Below are positions 1 to 64,000 of a stretch of DNA of 64,000 nucleotides, piece after piece (the stretch's first letter is position 1; each line of letters begins with the position of its first letter). The notes beneath the pieces are model-generated. The model was not told where the DNA came from, ran no database searches, and worked only from the letters and a program-made list of their open reading frames with translations. Made by a program: the position numbers and the translations under genes. This DNA comes from Mytilus galloprovincialis (lineage: Eukaryota; Mollusca; Bivalvia; Mytilida; Mytilidae), in NCBI RefSeq assembly GCF_965363235.1, contig NC_134850.1, forward strand, positions 45,132,602 to 45,196,601, written 5' to 3'.

Positions 1-1117
1 CATTTACAGACTTCAGAACTAAAACTAAACAAGCCATTATTTCAGTCTTAGTGGGAAAAGTTACATTAAAATCACAATTTTCGAGAGCACACTGCAGCGA
101 TGTTACGTCTATTGAACTATTGGAGGAGTAAAACGTATTTGCTATATAATCGCAAACAGCATTTAGTTTAGTATCCATATCAAAATGTAGACTATTCTCT
201 GTACTTATACTACTATTCTCACTTTCACATTCAATATCACTAATACTCATCTGTGAATTGTCGTCATCTGAGACGGGAGTTCTGGGAGGATATGTAGTCT
301 TTATTACTGAATGTACGGCTGACAAGCGACGTTTTGTAGTATAATCAAATTTGTTATAAACATTGAGACGTTTACGTACTACCATCCATGCAATTATGCC
401 TGCCAAGCAGTCCTCTTTAGATACAAGCATGCACAAACCTTTCTCTCGATCTAAAACTCTTTTACATTTAAAACGTCGGTGTCCCTCATGCTTAATGACA
501 GAAATAGTCAATTCGTTCCAATAAGGAATTGTTGTCAACACCTCGTCTTCAATTATTATTTCAACAAGATATTTAACTTGCTTCCCATTGTAATTCTCAT
601 AACAAGATAAACAGTAAAGTTTATTTTTGTCTTGATATAAAGGAGCATTTCGAGTATAGATATCCATTTTAGGAAAAGTCTCGTATCGCGCAGTTGTTAT
701 TAGAAGTCTTGCAACAGAATAAAAATCCATGTCTATTACTTCAATGAAATAGATATTCCAGTTCGAGACCTCGTTCATCATATATTTGGCGTCAACCATA
801 AATTTGACACTTCCATGTGAGGACTGATCGTTAAAAGTATTTTTGTTGAAATTTTCATTTTCGGAACCGTCGCAGTAAAAACACACAGCATTAATATCTT
901 TTGATTCAAGGACAGAAAACTCTTTATATGTTTTTGCTTCTAATTTTTCATTTCTAAAGCACTTGAGTGATGTATCGAGATGCAAAACAGTTGCTAAGTT
1001 ACCGCATTCCATATACTGTTGTTCTCCTGGTAAATCTGTTAGATTGCTCAGCTTTCCATTATGTGGTCTCCATATACTATGGAAACCAGTTCTTAGTAAC
1101 TCTTTTGTCGATGTCAT
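1..1117 (-). CDS. PHYHIP C-terminal-domain-like protein, 5' part of gene (runs off window)
   Basis: An uninterrupted 372-codon frame reads leftward from ATG at 1117 to the window edge, so the C terminus is missing. Residues about 75-200 resemble the C-terminal domain of phytanoyl-CoA hydroxylase-interacting proteins (PHYHIP/PHYHIPL). The shared pattern is a SHG.V.F segment, then an N-IYF-x5-DM-x6-ARLLIT block (like NLYF..FYCM...Y.ILV.AP), then a Y-LVEIIIEDEV strand (like VILEVIYTDPV). I judged this from memory, not by alignment. Residues 210-265 are basic. Residues 283-310 are rich in Ser, Asp and Glu and probably disordered. The stretch after 315 is again ordered-looking. There is no signal peptide or clear membrane helix. 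A TTTTAG sits immediately before the start codon and could be a splice acceptor, so a 5' exon is possible. Function is unknown; the vertebrate relatives are cytoplasmic interaction proteins. Coding status is firm, the family call moderate. Confidence 0.6.
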   Translation of the reverse strand, partial: MTSTKELLRTGFHSIWRPHNGKLSNLTDLPGEQQYMECGNLATVLHLDTSLKCFRNEKLEAKTYKEFSVLESKDINAVCFYCDGSENENFNKNTFNDQSSHGSVKFMVDAKYMMNEVSNWNIYFIEVIDMDFYSVARLLITTARYETFPKMDIYTRNAPLYQDKNKLYCLSCYENYNGKQVKYLVEIIIEDEVLTTIPYWNELTISVIKHEGHRRFKCKRVLDREKGLCMLVSKEDCLAGIIAWMVVRKRLNVYNKFDYTTKRRLSAVHSVIKTTYPPRTPVSDDDNSQMSISDIECESENSSISTENSLHFDMDTKLNAVCDYIANTFYSSNSSIDVTSLQCALENCDFNVTFPTKTEIMACLVLVLKSVN

Positions 1118-4100
1118 TCTAAAATATATAATTTTGATAGATTGCACTGTCTGTTGAAAAGTTAAGCAAAATGGGAATAAACTCGTCATAGATAGATACC
1201 AGGATTATTTTTTTAAGTTTATATCAGCATACAAACTATATTGTATTATGATTATGGTTGTCTCTTGATACCCTATCATGAGGTCCCATGGTACCGCCGT
1301 AAGTGCAGGGGTTGGGATAGTGGCAACGGTGCTCAGGCAGTGACATCATTTCGTTTGTTATCGTGGGGATCAATAGCCAACCAGCAGTGTTATCGTCCAA
1401 TTTATAACACATGTATAATACGCGGTTTTAGTCGAAGATGTTAAGACGGTACCCCTTAATCCGCTTTTGGTTTCGATTTCTTTCACCAATGGCGCATAAG
1501 ACTGAGTCTACATAATTTAGGACTGAACGCTTTAATAATTGTTTGTACGCGGATGTATGATCATAATTTGATGTGCTTACGTCATACCAATACTATAGTG
1601 TCTACTACAAAACTATATATGGTGCTATTTTCTATTACGTTAGTCTCACTCTATTTTCGTTTTATTTCTTAAAAACTGTGTGGTTCTTTTGTTTTAATAA
1701 AATATATCTGTGAAAAGCAGTAATAGAATATGAGTGTATATTTCAATTCGCGATCTTTCATACAGCGAACTGTTTGTAGCTTCCACTAACATATTTAATT
1801 ACTATATACATGTAAATGTCGAATTAATATTTAATACATGTATGCATAATCTCATTAAACATAAACCTTCTTTACTTTAATTCATATGTTTATATAAAGT
1901 AATATAACATTTAATCTTACCTGATAAACTGCATGTGCGTTCCCTTAATTTACACCTATATAGATACTAGTTTGAATACACATTATCATGTGCTTTCAAC
2001 CGTTTATGCTGAATATATACCCGTATCAAATCGACTTTCAAATATATATATGGACTTTTTTCTTTACTAAAGCACTGAAATGTGGAATATTCTTTGTCAT
2101 TATATTAAGATATATTTAAAGGGCAAAACTATTAAATTTTATGATCTTTAAATTATGTAACGTTTCTTTATACATACATGTACATGATGCAATTTACATA
2201 CAATCAATCACTATTTAAAAAACGAGAAAAATCTATAATTATTACGTTGAAAATTCACATAACTTGTGACTATGAATCAGTTGTATTTTAAACGTAAAGA
2301 TAACGGTTGTAAGATTACTCAAGGCATATAATTTCCTATTTCATCATAACAGTTTTAGGATTGAACATGTTGAATCTATTTATACTTTTATGTCTTCTGA
2401 AAACTTTTAAATGGTTATATATTATTATATAGTCAGTTATATATATAATTGTTTATTTCACTTGATTTTACTCAGAGGTAAACAAAAAAGGAGGTGGGGG
2501 GGGGGGGATAAACCTTTCGAATTTTAATGGTACAAGATTTCCACATCTAGTAGTTAGCACCAATTTTCAATGTACTAGTAATCAAAACGCCATTCAACCT
2601 TTAGTTCCACATTTCGGCAGTTGGATTAAAACCAGCCCCCACTATCCACTAGCGTTTGTACAAGCTGTGATGATGTAGCTTTCTTAAAGTACACATATGG
2701 AGTTATAGCTTTTTAACAGTACACATATGTATATGTGATGCTGTATAGCTACATATAGGATCTCGGTTTTGCAATAAAGTAGATAATATACTAGATCCGG
2801 CCTTTCAACGCTTACAAGAACAACATGTGATCTGTTTTATTCAGATGTAATGTGATCAACCAATTTTGGATAAACCTTAGATGAATCATTTTTAAAATGT
2901 GAAAAGACAAATCCGCGAGGAGCGGCAAACATATATATTGACGTGCCCATCGGAATGCTTTTCATCTATCCAAGCTAAATTAGTAAATCTCTATCGCTGT
3001 ACAATTTTAGGAAATTGTTTGATTTATTTTTTAGAACTAAATTCTAGTGTTCTTATATTACCTGAAATTACTGAATTATTTCCAAAAGAAATCAATAAAA
3101 TAAGAATACGGGTGCACCTTTAAAAATCTGTCAATAATACCGTACTGACAAATATATAATTTATTAATAAAACAAGAGTGTGTATAGATATCTATCATCC
3201 ATTGTAATTTTTGCAGGGATATTTTAACAAAGTTCGCGTCATATCAATTATAGATTTTATTATTGTGCTTTACATCCAAGCTCGTTTCAAAAAGATATAT
3301 ACCCAGACTCGCATAAAAACGATTACCCCCCTTTCCAAACACACACAAAAAAAAAAAAAAAAAAAAAAAAAAAAACAGCAGCTCAACCTTTCCCATTTTG
3401 TGTCAGCAAAACTTGAGGAGGTTGAAATATCTACTGATACTGAATATAGCAGAATATTGTTTGTTCATAAATATACCGAAAAATATAAAACATAAAAATA
3501 CTTCTAATATTATAAAACTAAAAATACTTTAAACATTAAAACTTACCTTATATATTGACCAGGTTAAATGAATTATGTGTTATCTAAAGTATTTTATTTA
3601 TTAATCTCTTTCGTAGGTCACATACTTTAAAGTTTATATTCGTTTATGTATATTAAAATAAAAAATCAATTGTTTAAGGAAAACGTGAAGCTCTTTGTAG
3701 CTTTGAAGTTATCACATTTTCTTAATTTATTTAGATGGACACGTTCAAATTTTCTATAAATGGTTCTGACTGTGACATTTAAAAAAAATATATAGGTTGA
3801 TTTCACAAATTCCTTTATTTTCTAACTATAGATTGAAATTTTCTAAACGTCAACTCAGGTGCTTGTCTTCATGGCTCACTTAAACTGTTTAAACTCTACT
3901 TAATACATATATACATGTGCAGTACACGTACAAATGTATATTAAGTATACTCAACTAATCAAATGAATTAAAGAAGACATTTACCGGTCACCAAGTCTTT
4001 ATACATGCCTTATTATCTTAGACTCATCCGTGACGTTCGAATAAAAAAAGTTATAAAAAAGCAAGCAAGGGTCGTGTGTATGCGAAGCGGTCGGATAGAA

Positions 4101-5235
4101 CTGATTATACCTTTTATTGAACATTTTGAAATTAATAAATGAATAGATGAATGTACAACAACAAAACAGAAAAAATAGACATGTATATACATACAAAGAA
4201 GTTTTCTATATTCGAACGTTGCACTTCAGTTTACAGAATTTTTTTTTTTTCAATATTGTCATAACATATCAACGAATTCAATATTCAAAAATGTTCTATA
4301 AAAATTGTATGCATCTATAGAGCGCACCTGCAAAAACAAAACAACTTACCGTCCTAGTTGTATACGAATTTACTAACACATTTTGTCTAAAAATACAAAA
4401 TATGAAGTAAATTTATTTATCTCTATACATAAATATTCAATTATTTATTGTGTATTCCGTTGTCATGTTCGCTGTCCAGTATTAGATATACATATATGTC
4501 ATCAGCCTGTACTTACTGTCACTTTTCTGAATACATACATAATAAATCAGTAAAATTGCTTTTTGTCTTGTTTGAATAGTATTTTTTTGTGCGATCGAAG
4601 CAGGCAATAAACCACGACACATGTATGTTAGGACGTCTTATCTTCATACTTTTCCCCGGAATTCGTTTTCTTTAGAAAAAAATCCGAGAAAAGCTCAAAT
4701 GAATTTTGTTTGATGCTTGTACGCACGCCTGTGGTGTCGCGTAGCTAATAAATTTATTCACTGGATTTTCGTTGAAACTGGCAAATTGTTCGAAATTCTA
4801 AAATTTCATTTTTTTTGTAACAATAATATACGAATTTTTTGTGCGATATTGTAATTGTTTTGTAATGAATTGTGCCGTTATTTTTCACGTTTCGTTTGTT
4901 TCATTTTTGACATTTCGTGGTTTTTCTCATTGTTGAAGTCCGTACGGTGAGCTATAATTGCTACATTTTAACTCTGGTGGTTTTACAGTTCAATTGTCTC
5001 ATTGACATCATAACAAATCTCATCATCTTTATATTATTTGTGAATTTCAATAGGTATTTTTTTTTAATTTAATGAAAAAGAATTGTGTATAGGAGAGAAT
5101 TTCATAGATTTTTTTAGCCCCCCCCCCTTTTTATCTAAACTCTGCTGTTTTATTTTATTTTATTTTAATTTCAGTTGTTTAAAAAGAAGAAGAAAAAAAA
5201 TATGATTATCAGTAAACTGGGAAACTGATAATTAA
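1118..5235. other. Intergenic, no gene seen
   Basis: AT-rich DNA with no reading frame worth calling. It holds a G-run near 2495-2507, a 29-base A-run at 3347-3375, and a degenerate copy (about 4880-5040) of the mussel repeat that ends in an attGTCTCATTGgCA-type motif. Bases 4015-4080 resemble a fragment of the repeat described at 29872 (GACTCATCxGTGACG core). Nothing else stands out. Confidence 0.6.
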
Positions 5236-8179
5236 GGGGGCTCGCGGGTCGGGATATTGGGCGCATTGCATTTGCGTCAATTTTTAAAAAATCCAATCTT
5301 TCACTTGCGCCACAAGGTTATATTTCATTTGCGTCAAAAATTAACTGCTTCATTTGCGCCATTTTACAGGTAATACAGGTAATATATAACAGGAAAGGAA
5401 TTCTCATCGCTCTATCGTGAATATTAAAGATTTGTTTATACAGTATTACTGTGACTACAATAATAGTAGTCTCAGAGAAATACCCCTGGATAATTGATTC
5501 AGTTCAATCATACTCATTTCTAGATTTCTAAATACAAAACTGAAAATCACTTAGATTTAGATATATCTAGTGTTCACATTTAAGATGTACATGTATCAAT
5601 ATGGACATTGTCAATTCAGAGACAAACTAAGGAAATAACTCTCATCCGATGTTCTGAAAAAATTGTGACAAGTCATTTAGGTGTCCTAAAAGACTTGCAA
5701 AGGTAGACTAACTAGTAAAGGCATAATAACAACTGATATGGAACACAAAACAATTATAAAAACTTTGAACAATCGCAACCATGGGGTAAACCAGCAGAAA
5801 GTATAATCTCAAAAACTCATTGAAAGGTATACTTATGGATTTATGATGACTTATTTCTGAGGAATATGTTTTCACTAACAAGAACTTTATTACGGAAGCC
5901 GATAAGGGCCATTCAAAAAAAAAATTTTATGTCGTAATTACGACATAGCATGTCGTAATTTCGACATAACATGTCGTTACAACGACATCGCTATGTCGTA
6001 ATTTCGACATAATATGTCGTTATAACGACATCGCTAAGTCGTAATTTCGACATAACATGTCGTAATAACGACATCACTATATATATTAAAGAATATGTAT
6101 TATGATTGCCAAGACACTAAATGACACAGAAATTAACAACTATAGGTCATATCATAATGCCCCCAATAACTAGAAAAGCCCCCGCATAATCAGCTATAAA
6201 TGAGGGACGAAAGATACCAGAGGGAGAGCCCCCGAAATGCTGTGTGGCAGACAGTGTTATTAATTAATTATTAGCTCCCTTGGTAAAACTCCAAATTTCA
6301 TATTTAATGTATTTCATTGTTAAATAATTTACATGAAGCTGAATAAGTATATATCTGTTAATTGCATAGCTTTTGCTATTTGAATTCATCGATTAAAGAT
6401 ATTTATTTATATTGTAAAGTTTAATATTTGTATCGTCGCAAAATCTTTGGTCACCTTCTTTGGTTACCTTCTGTGAGAAACATATATATTTTATAGATCC
6501 TGATTGAAAGTAATAAGAAACCGGGACTATAAGAACTAATGTCATGTCCTATCAAGGCAAGCAAAGCTCTCCACCTCACTTGAAAGAAGCGCACAACTCC
6601 ATGGTTTGTTGTAATAAGGGTGAAAGGACGTATCGATTGCTCTGTATTTACTGTCATGGGCACGATGTTCCTAAAACACGACAATACACATAAAAAGCGG
6701 CGTCAAAAAGGGTTTTTGATTAATTTTTACAAGTTTTATTCGTATTTTTATATGTTGGTTGATTTATTCATTATATTACAAAATTTTTAAAATTTCTGAT
6801 TCTGGTTCTGTTCGTTTTGTGATGTCATTTTATCATAAATTACCTCAAGTTGTGGAAATCTATTTAATAATGTTTACCCTTTAAGTTATTTCAACTAAAA
6901 ATGCATTACTGTCGCAAGTAATGTGGAAAAGAAAGATGGGACGGAAGTAGATATAGGAAGATGTGTTACAGTTTTCCATAAAAAAAGATATTTTTTTTTA
7001 GATGTACGAAACTTTTATCATATGATGTTTAACTTTCAAGGTGCATATCATCTGTCATTGTAAAATTTCTATATCTTAACTCAACCCCAATACAAATATA
7101 TCTGACACTCTGCAAGTACATCGAACATTTTTACCCTTGGTTAAATTTGAATAGAATTGTATTTTCCCTGGTACATAAGTTGTCGAAATACACCCCTTCA
7201 ATTACTTGAACCTTGGCTTGAGAATTATTTCCGCAAGTCATCTATAGTGTTTAATTTCTGATATACATTTTAAAATATAGTAATCTACTCCTGGATCGTC
7301 CGCGAAAACGGCTTAAATAATCCCGGGTTTTTAAAATTCGATGAAACGGTTTTCGTCGCTGTTTGGGATTTGTCTTTCAATTACTAGTACCTCCATTTCA
7401 TGCACAAGTTTATATTGACGAAAAGTTCCGGCTTCGCTAGTACAGGAATTTATTTCATCACGACAGTTATAACATGAATAGCAGGACAAATCGCGAAGTA
7501 AAACACTCCGTGAACTGGTATAAGTCTTTTAATATTGGTGATTGCACCTTACTGAAGTGACGACTTTAAATGATCTATGGAGTACTTCCACAATATAAAT
7601 TTCAATTCGAATTTTACATTTAGAGGACTGTCTTGGTGTCTAAAATTTGTCTTTGCAAAAGTTGGACGAAGTTCATGTAATGAGATGTTTTTCCCCATTT
7701 CACCATTCTTTTAAATAAATCGTTAAAAGCTATAAACGATTAATAAAAATTGCAAAATTTAACCTGTGTCGAACCTATGTCCCCGGGTGGAGTCTATAGC
7801 AACATGCGCTATTCTTTTTTTTCGGCAGCAATCATCAACCTGTTTTTTCAAATTTCATAACACGATTTGTTTTAATTATCATGATCATTTAATTGAAACT
7901 TTAGCACATGTAACGACGGAAATTAGCGTCTTTCAAACTTTCGACGTTTGGACAAATTGGCTACTTTATCAACAGTGTTGGTTTTTTTAACATTTTTTTT
8001 TAATTAATACCTGTATTAACCTGTATCATGCGTATTTACATGTAATATTGGCGCAAATGAAAGGTTTTATTATTGGCGCAAATGAAATATAGTTTGTGGC
8101 GCAAATGGAAGATTTATTTGGCGCAAATGAAATGCCAATTGGCGCAAAAGCAAAGCACCGCGCGGGTCTATATCCCCCT
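5236..8179. mobile_element. 2.9-kb non-autonomous DNA element with repeated CATTTGCGCCA termini
   Basis: The left end (about 5236-5375) carries four CATTTGCG(C/T)CA-type motifs. The right end (about 8030-8179) carries at least five in inverse orientation (TGGCGCAAATG). Reverse-complementing the right end gives the same order and spacing of motifs: a GGGGG...GCGGGTC outer part, TTTGCGYCAATT, then TTGCGCCACAA, a TATATTTCATTTGCG core and another CATTTGCGCCA. The terminal inverted repeat is therefore about 110-150 bp. No target-site duplication is obvious, and edges may be off by about 10 bp. The interior has no transposase. It holds a palindromic simple repeat (5940-6080) and fragments of other mussel repeats near 6090-6220. 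Confidence 0.65.
5940..6080. repeat. Palindromic tandem repeat (TATGTCGTAATTTCGACATA)
   Basis: The motif ATGTCGTAAT/ATTTCGACAT alternates about eight times. Each unit is itself an inverted repeat (ATGTCG...CGACAT), so either strand can fold into a row of short hairpins. It lies inside the element at 5236-8179. Confidence 0.8.
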
Positions 8180-8974
8180 CTCCCTTTCACACCGGTCAAG
8201 CTTACCGGTGAAACCAATTTCAAGATTTTTTGGGACATTTAGACTTGTTTAATCGCCATTTGCTGACGTACAGATGTGGTTAAGTGCTCAAATTAATACT
8301 CAGATAACCAGCAATGCGATTTAATGTGCATCAAACCTCTATCATTATTAGTTAATAAACAAGTCGCCCCTTACTGTTTTGTAATTTTTCTGTAAAAACC
8401 ATTTATTTTTCTTCGAATTTTGAGGGATATTCTCAAAAAGAAGTGCAAAGAAAACTGCTCTTTTAAGAGGATTTATGTCTTTTTTCAATAACTGTGCAGT
8501 GAGTTTTTGAAGAATAGTATTAAACTAATAGTTCTAACTTGTACACTAGTTGCAAATGTAATTTTTAGTGTAGCAGCGCAATCACAAACTTGAATTACGC
8601 TAAAAATCTGAAGTCATTTCTTAAAGATATTATGAGAAAAGAGACAAAAACCGCTAAAATATTCTGAATTTTTTTTTGCAAAGTTGAAATAGATGTAACA
8701 AAACATGGTTTCGTAAGTGTTGCGGTATACTAAAGTTGAAAACACTTTTGTTTGAATAAAGGAACATGTATATTTCAATGAAAAAATGACAGTTTAAAGA
8801 GTGGATTCCTCCTAGATTTGCGTAAAAATCATGCATTTGGCAACAAAAAATTATCATCTGAACACATAATTCCAAAAAGAAAAAAAACTGGGTGAGAATC
8901 TTTATATTATTATTATTTTTTTTAATTTCTTCCGTAGTAGTAGACTTAAGTACTTAAATTTCGATAAAGTCACT
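8180..8974. other. Intergenic, nothing recognised
   Basis: AT-rich, with only short frames and homopolymer runs. No motif or repeat recognised. Confidence 0.5.
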
Positions 8975-9060
8975 ACAATGCCAGTGGCGCAGGGGTACGC
9001 TGATCTATTCCAAGGCACTAAGATTGAGAGTTCGAATCTCACTGTCGGAGTTGGAAAAAT
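8975..9060 (+). repeat. tRNA-derived SINE head or tRNA pseudogene
   Basis: The sequence has a pol III A box (TGGCGCAGGGG, near 8985) and a B box (GAGTTCGAATCTC, near 9028) at tRNA-like spacing. The arms do not fold into a convincing acceptor stem and no 3' CCA-ready end is seen, so a tRNA-derived SINE is more likely than a working tRNA gene. Confidence 0.6.
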
Positions 9061-10320
9061 AATTTCCTATATTAAATGTAATTTAACTTTACTTTACTTT
9101 CAATTTCAAAAAGGAAACCTACGAAATTTTTTTGAATTTTTTTTTAAAAGAATGTGTGTGTGCAAAATTGCCCCCCCCCTTTTTACCCCCTTTGCTCCAT
9201 CGGGCTCGGTCAAGGGTGTCCCAGATCAAGCTAGCATTGGTAATTCAATGAATTTTCCCTTGTAAAAACAAAGTTTAGGTTGCTGATTGATTGAAAACGA
9301 ATTAGACAAATAACTAGGGTCCAAGTTTGAAATCGGACAAAAAGAGCGTCTAAAATTAATTATTTTGAATGTTACGGACATCGATATTTCAAGGCCTATA
9401 GCACGCTATGCGTCTATTTATACCACTATGATAACTTATATGGCTTCAACAGACTCGAGGCATTATGTTTCCATCAAAACGTGACCCTATTAGCCCACCA
9501 ATATGTCTCTGCACGACTTTTTGCCCCAGGATTTCGTATTTTTTCACTTTTTCTCCAACAGTCACGTGACTTTTGGAAATACACCACGTGACCAAAAAAT
9601 GACGAATTATCTTCAAACTTAATTTTTTGAAATATTTTACCAATTATCTTTCATTTGAGCCCAACATGGCATGTGTATGACCATTGATGCGAATTCTGTA
9701 TTCATTTAAACTTCGATAATGTATTTTCGATAAGTAAAGGTCTAAAATGCATGAAAGGGAAAGGGTTAATAGTAAATTCATGTGATTTTGAGTATATATA
9801 TATTGAGTTAACATAAATTATCACAGAAAAACCGTCGAACTCATTCGAAATTAAAAGAAGAAAAAATTGATAAAAAAGAGGTGGAAGGTTACAAAAGTCT
9901 ATATGTCTCTATACCGTATGGTAGATACATGTTAATTCTAGTTAATTTATGTTCATACATTAAAGAAAAACGCGAAAATGATTAAACTCACATAAAAATA
10001 ATAAGAAATAACGGATTTACCAAAAAGGGGGAAGGTTAAAAAACCATATTTATTACTTACATGTATGTATATATGGTTTCAAGTGCCGCCAATTAATTTC
10101 TACCAGAATTCCCCATGAAGGTGGCGTTTTGGATGTGCACAAGCTAATTAACTATGTAACATGGTAAAACAAATTTGATGTAAATTTCGGTTAAATATAC
10201 ATTAAAATGGAAGTATTGTTGTCCATATGTAATATGGAAGTCTACAAAAGATTATCATTTTTTATTAAGAAAATTGCTAGTTTATTCTAAAATATTTACA
10301 CATGTATTTCTATGGTTTAG
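9061..10320. other. Intergenic, nothing recognised
   Basis: AT-rich sequence, short frames only. A C-run followed by a T-run lies near 9171-9185. Confidence 0.5.
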
Positions 10321-10324
10321 ATAG

Positions 10325-10465
10325 TCATGGTCATTTCTTATAATTTAATTCTAAATTGTTTGTCTGTTTGTCTTTTTCATTTTCAGCCATGGCGTTGTCA
10401 GTTTATTTTAGATTTATGAGTTTGACTGTCCCTTTGGTATCTTTCGTCCCTCTTTTATATATTTG
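10325..10465 (+). repeat. Interspersed mussel repeat fragment (ATGGCGTTGTCAGTTTATTT)
   Basis: A segment containing the motif GCCATGGCGTTGTCAGTTTA, a TATGAGTTTGACTGTCCCT block and CTTTCGTCCCTC. I recognise this as a high-copy interspersed repeat in Mytilus. A reverse-orientation scrap (GAGGGACGAAAGATACCAGA) occurs near 6204. The short frame just downstream (10463-10801) is not a gene. Confidence 0.55.
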
Positions 10466-11406
10466 AATTTGAATATGGGCCTGTTTCAAGAAGGAAATAT
10501 TTATTTTAGGTTATCCCTCCGGTTATGTTCGGAAATGTTTATTTTTATTCCGAAGCTTTCGAGGCTTATCGGTGTTTGTTCCTTTACTCCTGTTACAAAA
10601 CGTGTTATTCAACATCCAACTCTAATACGATTGCCTTACCGAATTAAGAAAATGTCAACTTGGCATGGAATGAAAATATTGATGAGAAATGATTTTAAAG
10701 CAAGATGCAGTATTGTGAGTATCTTAATGAATAGTATTTCATCATCCTCTTCCCGATCTTGTACAGTTGTAACCTTGGAATCCGATATATTTTACTGTTA
10801 AACAGTTAAATGGATAGTTTATGTGCTTAAAATATAGTTAATCAACGCTTACTATATATGTGTAATTTAATAGAAAATCCACTGTATTTTCCTATGCTCT
10901 CACTGATTACAAAAATTGATAGCCAGACGGTATAATTATTTTGACAAAGAGATCTGTGCATAATTTTCTGTCTAAAAACTGAATTTAGTGAACTTCATTT
11001 GTGCATTTAGGCCATCATCACTTCTTTCACATGTTGAGTGAGCGTATGAATAAATATGTTGCTATATTGCACTAATTATTTGGCAAGCAATTTGTATATA
11101 TATTATTGATAATTGGCAAATTGGTGTCATTAGGGAATAGTGGTCAAGTACCTATGAACCAACATTATTTCTAGTTTTTACTGCATAATGATGATCTGGA
11201 AGAAGCTTGATGAACTGTAAAAGTGCAGGATGACAGGTGATCCTCTCTATCTGGTAAATGACCTCTTAACATGCTTAAAGGCACACATACATTGATGAAC
11301 TTTTGTTTTGAAGGACATAACTTGAAAGTTGTCTATATCTCTTTAACATGTTTAAGACAACCTTTTGAATGGAGATATTATTAAAATTTAAATGATTAAT
11401 CTACAT

Positions 11407-12547
11407 GTAGTCATTGATATCAGGTCCGTTCGCGCCCAATACACTTTCGCACCATACACGTTCGCACCTCGACATTCGCATCCAAAGTCCGTTCGCACCC
11501 TACATGTTCGCACCCAATTTTAAAGCAAATTCTAGTTGAATAATTAGAAAATCATGATTGTTGTTTAAATTGCTTTGATGTAAATACTGCATGTATTAAG
11601 CTTGGTATGATTAAAAAATTGAAGATTTTAAATGAAAAACACAAAAGATAACTGTTTTTACTGTGACAGCTTGAAAAAAAAACGTTATCAGAATCTCACT
11701 TTATTTTGAAACAATGAAATAAACTTATAGCAATACAATAACTAAAACATGATTAAGAGTTATTCAACAAATACAAATACAAATACAAATACAAATATTT
11801 TATTGGCACAAACTCAATTACAATAATTGGCAACGGCCCATACAACTAGTATACTAATAAATGTAGTAATGATGCAGCAATTAAACAATATTACATAGCA
11901 TATCATTGTGCACATTTCGAACAATGAAATGTGCAGTTATAAATATCAATATATATAGGTTAATTTGTAAGAATAGACTACTGACATAAGTATATTGTAT
12001 GTTATAGCTTCAAATTGTTCATATTACTCATTTATAAGTACATTTTTCCTTAATTCAAATGATTGATTAATAAAAGATGATATTAATCTAATCTAAGTAA
12101 TCTAACACAACACCAAAAAAATGTTGACCATGTTGACAGAATCTCACTTTATTTAGAAACTGATTATTTATTTTTTTAACAATACACAATCATGACAATC
12201 AAAAACATGATTAAGATTTATTCAACACAAAAAAAAAATGTTGTCTCAATTTATTTTGAGACATTAAGATTTAATCAACACAAAAAAAATGTTGTCTCAA
12301 CATGCTCAATTTATTTTGAGACATTAAGATTTAATCAACACAAAAAAAATGCTGTCTCAATTTATTTTGAGACAACACAAATGGATAATGACAACAAATT
12401 ATACTTAAAGGAATACACTAGCCAAAACTTGATTACTAAGTCATTATACAGGAAACCAATAAAAATTTGGGCGCAAACGTGTAGGGTGCCAAAGTGAAAG
12501 AGTGCGAACAAGACTGGGCGCGAACAGACCCGGATTCGTAGTCATTG
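11407..12547. mobile_element. 1.1-kb non-autonomous DNA transposon with 10-bp flanking direct repeat
   Basis: The near-terminal sequences GGTCCGTTCGCGCCCA (11423) and, inverted, TGGGCGCGAACAGACC (to 12530) match at 15 of 16 positions. Both ends carry further GTTCGCACC/GGGTGC-type subterminal copies. The direct repeat GTAGTCATTG flanks the element at 11407-11416 and 12538-12547, suggesting a target-site duplication. The body is then 11417-12537. The interior has a CAAATA microsatellite (about 11770-11795) and, at 12220-12375, tandem units of about 50-65 bp containing TTTATTTTGAGACA. There is no transposase. The superfamily is uncertain. Confidence 0.7.
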
Positions 12548-12777
12548 TCATGATTGTAGTACAAATATTTACCTCTTTTGGTGTTTTTTTTTACTGTCTT
12601 GACCTGGTACAATTTGAAAATTTAATTAAAAAGGTATAAGATGCAATTTTTTTTTGACGTAATTACTTATTTCTAGATAAAATATTGAAATTGTTTAATT
12701 TATTCCTGTACAATCTCCTAATACCAGTGAATACAGCAAAAAAAAGATTAAGAATTAATGTGATTGGACAACTGCAT

Positions 12778-13062
12778 AAAATATGCATCTTCGCTAGCCA
12801 AGGGTTACGATCCACCCCGTTCTCTCCACCCTTGGCGGATTGAGCTAAAATTTCAGAGACACAAAGTAAGGATTATTATTGGTTGCAGTCGAAACTTGCT
12901 GCATCCAATCAAAATGCGCCTACATGTATAACATGATCACGTGTAAATGTAGAAAGTGTTTGTACATCATGAACATTGTTATCACAAATGTTGGCTCAAT
13001 ATGCCAAGGGTGGAGAGAATGGGAGTGGAACGTAACACTTGGCTAGCGAAGATGAAAATATG
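12778..13062. mobile_element. hAT-like MITE with 8-bp target duplication, upstream of SCO1
   Basis: The element spans 12786-13054. It begins CATCTTCGCTAGCCAAG and ends with the reverse complement, CTTGGCTAGCGAAGATG, and the inverted match continues inward for about 50 bp. The 8-bp direct repeat AAAATATG lies at 12778-12785 and 13055-13062. An 8-bp duplication fits the hAT superfamily. It sits about 330 bp before the SCO1 start codon, in the likely promoter or first-intron region. Confidence 0.85.
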
Positions 13063-13396
13063 AAACTAGGAATGCCTCTACATGTACTTCAAACACAATA
13101 CTGGTATAAAATTTTACTCCAGAATTGTCATCCAGTAAAGTACATTGTTTGTACATGTACATGTTGTACCAGACTTGTTATAAACAGGATGTTTAAGCTA
13201 TTAAAGAATAAAATTACACATTACAATACAAGGTACCATACATCATGTACATCCAGATGTATTATTACTAATCAGCTAAATTCTACATGTTTGCATGTAC
13301 ATACAACTCTTAAAACACTTACTGTTTCTCTCAATCTAATGAACTATGATTATCCCATGTATATGAATATTTTTTTTTCAGTGGACGAGGAGTTTC

Positions 13397-13648
13397 ATGA
13401 ATCACTCCTGCACCAGTAAAAGCATATCGGGACATTCTGTGCAAAACTCATTTATACCATTTCATCAGGTTCAATCTCTTTCAAACTGTCAAAAATTATT
13501 GCTTCAGAGAACAAGTTCTTTCAATTCTGTGATTAAAAGGTGGAATTCAGATAAAACAAGTGGAAGTCCTGAGGAAGACAAAAAACCTCCAAAGCAATCG
13601 GAGGAACCCAAAAAAACTCCAAAGAAATCAAAAAGAGAAGTAGGATCG
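13397..13648 (+). CDS. SCO1: SCO1 coding exon 1 (presequence)
   Basis: Encodes residues 1-84 and ends in phase 0 at TCG|GTAAGA. The first half is rich in Ser, Gln and basic residues with few acids, as expected of a mitochondrial import sequence. The second half is a Lys/Pro/Glu linker. The start at 13397 is the first ATG after the acceptor-like polypyrimidine tract ending at 13381. Confidence 0.85.
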
Positions 13649-16600
13649 GTAAGATATTAAATTATTGCATTAAGCTCAATAGTCATCTGGTCATGATTGT
13701 TCATATTTCAATTGACCAATAATTTTAACTTCTAGCATCTAAATAATGGAAATGTACATGGTACAATATCTAGAGTTAAACACAAGTAAATCTGTATGAT
13801 TGAATAAAACTATTTATTTGAATGCTGTATGTTCGATTCCCGACTGGGATGAAAATTTCAGGGACTGAATTTTCGGCTCTCCCTTGACACCATTTGCGAG
13901 TATCATGAGTATGGTCTTGAGGAAACGATGATAGTCCGTTGAAAGGGGAAGATAAATTGCTGACCCGTGTTAAGAGAGAGCCATATCTCTTGCACGTTAA
14001 AGACATCCTTGTAGATTTTGAAAAAGAGCAGGCTAATGCCGCTACAAGGCAGAACTCGTACCCACAAAGTGGAAAGGGATTAATATAAGTTGCAAAACTT
14101 GTTTCCCAATCCACTATAAATAAATATGTTTAAACTAATGCTGTATGTACATAATGTACTCAATGTATTGTTTTATGGTTTTAGCCAGTCACATGGAAAA
14201 CTCTTGGTCTTACTGCTGCAGTTGGTACAGTAATGTTACTGTATTTTAATCATGTTAAGAAGAAGCGTGAACTAGGTAAGCGTAGTGTTTATATTATCCA
14301 ATTTGTTATTGTCCTATTAATGTTTTCTATTGTATTTTGCTCCCTGTGTGAGCCAATTTAATGAAAATAAAACATTCTATATATAGCTGGTCATGCAACC
14401 TCATACAGAATAATAACATGAAACAATTAATAAAATAGATAGGGGAATATCCCATGTCACTGATATTATACATGTTATACATGTTATAAGTGATTTTGAA
14501 ATTATTTTTTAGTACAGTTTTATCAAGAATTATCGAAATATATGAGTCATCTACCTTTATTCTTGTCTGAAATTGCTAAAATGAGAAGTGCATTTCAGCA
14601 TGTTAGGGATAAATAACATCTTTTTTTCGGATGAGTCGAAGTTTTCACGTGGTCCCGAACTTTATTTGCATACAAAAGTATGTCATTCGACTCCTGATGA
14701 GTCGAAATTGGATGAGTCGAAATTTCGGTTGAGTCGAACTAAATTTACGGTCCCAAGGTTAACAAAAGCATTCGAAATTCATTTTTTTATCTCGAACTAA
14801 TACACATATGTCAAAACATGACCTCCGGGATTTAAATGGATTGAAGAGTTAATCTGACAATACACGTGTAATTAAATTTCCGGTCACTGACCACTGTATT
14901 GATTTATGACATGCTTTTTCCATGAGTGTTTACCTAAGATTATCTTTTATAGAATTTTTATAAATAATTAGTGATACATTGTTAATGTTCATGAAAAAGT
15001 ATTTAAATTGTTTACAAAACAATTAATTTGTTATTTACACTAATGAGCTTGGGTGTGTATAAAGTGAGGATTATGGCTTCCGTTGATGATCACCTAAAAA
15101 CTACCCAAACGGCGTCTTTAATCTTGTTATATATTCTTTTGAAAAGAAAGAGTGAGATAAAACAAAATGAATAGAAATCAAAATTTTCTTAAATCACTTG
15201 TATCCGAGAATAAACAATTTTGTCAGCTATTAGCGACCTGAATTACGAAACTGTCGATTTGAAATTACTCTCTTGGAAAAGCCATATGATTTTTTTTTAT
15301 TGAAACAATTGAATAAGTAAGAAAAAAAGTCATTATACATTAATAATAAAAGACTGTGACATACAAATACGTCGATCTGATACAAGAATATCGATCCCCT
15401 TGCCATATTCACCCAGATTTATTTTAGCTTTACCAATCTAAGTAAGAGTTGTGTCCCTTAGATTGTCGAACTTCCGGTGTTCGTTTGAGTCGAACTACGC
15501 GTATCTCGAAATATTTCTCTGGTCCGGCTGACTTCGACATAACGAGAGTTGACTGTACATTTATATCATGCTTGAATGAGTTTGTGATAAATAAAATTGA
15601 GAATGGAATTGGGAAATGTGTTAAAGAGACAACCACCAAAGAGCAGAAAACAGCCAAAGGCCACCTAAGGATCTTCAATACAGCTAGAAAACCCTCACCC
15701 GGAGACCTGCTTCAGTGTGCCCCTAAACAAAAATATGTACTAGTTCAGTGATAATGGACTTCATACTACACTCCGAAATATATAAAAGCTATAATAGTTT
15801 ATTAAAGGGGCACTAACTACGAGATATATGAAAAACCTAATATATTATTTTTTTTTTTGGCTCAATCAGTAATGAAATACAAATAGTGAAATTATAATTC
15901 CCTTTTAGTAGCCAATAAGGTTCAATTTTGTCAAAATAAGCAAAAAAAGCATTGATTATCATTGAATCCGTATTCATGTGAACTTTGATTTAACCCCTTA
16001 GCTTGGGATGGATAACACGTGAATTGTATGTGTAAAGTTATTTAAAGGAAGAGAATGTCAACATTGAAAGTGAAACAAAGGTAAATCATTTGATTGACTG
16101 ATTCAATCCACAAATAAACATTATAATACAGGTAAAAACGAAGATAAACATTTATTTTTTATCTGTAATATGAAATTAAATTGACCTAAAATAATTCAAC
16201 AGCACGTGTTTGCCTAATCTATTTATATCTATATTTATGTTTACATTGCTTATATGGTCATCTGATGACTATTGAGGTCAACTCGATAAATAATTAGACG
16301 GCGTCTAGACTCAAATACACAAGAAACAAAGCTACATATTTTCATGCCTGTGCCTTGTTAATTGTTTTATTTAGACTTTAATAGTTTGGATAAATGTTTT
16401 ACATTGTTAAAAATCAAATATGAGAATTTGATTAGAATCGGTGAACATGAATTTGACAGCTAGTGCCCCTTTAATAATATTTCAATTTTGCATAAATATC
16501 TGTAAACATTATGCACATGGTAATGAATTGAGTACAATTTTTACACAAATCCATACACATGTCATGTCAGAAGACTTACATGACTTAGTTTGATTTTTGT

Positions 16601-19600
16601 GCTGGAGATTCGTCATTAAGAAATCTTTAAAGTTTGATTGCATACTAGCATGAACAAGGCATAAAAGAGTATCTGTAAAAAAATTTAATATTTGACTGGA
16701 AAACAGACCACCCCAACCTCCAACGACATGAACAACTAACATCCCAAGAAAATAGACACCAAAAAAAAAATCCCCAAAAAACATTTTTTGGATTACTTAT
16801 TCTATTTATATACATGTATATATATATAACTTGGTATAGACACAAACTGTGATGAGTTATATCAGTTAAATGGCTGATGCTCAAACAAATTTTGCATTTG
16901 CATTTCTACATACCTGTCAACCCTCTTGTTTTTACTGGGAATCTCTTGTGTATACAAAGAAATATGTAAATCTCCTGCGCAGAAGTGCATGAAGTGTAGA
17001 ATCTTCCCCAGTAAGATATTTTAACCCAGAAAGACCAGTGTTTGTATTTCTCTGGCATTATCTTCACAATCAATAGACATGTTTGAAGTAAATAAACAAT
17101 CTGTGATCTTTGAAAAATTTTAGTCAGTAGTTTTTATAAGTAACTGAAGGTTTCCAAGATTGGCAGGTTTATCTTTCTATAAACTCATCAACCATTTGAA
17201 TTCTCTTTTGATTATAGAATTAGCACGCGAGAGAAATGCATCAGTAGGCAAAGCTGCAATAGGTGGAGAATGGTCTTTAGTCGACTACAACGGTGAGCCA
17301 AAGACAGACAAAGATTATCAAGGAAAATGGCTGGCTATTTATTTTGGTTTTACACATTGTCCAGATATCTGCCCGGATGAAATAGAAAAAATGTGTGAAG
17401 TTGTAGATATTTTAGGTAAGTATATTTAAAAATATCTGTTGTGTATTTGATTGCTCAAATATTCAAAGTAAAAAATACTAATCAACCCCCACAAATTCAG
17501 GTAAGGGAAAACCTGTAATGTATTGAATTTGTAATAATTTGTTTCAAAAGAAGGGGTACACCATGTATATACTGTCTGACCTTTTTACTAATGAAGAAGC
17601 AAGCTCAAATGTCCATAACCAATTTCTGTCACATCTGTCTCAACAACTACATGTCATAGCTTTGTGATATTCTACTCCAATCTTCATGTGGTTATGCCAT
17701 ACCCACAACTGTCATATAGGATCTTTGTTAATAGCTAAAAAATGTAGGGTAATTTGAAATACCATCTTGTTTTTAGAAATTAAAGCATTACCGATATGCA
17801 ATAACACAGTCTATCAGACAATCTTTATAGATAGCGTCACATTCAATGAAATATACAATCACATTACCTTGAGGGAGCCCTAGGGAGACCATTGCTTAAT
17901 GTCTGACATTTATCAGTTCTTTTAATGGATATGTATAGTGATGTCATGGATCCAAAATAACTTATATGAATCAATCTTAAACGGAACGATATGATTATTT
18001 CCAGTTTATCATGTTTATCAATAAGTGGCCAAAATGTGTTTATCCCATTATCATGTTTATCATGTTTATGTAAATAGAAGCTGGGTACAACTATAATAGT
18101 TTGTGGAAATATTTTTTTAATTGGAGTTGTCTCCCATTTTACAGACCAGAAAGTGGGGGAAATTCAAATAAACAGATACAGTACTGTATTTCATTTTATC
18201 ACAAAAAAAAACCAACATAATAAATGTTATGGTTCTTCATTTAATAGCTATGCTTACAGCTGGGATCTGACAACACTCCATTTGACTTTCTATTCTGGTA
18301 TATTTTACATCAGCTAATACATTTTTGGCCTCAATTCTTTAAAAATGTGTTTCACAATGAAAAATCAAAGGGTACAGAAGGTCGCAGAGAGTAGAACGGA
18401 GTGTTGTCAATGTAAGGGAAGTGTTTTACACAGGATCTGTATCTAGATCAGATTGCAATACAAAAGATGTACATTTACATGTGTAAAAATTTATAACTTG
18501 CAGGCAAAACAGCTGGTGTCCCAGAACTGGTACCATTATTTGTCACAGTAGATCCAGACAGAGATAGTAAAGAAGCGGTCAAAAAATATTGTAAAGGTAA
18601 ATAATTCATTGAGATGTTAAACTTTTAAAGCTTTATTTGAATAAAATATCAGTTTAAAGTATTTGTTTGCACATATACAAATATGTAAATTATAGGTGGC
18701 TGTCACATTTGAGTCATGCATCTGAGATTAAGATGACCCTTACTGGTGAATAACAAAATATAATGGAAAAAGGAAAATAAATGATTTTTTATAATCTTCT
18801 CTTTTACATTGTTTCACAGTTTTATTGTCGGAGCCTTTTATAGCAGACTATAAGATATGGATTTTTCTCATTGTTGGAGGTTGAACTGTGGCCTATAATT
18901 GCTAACTAGGACTTAATTTTAATCATATATACCAAATGTCCTCCTATTTTTATAGACAAAAACTTATCTTACAAAATCAGTTATTGCCAGTACTCTTAGA
19001 TAATTAGTGTGTTTTGTCTTGATGTTACGTGTGTTCAGACTCGATAATTAGTGTGTTTTGTCTTGATGTAACGTGTGTTCAGACTCTTAGATAATTAGTG
19101 TGTTTTGTCTTGATGTAACGTGTGTTCAGACTCTTAGATAATTAGTGTGTTTTGTCTTGATGTTACGTGTGTTCAGACTCTTAGATAATTAGTGTGTTTT
19201 GTCTTGATCATGTTGATGTAACGTGTGTTCAGACTCTTAGATAATTAGTGTGTTTTGTCTTGATCATGTTGATGTAACGTGTGTTCAGACTCTTAGATAA
19301 TTAGTGTGTTTTGTCTTGATGTTACATGTGTTCAGACTCTTAGATAATTAGTGTGTTTTGTCTTGATGTTAAATGTGTTCAGACTCTTAGATAATTAGTG
19401 TGTTTTGTCTTGATGTAACATGTGTTCAGACTCTTAGATAATTAGTGTGTTTTTTCTTGATGTTACGTGTGTTCAGACTCTTAGATAATTAGTGTGTTTT
19501 GTCTTGATGTTACGTGTGTTCAGACTCTTAGATATTAAGTGTGTTTTGTCTTGATGTAACGTGTGTTCAGACTCTTAGATAATTAGTGTGTTTTGTCTTG

Positions 19601-22600
19601 ATGTAACGTGTGTTCAGACTCTTAGATAATTAGTGTGTTTTGTCTTGATGTAACCTGTGTTCATACTCTTAGATAATTAGTGTGTTTTGTCTTGATGTTA
19701 CGTGTGTTCAGACTCTTAGATAATTAGTGTGCTTTGTCTTGATCATGTTGATGTAACGTGTGTTCAGACTCTTAGATAATTAGTGTGCTTTGTCTTGATC
19801 ATGTTGATGTAACGTGTGTTCAGACTCTTAGATAATTAGTGTGTTTTGTCTTGATGTTACGTGTGTTCAGACTCTTAGGTAATTAGTGTGTTTTGTCTTG
19901 ATGTTACGTGTGTTCAGACTCTTAGATAATTAGTGTGTTTTGTCTTGATGTAAAGTGTGTTCAGACTCTTAGATAATTAGTGTGTTTTGTCTTGATGTAA
20001 CGTGTGTTCAGACTCTTAAATAATTAGTGTGTTTTGTCTTGATGTTACGTGTGTTCAGACTCTTAGATAATTAGTGTGTTTTGTCTTGATCATGTTGATG
20101 TAACGTGTGTTCAGACTCTTAGATAATTAGTGTGTTTTGTCTTGATGTTACGTGTGTTCAGACTCTTAGATTTATATAATTAGTGTGTTTTGTCTTGATG
20201 TTACATGTGTTCAGACTCTTAGATAATTAGTGTGTTTTGTCTTGATGTAAAGTGTGTTCAGACTCTTAGATAATTAGTGTGTTTTGTCTTGATGTTACGT
20301 GTGTTTCAGTGGCGGATGCAGGAATTTTCGAAAGGGGGGTGCTAGCCCAGGGCAAAGGGGGGGTGCAGGGGGGGTGCAAAACATATGTCCCGATTCAAAT
20401 GCATTGATCGGCCAAAATAAAGGGGGGGTGCGGACCCCCGGAACCCCCCCTCTGGATCCGCCACTGTGTTCAGACTCTTAGATAATTAGTGTGTTTTGTC
20501 TTGATCATGTTGATGTAACGTGTGTTCAGACTCTTAGATAATTAGTGTGTTTTGTCTTGATGTAACGTGTGTTCAGACTCTTAGATAATTAGTGTGTTTT
20601 GTCTTGATGTTACTTGTGTTCAGACTCTTAGATAATTAGTGTGTTTTGTCTTGATGTAACGTGTGTTCAGACTCTTAGATAATTAGTGTGTTTTGTCTTG
20701 ATGTTACGTGTGTTCAGACTCTTAGATAATTAGAGTGTTTTGTCTTGATGTAACGTGTGTTCAAACTCTTAGATAATTAGTGTGTTTTGTCTTGATGTTA
20801 CGTGTGTTCAGACTCTTAGATAATTAGAGTGTTTTGTCTTGATGTAACGTGTGTTCAGACTCTTAGATAATTAGTGTGTTTTGTCTTGATGTTACGTGTG
20901 TTCAGACTCTTAGATAATTAGTGTGTTTTGTCTTGATGTAACGTGTGTTCAGACTCTCAGATAATTAGTGTTTTGTCTTGATGTAACGTGTGTTCAGAAA
21001 TTATTGTAAAATCACAATAAATAATCTTTCAAATTTGTCCATCGTTCTAAACCCAATAGATTTCTGAATTTACAGATTTTTTTTGTCATCATGTTAATCA
21101 GAATTCCAATAGATTTTACAGTTGTTATTTACATATTGTGCTGTCACAACATGCATAGGGTTGTCCCAATGTAAATGGAGGGCTGAGTCTTCACAAACTT
21201 TTTCAACCTATTACATTTTTGGTTTGGCTATCCCGAGTCATGGGCCAGTTATTTAGTGTTGATTGATGGATTTTTTTTATCTGTCATATTTGTTTTTAAT
21301 TACATTTTTATGCCCCATTTATGGGCATTATGTTTTCTGGTCTGTGTGTCTGTTCATCTGTCTGATTGTCTGTCTGTCTGTTCATCTGTCTGTTTGTCCG
21401 ACTGTCCCGCTTTAGCATGTTTAGGTTTAAGTTTTTGGTCAAGGTAGTTTTTGATGAAGTTGAAGTCTAATCAACTTGAAACTTAGTACACATGTTCCTT
21501 ATGATAAGATCTTTCTAATTTTGATTTAACTCAAATTAGAGTTTTGACCCCAATTCATGGTCCACTTAACATGGAAAATGATAGTGTGAGTGGGGCATCT
21601 GTGTACTATGGATTTCTCTTGTATTTTCATAAATCATGCAGTTAGTTTCATGTTTGAATTGATAAAAAATTTACAACTGACTATACATTATGGCATTTAA
21701 TCATTGTTAAAGGCCTTACAGAAACCTACATAGTTGCTAAGATTCACCTTATTTGGACTCAGCATGCTAAAGGGGATAGTTGTCTCATTGGCAATCATAC
21801 CACATCTTATTGTTAAAGAAATAGAAAAGGACCCTTTGATTCTCAATGTATTACATGTTATAGATGTGATTTTTTTTCTGGATGAGTTCCATGAATTTGC
21901 AATTTGCAGAAATAATAATGACTGACAGATGGAAAATACTGTAGATTCACTTATTTTCGTGGATTAAGATAACCTTGCATGTTTGTGAATATTTGATATA
22001 GTGGTTTTGTCGAAGTTTGCAAATGGGCCTGTAGGAAATTTGTCATTTGTTGAAAATTTAATTTCGTGGATCGTCGAAACCTACGAAATGCACGACAATT
22101 GGTATCCAACCATAATAATGTATCTACAATACTCCTGTCCTAGCTATGGTACAAGGTAAAATTGATACATAATATATCAGAAAAAATCTTCTGGTATAAG
22201 TCATTTTGTAAGTTGTAACTATTTATTGTTATATATACTTACACTCATATGTTGATATAATTTATCTGAGTTAAAACCCTGTATTTAAAAGAACGCAATG
22301 TTTACAAATGTTTTTGTCATTATACATTTGTTATTATTTAGAAATATTATATATCTCATTACTTACTTAATACTTCCTTCTGTCATGTCTTTGCTGATTT
22401 CTGGTTTTGCTTATGCTATTTATTTTTAAATCACCATTTATTGTGTGAAAATATCAGTGTACATGTATGAGTATCAAGTTTTTCAAGCATTGTTTTTAGT
22501 ACAAAAACTACCTCTGTTGAATTTGAATGAAAAATTATTGTAACTTCCTGATAGATGTCAGTGTTCAAAAAAGATTTGTGAATAGAAAATGTTTTAGGTT

Positions 22601-25600
22601 TTCTATGTTTCTTATTGACACTTTTCTTTTCATTAAATTTATTTCAATGGATAAAGATTTTTTGAGTATATGTATATGATTTTATTTATCAGGATTTTTG
22701 TGACAAGTACATTGAGTGTGGTTTTTGGGGAATCAAAACCCTATGTTACTGACTTGATATCTTAATTTTCCAAGGCTGATTACTACCTTTTTTATACACA
22801 CAATATAGTGCATTGATCATAACATTCTATACATTCTATCCATGAACATTTACAGAAATTTATCAATGGAATAATATACTCAGATATTTAAGTCACAAAA
22901 CGATGTTACACCTGTCAAGAAAATTACATAACTTTTGCAAGGTGCAGGAATCTAATACCTGTTCTGAAAATATAAATGATGTCATTGTTATGTTGTTTAA
23001 GTTATCTTTAAAAATTGGAGTTATCTGCCATTGTCAATAATTCTAGTTGAATCAACTACAACCAATCCTTTATTGGCAATGCAATAAAATTGAGAATGGA
23101 AATGGGGAATGTGTCAAAGAGACAACAACCCGACCATAGAACAGACAACAGCAGAAGGTCACCAACAGGTCTTCAATGCAGCGAGAAATTCCCACACCCT
23201 GAGGTGTCCTTCAGCTGGCCCCTAAACAAATATATATACTAGCTCAGTGATAATGAACGCCATACTTAACTCCAAATTGTACACAAGAAACTAAAATTTA
23301 AAATAATACAAGACTAACAAAGGCCAGAGGCTCCTGACTTGGGACAGGCGCAAAAATGCGGCGGGGTTAAACATGTTTATGAGATCTCAACCCTCCCCTA
23401 TACCTCTAGCCAATGTAGAAAAGTAAACGCATAACAATATGCACATTAAAATTCAGTTCAAGAGAAATCTGAGTCTGATGTCAGAAGATGTAACCATAGA
23501 AAATAACATATTTGATTTAATTCTCACTGATAGATTAACACAATCTTTACCCTTCAATGCTTCAGCGCTTACAAGCACTTTGATTTATATATGTCAGAAG
23601 AGAAGATTCACAAAATTGGCTATTATATTTTGAAGCCTTTTTTCATTCTGGTGAAAATAGTTCACATTTTACATATAAATAGATATAACTAGTAATACAA
23701 AACAATTTAAATTTTTATATTTAAAGCGCGAGGCTTGCCAAGCTTTTCAAAAAAATTAAAATTTAACTGTTGAGAGGGGAGAAATATCGTAATACATTAA
23801 GAGTTATAGTGGTGGAATCTGTTTCTTTAATGACTTTTATTCTTCCTTCTTCCTTTTCAAAGATTTGAAGAAAGTTGTGTACTTTTTATGTGACGTCATC
23901 AGGTATGGGTGTCTTTTTCATGACGTCATCAGGCATGGTTGTCTTTTTTCATGATGTCACAATAGGAAAATCAAGAAGAAGCCAAGGAAATTTAACGTTA
24001 AGAGTTAAATTTTGGCCGATCATTTGCTGAGAACAGATTTTCACTTGTGAGGAGATTTATTTTTCTCACACCAATCAAGAAATGTGTAAATAGCGCAAAA
24101 ATTGGAGAAATTGAGTATTAATCTGTAATGATTATATTGAGAAGTAAAAATGTCATAAATGTGATAAGGTGTTGCATTGTAACTTTCACTATTTACATGA
24201 AACTTTCAATAATACACAAATTAAAAGTATAGACATATTTCACAACTCAGTGTATATACATGTATGAAAATTTTAGAATGAGGCAGTGTTTTTGACCCTT
24301 GACTAAACAATAGTAATAATACTTTATTCTAAAAGCAAGTACAGCTTATAGGATATTAAGGATATATGTTCTTGTGAACTAGGCTTTACGAGTATACAAT
24401 TTTGCAAGTCAATTTTATTGTTTTATTTTCAGAATTTTCTCCAAAACTATTAGGACTTACTGGTACCCATGAACAAATACAACAAATGACCAGAACATTT
24501 AGAGTATATTACAGCAAGGGACCAGTTGATGAAGATGGAGATTATATTGTAAGTACCAATATTGTGGATACCAGTATTATCATGATTATAGTGGCATAAC
24601 AGGGATGACATTACTTCAGATTTTATTTTTTGGGATACGATTGCTTTCAAGCAATCTGTAGACAGATACCGGTGGCTCAGAGCATTGCCCTCACGTCAAT
24701 CGTTTTATTCTAAACATTAAGGAACATCTCATATTCTTATGATTGTCTTGCTTTAAAAGGTAAAAACAAACAAAGGGATTGAGCAACTGTCCTATAATGT
24801 TCTTTTCATAATCTTCATGTTTGATAATTCCCTTGACTTATATGGGTGTTTTTAACAACACGGAAAATCAGAAATTGAGCAGTATTTATATTTAGTGTTT
24901 TTATAAATTTAGAAACACGTCAGAGGGAATTCCCAGTTTTGATAAAATTGAGAGTTCTCTGAATTCCGATAAATCTATTTCTGTCATATAAGAACTGAAG
25001 TGGAGTTTTTCTTATATGTTACCGTTATTAAACTGATATTTGAGATTGTACTTCCATAAAGAAATAAAGAACCATCTATATATAAAAATTTAATATACGT
25101 TCTTGCTCCAGGGTTTGTTTTGGAAATTATGCGCATGCGTATAGTTTTCTTGACTTCAAGGGGTTTTAGATTGAATGGTTGCTCTGGATTCCCCACTCAA
25201 TTAATTGATTTATAACTCATGGGATCTTTTCAATGTATGTCTGCTATTGAGGGTTATTGTTGTTGCATAATTTTAAATCATATGCATCATTTAAATTAAA
25301 ATAAATGAAATTCACATCGTAGAACACCCCTTCAGGCGAAATGGAGTCTTCCATATTATCGTTTCGAGTTGTCTCCCTTCCGGAAGTAACTTCCATGAAT
25401 TCTGAATCAAAACAAAACGTCGAGTATTAGCTCGTTCTGTCAATAAACGTCGTATTATATTAAAAACGATCGCAATTTAAACCGATAAATGTGTACGGAA
25501 AGGAGTCATGATCACTGACCCAAAGGAAATTAAATATTTAAAGAGTTAGAATTAACGTAGAAAAATAGGTGATAAGATACGAAACTTGTGAAATACCTTC

Positions 25601-26415
25601 TCTCACTCTGAGTCTCAGTGACTGCTGTGGAAAGTAAACTTGAATTGATAGTACAAAAATAAAACACAATAGGCCTAATTACATTGTTCATACACTTTTA
25701 TCTGGGATTTGTAACTATTTTACATGTACAGTTGAATTAGTTTTGAAAATAATATTAACCAGCTACATGTATACATGTGTCAATGAAACAAAGGCAATAG
25801 TATCCCTCAGAGCAATCTGCTCTTTGATTGTAATTAATGATTAGTTTTTTTATCTCACAAACGGCAAACTAATAGTCTATTTAACATCAGTATGTCTACT
25901 GTGAGATGATTTAAAGTTCTAGCATGTCTATTTAGAGGGTCACACTCTATGCATAGATATAAAACAAAACTTAAGCACCAGATATCGGATATATTAATAT
26001 ATAGATTATTATAGGATGTCATCTTTACCTTTAATAGTTGGCAGTCGTAATAGTCAGCTTTTTCTCCCGTCAATCCACGTTTGATTTTGGAATTTTACTT
26101 CAACAGGCCTGCATTTTTGGCAGGTTTACAACCTAATGTGTAGTTACACTAAATGTTTTAGAAATGATGCTAAAAATATTTTTAATTTTAGTAATTTAAT
26201 TGTGATCAAAATAAATGTATTAGCATAATTATATGGTCTTGAATTTAGTAAAATAATTTTTAATCCCTCATATATTTACTTTTCAGGTTGACCATACTAT
26301 TGTGATGTACTTAATAAGTCCCAAAGGAGAATTTGTTGATTATTATGGAAAAGATAAAACTGCACTTCAAGCTTCAAAAAGCATAGCACAACATATGAGA
26401 CTTCATAGAAAATAA
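13397..26415 (+). CDS. SCO1: SCO1, mitochondrial copper chaperone for cytochrome c oxidase (6 coding exons)
   Basis: Exons 13397-13648, 14185-14275, 17218-17415, 18504-18596, 24433-24548 and 26287-26415 join in phase with GT-AG introns. They give 292 aa, against 301 in human SCO1. The product is anchored in the inner mitochondrial membrane and delivers copper to the CuA site of COX2. Residues 1-84 look like a basic, Ser-rich mitochondrial presequence and linker. A PVTWK motif and membrane helix lie at about 86-108. The thioredoxin-like domain follows, with CPDIC at 162-166 and the third copper ligand His253 in VDHTIVMY. These correspond to C169, C173 and H260 of the human protein at a constant offset of 7. 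The frame stays open upstream to an acceptor at 13381 (TTTTTTTTCAG), so a 5' exon, coding or not, is likely. All key residues are intact. Confidence 0.97.
13815..14115. repeat. tRNA-type SINE in SCO1 intron 1
   Basis: A B-box-like GTTCGATTCCCGACTGGG sits near 13829, followed by a body with GTGTTAAGAGAGAGCCAT, TTGCACGTTAAAGACATCC and a CAAGGCAGAACTCGTACCC segment. The same body order recurs, diverged, at about 46330-46460, so this is a dispersed family. The A-box half looks truncated. The remaining intron sequence is unremarkable. Confidence 0.65.
14185..14275 (+). CDS. SCO1: SCO1 coding exon 2 (membrane anchor)
   Basis: Encodes the conserved PVTWK start of the mature region and the hydrophobic segment around residues 90-106, followed by KKKRE. 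It begins in phase 0 after TTTTAG and ends in phase 1 before GTAAGC. Confidence 0.95.
14620..15560. mobile_element. Degenerate Tc1/mariner-pogo-like element in SCO1 intron 2
   Basis: The right edge contains GACTTCGACATAACGAGAGT-TGACTGTAC. Its reverse complement is the kind of terminus seen on pogo/Tigger-type elements (ACAGTCAACTCTCGTTATGTCGAA). The left side (14630-14760) has multiple GAGTCGAA motifs and GGTCCCGAAC, a decayed partner of GTCGAAGT...GGTCCG. No transposase frame survives. The left boundary is approximate. Confidence 0.45.
15590..15775 (+). repeat. Mussel interspersed repeat, partial copy (AAATTGAGAATGGAA family)
   Basis: Contains AATAAAATTGAGAATGGAAT, an AAAGAGACAACCACC block and GCCCCTAAACAAA. 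Diverged copies occur at 23085-23480 (longer) and, in reverse orientation, at about 31640-32230. This copy is truncated at its right side. Confidence 0.7.
15801..16475. mobile_element. MITE with ATTAAAGGGGCACTA termini, SCO1 intron 2
   Basis: Starts ATTAAAGGGGCACTAACTAC and ends in the inverse, CTAGTGCCCCTTTAAT, giving about 15 bp of terminal inverted repeat with a weaker extension. The interior has no coding potential. Because the termini are palindromic with their flanks, the target duplication (TA or TTAA) cannot be fixed. Confidence 0.7.
17218..17415 (+). CDS. SCO1: SCO1 coding exon 3 (CPDIC copper site)
   Basis: Encodes residues 115-179, including [11 protein letters not shown], the [18 protein letters not shown] block with copper ligands C162 and C166, and the following helix. 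It is bounded by TTATAG and GTAAGT, phase 1 on both sides. Confidence 0.97.
18504..18596 (+). CDS. SCO1: SCO1 coding exon 4
   Basis: Encodes [20 protein letters not shown], the second conserved strand of the thioredoxin-like fold (human LFISIDPERDT). Phase 1 on both sides, with acceptor TTGCAG and donor GTAAAT. Confidence 0.97.
18800..18910 (+). repeat. Degenerate mussel repeat (CTCATTGTTGGAGG family), SCO1 intron 4
   Basis: Contains GGAGCCTTTTATAGCAGACT, CTCATTGTTGGAGG and CCTATAATTGCTAA. The same series of motifs occurs, better preserved, at about 47195-47275, and in scraps at 4880-5040 and 21777-21815. Confidence 0.55.
18991..20998. repeat. 47-bp minisatellite, about 40 units, SCO1 intron 4
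   Basis: The tandem unit of 47 bp is built around CTTAGATAATTAGTGTGTTT, TGTCTTGATGTAACGTGTG and TTCAGA. A 56-bp variant with an extra CATGTTGAT recurs at least six times, sometimes in adjacent pairs. Units differ mainly at a TAACG/TTACG position and are otherwise nearly identical, suggesting recent expansion. One MITE interrupts the array. Confidence 0.97.
20307..20466. mobile_element. MITE (CAGTGGCGGAT termini) inside the minisatellite
   Basis: Begins CAGTGGCGGATGCAG and ends CTGGATCCGCCACTG, with inverted purine/pyrimidine-rich arms (GGGGGGTGC / CCCCCC). Related copies: 42362-42486, a degenerate one at about 32800-32915, and a scrap at about 63137-63215. The insertion splits a single minisatellite unit, with TGTT on each side, so it postdates the array. 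Confidence 0.85.
21309..21625 (+). repeat. Interspersed repeat (GGGCATTATGTTTTCTGGTC family), copy 1
   Basis: Contains TATGCCCCATTTATGGGCAT, a CTGTCTGTCTG tract, AGTTTTTGGTCAAGGTAGTT, a TTGATGAAGTTGAAGTC block and a closing GTGGGGCATCTGTGTACTAT. The copy at 34510-34815 has the same blocks in the same order. I recognise this as a high-copy bivalve repeat. Confidence 0.75.
21937..22132. mobile_element. Small MITE (TACTGTAGATTCACTTATTT), SCO1 intron 4
   Basis: The left end, TACTGTAGATTCACTTATTT, and the right end, AATGTATCTACAATACT, are imperfect inverted repeats. The interior TTTCGTGGAT...TCGTGGATCG and GACAATTGGTATCCAAC segments are typical of a small bivalve MITE family. Confidence 0.6.
22133..23080. 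other. SCO1 intron 4, nothing recognised
   Basis: AT-rich intron sequence. No repeats, open frames or motifs that I can support. Confidence 0.5.
23085..23480 (+). repeat. Mussel interspersed repeat, long copy (SCO1 intron 4)
   Basis: Runs from AATAAAATTGAGAATGGAAA through AGAGACAACAACCCGACC, CAGCTGGCCCCTAAACAAA, GCCAGAGGCTCCTGACTTGG and CGGCGGGGTTAAACATGTTT to AAATTCAGTTCAAGAGAA. A reverse-orientation copy is inserted into the element at 30343-32604, and a partial copy lies at 15590. I remember this family as very abundant in Mytilus. Confidence 0.8.
23880..23962 (+). repeat. Short tandem repeat with CRE-like TGACGTCA motifs
   Basis: About three units of 32-33 bp containing ATGACGTCATCAGGCATGG and TGTCTTTTT; the last unit is degenerate (ATGATGTCAC). 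Each of the first two units carries the palindrome TGACGTCA. It lies inside SCO1 intron 4, and any regulatory role is untested. Confidence 0.6.
24433..24548 (+). CDS. SCO1: SCO1 coding exon 5
   Basis: Encodes [16 protein letters not shown] followed by the [16 protein letters not shown] segment, which matches the conserved YRVYYSPGPKDEDEDYI region of human SCO1. Enters in phase 1 after TTTCAG and leaves in phase 0 at ATT|GTAAGT. Confidence 0.97.
24549..26286. other. SCO1 intron 5, nothing recognised
   Basis: Ordinary AT-rich intron of about 1.7 kb. No repeat family or open frame recognised. Confidence 0.6.
26287..26415 (+). CDS. SCO1: SCO1 coding exon 6 (copper-ligand His, stop)
   Basis: Begins [16 protein letters not shown], supplying His253, the third copper ligand, and ends HMRLHRK-stop at 26415. 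Acceptor TTTTCAG. The 3' untranslated sequence runs almost directly into the mobile element that starts near 26439. The first ATTAAA after the element is at 28749, so the transcript's polyadenylation site may lie in or beyond the element. Confidence 0.97.
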
Positions 26416-26438
26416 CTTTTTTTCACTGTTTTTTATTT

Positions 26439-28743
26439 AGCTCACCTGGCCCAAAGGGCCAAGTGAGCTTTTCTCATCACTTGGCGTCCGGCGTCCGTCG
26501 TCGTCCGTCGTCGTCGTCGTCGTCGTCCGTCGTCGTCCTGCGTTAACTTTTACAAAAATCTTCTCCTCTGAAACTACTGGGCCAAATTTAACCAAACTTG
26601 GCCACAATCATCATTGGGGTATCTAGTTTAAAAAATGTGTCCGGTGACCCGCCCAACCAACCAAGATGGCCGCCATGGCTAAAAATAGAACATAGGGGTA
26701 AAATGCAGTTTTTGGCTTATAACTCAAAAACCAAAGCATTTAGAGCAAATCTGACATGGGGTAATATTGTTCAACAGGTCAAGATCTATCTGCCCTGAAA
26801 TTTTCAGATGAATCGGACATTTCGTTGTTGGGTTGCTCCCCCTGAAATGGTAATTTTAAGGAAATTTTTCTGTTTTTGGTTATTATCTTGAATATTATTA
26901 TAGATAGAGATAAACTGTAAACAGCAATAATGTTCAGCAAAGTAAGATCTACAAATAAGTCAACATGATCAAAATGGTCAGTTGACCACTTTAGGAGTTA
27001 TTGCCCTTTATAGTCAATTTTTAACCATTTTTCGTAAATCTTAGTAATCTTTTAGAAAAATCTTCTCCTCTGAAACTACTGGGTCAAATTTAACCAAACT
27101 TGGCCACAATCATCATTGGGGTATCTAGTTTAAAAAATGTGTCCGGAGCCCCGACCAACCAACCAAGATGGCCGCCATGGCTAAAAATAGAACATAGGGG
27201 TAAAATGCAGTTTTTGGCTTATAACTCAAAAAACCAAAGCATTTAGAGCAAATCTGATAGCAATAATATTGTTCATCAGGTCAAGATCTACCTGCCCTGA
27301 AATTTTCAGATGAATCGGACAATTCGTTGTTGGGTTGCTACCCCTGAAATGGTAATTTTAAGGAAATTTTGCTGTTTTTGGTTATTATCTTGAATATTAT
27401 TATAGATAGAGATAAACTGTAACAGCAATAATGTTCAGCAAAGTAAGATCTACAAATAAGTCAACATGACCAAAATGGTCAGTTGACCACTTTAGGAGTT
27501 ATTGCCCTTTATAGTCAATTTTTAACCATTGTTCGTAAATCTTAGTGATCTTTTAGAAAAATCTTCTCCTCTGAAACTACTGGGCCAAATTTAACCAAAC
27601 TTGGCCATAATCATCATTGGGGTATCTAGTTTAAAAAATGTGTCCGGTGACCCGCCCAACCAACCAAGATGGCCGCCATGGCTAAAAATAGAACATAGGG
27701 GTAAAATGCAGTTTTTGGCTTATAACTCAAAAACCAAAGCATTTAGAGCAAATCTGATTGCAGTAATATTGTTCATCAGGTCAAGATCTACCTGCCCTGA
27801 AATTTTCAGATGAATCGGACAATTCGTTGTTGGGTTGCTGCCCCTGAAATGGTAATTTTAAGGAAATTTTGCTGTTTTTGGTTATTATCTTGAATATTAT
27901 TATAGATAGAGATAAACTGTAAACAGCAATAATGTTCAGCAAAGTAAGATCTACAAATAAGTCAACATGACCAAAATGGTTAGTTGACCACTTTAGGAGT
28001 TATTGCCCTTTATAGTCAATTTTTAACCATTTTTCGTAAATCTTAGTAATCTTATAGAAAAATCTTCTCCTCTGAAACTACTGGGCCAAATTTAACCAAA
28101 CTTGGCCATAATCATCATTTGGATATCTAGTTAAAAAAATGTGTCCGGTAACTCGACCAACAAACCAAGATGGTCGCCATGGCTAAAAATAGAACATGGG
28201 GTAAAATGCAGTTTTTGGCTTATAACTCAAAAACCAAAGCATTAAGAGCAAATCTGACAGGAAGTAAAATTGTTGATCAGGTCACGATCTATCTGCCCTG
28301 GAATTTCAGATGAATCGGATAATCGGTTGTTAGGTTGCTGCCCCTAAATTGGTAATTTTGAGGAAATTTTGCTGTTTTTTTGTTATTATCTTGAATATTA
28401 TTATAGATAGAGATAAACTGTAAACAGCAATAATGTACAGCAAAGTAAGAACTAAAAATAAGTCAGTATGACCAAAATAGTCAATTGACCCCCTTAGGAG
28501 TTATTGCCCTTCATAGTCAATTTTTAACAATTTTCTTAAAATTTGAAGATTTTCAATAACATTTTCCACAGAAAGTACTGTTATAGATAGAGATAATTGT
28601 AAGCAGCAAGAATGTTTAGTAAAGTAAGATCTACAAACACATCACCATCACCAAAACACAATTTTGTCATGAATCCATCTGTGTCCATTGTTTAATATTC
28701 ACATAGACCAAGGTGAGCGACACAGGCTCTTTAGAGCCTCTAG
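26439..28743 (+). mobile_element. Helentron-like non-autonomous element, copy 1 (four internal units)
   Basis: The 5' end has AGCTCACCTGGCCCAAAGGG, including a GGCCCAAAGGGCC hairpin, then a GTCGTC microsatellite. The body is four tandem units of about 500 bp starting near 26554, 27056, 27557 and 28057 (each begins ATCTTCTCCTCTGAAACTAC). The 3' end has AGGTGAGCGACACAGG, a GGCTCTTTAGAGCC hairpin, then CTAG. GCTCACCT near the 5' end and AGGTGAGC near the 3' end are inverted copies. Subterminal inverted repeats, a 3' hairpin just before CTAG and internal tandem units resemble Helentron-associated elements (HINEs). That class assignment is inference. The recurring frames of about 66-70 codons inside are artefacts of the repeat. 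Confidence 0.75.
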
Positions 28744-29079
28744 TTTATATTAAAATGTTTATGAATACCATTATTATTCATTGGGTACAACATACTACTT
28801 ATTATAAGTCTGTAAAAGTGGGCTCCAGACTAAAGATTCTAAACATTCTAAAGGGACCATCACATACACAAGTAAAAATTAACTGACAACGCCATGGCAA
28901 AAAAAAAAAGAAAAAGACAAACAATGATAAACAAAACACATCATAGAAAAGTCAAGTCTAGGCAACATGAACTCTGTCAAAAACTGGGGGTGATTGTGAT
29001 TGGTAATGTTAGTAAAAACTAATGCATGAGTCTAATTTGGTACCTCGTATTCAAGGAAAAGAGGAAGGTATTGTAAACA
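28744..29079. other. Intergenic, nothing recognised
   Basis: About 340 bp of AT-rich sequence between two mobile elements. It includes an A-run near 28900. Confidence 0.5.
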
Positions 29080-29672
29080 AAAGGAGTAGGTCCGGTAAGG
29101 ACCGATTTTGGCCTCAAATTTCAGATTCATCTGACAAAAAATTTTGACCACTTTTTAAACACTTAAGTGTCTATTTCATTTGAATCAATTAGTTTATGTA
29201 AAAGATTTGAAGTGATTTAGTCATTAAAAACGATCCGATTCAAGCTCAAATATGAAAAATCAACCAAATATGCCGAAAAATGTCACTTTTCGGATGGTTT
29301 TTGTCCAAAATGAAAGTGGCCGCATCCGTGTTCATCCTCAACCTTTATATATGTTATGTTTTATCATAAAATACAACTTCCATTTCAATATTAAGGATGA
29401 ACACGAATGCGGCCACTTTCGTTTTACACGAAAACCGTCTAAAATTTAACTAAAATGCTAGAATTTTGAAGAATTCAGTAATTTAGCATGACTTTAAGGT
29501 GCCAGTACCCGATATATGTTCATTGTATAGTCAAAAATAGCCCATATTTATGTAGCAGAAGCACTCTACTGTTCAATAAATAACTAAAAGTTTACATTTT
29601 ATCAACTTTGATCAGTTTATCAAACTGCGATATTTTGAGGCCAAAATGGGCTCTTACTGGACCTACTCCTTT
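29080..29672. mobile_element. MITE with AAAGGAGTAGGTCC termini and internal palindrome, copy 1
   Basis: Terminal inverted repeats of about 39 bp (AAAGGAGTAGGTCCGGTAAG ... inverse at 29634-29672) with 4-5 mismatches. In the middle (about 29307-29425) is a second inverted repeat built of GAAAGTGGCCGCATCCGTGT and its complement. A second copy lies inverted at 35539-36122. The 65-codon frame at 29252-29449 spans the internal palindrome and is conserved between the copies only because the element is. Confidence 0.9.
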
Positions 29673-29871
29673 GAACAAAACAGTCATAATCTATGAAACA
29701 CATTCCATAACAAACAAACAACTGGTTGCAGTGGATGGACAGCAGTATTTACCACTTCCAAATTTTCGACATGTATTTCATTTAAAGCCTCATATTCATA
29801 AAATGTTGGAAATCACATTTTAAATTTTTCTTGAGCCTCTTCTGTTTTTAAGTGGATTTTCCAAGTATAAA

Positions 29872-30097
29872 GTTATCAAAGGTACCAGGATTATAATTTA
29901 ATACCTCAGATGCGTGTTTTGTCTACATAAGACTCATCAGTGACGCTCAGATAAAAAAAGTTGTAAAGCCAAACCAGTACAAAGTTGAAGAGCATTGAGG
30001 ACCCAAAATTCCAAAATGTTGTTCCACTTATGGCTAAGGTAATCTATTCCTGGGATAAGAAAATCCTTAGTTTTTTTCGAAAAATTGAAAGTTTTGT
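29872..30097 (+). repeat. Interspersed repeat (TATCAAAGGTACCAGGATTA family), copy 1
   Basis: Begins GTTATCAAAGGTACCAGGAT and contains CATAAGACTCATCAGTGACG, AAGTTGAAGAGCATTGAGGA and AAAATCCTTAGTTTTT. The copy at 51716-51940 is colinear and in the same orientation. Reverse-strand scraps occur near 63065 (GATGAGTCTTATGTAGACGA). Confidence 0.85.
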
Positions 30098-30342
30098 AAG
30101 CAGGAAATTTATAAAAATGACCATATAATTGAAATTAATATCGGTCATTGATTTGTTGATGTACTGCAGGTGGGAGGGCGGCTGCCAAACAGTGTCCTTT
30201 CAATAGCATGAAAAACCTTTTGAATAACTTTTTAAGATGTTGTTTCCTGAGACTAAATGATGGTCAAGTTCAAGTTTCACAATTTTATTTTTTCTCGTTG
30301 TTGAGTTATTGCCCTTTCTAATATCCTTAAGTGGTACTTTTT

Positions 30343-32604
30343 AGCTCACCTGGCCCAAAGGGCCAAGTGAGCTTTTCCCATCACTTTGCGTCCGGCGTCA
30401 TCGTCCGTCGTCGTCCGTTGTCGTCGTCCGTCGTCGTTAACTTTTACAAAAATCTTCTCCTCTGAAACTGCTGGGCCAAATTAAACCAAACTTGGCCACA
30501 ATCATCATTGGGGTATCTAGTTTAAAAAATGTGTGGCGTGACCCCGCCAACCAACCAAGATGGCCGCCATGGCTAAAAATAGAACATAGGGGAAAAATGC
30601 AGTTTTTGGCTTATAACTCAAAAACCAAAGAATTTAGAGCAAATCTGACTGGGGGTAAAATTGTTTATCAGGTCAAGATCTATCTGCCCTGAAATTTTCA
30701 GATGAATCAGACAACCCGTTGTTGGGTTGCTGCCCCTGAATATGTAATTTTAAGGAAATTTTGCTGTTTTGGTTATTATCTTGAATATTATTATAGATAA
30801 AGATAAACTGTAAACAGCAATAATGTTCAGCAAAGTAAGATTTACAAATAAGTCAACATGACCGAAATGGTCAGTTGACCCCTTTAGGAGTTATTGCCCT
30901 TTATAGTCAATTTTTAACCATTTTTCGTAAATCTTAGTAATCTATTACAAAAATCTTCTCCTCTGAAACTACATGGCCAAATTAATCCAAACTTGGCCAT
31001 AATCATCTTTGGGGTATCTAGTTTAAAAAATGTGTGGTGTAACCCGGCCAAGCAACCAAGATGGCCGCCATGGCTAAAAATAGAACATAGGGGAAAAATG
31101 CAGTTTTTGGCTTATAACTCAAAAACCAAAGCATTTAGAGCAAATCTGATTGGGCTAAAATTGTTTATCAGGTCAAGATCTATCTGCCCTGAAATTTTCA
31201 GATGAATCGGACAACCTGTTGTTGGGTTGCTGCCCCTGAATTGGTAATTTTAAGGAAATTTTGCTGTTTTTGGTTATTATCTTGAATATTATTATAGATA
31301 GAGATAAACTGTAAACAGCAATAATGTTCAGCAAAGTAAGATTTACAAATAAGTCAACATGACCGAAATGGTCAGTTGACCCTTTAGGAGTTATTGCCCT
31401 TTATAGTCAATTTTTAACCATTTTTCTTAAATCTTAGTGATCTTTTACAAAAATCTTCTCCTCTGAAAATACTGGGCCAAATTAATCCAGACTTGGCCAC
31501 AATCATCATTGGGGTATCTAGTTTAAAAAATGTGTCCGGTGACCCGGCCAACTAACCAAGATGGCCGCCACGCCTAAAAATAGAACATAGGGGTAAAATG
31601 CAGTTTTTGGCTTATAACTCAACTTATGACACGGGTTATGTTCTTCTCATATATGTTATGATGGTATGATACTAAACCCCTAACGGGAAGGATTGTGCCT
31701 GATGTTCATATGATGAAATCATAATCTTTCAGTCAGTTTAATTGAAGTCTGGAGCTGGCATGTCAGTTAACTGCTAGTAGTCTGTTGTTATTTATGTATT
31801 ATTGTCATTTTGTTTATTTTCTTTGGTTACATTTTCTGACATCAGACTCGGACTTCTCTTGAACTGAATTTTAATGTGCGTATTGTTATGCGTTTACTTT
31901 TCTACATTGGTTAGAGGTATAGGGGGAGGGTTGAGATCTCACAAACATGTTTAACCCCGCCGCATTTTTGCGCCTGTCCCAAGTCAGGAGCCTCTGGCCT
32001 TTGTTAGTCTTGTATTATTTTAATTTTAGTTTCTTGTGTACAATTTGGAAATTAGTATGGCGTTCATTATCACTGGACTAGTATATATTTGTTTAGGGGC
32101 CAGCTGAAGGACGCCTCCGGGTGCGGGAATTTCTCGCTACATTGAAGACCTGTTGGTGACCCTCTGCTGTTGTTTTTTATTTGGCCGGGTTGTTGTCTCT
32201 TTGACACATTCCCCATTTCCATTCTCAATTTTATTATCTTGAATATTATTATAGATAGAGATAAATTGTAAACAGCAATAATGTACAGCAAAGTAAGACC
32301 TAAAAAGAAGTCAACATGACCAAAATGGTCAATTGACCCCTAAGGAGTTATTGCCCTTTATATAGTCATTTTTTTAACAAATTTCACAAAATTTGTAAAA
32401 TTTTACTAACATTTTCCACTGTAACTACTGGGTCAAGTTCATTAAAGATAGAGATAATTGTAAGCAGCAAGAATGTTCAGTAAAGTAAGATCTACAAACA
32501 CATCACCATCACCAAACCACGATTTTGTCTTGAATCCATCTGTGTCCTTTGTTTAGTATTCACATAGACCAAGGTGAGCGACACAGGCTCTTTAGAGCCT
32601 CTAG
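30343..32604 (+). mobile_element. Helentron-like element, copy 2 (interrupted)
   Basis: Same 5' and 3' termini as the copy at 26439-28743, in the same orientation, but with three internal unit starts (about 30448, 30950 and 31449). The third unit is broken at about 31623, after CTTATAACTCAA, and resumes at about 32231 (TTATTATCTTGAATATT). The intervening 0.6 kb is a reverse-orientation copy of the AAATTGAGAATGGAA-family repeat. Roughly 130 bp expected between the breakpoints is missing. Confidence 0.75.
31623..32230 (-). repeat. Mussel interspersed repeat inserted in Helentron-like copy 2
   Basis: Reverse complement of the family at 23085-23480: AAACATGTTTAACCCCGCCG, CCAAGTCAGGAGCCTCTGGC, TTTGTTTAGGGGCCAGCTGA and TTCCATTCTCAATTTTATTA read through it. 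It extends about 200 bp beyond the part matched at 23085, so it may be the longer copy. Confidence 0.8.
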
Positions 32605-34260
32605 TTTGTGAATGAGTTATTTCCCTGTGAACAGAAATGATTAGTTACATAGTGCATAAAATATGATTACACTAAGCCTTTATACATAATTTTCACCTAT
32701 TATCAGCTTACTAAGTATATGGTTAATGTCTTATCTCACAATAATAAGTGGAGTGACAGATTTATTTGAAAATTTCTGTTTTCTAAGTGATGATGATCAT
32801 AGGCGGATCCAGGGGGTTGGGGGTGGCTGGGCCCAAAAATTGGTTGATTATATAGGGAATCATTAAAGCATGACTGGAGCTGGCCCCTTATGAAAAGTTC
32901 TGGATCCACCACTGATGATTAAAAGTTATTTAGGAGTTGTATAAAATACAGGTAGAAATTTACTGTTCATTATTCGACATTTTGAAGATAAAAACAGATA
33001 AGTTTAAAGATTTTTGAAAGTTATTATATTAATGATAAATGACATTTTTTCTTTTTTTTCTTGTTTTGGTAAAGAAGAATTTTGTGGTAGGTTTGTTTGT
33101 ACTCTGTAAAAACTAATTTTCTGAATGCTATGCTTTTGATGTAGTGAACATAAATTGAGTATATATAGGGTTCTTTGAAATGATGAATCCAAACCTGTAT
33201 TTATTGGGAGTAAATATTTTTGACATGCTAGATTTGTAAACCTTCATGTATTGTTTTAATATCTGGATAGAAGCATAGATATAGCAGCTGAAGAAAAAAG
33301 TGTGATTTGAAAAAAATGTGAATTTTACTGACTAATCATCAACTAGACAGAGTAAGATCTCTTCAGTACAATTAAGACTCAGTTTTGTTTAAAATTTAGG
33401 AGTTGAATAGTTTACAAGAAATTAAAAAAATAATGAACAGGTGCGGAATGTCCCCCAGGACAACATCTAGTTGTACTTAAAAGTATAAAAAAAGAAGATA
33501 TGGTGTAATTGCTAATGAGACAACTCTCTCCATAAGAGACCAAATGGCACAGAAATTAACAACTATAGGTAACTGTACGGTCTTCAAAAATAAGAAAAGT
33601 CTGTACTGCATAGTCTGCTATTTATACAACACTTTTTGTTCATATGAAAATAGTAAACAAAAAATAATATTTATATAAGTATTTCACAGTTTTGCCTAGC
33701 TGCAAGCTTACAGTAAAGAACAATTGATTTATATGTGGTTAATTTACTCTCAGGAGGTATTATATGAAATGATAATTGCCTGTACACTTTAGCCTGATTT
33801 TGGTTTTAAAATACACTCACATGCTGATCAACTGATGTACGTCAAACGTGAATCCCACACCAGAGTTCATGTTTACCGAATCATGTGCCCTTCAGGGTGA
33901 GGATTCGGTCCCAGTACTTAAAATCGTTCAATCCTTTATGGGTGGATTTAATATAGGCTAACAAAATCGTATTAAAAAAGGCAATGAATGAGGTTGCTTT
34001 ATTTTATATTCTGGTATGCCTTTTTGTGCTTCCTTGTTACATATTTGTTTGTTTTTATAGTGATTAAGATAATAACGCAATGTTGACTGCTGTACCCCTA
34101 TTGTTGTCATATTTACCTGTCTGTTTTGTTCACACATCGTTGTCAATATAATGGAATTGATGCGACTGGCATACAAGTGAGAGATTTAGCTTGCTTAAAA
34201 ACCAGGTTCAATCCACTATTTTCTACGTAAGAAAATGTCTGTACCAAGTCGGGAACATGA
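32605..34260. other. Intergenic with two repeat scraps
   Basis: A degenerate member of the CAGTGGCGGATCC MITE family lies at about 32800-32915 (AGGCGGATCCAG ... CTGGATCCACCACTG). A mussel repeat fragment lies at about 33483-33620 (AATTGCTAATGAGACAACTC, CACAGAAATTAACAACTATA); its second half recurs at about 6118-6150. No gene seen. Confidence 0.55.
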
Positions 34261-34261
34261 C

Positions 34262-34390
34262 AGTTGTTATCCATTCGTTTGATGTGTTTGAGTTTTTGTT
34301 TTTGTCATTTAATTAGGAACTTTCCGTTTGAATTTTCCCCGGAGTTCAGTATTTTCGTGATTTTAGTTTTTTGTTAGTTTTTTGTTGTTT
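34262..34390 (+). repeat. Interspersed repeat fragment (CCATTCGTTTGATGTGTTTG), copy 1
   Basis: Contains ATCCATTCGTTTGATGTGTT, a TTAGGAACTTTCCGTTTGAA segment and CGGAGTTCAGTATTTTCGTG. A colinear copy is at about 53770-53890. The family is familiar from Mytilus. Confidence 0.7.
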
Positions 34391-34509
34391 CAGATGTGCC
34401 TTCCCGTCGTTCTTTTATTTAAATTTTATATGTGATTCTGACACCCATTACCATGTGGACATAGTATATGATTCTGATACCCATGATATTGACAGAATTC
34501 ATTCTATTA

Positions 34510-34815
34510 GGGTAACAGATTTTTATGCCACATTTATGGGCATTATGTTTTCTGGTCTGTACGTCCGTTTGTTCATTAGTCTGTCCGTCCGATCGTCCCG
34601 TTTCAGGTTAAAGTTTTGGTTAAAGTTTTTGGTCGAGGTAGTTTTTGATGAAGTTAAAGTCCGATCAACTTTAAACTTAGTAAACATGTTCCCTATGATA
34701 TGATCTTTCTAATTTTAATGCCAAATTAGAGATTTTATCCCATTTTTACGGTCTACTGAACACAGAAACTGATAGTGCGGATAAGGCATCCGTGTACATG
34801 GGACACATTCTTGTT
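34510..34815 (+). repeat. Interspersed repeat (GGGCATTATGTTTTCTGGTC family), copy 2
   Basis: Colinear with 21309-21625: TTTATGGGCATTATGTTTTC, then a GTCCGTCCGATCGTCCCG tract, GGTAGTTTTTGATGAAGTT and a closing GGCATCCGTGTACATGG. Confidence 0.8.
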
Positions 34816-35538
34816 TTCCATACTGTAATTTAGATTACAAGGTTCACAGATTACCTTCTGTGATATGCTTTACTTTGCAGTAAATCAGGAAGAAGTATTT
34901 CATCTGCTGATTCAACCCATAAGTAAATTAAACACCTGTATGTGTTATACAGGTAAACAGATGATTAACATTTGAAAAAATCTAATTCATGATCATGATG
35001 ATGTATAACGAAATGGATCTAAAACATCGATATTAAATATTTTTATTATATAATTGATGTTCTTGTTTCATGTGTATATCGAGTCACACGCCCATCGATA
35101 GTCTTCGGTGGTCATTTTGATTGTGAATTAGATGTCGTCTAATCCTAAAATGATTCTGTTCCACATGCTCATACCTATTTCTATTTCATGGTAAGCTTAT
35201 TCCTACAAAAGTTTAGTAATTGGGGTAAATATTTCAGTTCATTATAAACAAATCAAAGAGTTACACACATACATGCTACATACGTAAATGTATGTAGTGT
35301 CACCTGTCTATAATTATTGAATAACACATTTTTATCTTTAGATTATATTATTAACGGAATAAACACAGAGTTTATTGAAGAGATTGAGAAAGAAGTCTTT
35401 CCCTCCTCCCATTTAAAATCATGTCTAAAATGTCTATTTAAGGATTTTCACTTGGGATATTTTTTTTGGTTCTTTGTATAGATGTTTCAATATTAATCGT
35501 AATCTGCTTCCACCCTTATATTAAGACCGTTATTATAG
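34816..35538. other. Intergenic, nothing recognised
   Basis: AT-rich. No open frame, repeat family or motif that I can support. Confidence 0.5.
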
Positions 35539-36122
35539 AAAGGAGTAGCTTCAGTAAGACCCCTTTTTGGCCTCAAAATATAGCAGTTTTACAAAATTGT
35601 GAAAATGTAATCGTTTAGATATTTATTGCAAAGTAGAATGCTTCTGCTACACAAATATGGGCTGTTTTTGACAAAACAATGTACATATATCGGATACTAG
35701 CATCATTAAGTCATGCTAAATTACTGAAATCTTCACAATTGTAGCATTTTAGTTAAATTTTAGACGGTTTCCGTCTGAAATGAAAGTGGCCGCATTCGTG
35801 TTCATTCATAATATTGAAATGTAAGTTGTATTTGATGATAATACATAATATATATAAAGGTTGAGGATGAACACGGATGCGGCCACTTTCATTTTTGACA
35901 AAAATCATCTGAAAAGTGACGATTTTTGGCATATTTGATAGATTTTTCATATTGAAGCTTGAATCGGGGCGTTTTAAATGACTTATTAAGTTAAAATCTT
36001 CCCCATTGACTAATTGAATCAATTGAAATAGACACTTAAGTGTTTAGAAAGTGTCTAAAATCTTTCGTTAGATGAACTTGAAAATTGAGGCCGAAATCGG
36101 CCCTTACCGGACCTACTCCTTT
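35539..36122. mobile_element. MITE with AAAGGAGTAGGTCC termini, copy 2 (inverted)
   Basis: Reverse-orientation copy of the element at 29080-29672. It has the same AAAGGAGTAG...CTACTCCTTT ends and the same internal GTGGCCGCAT palindrome (about 35785-35890). The copies differ at scattered positions and small indels. I could not identify a target-site duplication for either. Confidence 0.88.
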
Positions 36123-36199
36123 AATTATATTCTTTCAAAATTTGAATTTATTGAATGATTACACTATGTGACATAACATTACTAGAAATCAATACGCAT

Positions 36200-36900
36200 G
36201 AGGCTAATAGTCAATGAAGCTATATATAGGTTAAAGCGCAATAACCAATCACTCTGTCCTTGACTTATATATACAAGTTTAGTGAAGCAAAATTAATTGT
36301 TTATTCCCTTGCCATATGTTTTATTTGTAGCATTTGAATGAAAATACTTACTATTTAACGGAAAAACTGTACATTGACAAAGTATCAAAAGTTTATTTCT
36401 GAAGAATGGAAAATTTAAATGTGATAATATTGTACATTTTTCCTGTTTAATTCTACATTATTTTAGATAACACAAATTATGCAATGGGATATCCGGATTA
36501 AAATTTGCAACTTCGGCTAATCAATTGTGATTTTTATTACATGTACTTGTATTCAGATGAAGACAACTGATAAAATATACAATCTAAGTACAGCAGCTTA
36601 ATTATGAGGGAACTATGTAAATTCTTTTTCAGGAGTACATCGATCATTGCATATCAAATTGACTCAACCTATGTAGATTCCATTCAAAAGAGGGGAATGA
36701 CAGAATCTGCTGATATGTGGAAGTGATTGCATGAATTTATGCTACACCATGATTGACAGAAAGTTGATTTTTACTCTTTGATAAACATATTTGCAGCTTC
36801 AAACTAAATCAGGAAAGGGCAAAAGAGAAAGTTATTATTGCAATACTAAGGTTCGTTGTTTTTAATTATTGATAAAATTCTTGATCAGCTTATTATTAAT
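36200..36900 (+). repeat. Diverged duplicate of the region upstream of the death-domain gene
   Basis: Colinear with 52755-53400 in the same orientation. Shared landmarks in order: CAATGAAG(C/T)TAT, TGTCCTTGACTT, TTGTTTATT, GGATATCCGGA, TTGCAAC(T/G)T, ATATTTGCA(G/A)CTTCAAAC, AATCAGGA and ATACTAAGGTT. Identity is patchy, so the duplication is old. No first exon of the gene is recognisable after it; the copy ends about 150 bp before the large Foldback-like element. Confidence 0.65.
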
Positions 36901-37065
36901 GAATGATCCGACGTACTATAAGTTAGTAACATATAATGTATACGATCCCTTTGTTGGAGACTGGGTCAACAATCTTTGCTCTCTGATGATATTTTCAATG
37001 ACAGAGACTTCTTGGTCTTTCAGATGTATAAAGGATACATAAGAGTATTAATGTCTGCCTTTAAT

Positions 37066-40000
37066 ACCAGACACAAGTTGGTTCCTTTTTCCTTTTTCCT
37101 TTTTCGATATTCAAATTTTGAAAATATTACAAGTCCAAACTGAATTTTTTTTTTCCTTCAAAATTTTTTTTCCTCAAAATTTTTTTTTCCTCAAAATTGT
37201 TTTTTCCTCAAATTTTTTTTTTCCTCAAAATTTTTTTTTCCTCAAAATTTTTTTTCCTCAATTTTTTTTTTCATAAATTTTTATTTCCTCAAATTTTTTT
37301 TTCCTCAAATTTTTTTTTTCCTCAAAATATTTTTCCTCAAAAAGTTTTTCTTCAAATTTTTTTGTCATTTCCTTATTCGTTTTCTTTTCCTTTTTCGATT
37401 ATCATCCTTATTTGATTTCCATTTCCTTAGTCGATTTTCATTTCCTTATTTGATTTTCTTTTCCTTATTCGGTTTCTTCTTCCTTTTTCAATATTCATTT
37501 CCTTTTTCGGTTCCTATTTCCTTATTCGGTTTCTATTTCCTTATTGGATTTTCATTTCCTTATTCGATTTCCATTTCCTTATTCAATTTTCATTTCCTTA
37601 TTCGGTTTCTTTTTCCTTTTTCAATATTCATTTCCTTATTCGGTTTCTATTTCCTTATTCAGTTTCTATTTCCTTATTGGATTTTCATTTCCTTATTCGA
37701 TTTCCATTTCCTTATTCGATTTTCATTTCCTTATTCGGTTTCTTTTTCCTTTTTCAATATTCATTTCCTTTTTTGGTTTCTAGTTCCTTATTCGGTTTCT
37801 ATTTCCTTATTGGATTTTCATTTCCTTATTCAATTTCCATTTCCTTATTCGGTTTCTTTTTCCTCCTTCGGTTTCTTTTTTTTTTTCAATTTTCATTTCC
37901 TTTTTCGGTTTCTATTTCCTTATTCGGTTTCTATAACCTTTTTCGATTTTCATTTCCTTATTCGGTTTCCATTTCCTTTTTCGATATTCAAATTTTGAAA
38001 AATATTACAAGTCCAAACTGAATTTTTTTTTTCCTTCAAATTTTTTTTTCCTCAAATTTTTTTTTTCCTCAAAATTTTTTTTTCCTCAAATTTTTTTTTT
38101 CCTCAAAATTTTTTTGGCTCAAAATTTTTTTGGCTCAAAATTTTTTTTACTCATTTTTTTCCCTCAAAATTTTTTTTCCTCAAATATTTTTTTTTCCTCA
38201 AAATATTTTTCCTCAAAAAGTTTTTCTTCTAATTTTTTTGTCATTTCCTTATTCGTTTTCTTTTTCCTTTTTCGATTATCATCCTTATTCGATTTCCATT
38301 TCCTTAGTCGATTTTCACTTCCTTATTTGATTTTCTTTTCCCTATTCGGTTTCTTCTTCCTTTTTCAATATTCATTTCCTTTTTCGGTTCCTATTTCCTT
38401 ATTCGGTTTCTATTTCCTTATTGGATTTTCATTTCCTTATTCGATTTCCATTTCCTTATTCAATTTTCATTTCCTTATTCGGTTTCTTTTTCCTTTTTCA
38501 ATATTCATTTCCTTATTCGGTTTCTATTTCCTTATTCAGTTTCTATTTCCTTATTGGATTTTCATTTCCTTATTCGATTTCCATTTCCTTATTCAATTTT
38601 CATTTCCTTATTCGGTTTCTTTTTCCTTTTTCAATATTCATTTCCCTTTTTGGTTTCTAGTTCCTTATTCGGTTTCTATTTCCTTATTGGATTTTCATTT
38701 CCTTATTCAATTTCCATTTCCTTATTCGGTTTCTTTTTCCTTATTCGGTTTCTTTTTCTTTTTTCAATTTTCATTTCCTTTTTCGGTTTCTATTTCCTTA
38801 TTCGGTTTCTATAACCTTTTTCGATTTTCATTTCCTTATTCGGTTTCCATTTCCTTTTTCGATATTCAAATTTTGAAAAATATTACAAGTCCAAACTGAA
38901 TTTTTTTTTTCCTTCAAATTTTTTTTTCCTCAAATTTTTTTTTTCCTCAAAATTTTTTTTTCCTCAAATTTTTTTTTTCCTCAAAATTTTTTTGGCTCAA
39001 AATTTTTTTGGCTCAAAATTTTTTTTCCTCATTTTTTTTCCCTGAAATATTTTTTTTTCCTCAAAATATTTTTCCTCAAAAAGTTTTTCTTCTAATTTTT
39101 TTGTCATTTCCTTATTCGTTTTCTTTTTCCTTTTTCGATTATCATCCTTATTCGATTTCCATTTCCTTAGTCGATTTTCACTTCCTTATTTGATTTTCTT
39201 TTCCCTATTTGGTTTCTTCTTCCTTTTTCAATATTCATTTCCTTTTTCGGTTCCTATTTCCTTATTCGGTTTCTATTTCCTTATTGGATTTTCATTTCCT
39301 TATTCGATTTCCATTTCCTTATTCAATTTTCATTTCCTTATTCGGTTTCTTTTTCCTTTTTCAATATTCATTTCCTTATTCGGTTTCTATTTCCTTATTC
39401 AGTTTCTATTTCCTTATTGGATTTTCATTTCCTTATTCGATTTCCATTTCCTTATTCGATTTTCATTTCCTTATTCGGTTTCTTTTTCCTTTTTCAATAT
39501 TCATTTCCCTTTTTGGTTTCTAGTTCCTTATTCGGTTTCTATTTCCTTATTGGATTTTCATTTCCTTATTCAATTTCCATTTCCTTATTCGGTTTCTTTT
39601 TCCTTATTCGGTTTCTTTTTCTTTTTTCAATTTTCATTTCCTTTTTCGGTTTCTATTTCCTTATTCGGTTTCTATAACCTTTTTCGATTTTCATTTCCTT
39701 ATTCGGTTTCCATTTCCTTTTTCGATATTCAAATTTTGAAAAATATTACAAGTCCAAACTGAATTTTTTTTTTCCTTCAAATTTTTTTTTCCTCAAATTT
39801 TTTTTTTCCTCAAAATTTTTTTTTCCTCAAATTTTTTTTTTCCTCAAAATTTTTTTTCCTCAAAATTTTTTTGGCTCAAAATTTTTTTTCCTCATTTTTT
39901 TTCCCTCAAATTTTTTTTTCCTCAAATATTTTTTTTTCCTCAAAATATTTTTCCTCAAAAAGTTTTTCTTCTAATTTTTTTGTCATTTCCTTATTCGTTT

Positions 40001-40375
40001 TCTTTTTCCTTTTTCGATTATCATCCTTATTCGATTTCCATTTCCTTAGTCGATTTTCACTTCCTTATTTGATTTTCTTTTCCCTATTCGGTTTCTTCTT
40101 CCTTTTTCAATATTCATTTCCTTTTTCGGTTCCTATTTCCTTATTCGGTTTCTATTTCCTTATTGGATTTTCATTTCCTTATTCGATGTCCATTTCCTTA
40201 TTCAATTTTCATTTCCTTATTCGGTTTCTTTTTCCTTTTTCAATATTCATTTCCTTATTCGGTTTCTATTTCCTTATTCAGTTTCTATTTCCTTATTGGA
40301 TTTTCATTTCCTTATTCGATTTCCATTTCCTTATTCGATTTTCATTTCCTTATTCGGTTTCTTTTTCCTTATTCG
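37066..40375 (+). repeat. Left arm: pyrimidine-rich 19-bp minisatellite in about 870-bp higher-order units
   Basis: The basic monomer is 19 bp, TTCCTTATTCGGTTTCTAT and variants (TTGGATTTTCA, TTTTTCAATATTCAT). About 30 monomers plus a T-rich spacer of repeated TTTTTTTCCTCAAAA form a unit of roughly 860-880 bp. Unit boundaries are marked by CGATATTCAAATTTTGAAAA near 37104, 37981, 38858 and 39721. The order of monomer variants is largely preserved between units, so this is a higher-order repeat. The + strand is almost purine-free outside A residues. All three forward frames stay open because 19 is not a multiple of 3 and stop triplets are rare. Confidence 0.95.
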
Positions 40376-42140
40376 ATTATTTATAGTATAACTAATCGCC
40401 GTATTTGTATATCAAAAATAAGACAACGCGTGACCGAACGACGCATGGATTAAACGAGCTGATACGAAATATGATACGGATTTTGCCATGTATTATACGC
40501 TTTATCATATGTTTCAACAGAAGAGTATTATATGAACTGTTTTCTGTTCCATAGCACTGGGTTACCTTCAGTTCTAATTCTGAATATGAATGAACTTTAC
40601 AATATGAAAACGACGTTCGTGACGTCACATACAATATGAAAACGACGTTCGTGACGTCACATACCAAACAATGACGTCATTAAACAAAATTTTGAGAAAA
40701 AATTTTCATAAGTAAAAAAAAAATCCAAAACTGACTTTATGTAAAAAAAAAAAAAAAAAAAAAAGTAGGGGTGTGATAAAGGGTATGCGATAAAGGGTAA
40801 GGGTGTGATAAAGGGTATGCGATAAAGGGTGCGCACCAAAGTTGCGCGATACGGATTAAACAGCATGCTATTTATCAAACATGCAAAACTACTGTATTTA
40901 CTACTAAACATATGATAAAAGGATATATTGACCTGAAAGAAGTATATTGACTGAGAACGTAGTCCGAGGTCGATATACTTCTTTGGGTCGATATATCCTG
41001 TATTGACCTCATACAAAGGCTAAATTTGTTATATTATTAATTTCCGACCATATTTCTATCAAAATCGTCATTTGATTTTGTTGGAATTTTATAGATATCA
41101 TATTGTCTCCTTAACAATACAAAATATTAGTTGTTATTTCAATTGCTTTTTTTTTGTTTGTTTGTCATCTTAAGTATTTGAAGATTTTTTCCGTCAAATA
41201 ATCGATCACAGATATCATCTGTTTCAAAACGTTAAGATCATTTAACAATATCCTGAAATTCAATACATGACGTCACAAAGTTTATCGGTTTTTATATTTT
41301 CTAAAAATAACCGTGCAATATGCTTTTTGCCGTACAATATGCTTTTTGCTATCCGCCGTTTTCTCTCTACCTTTCGAAAATATAGTTTAACATGTGACTA
41401 TCCCTAAACGAATCAAATTTGTTAAAATATACAAATTAGTACCGATTATCAGGTTATCTGCATGTTGATATCGTAAAATATCAGCTGCGAGACATAATAT
41501 GAAGCTTTTTGTCGAGTGAGCGTAGCGAACGAGATCAAAAAGCCTTCATATAATGTCAAGCAGCTGATATTTTACAATATAAATATGCAGATAATCTGAT
41601 AATCGATTTATCGGGCTATATTTGCGTGTTTCGGAAGTGTTTTCTTTGTTTCACCAGCACACAAAAGATGACTTGATAAGTTCGGGTTTAAGTTATTAAC
41701 GTCGGTTCAAACATTATGACGTCGCTGATATGTCAGGGTCAAAGTTATTACGGTCGGGTCAACGTATTTGACGTCACAAAGACATGATACGGAATAATAT
41801 TATTTATCGGTCGTCCCACTGTCTATATCACTCTGTTCAGCTCTTTATATTATTCCGTATCATGTCTTTGTGACGTCAAATACGTTGACCCGGCCTTAAT
41901 AACTTTGACCCGGACATATCAGCGACGTCATAATGTTTGAACCGACGTTAATAACTTAAACCCGAACTTATCAAGTCATCTTTTGTGTGCTGGTGAAACA
42001 AAGAAAACACTTCCGAAACACGCAAATATAGCCCGATAAATCGATTATCAGATTATCTGCATATTGATATTGTAAAATATCAGCTGCTTGACATTATATG
42101 AAGGCTAGTTGATCTCGTTCGCTACGCTCACTCGACAAAT
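40376..42140. mobile_element. 1.76-kb insertion in the left arm, containing a large palindrome
   Basis: The 19-bp array breaks off near 40375 and resumes at about 42141 (TTTCCTTATTGGG). The insert holds a tandem pair of CAATATGAAAACGACGTTCG-TGACGTCACATA units (about 40598-40664), a run of GATAAAGGGT repeats (40775-40830) and the palindrome at 41508-42139. It is absent from the right arm, so it arrived after the two arms existed. Confidence 0.6.
41508..42139. repeat. Near-perfect palindrome, two 293-bp arms, 46-bp spacer
   Basis: The left arm (41508-41800) starts TTTGTCGAGTGAGCGTAGCG. The right arm (41847-42139) ends CGCTACGCTCACTCGACAAA. Only a few mismatches separate them (for example GATCAAAAAGCC against GATCAACTAGCC). 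A smaller inverted copy of the outer 60 bp (ATATCAGCTGC...GAAGC) lies just outside the left arm at about 41459-41510. Such a long arm with a short loop can extrude as a cruciform. Confidence 0.92.
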
Positions 42141-42256
42141 TTCCTTATTGGGTTTTTATTTCATTGTTATAATATTAGATTTCCATTTCCTTATTGGGTT
42201 TCTATTTCTTTATTCAGTTTCTATTTCCTTATTCAATTTTCATTTCCTTATTACTC
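42141..42256 (+). repeat. Inner remnant of the left 19-bp array
   Basis: About six degenerate monomers (TTTCCTTATTGGGTTTCTAT, TTCAGTTTCTATTTCC). This is the inner end of the left arm, cut off from the main array by the 1.76-kb insertion. Confidence 0.85.
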
Positions 42257-42361
42257 TTTATCGTTAAAAAAGGGTTCACCAATTCAGACAAAAATGAGAT
42301 CTTTCTAGTATACAATGAAAAACGAACTGGAAAGTCTATATGAGACATCAAAATGTTGTAA

Positions 42362-42486
42362 CAGTGGCGGATCCAGAAGGGGGTTTCGGGGGCTGGAACC
42401 TCCCTTTTTCGGCCGATCAATGCATTTGAATAGGGACATATAGTTGGAACCCGCTCCCTTTTTAAAATGGCTGGATCTGCCCCTGT
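42362..42486. mobile_element. MITE, CAGTGGCGGATCCAG family
   Basis: Starts CAGTGGCGGATCCAGAAGGG and ends GGCTGGATCTGCCCCTG, a decayed inverse. The interior CGGCCGATCAATGCATTTGA is the inverted counterpart of TCAAATGCATTGATCGGCC in the copy at 20307-20466, so the two are members of one family in opposite orientation. Confidence 0.75.
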
Positions 42487-45150
42487 ATAAGATGTGCATT
42501 TATAAGCTGTTTCGTAAGAACAAATGTCCCTACGTAACAATACATGATAGATTATGAAATGCCAGCGTATTCCCGAGTTTGATATTACATGCCCCGTTTT
42601 TGGAAAGATTAGAACTTGTTCTAAATCTTTACTTAGGCACCAGCCTCCCTAACAACAGGACAGGTTAGCTACTGTTACTAAATGTATTCACACTGAAATA
42701 TAGTTCCCTATGGTTCTCATGTATGTGCACATAATACACATGTAAACTGAAAAAAACTGGGTATATTATTGGATCAGTTCATTCAAGAATGTATGTCATT
42801 AAGGTGTGTTGATGTGCAGGCTTTTTAAAAAAACATGTTGATTAGGTAACTGGGTATTGATTCAACTAGTATGATTGACAACTGTCATTATCACTAAACA
42901 ATCAAAGACAAGGTGGACCTTTAATTACAATGCCCCACCTCCTAAACTGCCAATCAAATTGACCACATTACCTATCAACCTCAGTCTTACATAATTAATC
43001 AGACCACTCAATATACATATAATTCTTAATACACAAGCATTTGACCTCATAATTGAATACACAAATGTGTATATTAGATGTTTGATATTTATAAGGATGA
43101 TAGATTTATTTATTGCCAATTACTTTTGATCTACATTACATAAAGTGATTCTGTAAATTATATCTGAAAGATAAATGATTAATGGATTAACAAATGCAAG
43201 ATCTTAAAAAAAAATGAAATATGAATATAAATATGAATAAATAAAAGGTATTCAAGTAAGGCCTATAATTTACTTGATAAATTTCCAATAATCATCTGTA
43301 ATTAATCAACAATTAGATTAATTTTAGTACACTTTTTTTTTTATCAGAAATTGAATTGAAACAGTTTAAAAATTTTAAAACTTTTAATTATAACAAACCA
43401 TTGTTTATTAGTTTATTTCCCATCAATCATTATGTCTATTTTAGTAATTTGATTTTTTTTTTAGAAGTGAATATATATTTTTGCAATCAAGAAAGAATCC
43501 ACATTTCAATAAGATAAGTTATTTAATTGGTTTACGTTGAAAAAGTACATGTTCAATGCCCTGTGTTGAAAAATACTTTAAAAATTGATCAAAAGGCACT
43601 CTAAAACTTTTAATCTTCAATGCCATATAACCTCTGTTTCAACTTGGTTGGTAACATTTACTAGAAGAATTTTTGCATTTTTTACTCCTTTTACAGAAGC
43701 GACAAATGACAACCTCAGTAGCCAGGTCAATAATTTTCTATATATAGATCGGAATTCCTTCTAGTTATTTAAAAGACTCTGATTAATATCGGTTAGGGAA
43801 ATTTTTTCCGGAACTTTATATAAATAAAAAAAGAATAGGATATAGATAGCAATTATCGTGACTAAGTGATGAAAACATCGGGTTATTCAATGAAATATGA
43901 CTTATAGTGGAGGGGGCATTAAGTTTTTCCAGCTTTGTCTGTGTGTATGTCCGTACGTCAAAAAATTAGTTTTTGTTCTTTTATCTTGAGTTTGCCTCAA
44001 CAAAATGTTAAGAAACTTATACACAATCCGTATTACAACAAAATACAGATCACATTTGAATTTTGGTGGCGTCATTTATACCATTCTAGGGTTATGCGCC
44101 TTAACAAATTAAAAAAAAATACTGATTTTTGTGTTTCCGTTTTCTTTCATAAGTTTGCCCGACATCAAAATCAAGACATATACACAATACATTTGCAGTA
44201 AAGAAACAGCGTCTTTATTGCTGTTCTCTTGACAAATACATTGAGATCTTTTACACAGAGAAATCATGCCCGTTTCAATGAAAGTTGAAAGACAGTCCCT
44301 AGCACCGGTTTGAGCACAATTGTTTGCTAAAGTCAATATCGTCACAGTTGTATGTGGCATAGAAGACACACATATGCGAGGCAATATGAACAATTTAATA
44401 TGAACAGCTGGCAAAGGCTACTTGGCAAAATCTGTCATGGATTGCCCGACTATTTCACTTATACATTAGTATAAAACGAGACACATTTAAAGTGAAATAC
44501 AGGGTAAGTTACTAGAGGTTGTATGTATATATGTAATCCCTCAAAAATGAAGTTTTAGGTGGTATGTACATATGATTAACTAAGAGTGTTCCGTCCTGCC
44601 TGTCGGTTTGTCCATAGATCTGGGAAGTACTAGAACACTCCATTATGTAGGTGGTCTTTTTACCGGGCACAGAAAAAAATCCATCATACTTGTCATTTTT
44701 ACCGCGCTGAAGTACGTCCATTATTCATTATTCAAAATTCAATAATGAACTAATTCACTATTCACTATTCAATGTTAAGTAATGAATGATAAAATAGTTT
44801 AGGTTTCATTATTCAAGTTGGAGCGGTAAATAGTGAAATAAAAATAACTGACACTGTAGCTAAATTCCGTATTTTTAAATTCGTCATTTTAGTGTTATCA
44901 AACGATCATTCACATTATTATAAAAAAACACTCTGGATATCTTTAATTTCATTTATTTATTTAGTTTCGGAGGATATAAACTTATGGCCTTTTCTTAACT
45001 ATTTTTAAAAGAAATTCCATGTATGAACAACCTGAATACCAAAACATATGTATATATATATCAAAATTAAAATACTCTACGTTGTCTTTTTTTATTTTCT
45101 CTGGACCTTTGCTATTCTTCATCCTCTGATTAAAGATATAACAAGTTGAT
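42487..45150. other. Centre of the large element, no gene recognised
   Basis: AT-rich with many short frames, none above about 103 codons. Bases 43905-44150 resemble the opening of an interspersed repeat (GGGGGCATTAAGTTTTTCC, then a GTCTGTGTGTATGTCCGTACG tract). Bases 44725-44800 are a simple ATTCA/ATTAT-rich stretch. No transposase motif seen. Confidence 0.5.
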
Positions 45151-45154
45151 TGTG

Positions 45155-45745
45155 CAGCAATGACCATTAGAGGGGTCACGGAGGACCTAAATGACAAAAC
45201 ACGCGTGAAAATTAAGGAATAGCCAATTTTGAATAATGAAATGGATATTTTGAATAATTGAATGGACTGCTGTTACCCTTCAGCCCCTGAATAATAGATA
45301 AACCTTATAACTCATTCGTAAGCTTATTAAGAGAGGAGCAAAAGGTATATAGTCAATATGTTCCGCAACGCATATAAGAGGAGTACCGACGGACTTAATA
45401 TCGAAATACGCGTGAACATTGAGAAATAGCTTATTTTGTATAATGGAACGGACTGCTGCAACCCGTCAGCTCCTAATTACGATAAAAATTATACACCAAT
45501 AAAAAGCTTATTGATAGAGAAATACACTGGTAATAAACAATATGTGCGGCAATGACCATTAGAGGGGTTACGGAGGACCTAAATGCCAAAACACGCGTGA
45601 AAATTAGGAAATAGCCAATTTTGAATAATGAAATGGATATTTTGAATAATTGAATGGACTGCTGTGACACTTCAGCCCGTATTTACAGATAAACTTTATA
45701 CCTCATTCGAAAGCGTATTAAGAGAGGAACAAAAGGTATATAATC
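45155..45745. repeat. Three tandem units of about 190 bp
   Basis: Units start near 45160, 45357 and 45546. Each has an ACGGA(G/C)GGAC(C/T)TAA block, CGCGTGAA(A/C)ATT, a GAAATAGC(C/T)(A/T)ATTTTG block, then TGGACTGCTG and a CTTCAGCCC-like segment. Units 1 and 3 are more alike than either is to unit 2. A fourth, partial copy is at about 48035-48130. Confidence 0.75.
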
Positions 45746-46094
45746 AATATATTTCGCAACGTTCATAACAAACGACATTGTGTGTACTCGATTATGCTTT
45801 CAAACAACCGTTGCAAGTAGTAACCGTTGCAACGAACGGTTTGTGATTAAGATTTATTTCCCTTGAAATTGCACAGACATAAACAAGCTAAAAATAAAAT
45901 ATTTTCATATTTTTTTCAAATAATCGCCTGTTATACAGATACAACAGTTTAAATTGAATAAGTTGGCAATTTTTTGAAGTAGACTTTCAAAACCATGATA
46001 GAATAAGAGCTATTTTAACATATAAAATCGGCCTTACTGAAAATGTATATTATGATAAACATAAATACAAAACCTTTTTTAATACAAATGTTTA

Positions 46095-46225
46095 ACAAGG
46101 ACTGTGAAGGTTTTATAAATTCACAATTCTAATACAACAATTGGATGTTTTAATAGCCAGTCAAGGTCGTTGAAAACTTCTAGTTGTTGTATTACAACTG
46201 TGAAACAAGGACTGTGAAGGTCTAT
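46095..46225. repeat. Direct repeat bracketing a hairpin
   Basis: AACAAGGACTGTGAAGGT occurs at about 46095 and again at about 46204. Between them, TCTAATACAACAATT is mirrored by AGTTGTTGTATTACA, so the segment can fold. Origin unknown. Confidence 0.5.
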
Positions 46226-46329
46226 TAAATTAACCAATTGTGAGTGTCCACTTAAACATAGTACAAGATATGCGTACTGCATACGCGAAAGCTGAAACTA
46301 TGCATTTTATTAGAAACAAATACATATTT

Positions 46330-46620
46330 AAGATAGATTAAGTCCGATGCCTGGTGTTAAGAGAAAGTCATGCTCTTTGTACGTTAAAAACCCTTACAAC
46401 AACTCTTTGAGGGGTTCGTAGGTTACCTGATGCAAGGCAAAATTCATGTCCCTATCCAATATACCCTCATCTTCCTGTGGCAGTCAAAATCATCATCCCG
46501 GATGGCATCAATTATTACGAGACCTACCTATTGTATTTATTGTTAAATTGTTCTCGTCCTGAATATTCATGAAATATTTGCCACTGAACGTTGAGAAACC
46601 AACAATCAATCAATCAATAT
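46330..46620 (+). repeat. SINE with CAATCAATCAAT tail
   Basis: The body has GTGTTAAGAGAAAGTCATGC, a TTTGTACGTTAAAAACCC block and ATGCAAGGCAAAATTCATGT, colinear with the SINE at 13815-14115. The 3' end is GAATATTCATGAAATATTTG, then CCACTGAACGTTGAG and a CAATCAATCAAT run, a tail I associate with molluscan SINE/LINE pairs. Confidence 0.75.
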
Positions 46621-46934
46621 ATTTTCAGCATTTTCAAAATAAATCGTAATACACACGTATGCGATATTTAACCAATAAAGGTGGTAGGAAAGCTTCAATT
46701 AAAAGATCGTTTATAAGATATTTAAAGAATACAATGTCAGTACAATTTAATTAATAATTATTCTAGTCTTTTTAATTCTATGATGATTAATTATTTAGTC
46801 TAGGATGCATGATTTCGTTTATTATTTGTTTTTGGCTTTGAACTAGCTGTTAATAACTGGAAAAACTCTCAGATATGTACCAGGCCACGTACGCTCTGTG
46901 TTTTAGCAAGGTGTATTTCTATTTGTATCTCATG

Positions 46935-47400
46935 ATCTGAGTTAAGTCAGGCTTAAGTCTTTTTCAACTGATTTTTATAGTTCGCTCTTATGTTGTACTG
47001 TTACACCACTGTCAAAGTTACATGTTTAACGCCGCCACATTATGTATGTATATGTGCCTATCCCAAGTCAGGAAACTGTAAATTAATTCAGTGGTTCTCG
47101 TTTGTTGCTGTGTTACATATTTGTTTTTCGTTCATATTTTGTACATAAATTAGGCCGTCAGTTTTCTTGTTTGAAATTTGTTAGCACTTGACATTTCGGA
47201 GACTTTTAAAGCGGACTATGCGGGATGGGCTTTGTTCAATGTTGAAGGCCGTACGGTGGTCTATTATAGTTGTTTATTTCTGTGTCATTTGGTCTCATGT
47301 TGAGAACACATGCACTTGCCTCAGACAAGTGCCTGTGGTGGAGAGTTGTCTCATTGGCAATTATGTCATATCTTCCTTTTTATATTGGTGTTTTTCATCG
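46935..47400 (+). repeat. Mussel interspersed repeat (GAGAGTTGTCTCATTGGCAA family)
   Basis: Contains GTTTAACGCCGCCACATTAT, GCCTATCCCAAGTCAGGAAA, TAATTCAGTGGTTCTCGTTT, a GGCCGTCAGTTTTCTTGTTT block, GTTGAAGGCCGTACGGTGGT and GAGAGTTGTCTCATTGGCAA. It is the best-preserved copy in the window. The short frames at 47188-47501 belong to it. Confidence 0.75.
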
Positions 47401-48135
47401 ACGACAGAATAGGCAAATATGTCTTATTTATCAATAAATTGTCAGTTACTTTTATTTGGAATGCATTTCAAGAAAAAAGTCTCAAGTTGTTGATAAAATA
47501 AAAACATGAGAAGAGTGTCCTTTTCTCACTGAGTCAATGCAAAATCTCAGGTTTCCAATCATCAAAACAGAATCTTTTGATGAAACGACTGAAATTTATT
47601 GTTTAATATTTAATGTCTAATTTCAAAATCATGCAAGAAATAATTATACAATGAAATTAACACAAATTTGACACGTTAACGAATATAGATAAGAAACAAA
47701 AGAATAATACCAATACCAATCACAAACGCAAATCTATATTTAGAATATTAAAGTCATGTTAACTCAGTTCGTTTAAGGTCTGTTTGATTCATTCTCTTAT
47801 GTACCACTAAATAATTTCATAGGGAATCATAAACAAAGTGTTCTAGAAACGTTGAAATCGTTATCAAATAAAACGTGACGTTAGTTTTTTTGCTGATATG
47901 CATTTCAATTCTTTTGATGTTATCATGATGAATGAAATGACCTCATTCATTAAATGATTTCTCCAAAACAGCACCAACCGTTGAGTTACGTACCAACCGT
48001 ACCAGATACGTAGCAAATCGGGAAACCTCTAGTAGAAGAGTACCGACGGACTTAAATATCAAAATACGCATGAACTTTGAGAAATGGCTTATTTTGAATA
48101 ATTGAACGGACTGCCTTAACCCATCTGCTCATATT

Positions 48136-48296
48136 ATACTATACAATTATGGCCCGTTGAAAAGGTGAATATCCAAAATTGTCAACACGAGAAGGTTATT
48201 TCATTGAGGGCGCAGCCCGAAATGAAATTACTTTTAAGGGTTGACAATTTTGGATATTCATCGATTCTAAGGGGCCACAATTGTTTTATTATACCG
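48136..48296. repeat. Foldback hairpin element of about 160 bp
   Basis: The outer arms, ATACAATTATGGCCCGTTGA and the inverse of TCTAAGGGGCCACAATTGTT, enclose the inner arms GAATATCCAAAATTGTCAAC and GTTGACAATTTTGGATATTC, which match exactly. The loop contains a second small inverted repeat (ATTTCATTGAGGGC / GCCCGAAATGAAAT). Confidence 0.8.
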
Positions 48297-48848
48297 AACT
48301 AACAGTGGAAGGGCATTTCGAACACTTACTATAGTGTCTATTTTGTTAACCTTACACACAGACTGACGTTTGAAAATACATTTGTGTTAGAATTTCTCGA
48401 ATTTACAACAAAAGTAGAATCTTTTTGTAAAATATTGATGGCCCTGAAAAGGACCGTTTATAAGAGATAATATCCGCTGCTGGCACTCTCAGCTCTATTT
48501 ATATCCAATGCCTTATTTCCTCGTCTCTCGATGGGCTTCCAGTGTAATGTGAACGCTGCCATTTTGTTTATTTACGTCTGTGACGTCATTTTCATGGGAG
48601 GTAACTCAAGTACAAATCAACAAACTCGAAAGGTTATTCACCGGTGAATAAAAGGTTATTCACCGCTGGTGTAAATTTTTAGGGTTATTCGTTCTTCCTT
48701 GTAATTGAATGAAAATTAACTGAATTATTCCATGTCACGTGATAACGTTTCACCCAATAGAACTATTTGAAATATATGTAAGGTATAATAAACCAAATTA
48801 AAGCCTATTAGCAGCCGATCAAAATAGCAGCCACTTCAGTTTTTCAAA

Positions 48849-51339
48849 ATTTGAATATCGAAAAAGGAAATCGAAACCGAATAAGGAAATGAAAATCGAA
48901 AAAGGAAAAAGAAAACGAATAAGGAAACGAAAAAAAGTCTTCTGAAAAAAATTTTGAGAAAAAAAAAATTTTGAAAGAAAAAAATATTCAGTTTGGAATT
49001 GTAATATTTTTTTAAAATTTGAATATCGAAAAAGGAAATGGAAACTGAATAAGGAAATAGAAACCGAATAAGGAAATGAAAATCGAATAAGGAAAAAGAA
49101 ACCGAATAAGGAATGATAATCGAAAATGGAAAAAGAAAACGAATAAGGAAATGAAAAAAAAATTAGAAGAAAAACTTTTCGAGGAAAAATATTTTGAGGG
49201 AAAAAAAATTTTGAGGAAAAAAAAAATTTGAGGAAAAAAAATTTTGAAGGAAAAAAAAATTCAGTTTGGACTTGTAATATTTTTCAAAATTTGATATCGA
49301 AAAAGGAAATGGAAACCGAATAAGGAAATGAAAATCGAAAAAGGAAATAGAAACCGAATAAGGAAATAGAAACCGAAAAAGGTAATGAATATTGAAAAAG
49401 GAAAAAGAAACCGAATAAGGAAAAAGGAACCGAATAAGGAAAAAGAAACCGAATAAGGAAATGGAAATTGAATAAGGAAATGAAAATCCAATAAGGAAAT
49501 AGAAACCGAATAAGGAACTAGAAACCGAAAAAGGAAATGAATATTGAAAAAGGAAAAAGAAACCGAATTAGGAAATGAAAATCGAATAAGGAAATGGAAA
49601 TCGAAAAAGGAAATGAAAATCCAATTAGGAAATAGAAACTGAATAAGGAAATAGAAACCGAAAAAGGAAATGAATATTGAAAAAGGAAAAAGAAACCGAA
49701 TAAGGAAATGAAAATCGAATAAGGAAATGGAAATCGAATAAGGAAATGAAAATCCAATAAGGAAATAGAAACTGAATAAGGAAATAGAAACCGAATAAGG
49801 AAATGAATATTGAAAAAGGAAAAAGAAACCGAATAAGGAAATGAAAATTGAATAAGGAAATGAAAATCGAATAAGGAAATGAAAATCCAATAAGGAAATA
49901 GAAACCGAATAAGGAAATAGAAACCGAAAAAGGAAATGAATATTGAAAAAGGAAGAAGAAACCGAATAAGGAAAAGAAAATCGAATAAGGAAATGAAAAT
50001 CGAATAAGGAAATGGAAATCGAATAAGGATGATAATCGAAAAAGGAAAAAGAATAAGGAAATGAAAATCCAATTAGGAAATAGAAACTGAATAAGGAAAT
50101 AGAAACCGAAAAAGGAAATGAATATTGAAAAAGGAAAAAGAAACCGAATAAGGAAATGAAAATCGAATAAGGAAATGGAAATCGAATAAGGAAATGAAAA
50201 TCCAATAAGGAAATAGAAACCGAATAAGGATAGGAAAAAAAAATTTTGAGCAAAAAAAATTTTGAGCAAAAAAAATTTTGAGGAAAAAAAAAATTTGAGG
50301 AAAAAAATTTTTGAGGAAAATTTTTTTTTGAGGAAAAACAATTTGAAGCAAAAAAAAAATTCAGTTTGGACTTGTAATATTTTTCAAAATTTGAATATCG
50401 AAAAAGGAAATGGAAACCGAATAAGGAAATGAAAATCCAATAAGGAAATAGAAACCGAATAAGGAACTAGAAACCGAAAAAGGAAATGAATATTGAAAAA
50501 GGAAAAAGAAACTGAATTAGGAAATGAAAATCGAATAAGGAAATGGAAATCGAATAAGGAAACGAAAATCCAATTAGGAAATAGAAACTGAATAAGGAAA
50601 TAGAAACCGATAAAGGAAATGAATATTGAAAAAGGAAAAAGAAACCGAATAAGGAAATGAAAATCGAATAAGGAAATGGCAATCGAATAAGAAAATGAAA
50701 ATCCAATAAGGAAATAGAAACTGAATAAGGAAATAGAAACCGAATAAGGAAATGAATATTGAAAAAGGAAAAAGAAACCGAATAAGGAAATGAAAATTGA
50801 ATAAGAAAATGAAAATCGAATAAGGAAATGAAAATCCAATAAGGAAATAGAAACCGAATAAGGAAATAGAAACCGAAAAAGGAAATGAATATTGAAAAAG
50901 GAAGAAGAAACCGAATAAGGAAAAGAAAATCGAATAAGGAAATGAAAATCGAATAAGGAAATGGAAATCGAATAAGGATGATAATCGAAAAAAGAAAAAG
51001 AAAACGAATAAGGAAATGAAAAAAAAATTAGAAGAAAAACTTTTTGAGGAAAAATATTTTGAGGAAAAAAAAAAATTTGAGGAAAAAAAATTTTGAGGAA
51101 AAAAAAATTGAGGACAAATTTTTTTTGAGGAAACAAAATTTTGAGGAAAAAAAAAATTTTGAGGAAAAAAAAAATTTGAGGAAAAAAAATTTTGCGGGAA
51201 AAAAACATTTTTTAGGAAAAAATAATTTGAAGGAAAAAAAATTTTGAAGGAAGAAAAAAATCAGTTTGGACTTGTAATATTTTTCAAAATTTGAATATCG
51301 AAAAAGGAAAAAGGAAAAAGGAACCAACTTGTGTCTGGT
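48849..51339 (-). repeat. Right arm: inverted copy of the 19-bp array
   Basis: Purine-rich on the + strand: GGAAATAGAAACCGAATAA-type 19-bp monomers and TTTTGAGGAAAAAAA spacers, the reverse complement of the left arm. Unit boundary marks (TTTTCAAAATTTGAATATCG or close variants) occur near 48843, 49015, 49281, 50384 and 51283. Unit lengths vary more than in the left arm, and the first two units at the inner edge are short. It is shorter than the left arm and lacks the 1.76-kb insertion. Confidence 0.95.
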
Positions 51340-51715
51340 GCCTTTAATTGCTCTTTTGAATTCTGCTAGATATATCATAAATATAATCACAACACATTAC
51401 AAATGAATATTCTGATGAATATTTATTGATGATTTCTTTTAATTAAAATGTCATTTAACTCATAACTTACGTTAAATGTACTTCATGGCATGTACAAACA
51501 ACTAAAGATGTAACTTTTGGACTTACATCAATTCTGATGATAACTTTTCTCTCATTTACCTTATCTTATTTCTCTTTCCAATATTTCATACCTTCCTTCT
51601 AATTTATGGCTTCTTACCATATTCACACGGTCGATGAGTTCAATTAGCAAGATTAATGTCTTCAAACGGTTATTAAAATTAAAGAGCAAGAGCTCTTGAT
51701 GAGAAATTACGTAAA

Positions 51716-51940
51716 TAGTTATCAAAGGTACCAGGATTATAATTTAGTACGCCAGACGCGCGTTTCGTCTATATAAGACTCATCAGTGACGCTCAAATCA
51801 AAATATTTATAAAGCCAAACAATTACAAAGTTGAAGAGCATTGAGGATCCAAAATTCCAAAAAGTTGTGCCAAATACGGCTGAAGAAATCTATGCCTGGA
51901 ATAAGAAAATCCTTAGTTTTTCGAAAAATTTAAACTTTTG
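51716..51940 (+). repeat. Interspersed repeat (TATCAAAGGTACCAGGATTA family), copy 2
   Basis: Colinear with 29872-30097, including AGTTATCAAAGGTACCAGGA, AAGACTCATCAGTGACGCTC, AGTTGAAGAGCATTGAGGAT and AAAATCCTTAGTTTTTCG. It lies just outside the large element. Confidence 0.85.
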
Positions 51941-52754
51941 TCAACATTTTCCTTTTTTTTTTTTTAAACTTTATACAACCCATATTAGTTCGTAAATTCT
52001 TACAGTTTATAGTGGTCCTTTAAATGTTTCTTTATTCGATTACAAAAAAGTCTGATTGCTCTGGGAGTTATTTCTCCTCATTTAAGAAAGGGTCGGCATT
52101 TGAGGTACTTTATTTTCTTTTTCATGGAATGGTTATCTTTCCTATTGAACTTTTGTAATTATGGTTAACATTTGTGTATATCATAAATCCAATTAAAGAG
52201 TTTGATTAATTCGGTAATGATGAAGTTGACAGCTTATACCCCTTTAGTGATAATGACTTTGAAACTTATGGTTTTATTTTTACACAACTGTTTTATGTTT
52301 GGGATAACAAAGGACATCTCTATAATTGTTGAACAGCATATTGTCATATTTAGATTTCATATTTAATTTGCCGTTTAATTCCTTTTCTATTGAAGAAGAG
52401 ACAAAATCACATGTCTTAATTTAAAATTGGATTATGGTCAAATTTGGATATGTTTCATCATATTATAGGATATGAATGGTCTAATCGTCGTCAACTCTTC
52501 TCGCTGACGTTGGTGTCAAATACACGAATAGGTTAATTGCCATTCGACATATCGTATTTTTAAGGTACCAATAGACAAATATCGTATACACTTTATCATA
52601 ATATATATTTCAGCATCAATCGTCAAGATCCCCGTCTTTATCCTAATTTTAAAACAAATGTTAAATAACTTCTATTTTTATTTAATTTATTTCTTTGAAT
52701 AATAGTTGCGTTGTAAATGTATAACATATAGGTCAACCGGGCGGTAGTAAAGTA
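51941..52754. other. Intergenic, nothing recognised
   Basis: AT-rich, with a T-run near 51952. No gene or repeat recognised. Confidence 0.5.
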
Positions 52755-53400
52755 GTAGGCAATGAAGTTATTTGTGGGTTTAATAACACTTAATGATCCG
52801 TTAATTTGTCCTTGACTTTAATTTTAGTATAGTGTTGTAATATATAGTTGTTTATTAACTTGTTGGATAGTTAAAAATCAATATTTTATCATTTTTTAAA
52901 ACGACAAACATTGATAATTAATATGCAACAAAAGTGATTTTTTAAGAATATTAACTCTTAAATGTGATGCGTTCCCTTGTCAACAACACTTTACTGCTAA
53001 CACCAGACTATTTGTAATATAAAAATTCAAGTACAAAAAAGGATATCCGGAGTAAATGTTGCAACGTTGGTTAATAAATGCGGGTGTATGTGCACTTTGA
53101 GTAGACGGCTGCTGATTTGATACATAAACTAGTGAGTAACTGTAGTTGTTTCAAATAAAGTAAATCTTATCAGAGGTACAATATAATTTAAGTAACAAAA
53201 AAAGTCATTCAAACAAGATGAACAATAGGATCTGTCGATGTTTATATTAATGATGATTGGAGTCTATGCGACACTGTAATTGACATACAATTAACTTCTA
53301 CGTTATATTAAAAGTATTTGCAACTTCAAACCAATTCAGGACAGTAGCAATACAGGAACTTATTACCACCATACTAAGGTTGTTTTTATTTTATCAATTA
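52755..53400 (+). repeat. Region upstream of the death-domain gene, duplicated at 36.2-36.9 kb
   Basis: Shares an ordered set of blocks with 36200-36900 (listed there) at moderate identity. The best-conserved blocks are GGATATCCGGA (53041) and TTTGCAACTTCAAACCAATTCAGGA-like sequence (53317), followed by ATACTAAGGTT. Conservation of short blocks in a region otherwise drifting could mean regulatory sequence, but two old duplicates can look like this without selection. Confidence 0.6.
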
Positions 53401-53413
53401 ATCAACTAAAGGA

Positions 53414-53419
53414 TATAAA
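53414..53419 (+). promoter_or_regulatory. Possible TATA box of the death-domain gene
   Basis: TATAAA within GGATATAAAATG, about 205 bp before the start codon. It lies just past the conserved duplicated block. The duplicate at 36.9 kb has no TATAAA at the matching place. A TTATCTTTTACAG acceptor-like site at about 53521-53534 leaves open a spliced 5' leader instead. Confidence 0.3.
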
Positions 53420-53619
53420 ATGTTTTAGTTGTATGGTTGGATTTATGTGTGAGAAGCGCGCATATACTCTAAATTGTTCTCTAACTAAAGAGATTTTGTT
53501 TATGAATTGTGTAATAGCTTATTATCTTTTACAGCATAATAAAAGAAAACGTAATAGCTTCAGAAACTTTAATTTTGGAACAAGAGATAACGAACAGGAA
53601 ATAACCAAGAGACATCAGA

Positions 53620-53686
53620 ATGGAACCAGTGGTTTTTGACAGTTATAACATTCTGACAAGGGAAATTGCATCAGGCTTATCTACAG
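53620..53686 (+). CDS. Death-domain gene exon 1 (DED helix 1)
   Basis: Encodes MEPVVFDSYNILTREIASGL and ends in phase 1 at ACAG|GTACAT. The start codon has A at -3 and G at +4. The short exon supplies the first DED helix, which the next exon lacks. Confidence 0.75.
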
Positions 53687-56600
53687 GTACATATTTTTTT
53701 GTTCGGTATCAAGACTAATTATAATACGTACACATCTGATACACCGTATACTACTAGTGGTGCGTAAACTGTCTTCCATTCGTTTGATGTGTTGAGTTTA
53801 TGATTTTGCCTTTGATTAGGGACGTCCATTTTTGAATTTTCTTCAGAGTTCAGTATTTTTGTTATTTTACTTTTTTTATTTGACAGAGTATCTGATTTAA
53901 ACACTCATGTGTTCATGTCTCATATATAAATAGCTTTCGTTGTTTTGGTTTGTGCCTCGTCGATGGACGTAGATCCATTACTGCGTTTCTGACGGAAAGT
54001 AATCATTTAGTATTTTCGTTGAATATTACAGTGTCGATTACACTACTGGTGAACAGAATCACCAGCTCAGTCGACCTTTCTTGGGTACTGAAATGATATT
54101 TGAAAATTCAGAATGTTTTAAAAGTTCAACTCTTCGATGCATTTATATATTATGTCGGTCACATTTGGCAAACCAGATGAATGCATGTTTAGGTCTCTTC
54201 ACATATATGGCTTTCAAATATTTTTGTTAGAGGTTGCATTCCTATAAATATTGACAATGTAATTTCCCATAGGAACTCCTTTTACGGCTAAAACTGTACT
54301 ACTTTTACTATGAAGTTTTGGGAATCTTATCCAAGAATTAAATGTTCATATGCACCTCAATTTTTTTCAAAGGTCAAAATATAGAGCTGTGCGGCATATT
54401 TGCAACGTTTATATGCCCTGAATTTCTCCGAGTTTAGACTAACACTACCCCTTCCCCAAATGAAAGGTTACCACAGATTTCAATGTAAACACTATGCACA
54501 TGTTTATTTACTGGTAACATTGCCAAGTTATATCTCTGTAAGATGGAACACAGAGAGCATAACTTGGAACCAGTATGTAAACAAAATTAATTTTCTATGA
54601 ATATTCAAGTTCTCCCAAAAAGAAGCGTGTTTTGAAAAAACATCTGTATTTGCAAAGTGCAACCTATAGTGTTCCGCATTTTCATACAATATGCTGACCA
54701 AAAGAAAACGAAACATTAATTTATCCTAAAAACAGCAAATTTTACCGGTACTTGGCGTTAAACTTTATTTTCCACCAACTAGAAATCCTGTAAACCAATG
54801 TGACAGTGTCAACATATAAACTTAAATCATGTATCTGGCATTGTTAAATGTTTTGTTATACTCATAGTTGCTTCATAGGGCATGTAGGTAGCTATGACGT
54901 TTTAATAGTAAAATGTGGTACAATGTATACACGCATGTCACGATATGCTTATTTTGTTGACGTTCCTGGTCCAACTTTGATTTCAGTTCATACAATACAA
55001 ATTTTATAATCCCCCTTTGTTGTTTGTTTATAACTTATGACATTTAGACTGAAATCGTAATAATTAAACTTATCTTCATATCAATCTAATGCAAACTCAC
55101 TACAACATTAAAATGTTATCTTATATCTTTAGAAAATGTTAAGACAATAAAATTTATTGTGAGGGAGTTTGGAAAAGGAGTACTTGAAAATATTATTTCG
55201 GGGGCAGACCTTTTACAGCTCCTGGAGGAAAGAAGCTGGCTCTCTGCGGAACGAGTTGAAAGGCTATCAGAACTTCTACAAACAATTGGAAGACATGACT
55301 TGGACAATAAAGTACAGATGTACGCAGATTCTGCAATCTCAAGGAATCTCTCTAATCATGGTGAGTTAGCACTTTTCGATCTATATTTGTTTTTTGATAA
55401 ATTAAGGTAGCACAATACAAAGATTTTTTCACTCCCAATCAGACAACTTTAAACTGATGTAATTCATTTCATCCTTCTTTATATTTTATAAATGAGGTAC
55501 CAAAAGAAAGAAGAAAGATTAATCTTTCAAATTGTGATAATTTCATTATGACATAATTATTACATAATTAATTATTATGTAATTAGTCGCAATATTGTGA
55601 TGTCCACACTTGAATGAATTTAGCGTCTTTGTTTTTCATAGCATCCCAAAATATTTTATAGATTCTTGTACAACACAGCTTGACCTCCAAAACTATGTCT
55701 CAGATTTCCAAAAACATCAATAGAATTTTTTTTATACCCAATTGAACTCAATGGTCTCTAATGAATTGATGTTGCAAACTTCATTGAAGATTTATGAGAG
55801 AATGAAATACAATAGGAAAAATCTGAGACACAGTTTTGGAGGTCAAACTGTGTTGTGCAAGAATCTATAAAAATTCATAGGATGCTATGAAGAACAAAGA
55901 AGCTAAATTCATTCAAGTATGGACATCACAGAATGGCAACTAATTACATAACAATTAATCATGTAACAATTATGTCATAATGAAATTATCACAATTTGAA
56001 AGATTAATCCTTCTTCTCTCTTTTGGTACCTCATTTATAAAATTTAAAGAAAGATGAGTGGAATTACATCAGTTTAAAAATGTCTGATTGGGGATGAAAA
56101 ATCTTTGTATTGTGCTACCTTAATTATAAAGTACAATGCACTTTGAAACAAAAAAATATCCATGAAAGCAATAAGAAAAACTCATCAATTAGAAAATTGC
56201 CCAAATTTACTGACTCCAAACAAAATTATTGTATCGGTTTGATAGATATATGAATTTATGATAAAATTTGTTAAAAAAAGTGTTCCTTTCTCAGATTTTT
56301 TCAAAAACTCTAACAATAAGCAATGCTTCTTAATTTTGTCTAGCAAGAGTGCTAGCTTCCGTCTTTAAAATATTGGATGGATCATTAGGATATAGCTTGA
56401 TATTCAGATTATTCTATGTATCTCTGTTCCTCTCCAATGTAATGTGTACTGTAAATAAAGGAGGAAGGCAATCTTTTAATTATTGTATTTATTCAATAAA
56501 ATAGCATCTTTAGCATCAACACTAACATTTTCTGGCTGTGCTAATAAAAAAGAACAAGAAAGTTATATGTGATAAAATTACTTGATCACGCTTTTTAAAG

Positions 56601-59600
56601 GAAAAAAATGTAAGTAACACAGCCGAAAGAACATATTTCTATTCGAACTGTTCAAAATATTCATAGTCATTTTACATCAAACTTATGACAAATAAAGAAG
56701 CATTTTCATATAATCTTAAATAAATACTTCTTTTTTTTTGTAATTACACTTATTGTCAATATGTGTCAGCATTTATATTTTAAATGTACACATTGTAGCT
56801 ATTCTAAACCAATGATACCTATTTGACAGAACTTTAAATTTTTTATGCAAAATGTGACTGAAATCATAACATGCATAATTACATTTAGTAATATCTATTT
56901 TTTCTGCAGGTTATTATGGAATATATGGTATGCAGATTAATGAAAACTATGTGGAGACATCCATGTACAAGAACATTGTAGACCATCTGCAGCGTCATAA
57001 TACTGTGATTATGAAAGGTAAACCAGGTTTAATTACGTCACATTCTTTTTATGACTGTTCCAAGTCAAGATCCGGCAATTCAGTGGCTGTTGTTAGTTGT
57101 GTTCTCTTGTATTTCTTCTACTTTTACTGTTTTGTCTGATTTATGATTTTTGTTATTCGTAATACAATATTAACAATAGTTATGCTTTCTTTTTTCTTTA
57201 AAATATCGAACAGCCATGTTTGCTCATTTTCTGTTTTGATCAGAATTTATCAATTGAATATTTTATTCTGTAGGTCCACCTGGAACATGGAAGTCACAAC
57301 ATGCTTTCAAATATGCCCACTACTTTTCTGAAGAGAAAAGCACAGACAAATCTTTAATTTGGAGAGTAGATTGTAATACTGATTTAAACATTTTTAATTC
57401 CTTTTCTCACTTGATGAATTTTCTAAAAATTCAGTGTGTTAACTCTAAAAACAGAATTACGGAATCAATAGAAGTTATGCTGTCGAGAGCATTAGACGCA
57501 CTTGCAAATGATAAATATAAAGAATCGAAGCATTTATTCATCCTTCTTGGATTCACTAGTACATCGCTGCCAAAGGAAACAATACAAACTTTATTACAAG
57601 GCATGAAGGAACATACTAACATCTTTGTTATAGCAACCGTTAGTGAATCTCTGTCAAGTGATTTCAATCCCAACGTCATTGAAATGCGTGGGATGTTGGA
57701 GAAAGAAGCTATAGACTTTCTTCATGTCCCTAATACTACTTCAAGGGAAAAAGCGAAAGTTCTAGCAAAAAAACTTAGCTATTTACCCACAGGCCTACTT
57801 TTTGCAAGAACATTTATGCAAACAACACAAATAAGTATTGAGTTATATTTAAAGAATTTGGAGACCATAACGAATGGTACCACTGATGATTCATCGACGA
57901 AAGCATGTCAGTTACTTATTCAACGGGCAGAAACAAAAATGTCTAGAGAGGAAAGAAAACTGCTTCATTACTTGCCATATATGAACACTGACAATATACC
58001 TGTCCTCTTTCTAAAATATCTCTTACCTCGTTTCCTGATAGATGATTCAAAAAATGTGTTGATCAACAACTTTTTGAAGACCCTCAGGAATCATTCATTA
58101 ATATCAATAAAAGGTGTGGATGATTCTAGAGTAGTTGCAGCTCATTCTTTCACGCTAATGATACTAAAATCGTCCGAAACAAAAGAAAAGAAAACAGAGT
58201 ATTTAAACACACTACTTGACTTTTTCGTTAGTTATCTAGACCTTGATGCTCGCTTGCTTGAAGTTATTCATAGAAATGTTCTATTTCTTGATCACGCAGA
58301 AGCATTTCTTAGTAATGTTGATATTGAATTTGAATCTCAGTCCAGTGATATAAAAGCTAAGCTATGCTATTTATACACTGCAATTGGGATAACATACCGC
58401 CTATATGGTAATACTGAACTTTCTGCTGCAGTGTATCTATCTAAGGCGAAAAATACTGTTTATAAAAGTATTTTAGGATGCAATTCATTCCAATGCAACA
58501 AGACAGAAAACTCCTACGATACAATAGAAGAATATTTAAATGGCAGCAAGGCTTTAAGAAAACACTGCAAAGACATATTTCCAAAATTGCTAAGCAACAG
58601 TAACGAACTTTCAAAAATGTTTATAAACAACTTTGTTGAAAACAAGTGCAGAAGTTCAAGAAGTATTAGTCTATTGTGTAAATATAGCGATATAGATATC
58701 GAGAACGTTAACAATAATCAACTCTCTGGTGTAGAAGTAGATCATCTCCGAAGTAAAAACTTGATAATGGATGCTGAGCATATTGCCGAAACGTTTTATA
58801 TTGAACTTCTGATCAGGATTCTCTATAACGAAAGTAAAAACACGTGGTTGGTTGAAATGTCAAAAGATGAGTTTTCTGCAGGAAAAAGAACTTTAATGAA
58901 ACGGTTGTCTAGTGCTTATTTTCCGGTAACCCCTGAAAGCTTAACGCAACATCAACTAGCCCATAGACTTACATATCTGCTGAAGAAACACATGGAGTCT
59001 GTACATATGACTAGTACTCAGGCTATAGGTCCTGAGGTAAAACAAGTTCGTATGTTTTGCCCAGTGTTTAGTCCTGTTACCCATCGAAGTGGCATTATGT
59101 ACATGGCACGTTCAATTTTTGATGATGAAAAGTTTCCTACTCTACTTGATGAAGCTATAAGGTTATTAGACAACATAGACAAAGGCATTGAAGGGAAGGG
59201 ATTCACTGAATTCGGAGTTGTTAAACGCATTGGGGAATCGAGTCTTTTTCACTCAGTAATGACAGACACGCTAAAAATGGAATGCTATGAAAAATTAGCC
59301 AAAGCTGTTCAACCAGAAAAGAAGGAACTTTTACAGAAAGCTATTGCCATTGCAAAACGATTAGAATGTCAAATAAATGACATGACATCATGGAAAGCTC
59401 TGTCTGGAATCCATTTAAAGATTGCCAAACTTTTCATAAGAACCCAAACAGACGATAATATAAAGAAAGCAAAATATCATTATAAAAAGGCATACGATCG
59501 CGAATTTGAAAGTAATAATACAAGATTCACTCGATTTCATCAAAGGGCTGTTATTCATTATGCTGAATGTTGCATACAATTTCCTAAGTCTGATGAATTG

Positions 59601-62600
59601 ACAGATGCCAGGCAAATATTGTTCGATATAAAACGTCGGATAGGAGCTGATGCACTGTTTGAAGATGAAATTAAAAAGATAGACTATAGTTTGGTAAGTT
59701 TATTAACACCTAATATTTAGCTGTGAAATCGTATTAACAAACACATCTAACCATACACAAGCAACAAAAGGCAAAAAGGCATGAAATGTAAATAAATGTA
59801 AATAAACATAACATTTTCAGAATTTAGAGGTAGTTTCAGTTGTGATAAAGTAGTGTCCTATACCTTAATTCAATTCCAATCCAGGTACATTTTTAATGAA
59901 ATAGCTGACTATCTTGCAACTTTCAATTAAAAGAAAACAAGTTAATTTCGTTAAATAACTTCTCTTGTACTAATTTTAAAATGTAATTAAAGGTAAAAAT
60001 TTATATAAAGGGATCTAAAAGGTAAATATAGTTAACGGACAGTCACTTCAAGCATCACATGTTGAACTTACCTACGCATTGACATTTGTTGCGAATTGAT
60101 TGAATAAAACAGTACTATGACCTAAAATGGTTTACTTACAAATTGTGACTAGGATGAAGAGTTGTTTCATTGGCACACCATCTTCTTATATCTAAATAGT
60201 TTTGTCGTATACCAAACAGTATAGATATAAGAACATTTGGTTCGTCTGTTTGTAAAATTAAGAGTGATTGTTATATGTAATGCCGGTTTCGAGGAACTGC
60301 CTTTGCATTTCATGTTATATTTATTTCTAAATTTCAAATTTTGTAAGTACTAAATGATGTCTGTGTACTTTTAAATAACATTAATATATATAGGATGAAT
60401 GAACTTTCGTCGGTTTATTAAACGACCTTCTTCCATGATCATCAGATAGTTAGTAAACAAGTTTGTACGTATTTTTTTTCTTGAAATGAAAAGTATACCA
60501 TTCAGTTTTCTAATGAAAAACTTCGTTGGATAACAAAAATACATGTCGGATTCTGAAAATATATTCATGGGGTTGCTGAACATTTTGAAATACAATCAAA
60601 TACTGTCAGTGTTATATATTTGTATATCTCTGTTAACAATGATTAAGTTGAAAACCTACTGTCATTATGCAAACAGACCATACGAATGTACCAATATCAC
60701 TTTCTTATCGTTATATATTTTATGTGAAAAAAATTAGTTTAAAGCCAGTAACCACTATCTTTTTTCCTAGACTAAACTTTTGAGGGAAAATACTCATATA
60801 CGTTTGATATGACAATTATTTCATTTTCTGTACCAGAAACAGCTGTTAAAGAATAAGAAGCCTGTTTCAACTTTTATTGGTGATGATGACACAATAACAA
60901 GGGAAGATAAAGGAGTTCAGACTGTATCTTCACAGTAAGTAATTCAGAACCTCATTGATGAAGAGATTTTTTAAAATTGTTAAGAGACAATCCTTCAGAA
61001 CCTATTGAAAAAGTCCCGTATGAGAAAATAAAATGTGAGTCTTTCAGAACCCGATTGTAATGTAACACGTTGAAGAATATGCCAAGAGACTTCATTCGAA
61101 ACATATTGCATAAGTGTACGTTGAATGAAAAATTGAGAATCAAGAATTATTTTCTTTGCCTTTAAAAACCAGTCGATAATATTCCAATATACACATCAGG
61201 TGTAATCGAGCGACCGTTTAAAAACTTTGATAAACATAAATGAATGAATACATGCATAAAGAATGTTCATTGCAATCATATCTTCAATAGTTTTTGTTTA
61301 GGACCTGAGAAATTTTCGCATTGAGATTAATTCCTATTTCTATCAAATTCAATGTTTCGGCTTTAGGAAAAGAAGGGACGACCTGATAGATTCAGTGCAC
61401 CAAATCTAATTACGAACTTGTCTAAATTAAAGACGAGTAAAGGAACAAAGATTTCGTTGTTGTTCTTCATCGGACTTGCAAAATGGATAAAAAAAACTCT
61501 TTTCATTGCAACTTCAAGAAGCCCCAGAAGAGGATTTTTTCGAATTATTTGCTAGATTTATGCCATTTTAAGTCTTAATTTTTCAGATTAACTCCATTAT
61601 TTCCTTGTTAAATTCATAAAAGAGTTAAAGAATTTAGAGAAAAATATTTAAAGGGAAATACAAGAAATCACCAGTGTATGAACGAACTAGTAATAGTGTA
61701 TGAATTTGCTAAATAATTTTTATGGAAAGACAAAAAGCTACAGACAACAATCCGACCGAAAGAAAAACTAAAGGCTCCAAGGAGTGTGTGTCGCTCACCT
61801 GATATTTATATTTACAATTGATGCATGAAATAATGGAATCGTAATACTTTAGCTTTTGTTTCAGAGATATAAGTCAAAACTGCATGCCCCCCCCCCCCCC
61901 CCCCAAGTTCAGATTAGAAGAGTTTTGTAAGATAACAAAAAATTACCAAACAATTGTTAAAAATTTGCTATAAAGGACAATAAATCCTTCAGAGGTCAAT
62001 TAACCATTTTGGTCAAGTTGACTTAATTGTAAATCTTACTTTGATGAACATTATTGCTATTTACAGTTTTACGATTTGTCTGAAAATTTCAGGACCGATA
62101 GATCTTGACCTGATAAACAATTACCTTTACATGCTTTGGTTGCAGAAATATAGATTTTAAACTAAATACCCAAATGTTGATTGTGGCCAAAATTGGTTAA
62201 ATTTGGCCCAGTTGTTTCAGAGGACGACAGACTACGGACGCTTAGTGATGAGAAAAGCTCACTCGACCCCTTGGGCAAGGTGAGTTGAAAAGGGGATACA
62301 TTTTTTTGGTAATGGTCTATTAAGAACATGCTTTGAAATTTAGTCATTATTCTCAGTTTATTTTTATTGTTACTTGCCATAAGTTACATTATTCCAGTGT
62401 TTCAAATTATATTAAGTATCATAAATATTACTAATTTAGTTCTTATTACTTTATAGGGATGGCTATCAAAAGCGGTTCTGTCAAAAAACGAGAGATCGAC
62501 TGATATCGGATAAGAAAAGAGTCCAATCTGAATTACAAAGAATTGATATGGAAATTGAGGAAGTTGAAAAAGAATTACAAAAGATGAATTCTTTTTCAGA

Positions 62601-62610
62601 CCATAAATAA
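53620..62610 (+). CDS. Death effector domain - NB-ARC - winged helix - TPR-like STAND protein (6 exons)
   Basis: Exons 53620-53686, 55133-55360, 56910-57017, 57274-59693, 60837-60934 and 62457-62610 join in phase at GT-AG introns to give 1024 aa. Residues 5-86 form a death effector domain: SGADLLQLLEERSWLS aligns with FADD SGLDLFSMLLEQ, and RHDL (76-79) is the RxDL charge motif. An NB-ARC-like core follows, with a P-loop-position GPPGTWKS (135-142), a hydrophobic HLFILLGF strand (221-228), NIFVIATVSES (250-260) and LSYLPTGL (302-309, GLPLA-like). A winged helix lies at about 355-445, helical TPR-like repeats in the second half (clearest about 490-530 and 770-900), and a coiled coil at about 990-1018. 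It is probably a cytoplasmic scaffold in innate immunity or cell death; the ligand is unknown. The P-loop Gly before Lys is Trp and the Walker B strand lacks acids, so ATP use is doubtful. An in-frame TAA 18 nt upstream supports the start. Confidence 0.85.
53770..53890 (+). repeat. Interspersed repeat fragment (CCATTCGTTTGATGTGTTG), copy 2
   Basis: Colinear with 34262-34390 (TTCCATTCGTTTGATGTGTT, GATTAGGGACGTCCATTTTT, CAGAGTTCAGTATTTTTG). It lies in intron 1. The rest of this 1.4-kb intron shows nothing recognised. Confidence 0.7.
55133..55360 (+). CDS. Death-domain gene exon 2 (rest of DED)
   Basis: Encodes residues 23-98: DED helices 2-6, with the hydrophobic core pattern and the RHDL motif at 76-79. 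Enters in phase 1 after ATCTTTAG and leaves in phase 1 before GTGAGT. Confidence 0.88.
55402..56124. mobile_element. MITE with arms of about 270 bp, intron 2, flanked by TTAA
   Basis: Starts TTAAGGTAGCACAATACAAA and ends in its inverse, TTTGTATTGTGCTACCTTAA. The arms stay complementary for about 270 bp (shared ATCTTTC, TACCAAAAGAAAGAAG, GACATCAC and GTCTCAGATTT landmarks) around a 180-bp centre. TTAA at both edges suggests a TTAA (piggyBac-like) or TA (mariner-like) target. Confidence 0.9.
56125..56909. other. Remainder of intron 2, nothing recognised
   Basis: AT-rich intron sequence with no repeat family or frame recognised. Confidence 0.5.
56910..57017 (+). CDS. Death-domain gene exon 3 (linker into NTPase core)
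   Basis: Encodes residues 99-134, ending HLQRHNTVIMK, the beta strand that leads into the P-loop. The P-loop glycine codon (G135) is split by the next intron. Phase 1 on both sides; acceptor TTCTGCAG, donor GTAAAC. Confidence 0.85.
57274..59693 (+). CDS. Death-domain gene exon 4 (NB-ARC, winged helix, TPR-like)
   Basis: A single 2.4-kb exon carries residues 135-941, that is, nearly the whole NTPase and helical sensor region. It opens with GPPGTWKSQ and ends in phase 0 at TTG|GTAAGT. Reading past the donor reaches a stop within 9 codons (TAG at 59718). One very large exon among small ones is common in expanded NLR-like families. No frameshift or internal stop is seen. Confidence 0.95.
59694..60836. 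other. Intron 4, nothing firm
   Basis: AT-rich intron. A scrap at about 60155-60185 (AGTTGTTTCATTGGCACACC) resembles the GTTGTCTCATTGGCAA end of the repeat at 46935-47400. Confidence 0.5.
60837..60934 (+). CDS. Death-domain gene exon 5
   Basis: Encodes KQLLKNKKPVSTFIGDDDTI and a polar tail, residues 942-973 plus two bases. Acceptor CTGTACCAG, donor CA|GTAAGT. The call rests on intact splice sites and on the phases matching exons 4 and 6. Confidence 0.75.
61779..62288 (-). mobile_element. Decayed Helentron-like element in reverse orientation, intron 5
   Basis: Reverse complement of the family at 26439: GTGTCGCTCACCT at the left and AGCTCACTCGACCCCTTGGG at the right are the decayed ends. Between them lie TTTTGGTCAAGTTGACTTA, AGATCTTGACCTGATAAACA and TTGTGGCCAAAATTGGTTAA. 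It has only one internal unit and an 18-base C-run (61887-61904). Confidence 0.7.
62457..62610 (+). CDS. Death-domain gene exon 6 (coiled coil, stop)
   Basis: Encodes the C-terminal 51 residues, including LQRIDMEIEEVEKELQKM, which has heptad-type hydrophobics among alternating charges. It ends FSDHK-stop at 62610. Acceptor CTTTATAG; the phase fits exon 5. Confidence 0.78.
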
Positions 62611-62714
62611 TGTCTAAAAATGAAAAAGGAAGAATTGAACATAACTCACATGTTTGTAACTATATATGTGAATAATCAATTTATTTGAATAATCATTTTA
62701 GATCTCTAGAACTT

Positions 62715-62720
62715 AATAAA
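62715..62720 (+). terminator. Polyadenylation signal AATAAA
   Basis: Canonical AATAAA 105 nt after the stop codon of the death-domain gene, giving a short 3' untranslated region. Confidence 0.6.
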
Positions 62721-63790
62721 ATGACAACAGAAGATAAGAATGTGGCAATTGATTATAATTATTTCAATTGTCATATATAGAACAGTATGCTTGATATTGA
62801 AACTGCAACATGTCCTGCTTACTGTTATACTATTACGTTTGATGTCATTATAATAATTACGTTTTCATTATATATGTTGCATTTGGTGTCATTATAACAA
62901 TTAAAATGTCAGGATAATTAATTGTAATATTTGATGTCATTATAACAACTTCAATATAAAATTGAAGGTAATATTTAATAACATTATAATAATTGCAATG
63001 TTAAGATACATGTAAATAAGATGACTTTATAATAATTGCTATTGTAAGGACTCAAGCACCACAGATGAGTCTTATGTAGACGAGAAAGACGCCTGTCGTT
63101 CACAATTTCGATATGAAGATAGTACGAATTTTTCATAAGTGGGGGCCCACTGACTTCCTAAGAAGGGGCCCGCTCCATTCAAGGTTCAGTGATTCCCTTC
63201 CAAAAATCCGCCTCTGAATGTATCTGTTATGATGTTTTTTGATAAATTTACTGTTACGAAAAATGTTACATTTTATGGTCCAGAATTCAATCGTGTTTTA
63301 TTAAATAAAAGTTGTTGTAATAATATTTTCTCCATTGATAAAAAAATCATTCATTTCCTTTTGCAAACACATATACTTTTAGAATAATACACATATGTAT
63401 AGGGGAGGTAAGTAACACTCTGATAGTATGTCTCGTATTTCATAATTTCACAGGGGAGGGAATACAATTTGAAAGCAAGATCTAATTTGAATTTTACTCG
63501 TTTTTGGTCAAATGATAAGATATGAGGCACAAATCCTCATACATTTTAAAATAATCACTTCCATCTCTAAGGTCTATGACAGCGTCTAAGTGGTAAATAG
63601 CTGATAAATATGCGTATGCCTATTTTGATGATTTAAGAACAAAGATCTAAAACCAGTCATTCAAAGACCACATGAGAGTACCGTCACATGGAACTTGATT
63701 GATATGCTTCATCTGACGTAGGAACCGATCAAACAATGTTAACATTCTATAAAAAAAAATCAACCTGGTTCACTGATCACAGGAAGTACT
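62721..63790. other. 3' flank with repeat scraps
   Basis: Bases 62780-63040 hold loose repeats of ATTTGATGTCATTATAA. Bases 63055-63100 are a reverse scrap of the 29872 family, and 63137-63215 a decayed CAGTGGCGGATCC-type MITE (GGGCCCAC ... ATCCGCCTCTGAATG). No gene seen. Confidence 0.5.
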
Positions 63791-63792
63791 AT

Positions 63793-63862
<70 letters not shown>
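63793..63862. repeat. (AC)n(AT)n microsatellite
   Basis: A short AC run followed by about 30 AT dinucleotides. Confidence 0.97.
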
Positions 63863-63865
<3 letters not shown>

Positions 63866-63876
63866 TCTAAAGACTA

Positions 63877-63942
63877 ACAATACTGATACATAATGTATGT
63901 ATGTATGTATAATACATCATACATTATGTATCAGTATTGTTA
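63877..63942. repeat. Inverted repeat of about 24 bp arms
   Basis: AACAATACTGATACATAATG is mirrored by CATTATGTATCAGTATTGTT around a GTAT-repeat centre. With the neighbouring AT microsatellite it may be the end of another small element that continues past the window. Confidence 0.8.
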
Positions 63943-64000
63943 AAACTTGTGACACTTGAAGAAGGCCATTTGTTGAGCCGAAATATTTGTCAACACGATT

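What the first reader, a model, noticed from the sequence alone, without database searches (positions are those of the whole stretch)
37057..51348. A 14.27-kb Foldback-like transposon with exact ends and a perfect 9-bp target duplication
Seen: the 20-bp ends ACCAGACACAAGTTGGTTCC and its exact complement, GCCTTTAAT directly outside both, and arms of 2.5-3.3 kb made of 19-bp tandem repeats. Known: Drosophila Foldback elements (linked to MULE/NOF transposases) have long inverted arms of short tandem repeats and 9-bp duplications. Inference: this is a giant molluscan Foldback-like element. Exact ends and an intact duplication argue for fairly recent insertion. The centre has no transposase, so mobility would need a partner in trans.
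Basis: partly seen in the sequence, partly recalled or inferred. Interest (0 to 1): 0.88.

Follow-up and report, generated by a model that had tools for sequence, protein, structure and literature searches.

The report
Mussel Foldback transposon family, giants included
The 14-kb structure is one copy of a probably recently active family of hairpin-ended jumping genes in a blue mussel, whose largest members are 70 kb or more and still look as if they jumped in one piece.

Summary
Confirmed and extended. Window 37066-51339 (14,274 bp) is one transposon: exact 20-bp inverted ends and a perfect 9-bp target duplication. The host is an edulis-type Mytilus. In the window's own genome the 20-bp end occurs 44 + 45 times, control 0 + 0: 40 head-on pairs, 9 unpaired ends. 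37 of 40 pairs carry an exact 9-bp duplication, all different; 0 of 1,560 mismatched flank pairs agree. So it belongs to a dispersed Foldback-type family. Arms (0.9-10.4 kb in 19 copies) consist of about 0.87-kb higher-order units in the window copy. The middle is a body shared between copies. No transposase was found: none of 140 MULE rows lies in any of the 40 intervals, though only 150 of 324 candidates were scored. A MULE partner in trans is inferred. Unexpected: three members of 70, 72 and 141 kb also have exact 9-bp duplications and share a 99-100% identical 1.5-kb cargo stretch; the 141-kb one looks like a head-to-tail dimer. Their cargo is almost unread.

The parts
37057..37065 (+). 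left 9-bp target site duplication GCCTTTAAT
51340..51348 (+). right 9-bp target site duplication GCCTTTAAT
37066..37102 (+). left terminus: 20-bp end ACCAGACACAAGTTGGTTCC followed by TTTTTCC repeats; first 48 bp identical in 72 of 80 paired ends, 6 of the other 8 only cut short by the fetched stretch
51303..51339 (-). right terminus, exact inverted copy of the left
37103..40378 (+). left arm: higher-order units starting at 37103, 37980, 38858 and 39721 (last one truncated)
48845..51302 (-). right arm: unit markers at 51302, 50402, 49301 and 49030, and a partial innermost marker seen in the sequence
40379..42601 (+). family body A, first part; includes palindrome 41508-42139 and a 19-bp-array fragment 42139-42262
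42602..43677 (.). 1,076-bp insertion private to this copy: alignments to 13 of 13 other fully read body-A copies break here
43678..48139 (+). family body A, main part, 93.9-99.2% identical between copies in three test stretches; no Pfam transposase in the frames scanned
48140..48783 (.). 644-bp insertion not seen in the other copies: 11 of 13 alignments break at 48139, the other 2 end earlier
48784..48844 (+). family body A, last 61 bp before the right arm

Best explanation
The structure is one non-autonomous copy of a cut-and-paste DNA transposon family of the Foldback type in a Mytilus mussel. A transposase made elsewhere recognises the identical termini, cuts the element out and inserts it with a 9-bp stagger, leaving the 9-bp duplication. 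Shown: one unit with paired inverted ends; about 40 dispersed pairs, 37 with different exact 9-bp duplications; arms inherited as a linked pair; body shared between copies. Inferred: that the transposase comes from elsewhere and is of the MULE superfamily, that the arm repeats act as repeated transposase-binding sites, that arm length changes by slippage or unequal exchange between repeats, and that activity is recent.
For: 20-bp end 44 + 45 times genome-wide, reversed-letter control 0 + 0. 40 head-on pairs: 37 with an exact 9-bp duplication, none extending to 10 bp; 2 more with one mismatch; 37 distinct 9-mers; 0 of 1,560 mismatched flank pairs agree. Over the first 900 bp the window's left arm is 99.8% identical to the right arm of copy C1_11263441 and its right arm 99.4% to that copy's left arm, while left and right differ by 4.7% and 4.2% within the two copies: the arms travel together. 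Body A is shared by 14 of 20 fully read copies, the window included. Left-arm units are 97.3-99.5% alike; left against the two long right units 93.9-95.7%; the two long right units 95.9%, so the left arm amplified on its own.
Against: No transposase-bearing copy was found. 20 of 40 paired copies were read in full; the 17 other copies below 30 kb (one half read) and almost all of the three giants were not. The MULE-domain search scored 150 of 324 candidates. The exact 20-mer search favours young copies; the search with mismatches did not complete. The 84-bp pair has no matching 9-mers. An empty site in another individual or species was not tested.
Confidence: 0.93

Rival explanations
1. Same Foldback anatomy, but moved by a transposase outside the MULE superfamily (P, hAT, Merlin or an undescribed one).
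For: 0 of 140 MULE-domain rows lie inside any of the 40 intervals; the nearest is 56 kb from an end. Galileo shows that Foldback-like arms can belong to the P superfamily (PMC3573991, passages).
Against: Exactly 9 bp in 37 of 40 pairs suits MULEs (8-11 bp, PMC6446971 passages) better than Galileo's 7 bp or the 8 bp of hAT and P (recalled). No domain search for these other families was made.
Confidence: 0.25
2. Two independent inverted satellite arrays that only look like one element.
For: The arms are satellite-like and differ in unit number.
Against: Perfect 9-bp duplication, 36 other pairs with one, linked arm pairs in a sibling copy and a shared body.
Confidence: 0.01
3. The 70-141 kb members are ordinary segmental duplications or assembly errors that happen to end at Foldback termini.
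For: Only 10 kb of one giant interior, about 6 kb at each end of two giants and 101 bp at each end of the third were read. Long inverted arms are hard to assemble (recalled), and the C8 inner junction shows no exact termini.
Against: All three have exact but different 9-bp duplications right at the termini, and the 6 bases printed beyond them differ too; a segmental duplication would copy the flanks. Full-length matches to a 1,501-bp cargo piece were seen in four places only, all inside giants, in both orientations; 40 of 6,620 candidates were scored.
Confidence: 0.2
4. Composite element like the Ising TE of Drosophila: two separate Foldback copies carrying host DNA between them.
For: Giant cargo of more than 55 kb between Foldback arms; Ising TEs moved segments of hundreds of kb between foldback elements (PMC6431247, passages).
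Against: No further exact termini inside the three giants. No full-length counterpart of the 1.5-kb cargo piece was seen outside giants, 40 of 6,620 candidates scored. The cargo edge shares 537 bp at 95% with the inner domain of body B.
Confidence: 0.2

Closest known systems
Drosophila Foldback (FB / FB-NOF) elements
   Same: Long inverted arms of short tandem repeats in higher-order units; 9-bp duplications; most copies without transposase (details recalled).
   Different: Other termini and repeats (recalled); no NOF/MULE gene found here; arms to 10.4 kb and members of 70 kb and more.
Tetris of Drosophila virilis (PMC4079207, abstract and passages)
   Same: Modular arms (flanking, tandem-repeat and inner domain), variable middle, no transposase found, 8-10 bp duplications; its authors place it in Mutator from duplication size and from earlier suggestions about foldbacks.
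   Different: TIRs up to 1,735 bp with about 220-bp repeats there; 0.9-10.4 kb with 16/17- and 19-bp repeats here.
Tm1 of root-knot nematodes (PMC3169594, abstract and passages)
   Same: Foldback-like composite ends with about 14-bp repeats, mostly 9-bp duplications, many non-autonomous copies.
   Different: A Phantom-type MULE transposase copy is known there; elements of about 1-2.6 kb in the passages seen.
Muta1 of Aedes aegypti (PMC5225508, passages)
   Same: 8-9 bp duplications, terminal motif plus subterminal tandem repeats, classed as type-2 Foldback; non-autonomous copies with heterogeneous insides.
   Different: 145-bp TIRs and 3.2 kb length; shown to move in yeast.
Galileo (PMC3573991, passages)
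   Same: Foldback-like long repetitive TIRs; arms of one copy vary independently.
   Different: P-superfamily transposase, 7-bp duplications, TIRs to about 1.26 kb.
Ising TE of Drosophila (PMC6431247, passages)
   Same: Very large DNA segments moved between foldback sequences.
   Different: Described as composite; the giants here show one exact terminus pair each.
Teratorn of fishes (PMC6431247, passages)
   Same: Giant element (41-182 kb) with short TIRs and long inverted repeats.
   Different: Carries herpesvirus genes and a piggyBac-type transposase; the 10 kb of giant read here has no frame above 93 aa, and the duplication here is 9 bp.

Membership tests
Foldback-type transposons (structural class) | long terminal inverted repeats built of short tandem repeats | tested here: met
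Foldback-type transposons (structural class) | target site duplication of about 9 bp | tested here: met
   37 of 40 pairs exact 9 bp, 2 with one mismatch, 1 (84-bp copy) not
Foldback-type transposons (structural class) | dispersed copies with the same ends at different sites | tested here: met
   40 pairs on contigs C1-C14, 37 different exact 9-mers
Foldback-type transposons (structural class) | inner inverted domain between tandem repeats and middle, as in Tetris | tested here: inconclusive
   seen in body B: inverted inner domain of about 1.4 kb around a loop of about 2 kb (2 of 20 fully read copies); not seen in the window copy's self-comparison
MULE (Mutator-like) superfamily | 8-11 bp target site duplication | tested here: met
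   range from PMC6446971 passages
MULE (Mutator-like) superfamily | MULE/DDE transposase in a copy with these ends | tested here: inconclusive
   0 of 140 MULE rows inside 40 intervals, 150 of 324 candidates scored; no Pfam transposase in the reading frames scanned; half of the paired copies not read in full
MULE (Mutator-like) superfamily | active transposition in an assay | not testable with these tools
   needs an experiment
Galileo / P superfamily | 7-bp duplication as in Galileo | tested here: not met
   9 bp here; 7 bp in PMC3573991 passage
Galileo / P superfamily | THAP/P-type transposase | not tested
   no search for THAP or P families in the genome was made
Helentron-type satellite-carrying elements of oysters | no terminal inverted repeats and no target duplication (recalled definition) | tested here: not met
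   both are present
Ising-type composite | two complete Foldback copies flanking host DNA | tested here: inconclusive
   no exact inner termini in the giants; search with mismatches did not complete

The most novel reading that the evidence does not exclude
The mussel genome holds a lineage of giant Foldback transposons of about 70 kb that move by cut-and-paste as single units, each carrying roughly 55-60 kb of fixed cargo between Foldback arms and leaving an exact 9-bp duplication. Three insertions, one of them a head-to-tail dimer, are 99-100% identical over a 1.5-kb cargo stretch, so the movement would be recent. They would be an animal counterpart of cargo-carrying giant elements, and may supply the transposase for the small copies.
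Probability: 0.5. Interest if true: 0.82.

Novelty: new variant of a known kind. Interest (0 to 1): 0.66.

Why it matters
Large DNA transposons are thought to be held back because transposition efficiency drops with length; the review seen here says above about 6 kb of cargo, while noting that cargoes of 100-200 kb have been mobilised and that Teratorn reaches 182 kb (PMC6431247, passages). A family with a median length of 13.5 kb, arms up to 10.4 kb and 70-kb members with intact duplications tests that limit in an animal. It is also a natural size series (84 bp, 3 kb, 5 kb, 14 kb, 21 kb, 70 kb, 141 kb) with the same ends, so the roles of end, arm length and cargo can be compared. Long inverted arms of like sequence at about 40 sites are likely hot spots for rearrangement (inference). 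The closest sibling arms differ by 0.2-0.6%, so presence/absence differences between mussels are likely (inference).

Tried and rejected
Two independent arrays: rejected by the pair census and arm linkage. A middle captured by this copy alone: rejected, because the middle is shared body A apart from two insertions. Transposase in the window copy: 20 of the 30 listed frames of 55 aa or more that overlap the middle were scanned; nothing reached a Pfam cut-off, best E 0.0046. The 10 not scanned are 5 arm-repeat frames and 5 frames of 55-65 aa. Other copies: one search lists 41 frames of 100 aa or more in the 20 fully read copies (frames with 15% or more Phe dropped as arm repeats); the longest has 242 aa. 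9 of these 41 were scanned (2 from the window, 7, which also held 3 frames of 80-90 aa; 6 copies). Only the 242-aa frame of copy C2_7343807 passed a cut-off (DUF6451, E 2.3e-17, plus a MADF match below cut-off); it lies in a stretch interrupting that copy's palindrome. A transposase gene split by introns could be missed by this. 10 kb of the C5 giant: longest frame 93 aa; 10 frames scanned, nothing at cut-off. Other collections: viral contigs 0 hits in three scans. A 16-mer of the end gave 18 hits in prokaryote contigs, taken as chance. A search with a translated arm stretch had 5,148 candidates, none at E 0.001.

Not achieved: census of ends with mismatches, check of the right-hand cargo edge in all giants, other transposase families, reading of the giants.
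Full report
What is there. The window's inverted ends and the perfect 9-bp flanking repeat are real and unique in the window. The element spans 37066-51339 (14,274 bp), with GCCTTTAAT at 37057-37065 and 51340-51348. Two random places in this window share a 9-mer at a rate of 130 in 2,000,000. Of 21,592 inverted 14-mer pairs in the window, 5 have direct repeats of 7 bp or more just outside, and only this one has 9.

Host. A gene next door (a death-effector domain at 55090-55410 and a long frame at 57258-59720) has its long frame 99% identical to a Mytilus edulis protein; the best hits listed from other Mytilus species are 88% and 86%. The window is contig C13:45132602-45196601 of an unnamed 1.385-Gb genome. 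I call it an edulis-type Mytilus.

Arms. Each arm begins with the 20-bp end and short TTTTTCC repeats, then repeats a unit: a 41-bp marker, a 16/17-bp T-rich array and a 19-bp array. Markers stand at 37103, 37980, 38858 and 39721 on the left and at 51302, 50402, 49301 and 49030 on the right. Left units 2 and 3 differ by 4 mismatches in 863 aligned bases plus 2 gaps. Left units are 97.3-99.5% alike, left against the two long right units 93.9-95.7%, and the two long right units 95.9%. So left-arm units multiplied after the arms had diverged, while the right arm shows no such recent growth.

Family. The exact 20-bp end occurs 44 times forward and 45 times reverse in the genome; the reversed-letter control gives 0 and 0. 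I paired each forward end with the next reverse end where they face each other: 40 pairs, 9 ends left over. Lengths run from 84 bp to 140,635 bp, median 13,511 bp. 37 of 40 pairs have an exact 9-bp duplication, none reaching 10 bp, and all 37 sequences differ. Two more pairs have one mismatch, and the 84-bp copy has four. Pairing left flanks with wrong right flanks gives 0 of 1,560 identities. 72 of 80 paired ends have the same first 48 bp; of the other 8, 6 are only cut short by the fetched stretch and 2 differ. Of the 9 unpaired ends, 4 were looked at. An exact-match search favours young copies, so this is not a full census.

One unit, not two arrays. Twenty paired copies, the window's included, were read in full. 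Over the first 900 bp of each arm, the window's left arm is closest to the right arm of C1_11263441 (99.8%) and its right arm to that copy's left arm (99.4%), although left and right differ by 4.7% and 4.2% in the two copies. The two arms were inherited together, with the element turned round. That sibling is a 4.85-kb version that keeps 1,482 bp of the middle at 99.5%. Over all 21 copies compared (two giants included), arms within a copy average 95.7% and arms between copies 94.0%.

Middle. 14 of 20 fully read copies share one body (body A), here at 40379-48844 apart from two insertions: 42602-43677 (13 of 13 other alignments break there) and 48140-48783 (11 of 13 break at 48139, the other 2 end earlier). 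Identity in three test stretches is 93.9-99.2%. Two copies carry a different body (B) with an inverted inner domain. One sibling is internally deleted, two 3.2-3.3 kb copies have almost no middle, and one 84-bp copy is little more than the two ends. Arms of the 19 copies above 3 kb run from 0.9 to 10.4 kb, median 2.5 kb.

Transposase. None was found. Outside Phe-rich arm frames, no open frame in the 20 copies exceeds 242 aa. The frames scanned from the window copy, six other copies and 10 kb of a giant hold no transposase domain. The MULE-domain search lists 140 places in the genome, several with open frames of 450 aa or more, but none inside any of the 40 intervals; the nearest is 56 kb from an end. 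Only 150 of 324 candidates were scored, and half of the paired copies were not read in full. So a source in trans is the simplest reading, and MULE is the best guess from the 9-bp duplication (8-11 bp for MULEs: PMC6446971, passages). I put MULE at about 0.7.

Giants. Pairs of 70,258, 72,110 and 140,635 bp on C5, C1 and C8 also have exact, different 9-bp duplications. A 1,501-bp stretch of C5 cargo, 13.5 kb from the left end, was matched over its full length in four places: C5 (itself), C1 (100%, reverse) and twice in C8 (99%, same strand), 70,315 bp apart. The other 91 of 95 rows are partial matches, mostly to common repeats; 40 of 6,620 first-look candidates were scored. The C5 left and C1 right cargo edges agree at 99.6% over 1,543 bp. 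The C8 element thus looks like two units in a row, 140,635 against 2 x 70,315, with no exact end at the inner junction. Arms of the C1 and C5 giants are 3.9 kb to at least 6.0 kb, and the first 900 bp of their four arms resemble each other most. The cargo edge shares 537 bp at 95% with body B. Against this: only 10 kb of one giant's interior was read beyond the end stretches, it has no frame above 93 aa, the right-hand cargo edge was not compared, no MULE row lies in a giant, and assembly error at long inverted arms cannot be excluded.

Mechanism. Shown: unit insertion with a 9-bp stagger, many sites, linked arms, growth of one arm. Inferred: transposase in trans; arm repeats as extra binding sites, as reported for Galileo (PMC4079207 and PMC3573991, passages); arm growth by slippage or unequal exchange; recent activity.

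Comparison. In structure it meets the main Foldback features tested; the inner inverted domain was seen only in body B. Tetris, Tm1, Muta1 and Galileo are the nearest described cases (passages). The MULE survey lists a molluscan MULE group without TIR or duplication data (PMC6446971). A bivalve transposon survey reports MULEs in all analysed molluscs, and the word foldback does not occur in its main text (PMC10294476, passages). In the held library, the searches foldback + Mytilus + TIR + transposon (2 papers), foldback/bivalve terms (25 of 34 listed), foldback/mollusc terms, Mytilus + Mutator-like + duplication and foldback/giant terms listed no title on such a mussel family. Most of those papers were seen only as listings, and subscription papers and Repbase are not held.

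Verdict. The finding is right. The window copy is a typical member of a Foldback family that I did not find described. The surprising part lies outside the window: the giants.

Noticed in passing
window 51749-51792 (-): Type I hammerhead ribozyme just above the Rfam cut-off (34.5 against 34 bits), about 410 bp outside the right end, within a repeat at 51711-51941 that has an 87% copy at 29865-30097.
   Followed up: no
window 26436-28540 and 30340-31622: Tandem units of about 500 bp, about 89-95% alike, in two blocks.
   Followed up: no
window 18988-20998: Array of 47-bp repeats, about 2 kb.
   Followed up: no
window 41508-42139: Near-perfect palindrome (293-bp arms, 98%) inside body A, matched in other copies too; in copy C2_7343807 it is interrupted by a stretch with a 242-aa frame bearing DUF6451.
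   Followed up: partly
window 55090-59720: Gene with a death-effector domain; its long frame is 99% identical to a M. edulis protein annotated with DED and PF20720, and 14 proteins matched, all named Mytilus.
   Followed up: partly
G000, e.g. C11:32859873, C4:43847953, C1:83048074, C7:79817190: 16 MULE-domain rows with the same score (51.4 bits), 8 of them with a 459-aa open frame: perhaps an amplified MULE family and a candidate trans source; one lies 56 kb from a family copy.
   Followed up: no
G000 C4:18312262-18312345: 84-bp copy made of little more than the two termini, without a clean 9-bp duplication.
   Followed up: partly
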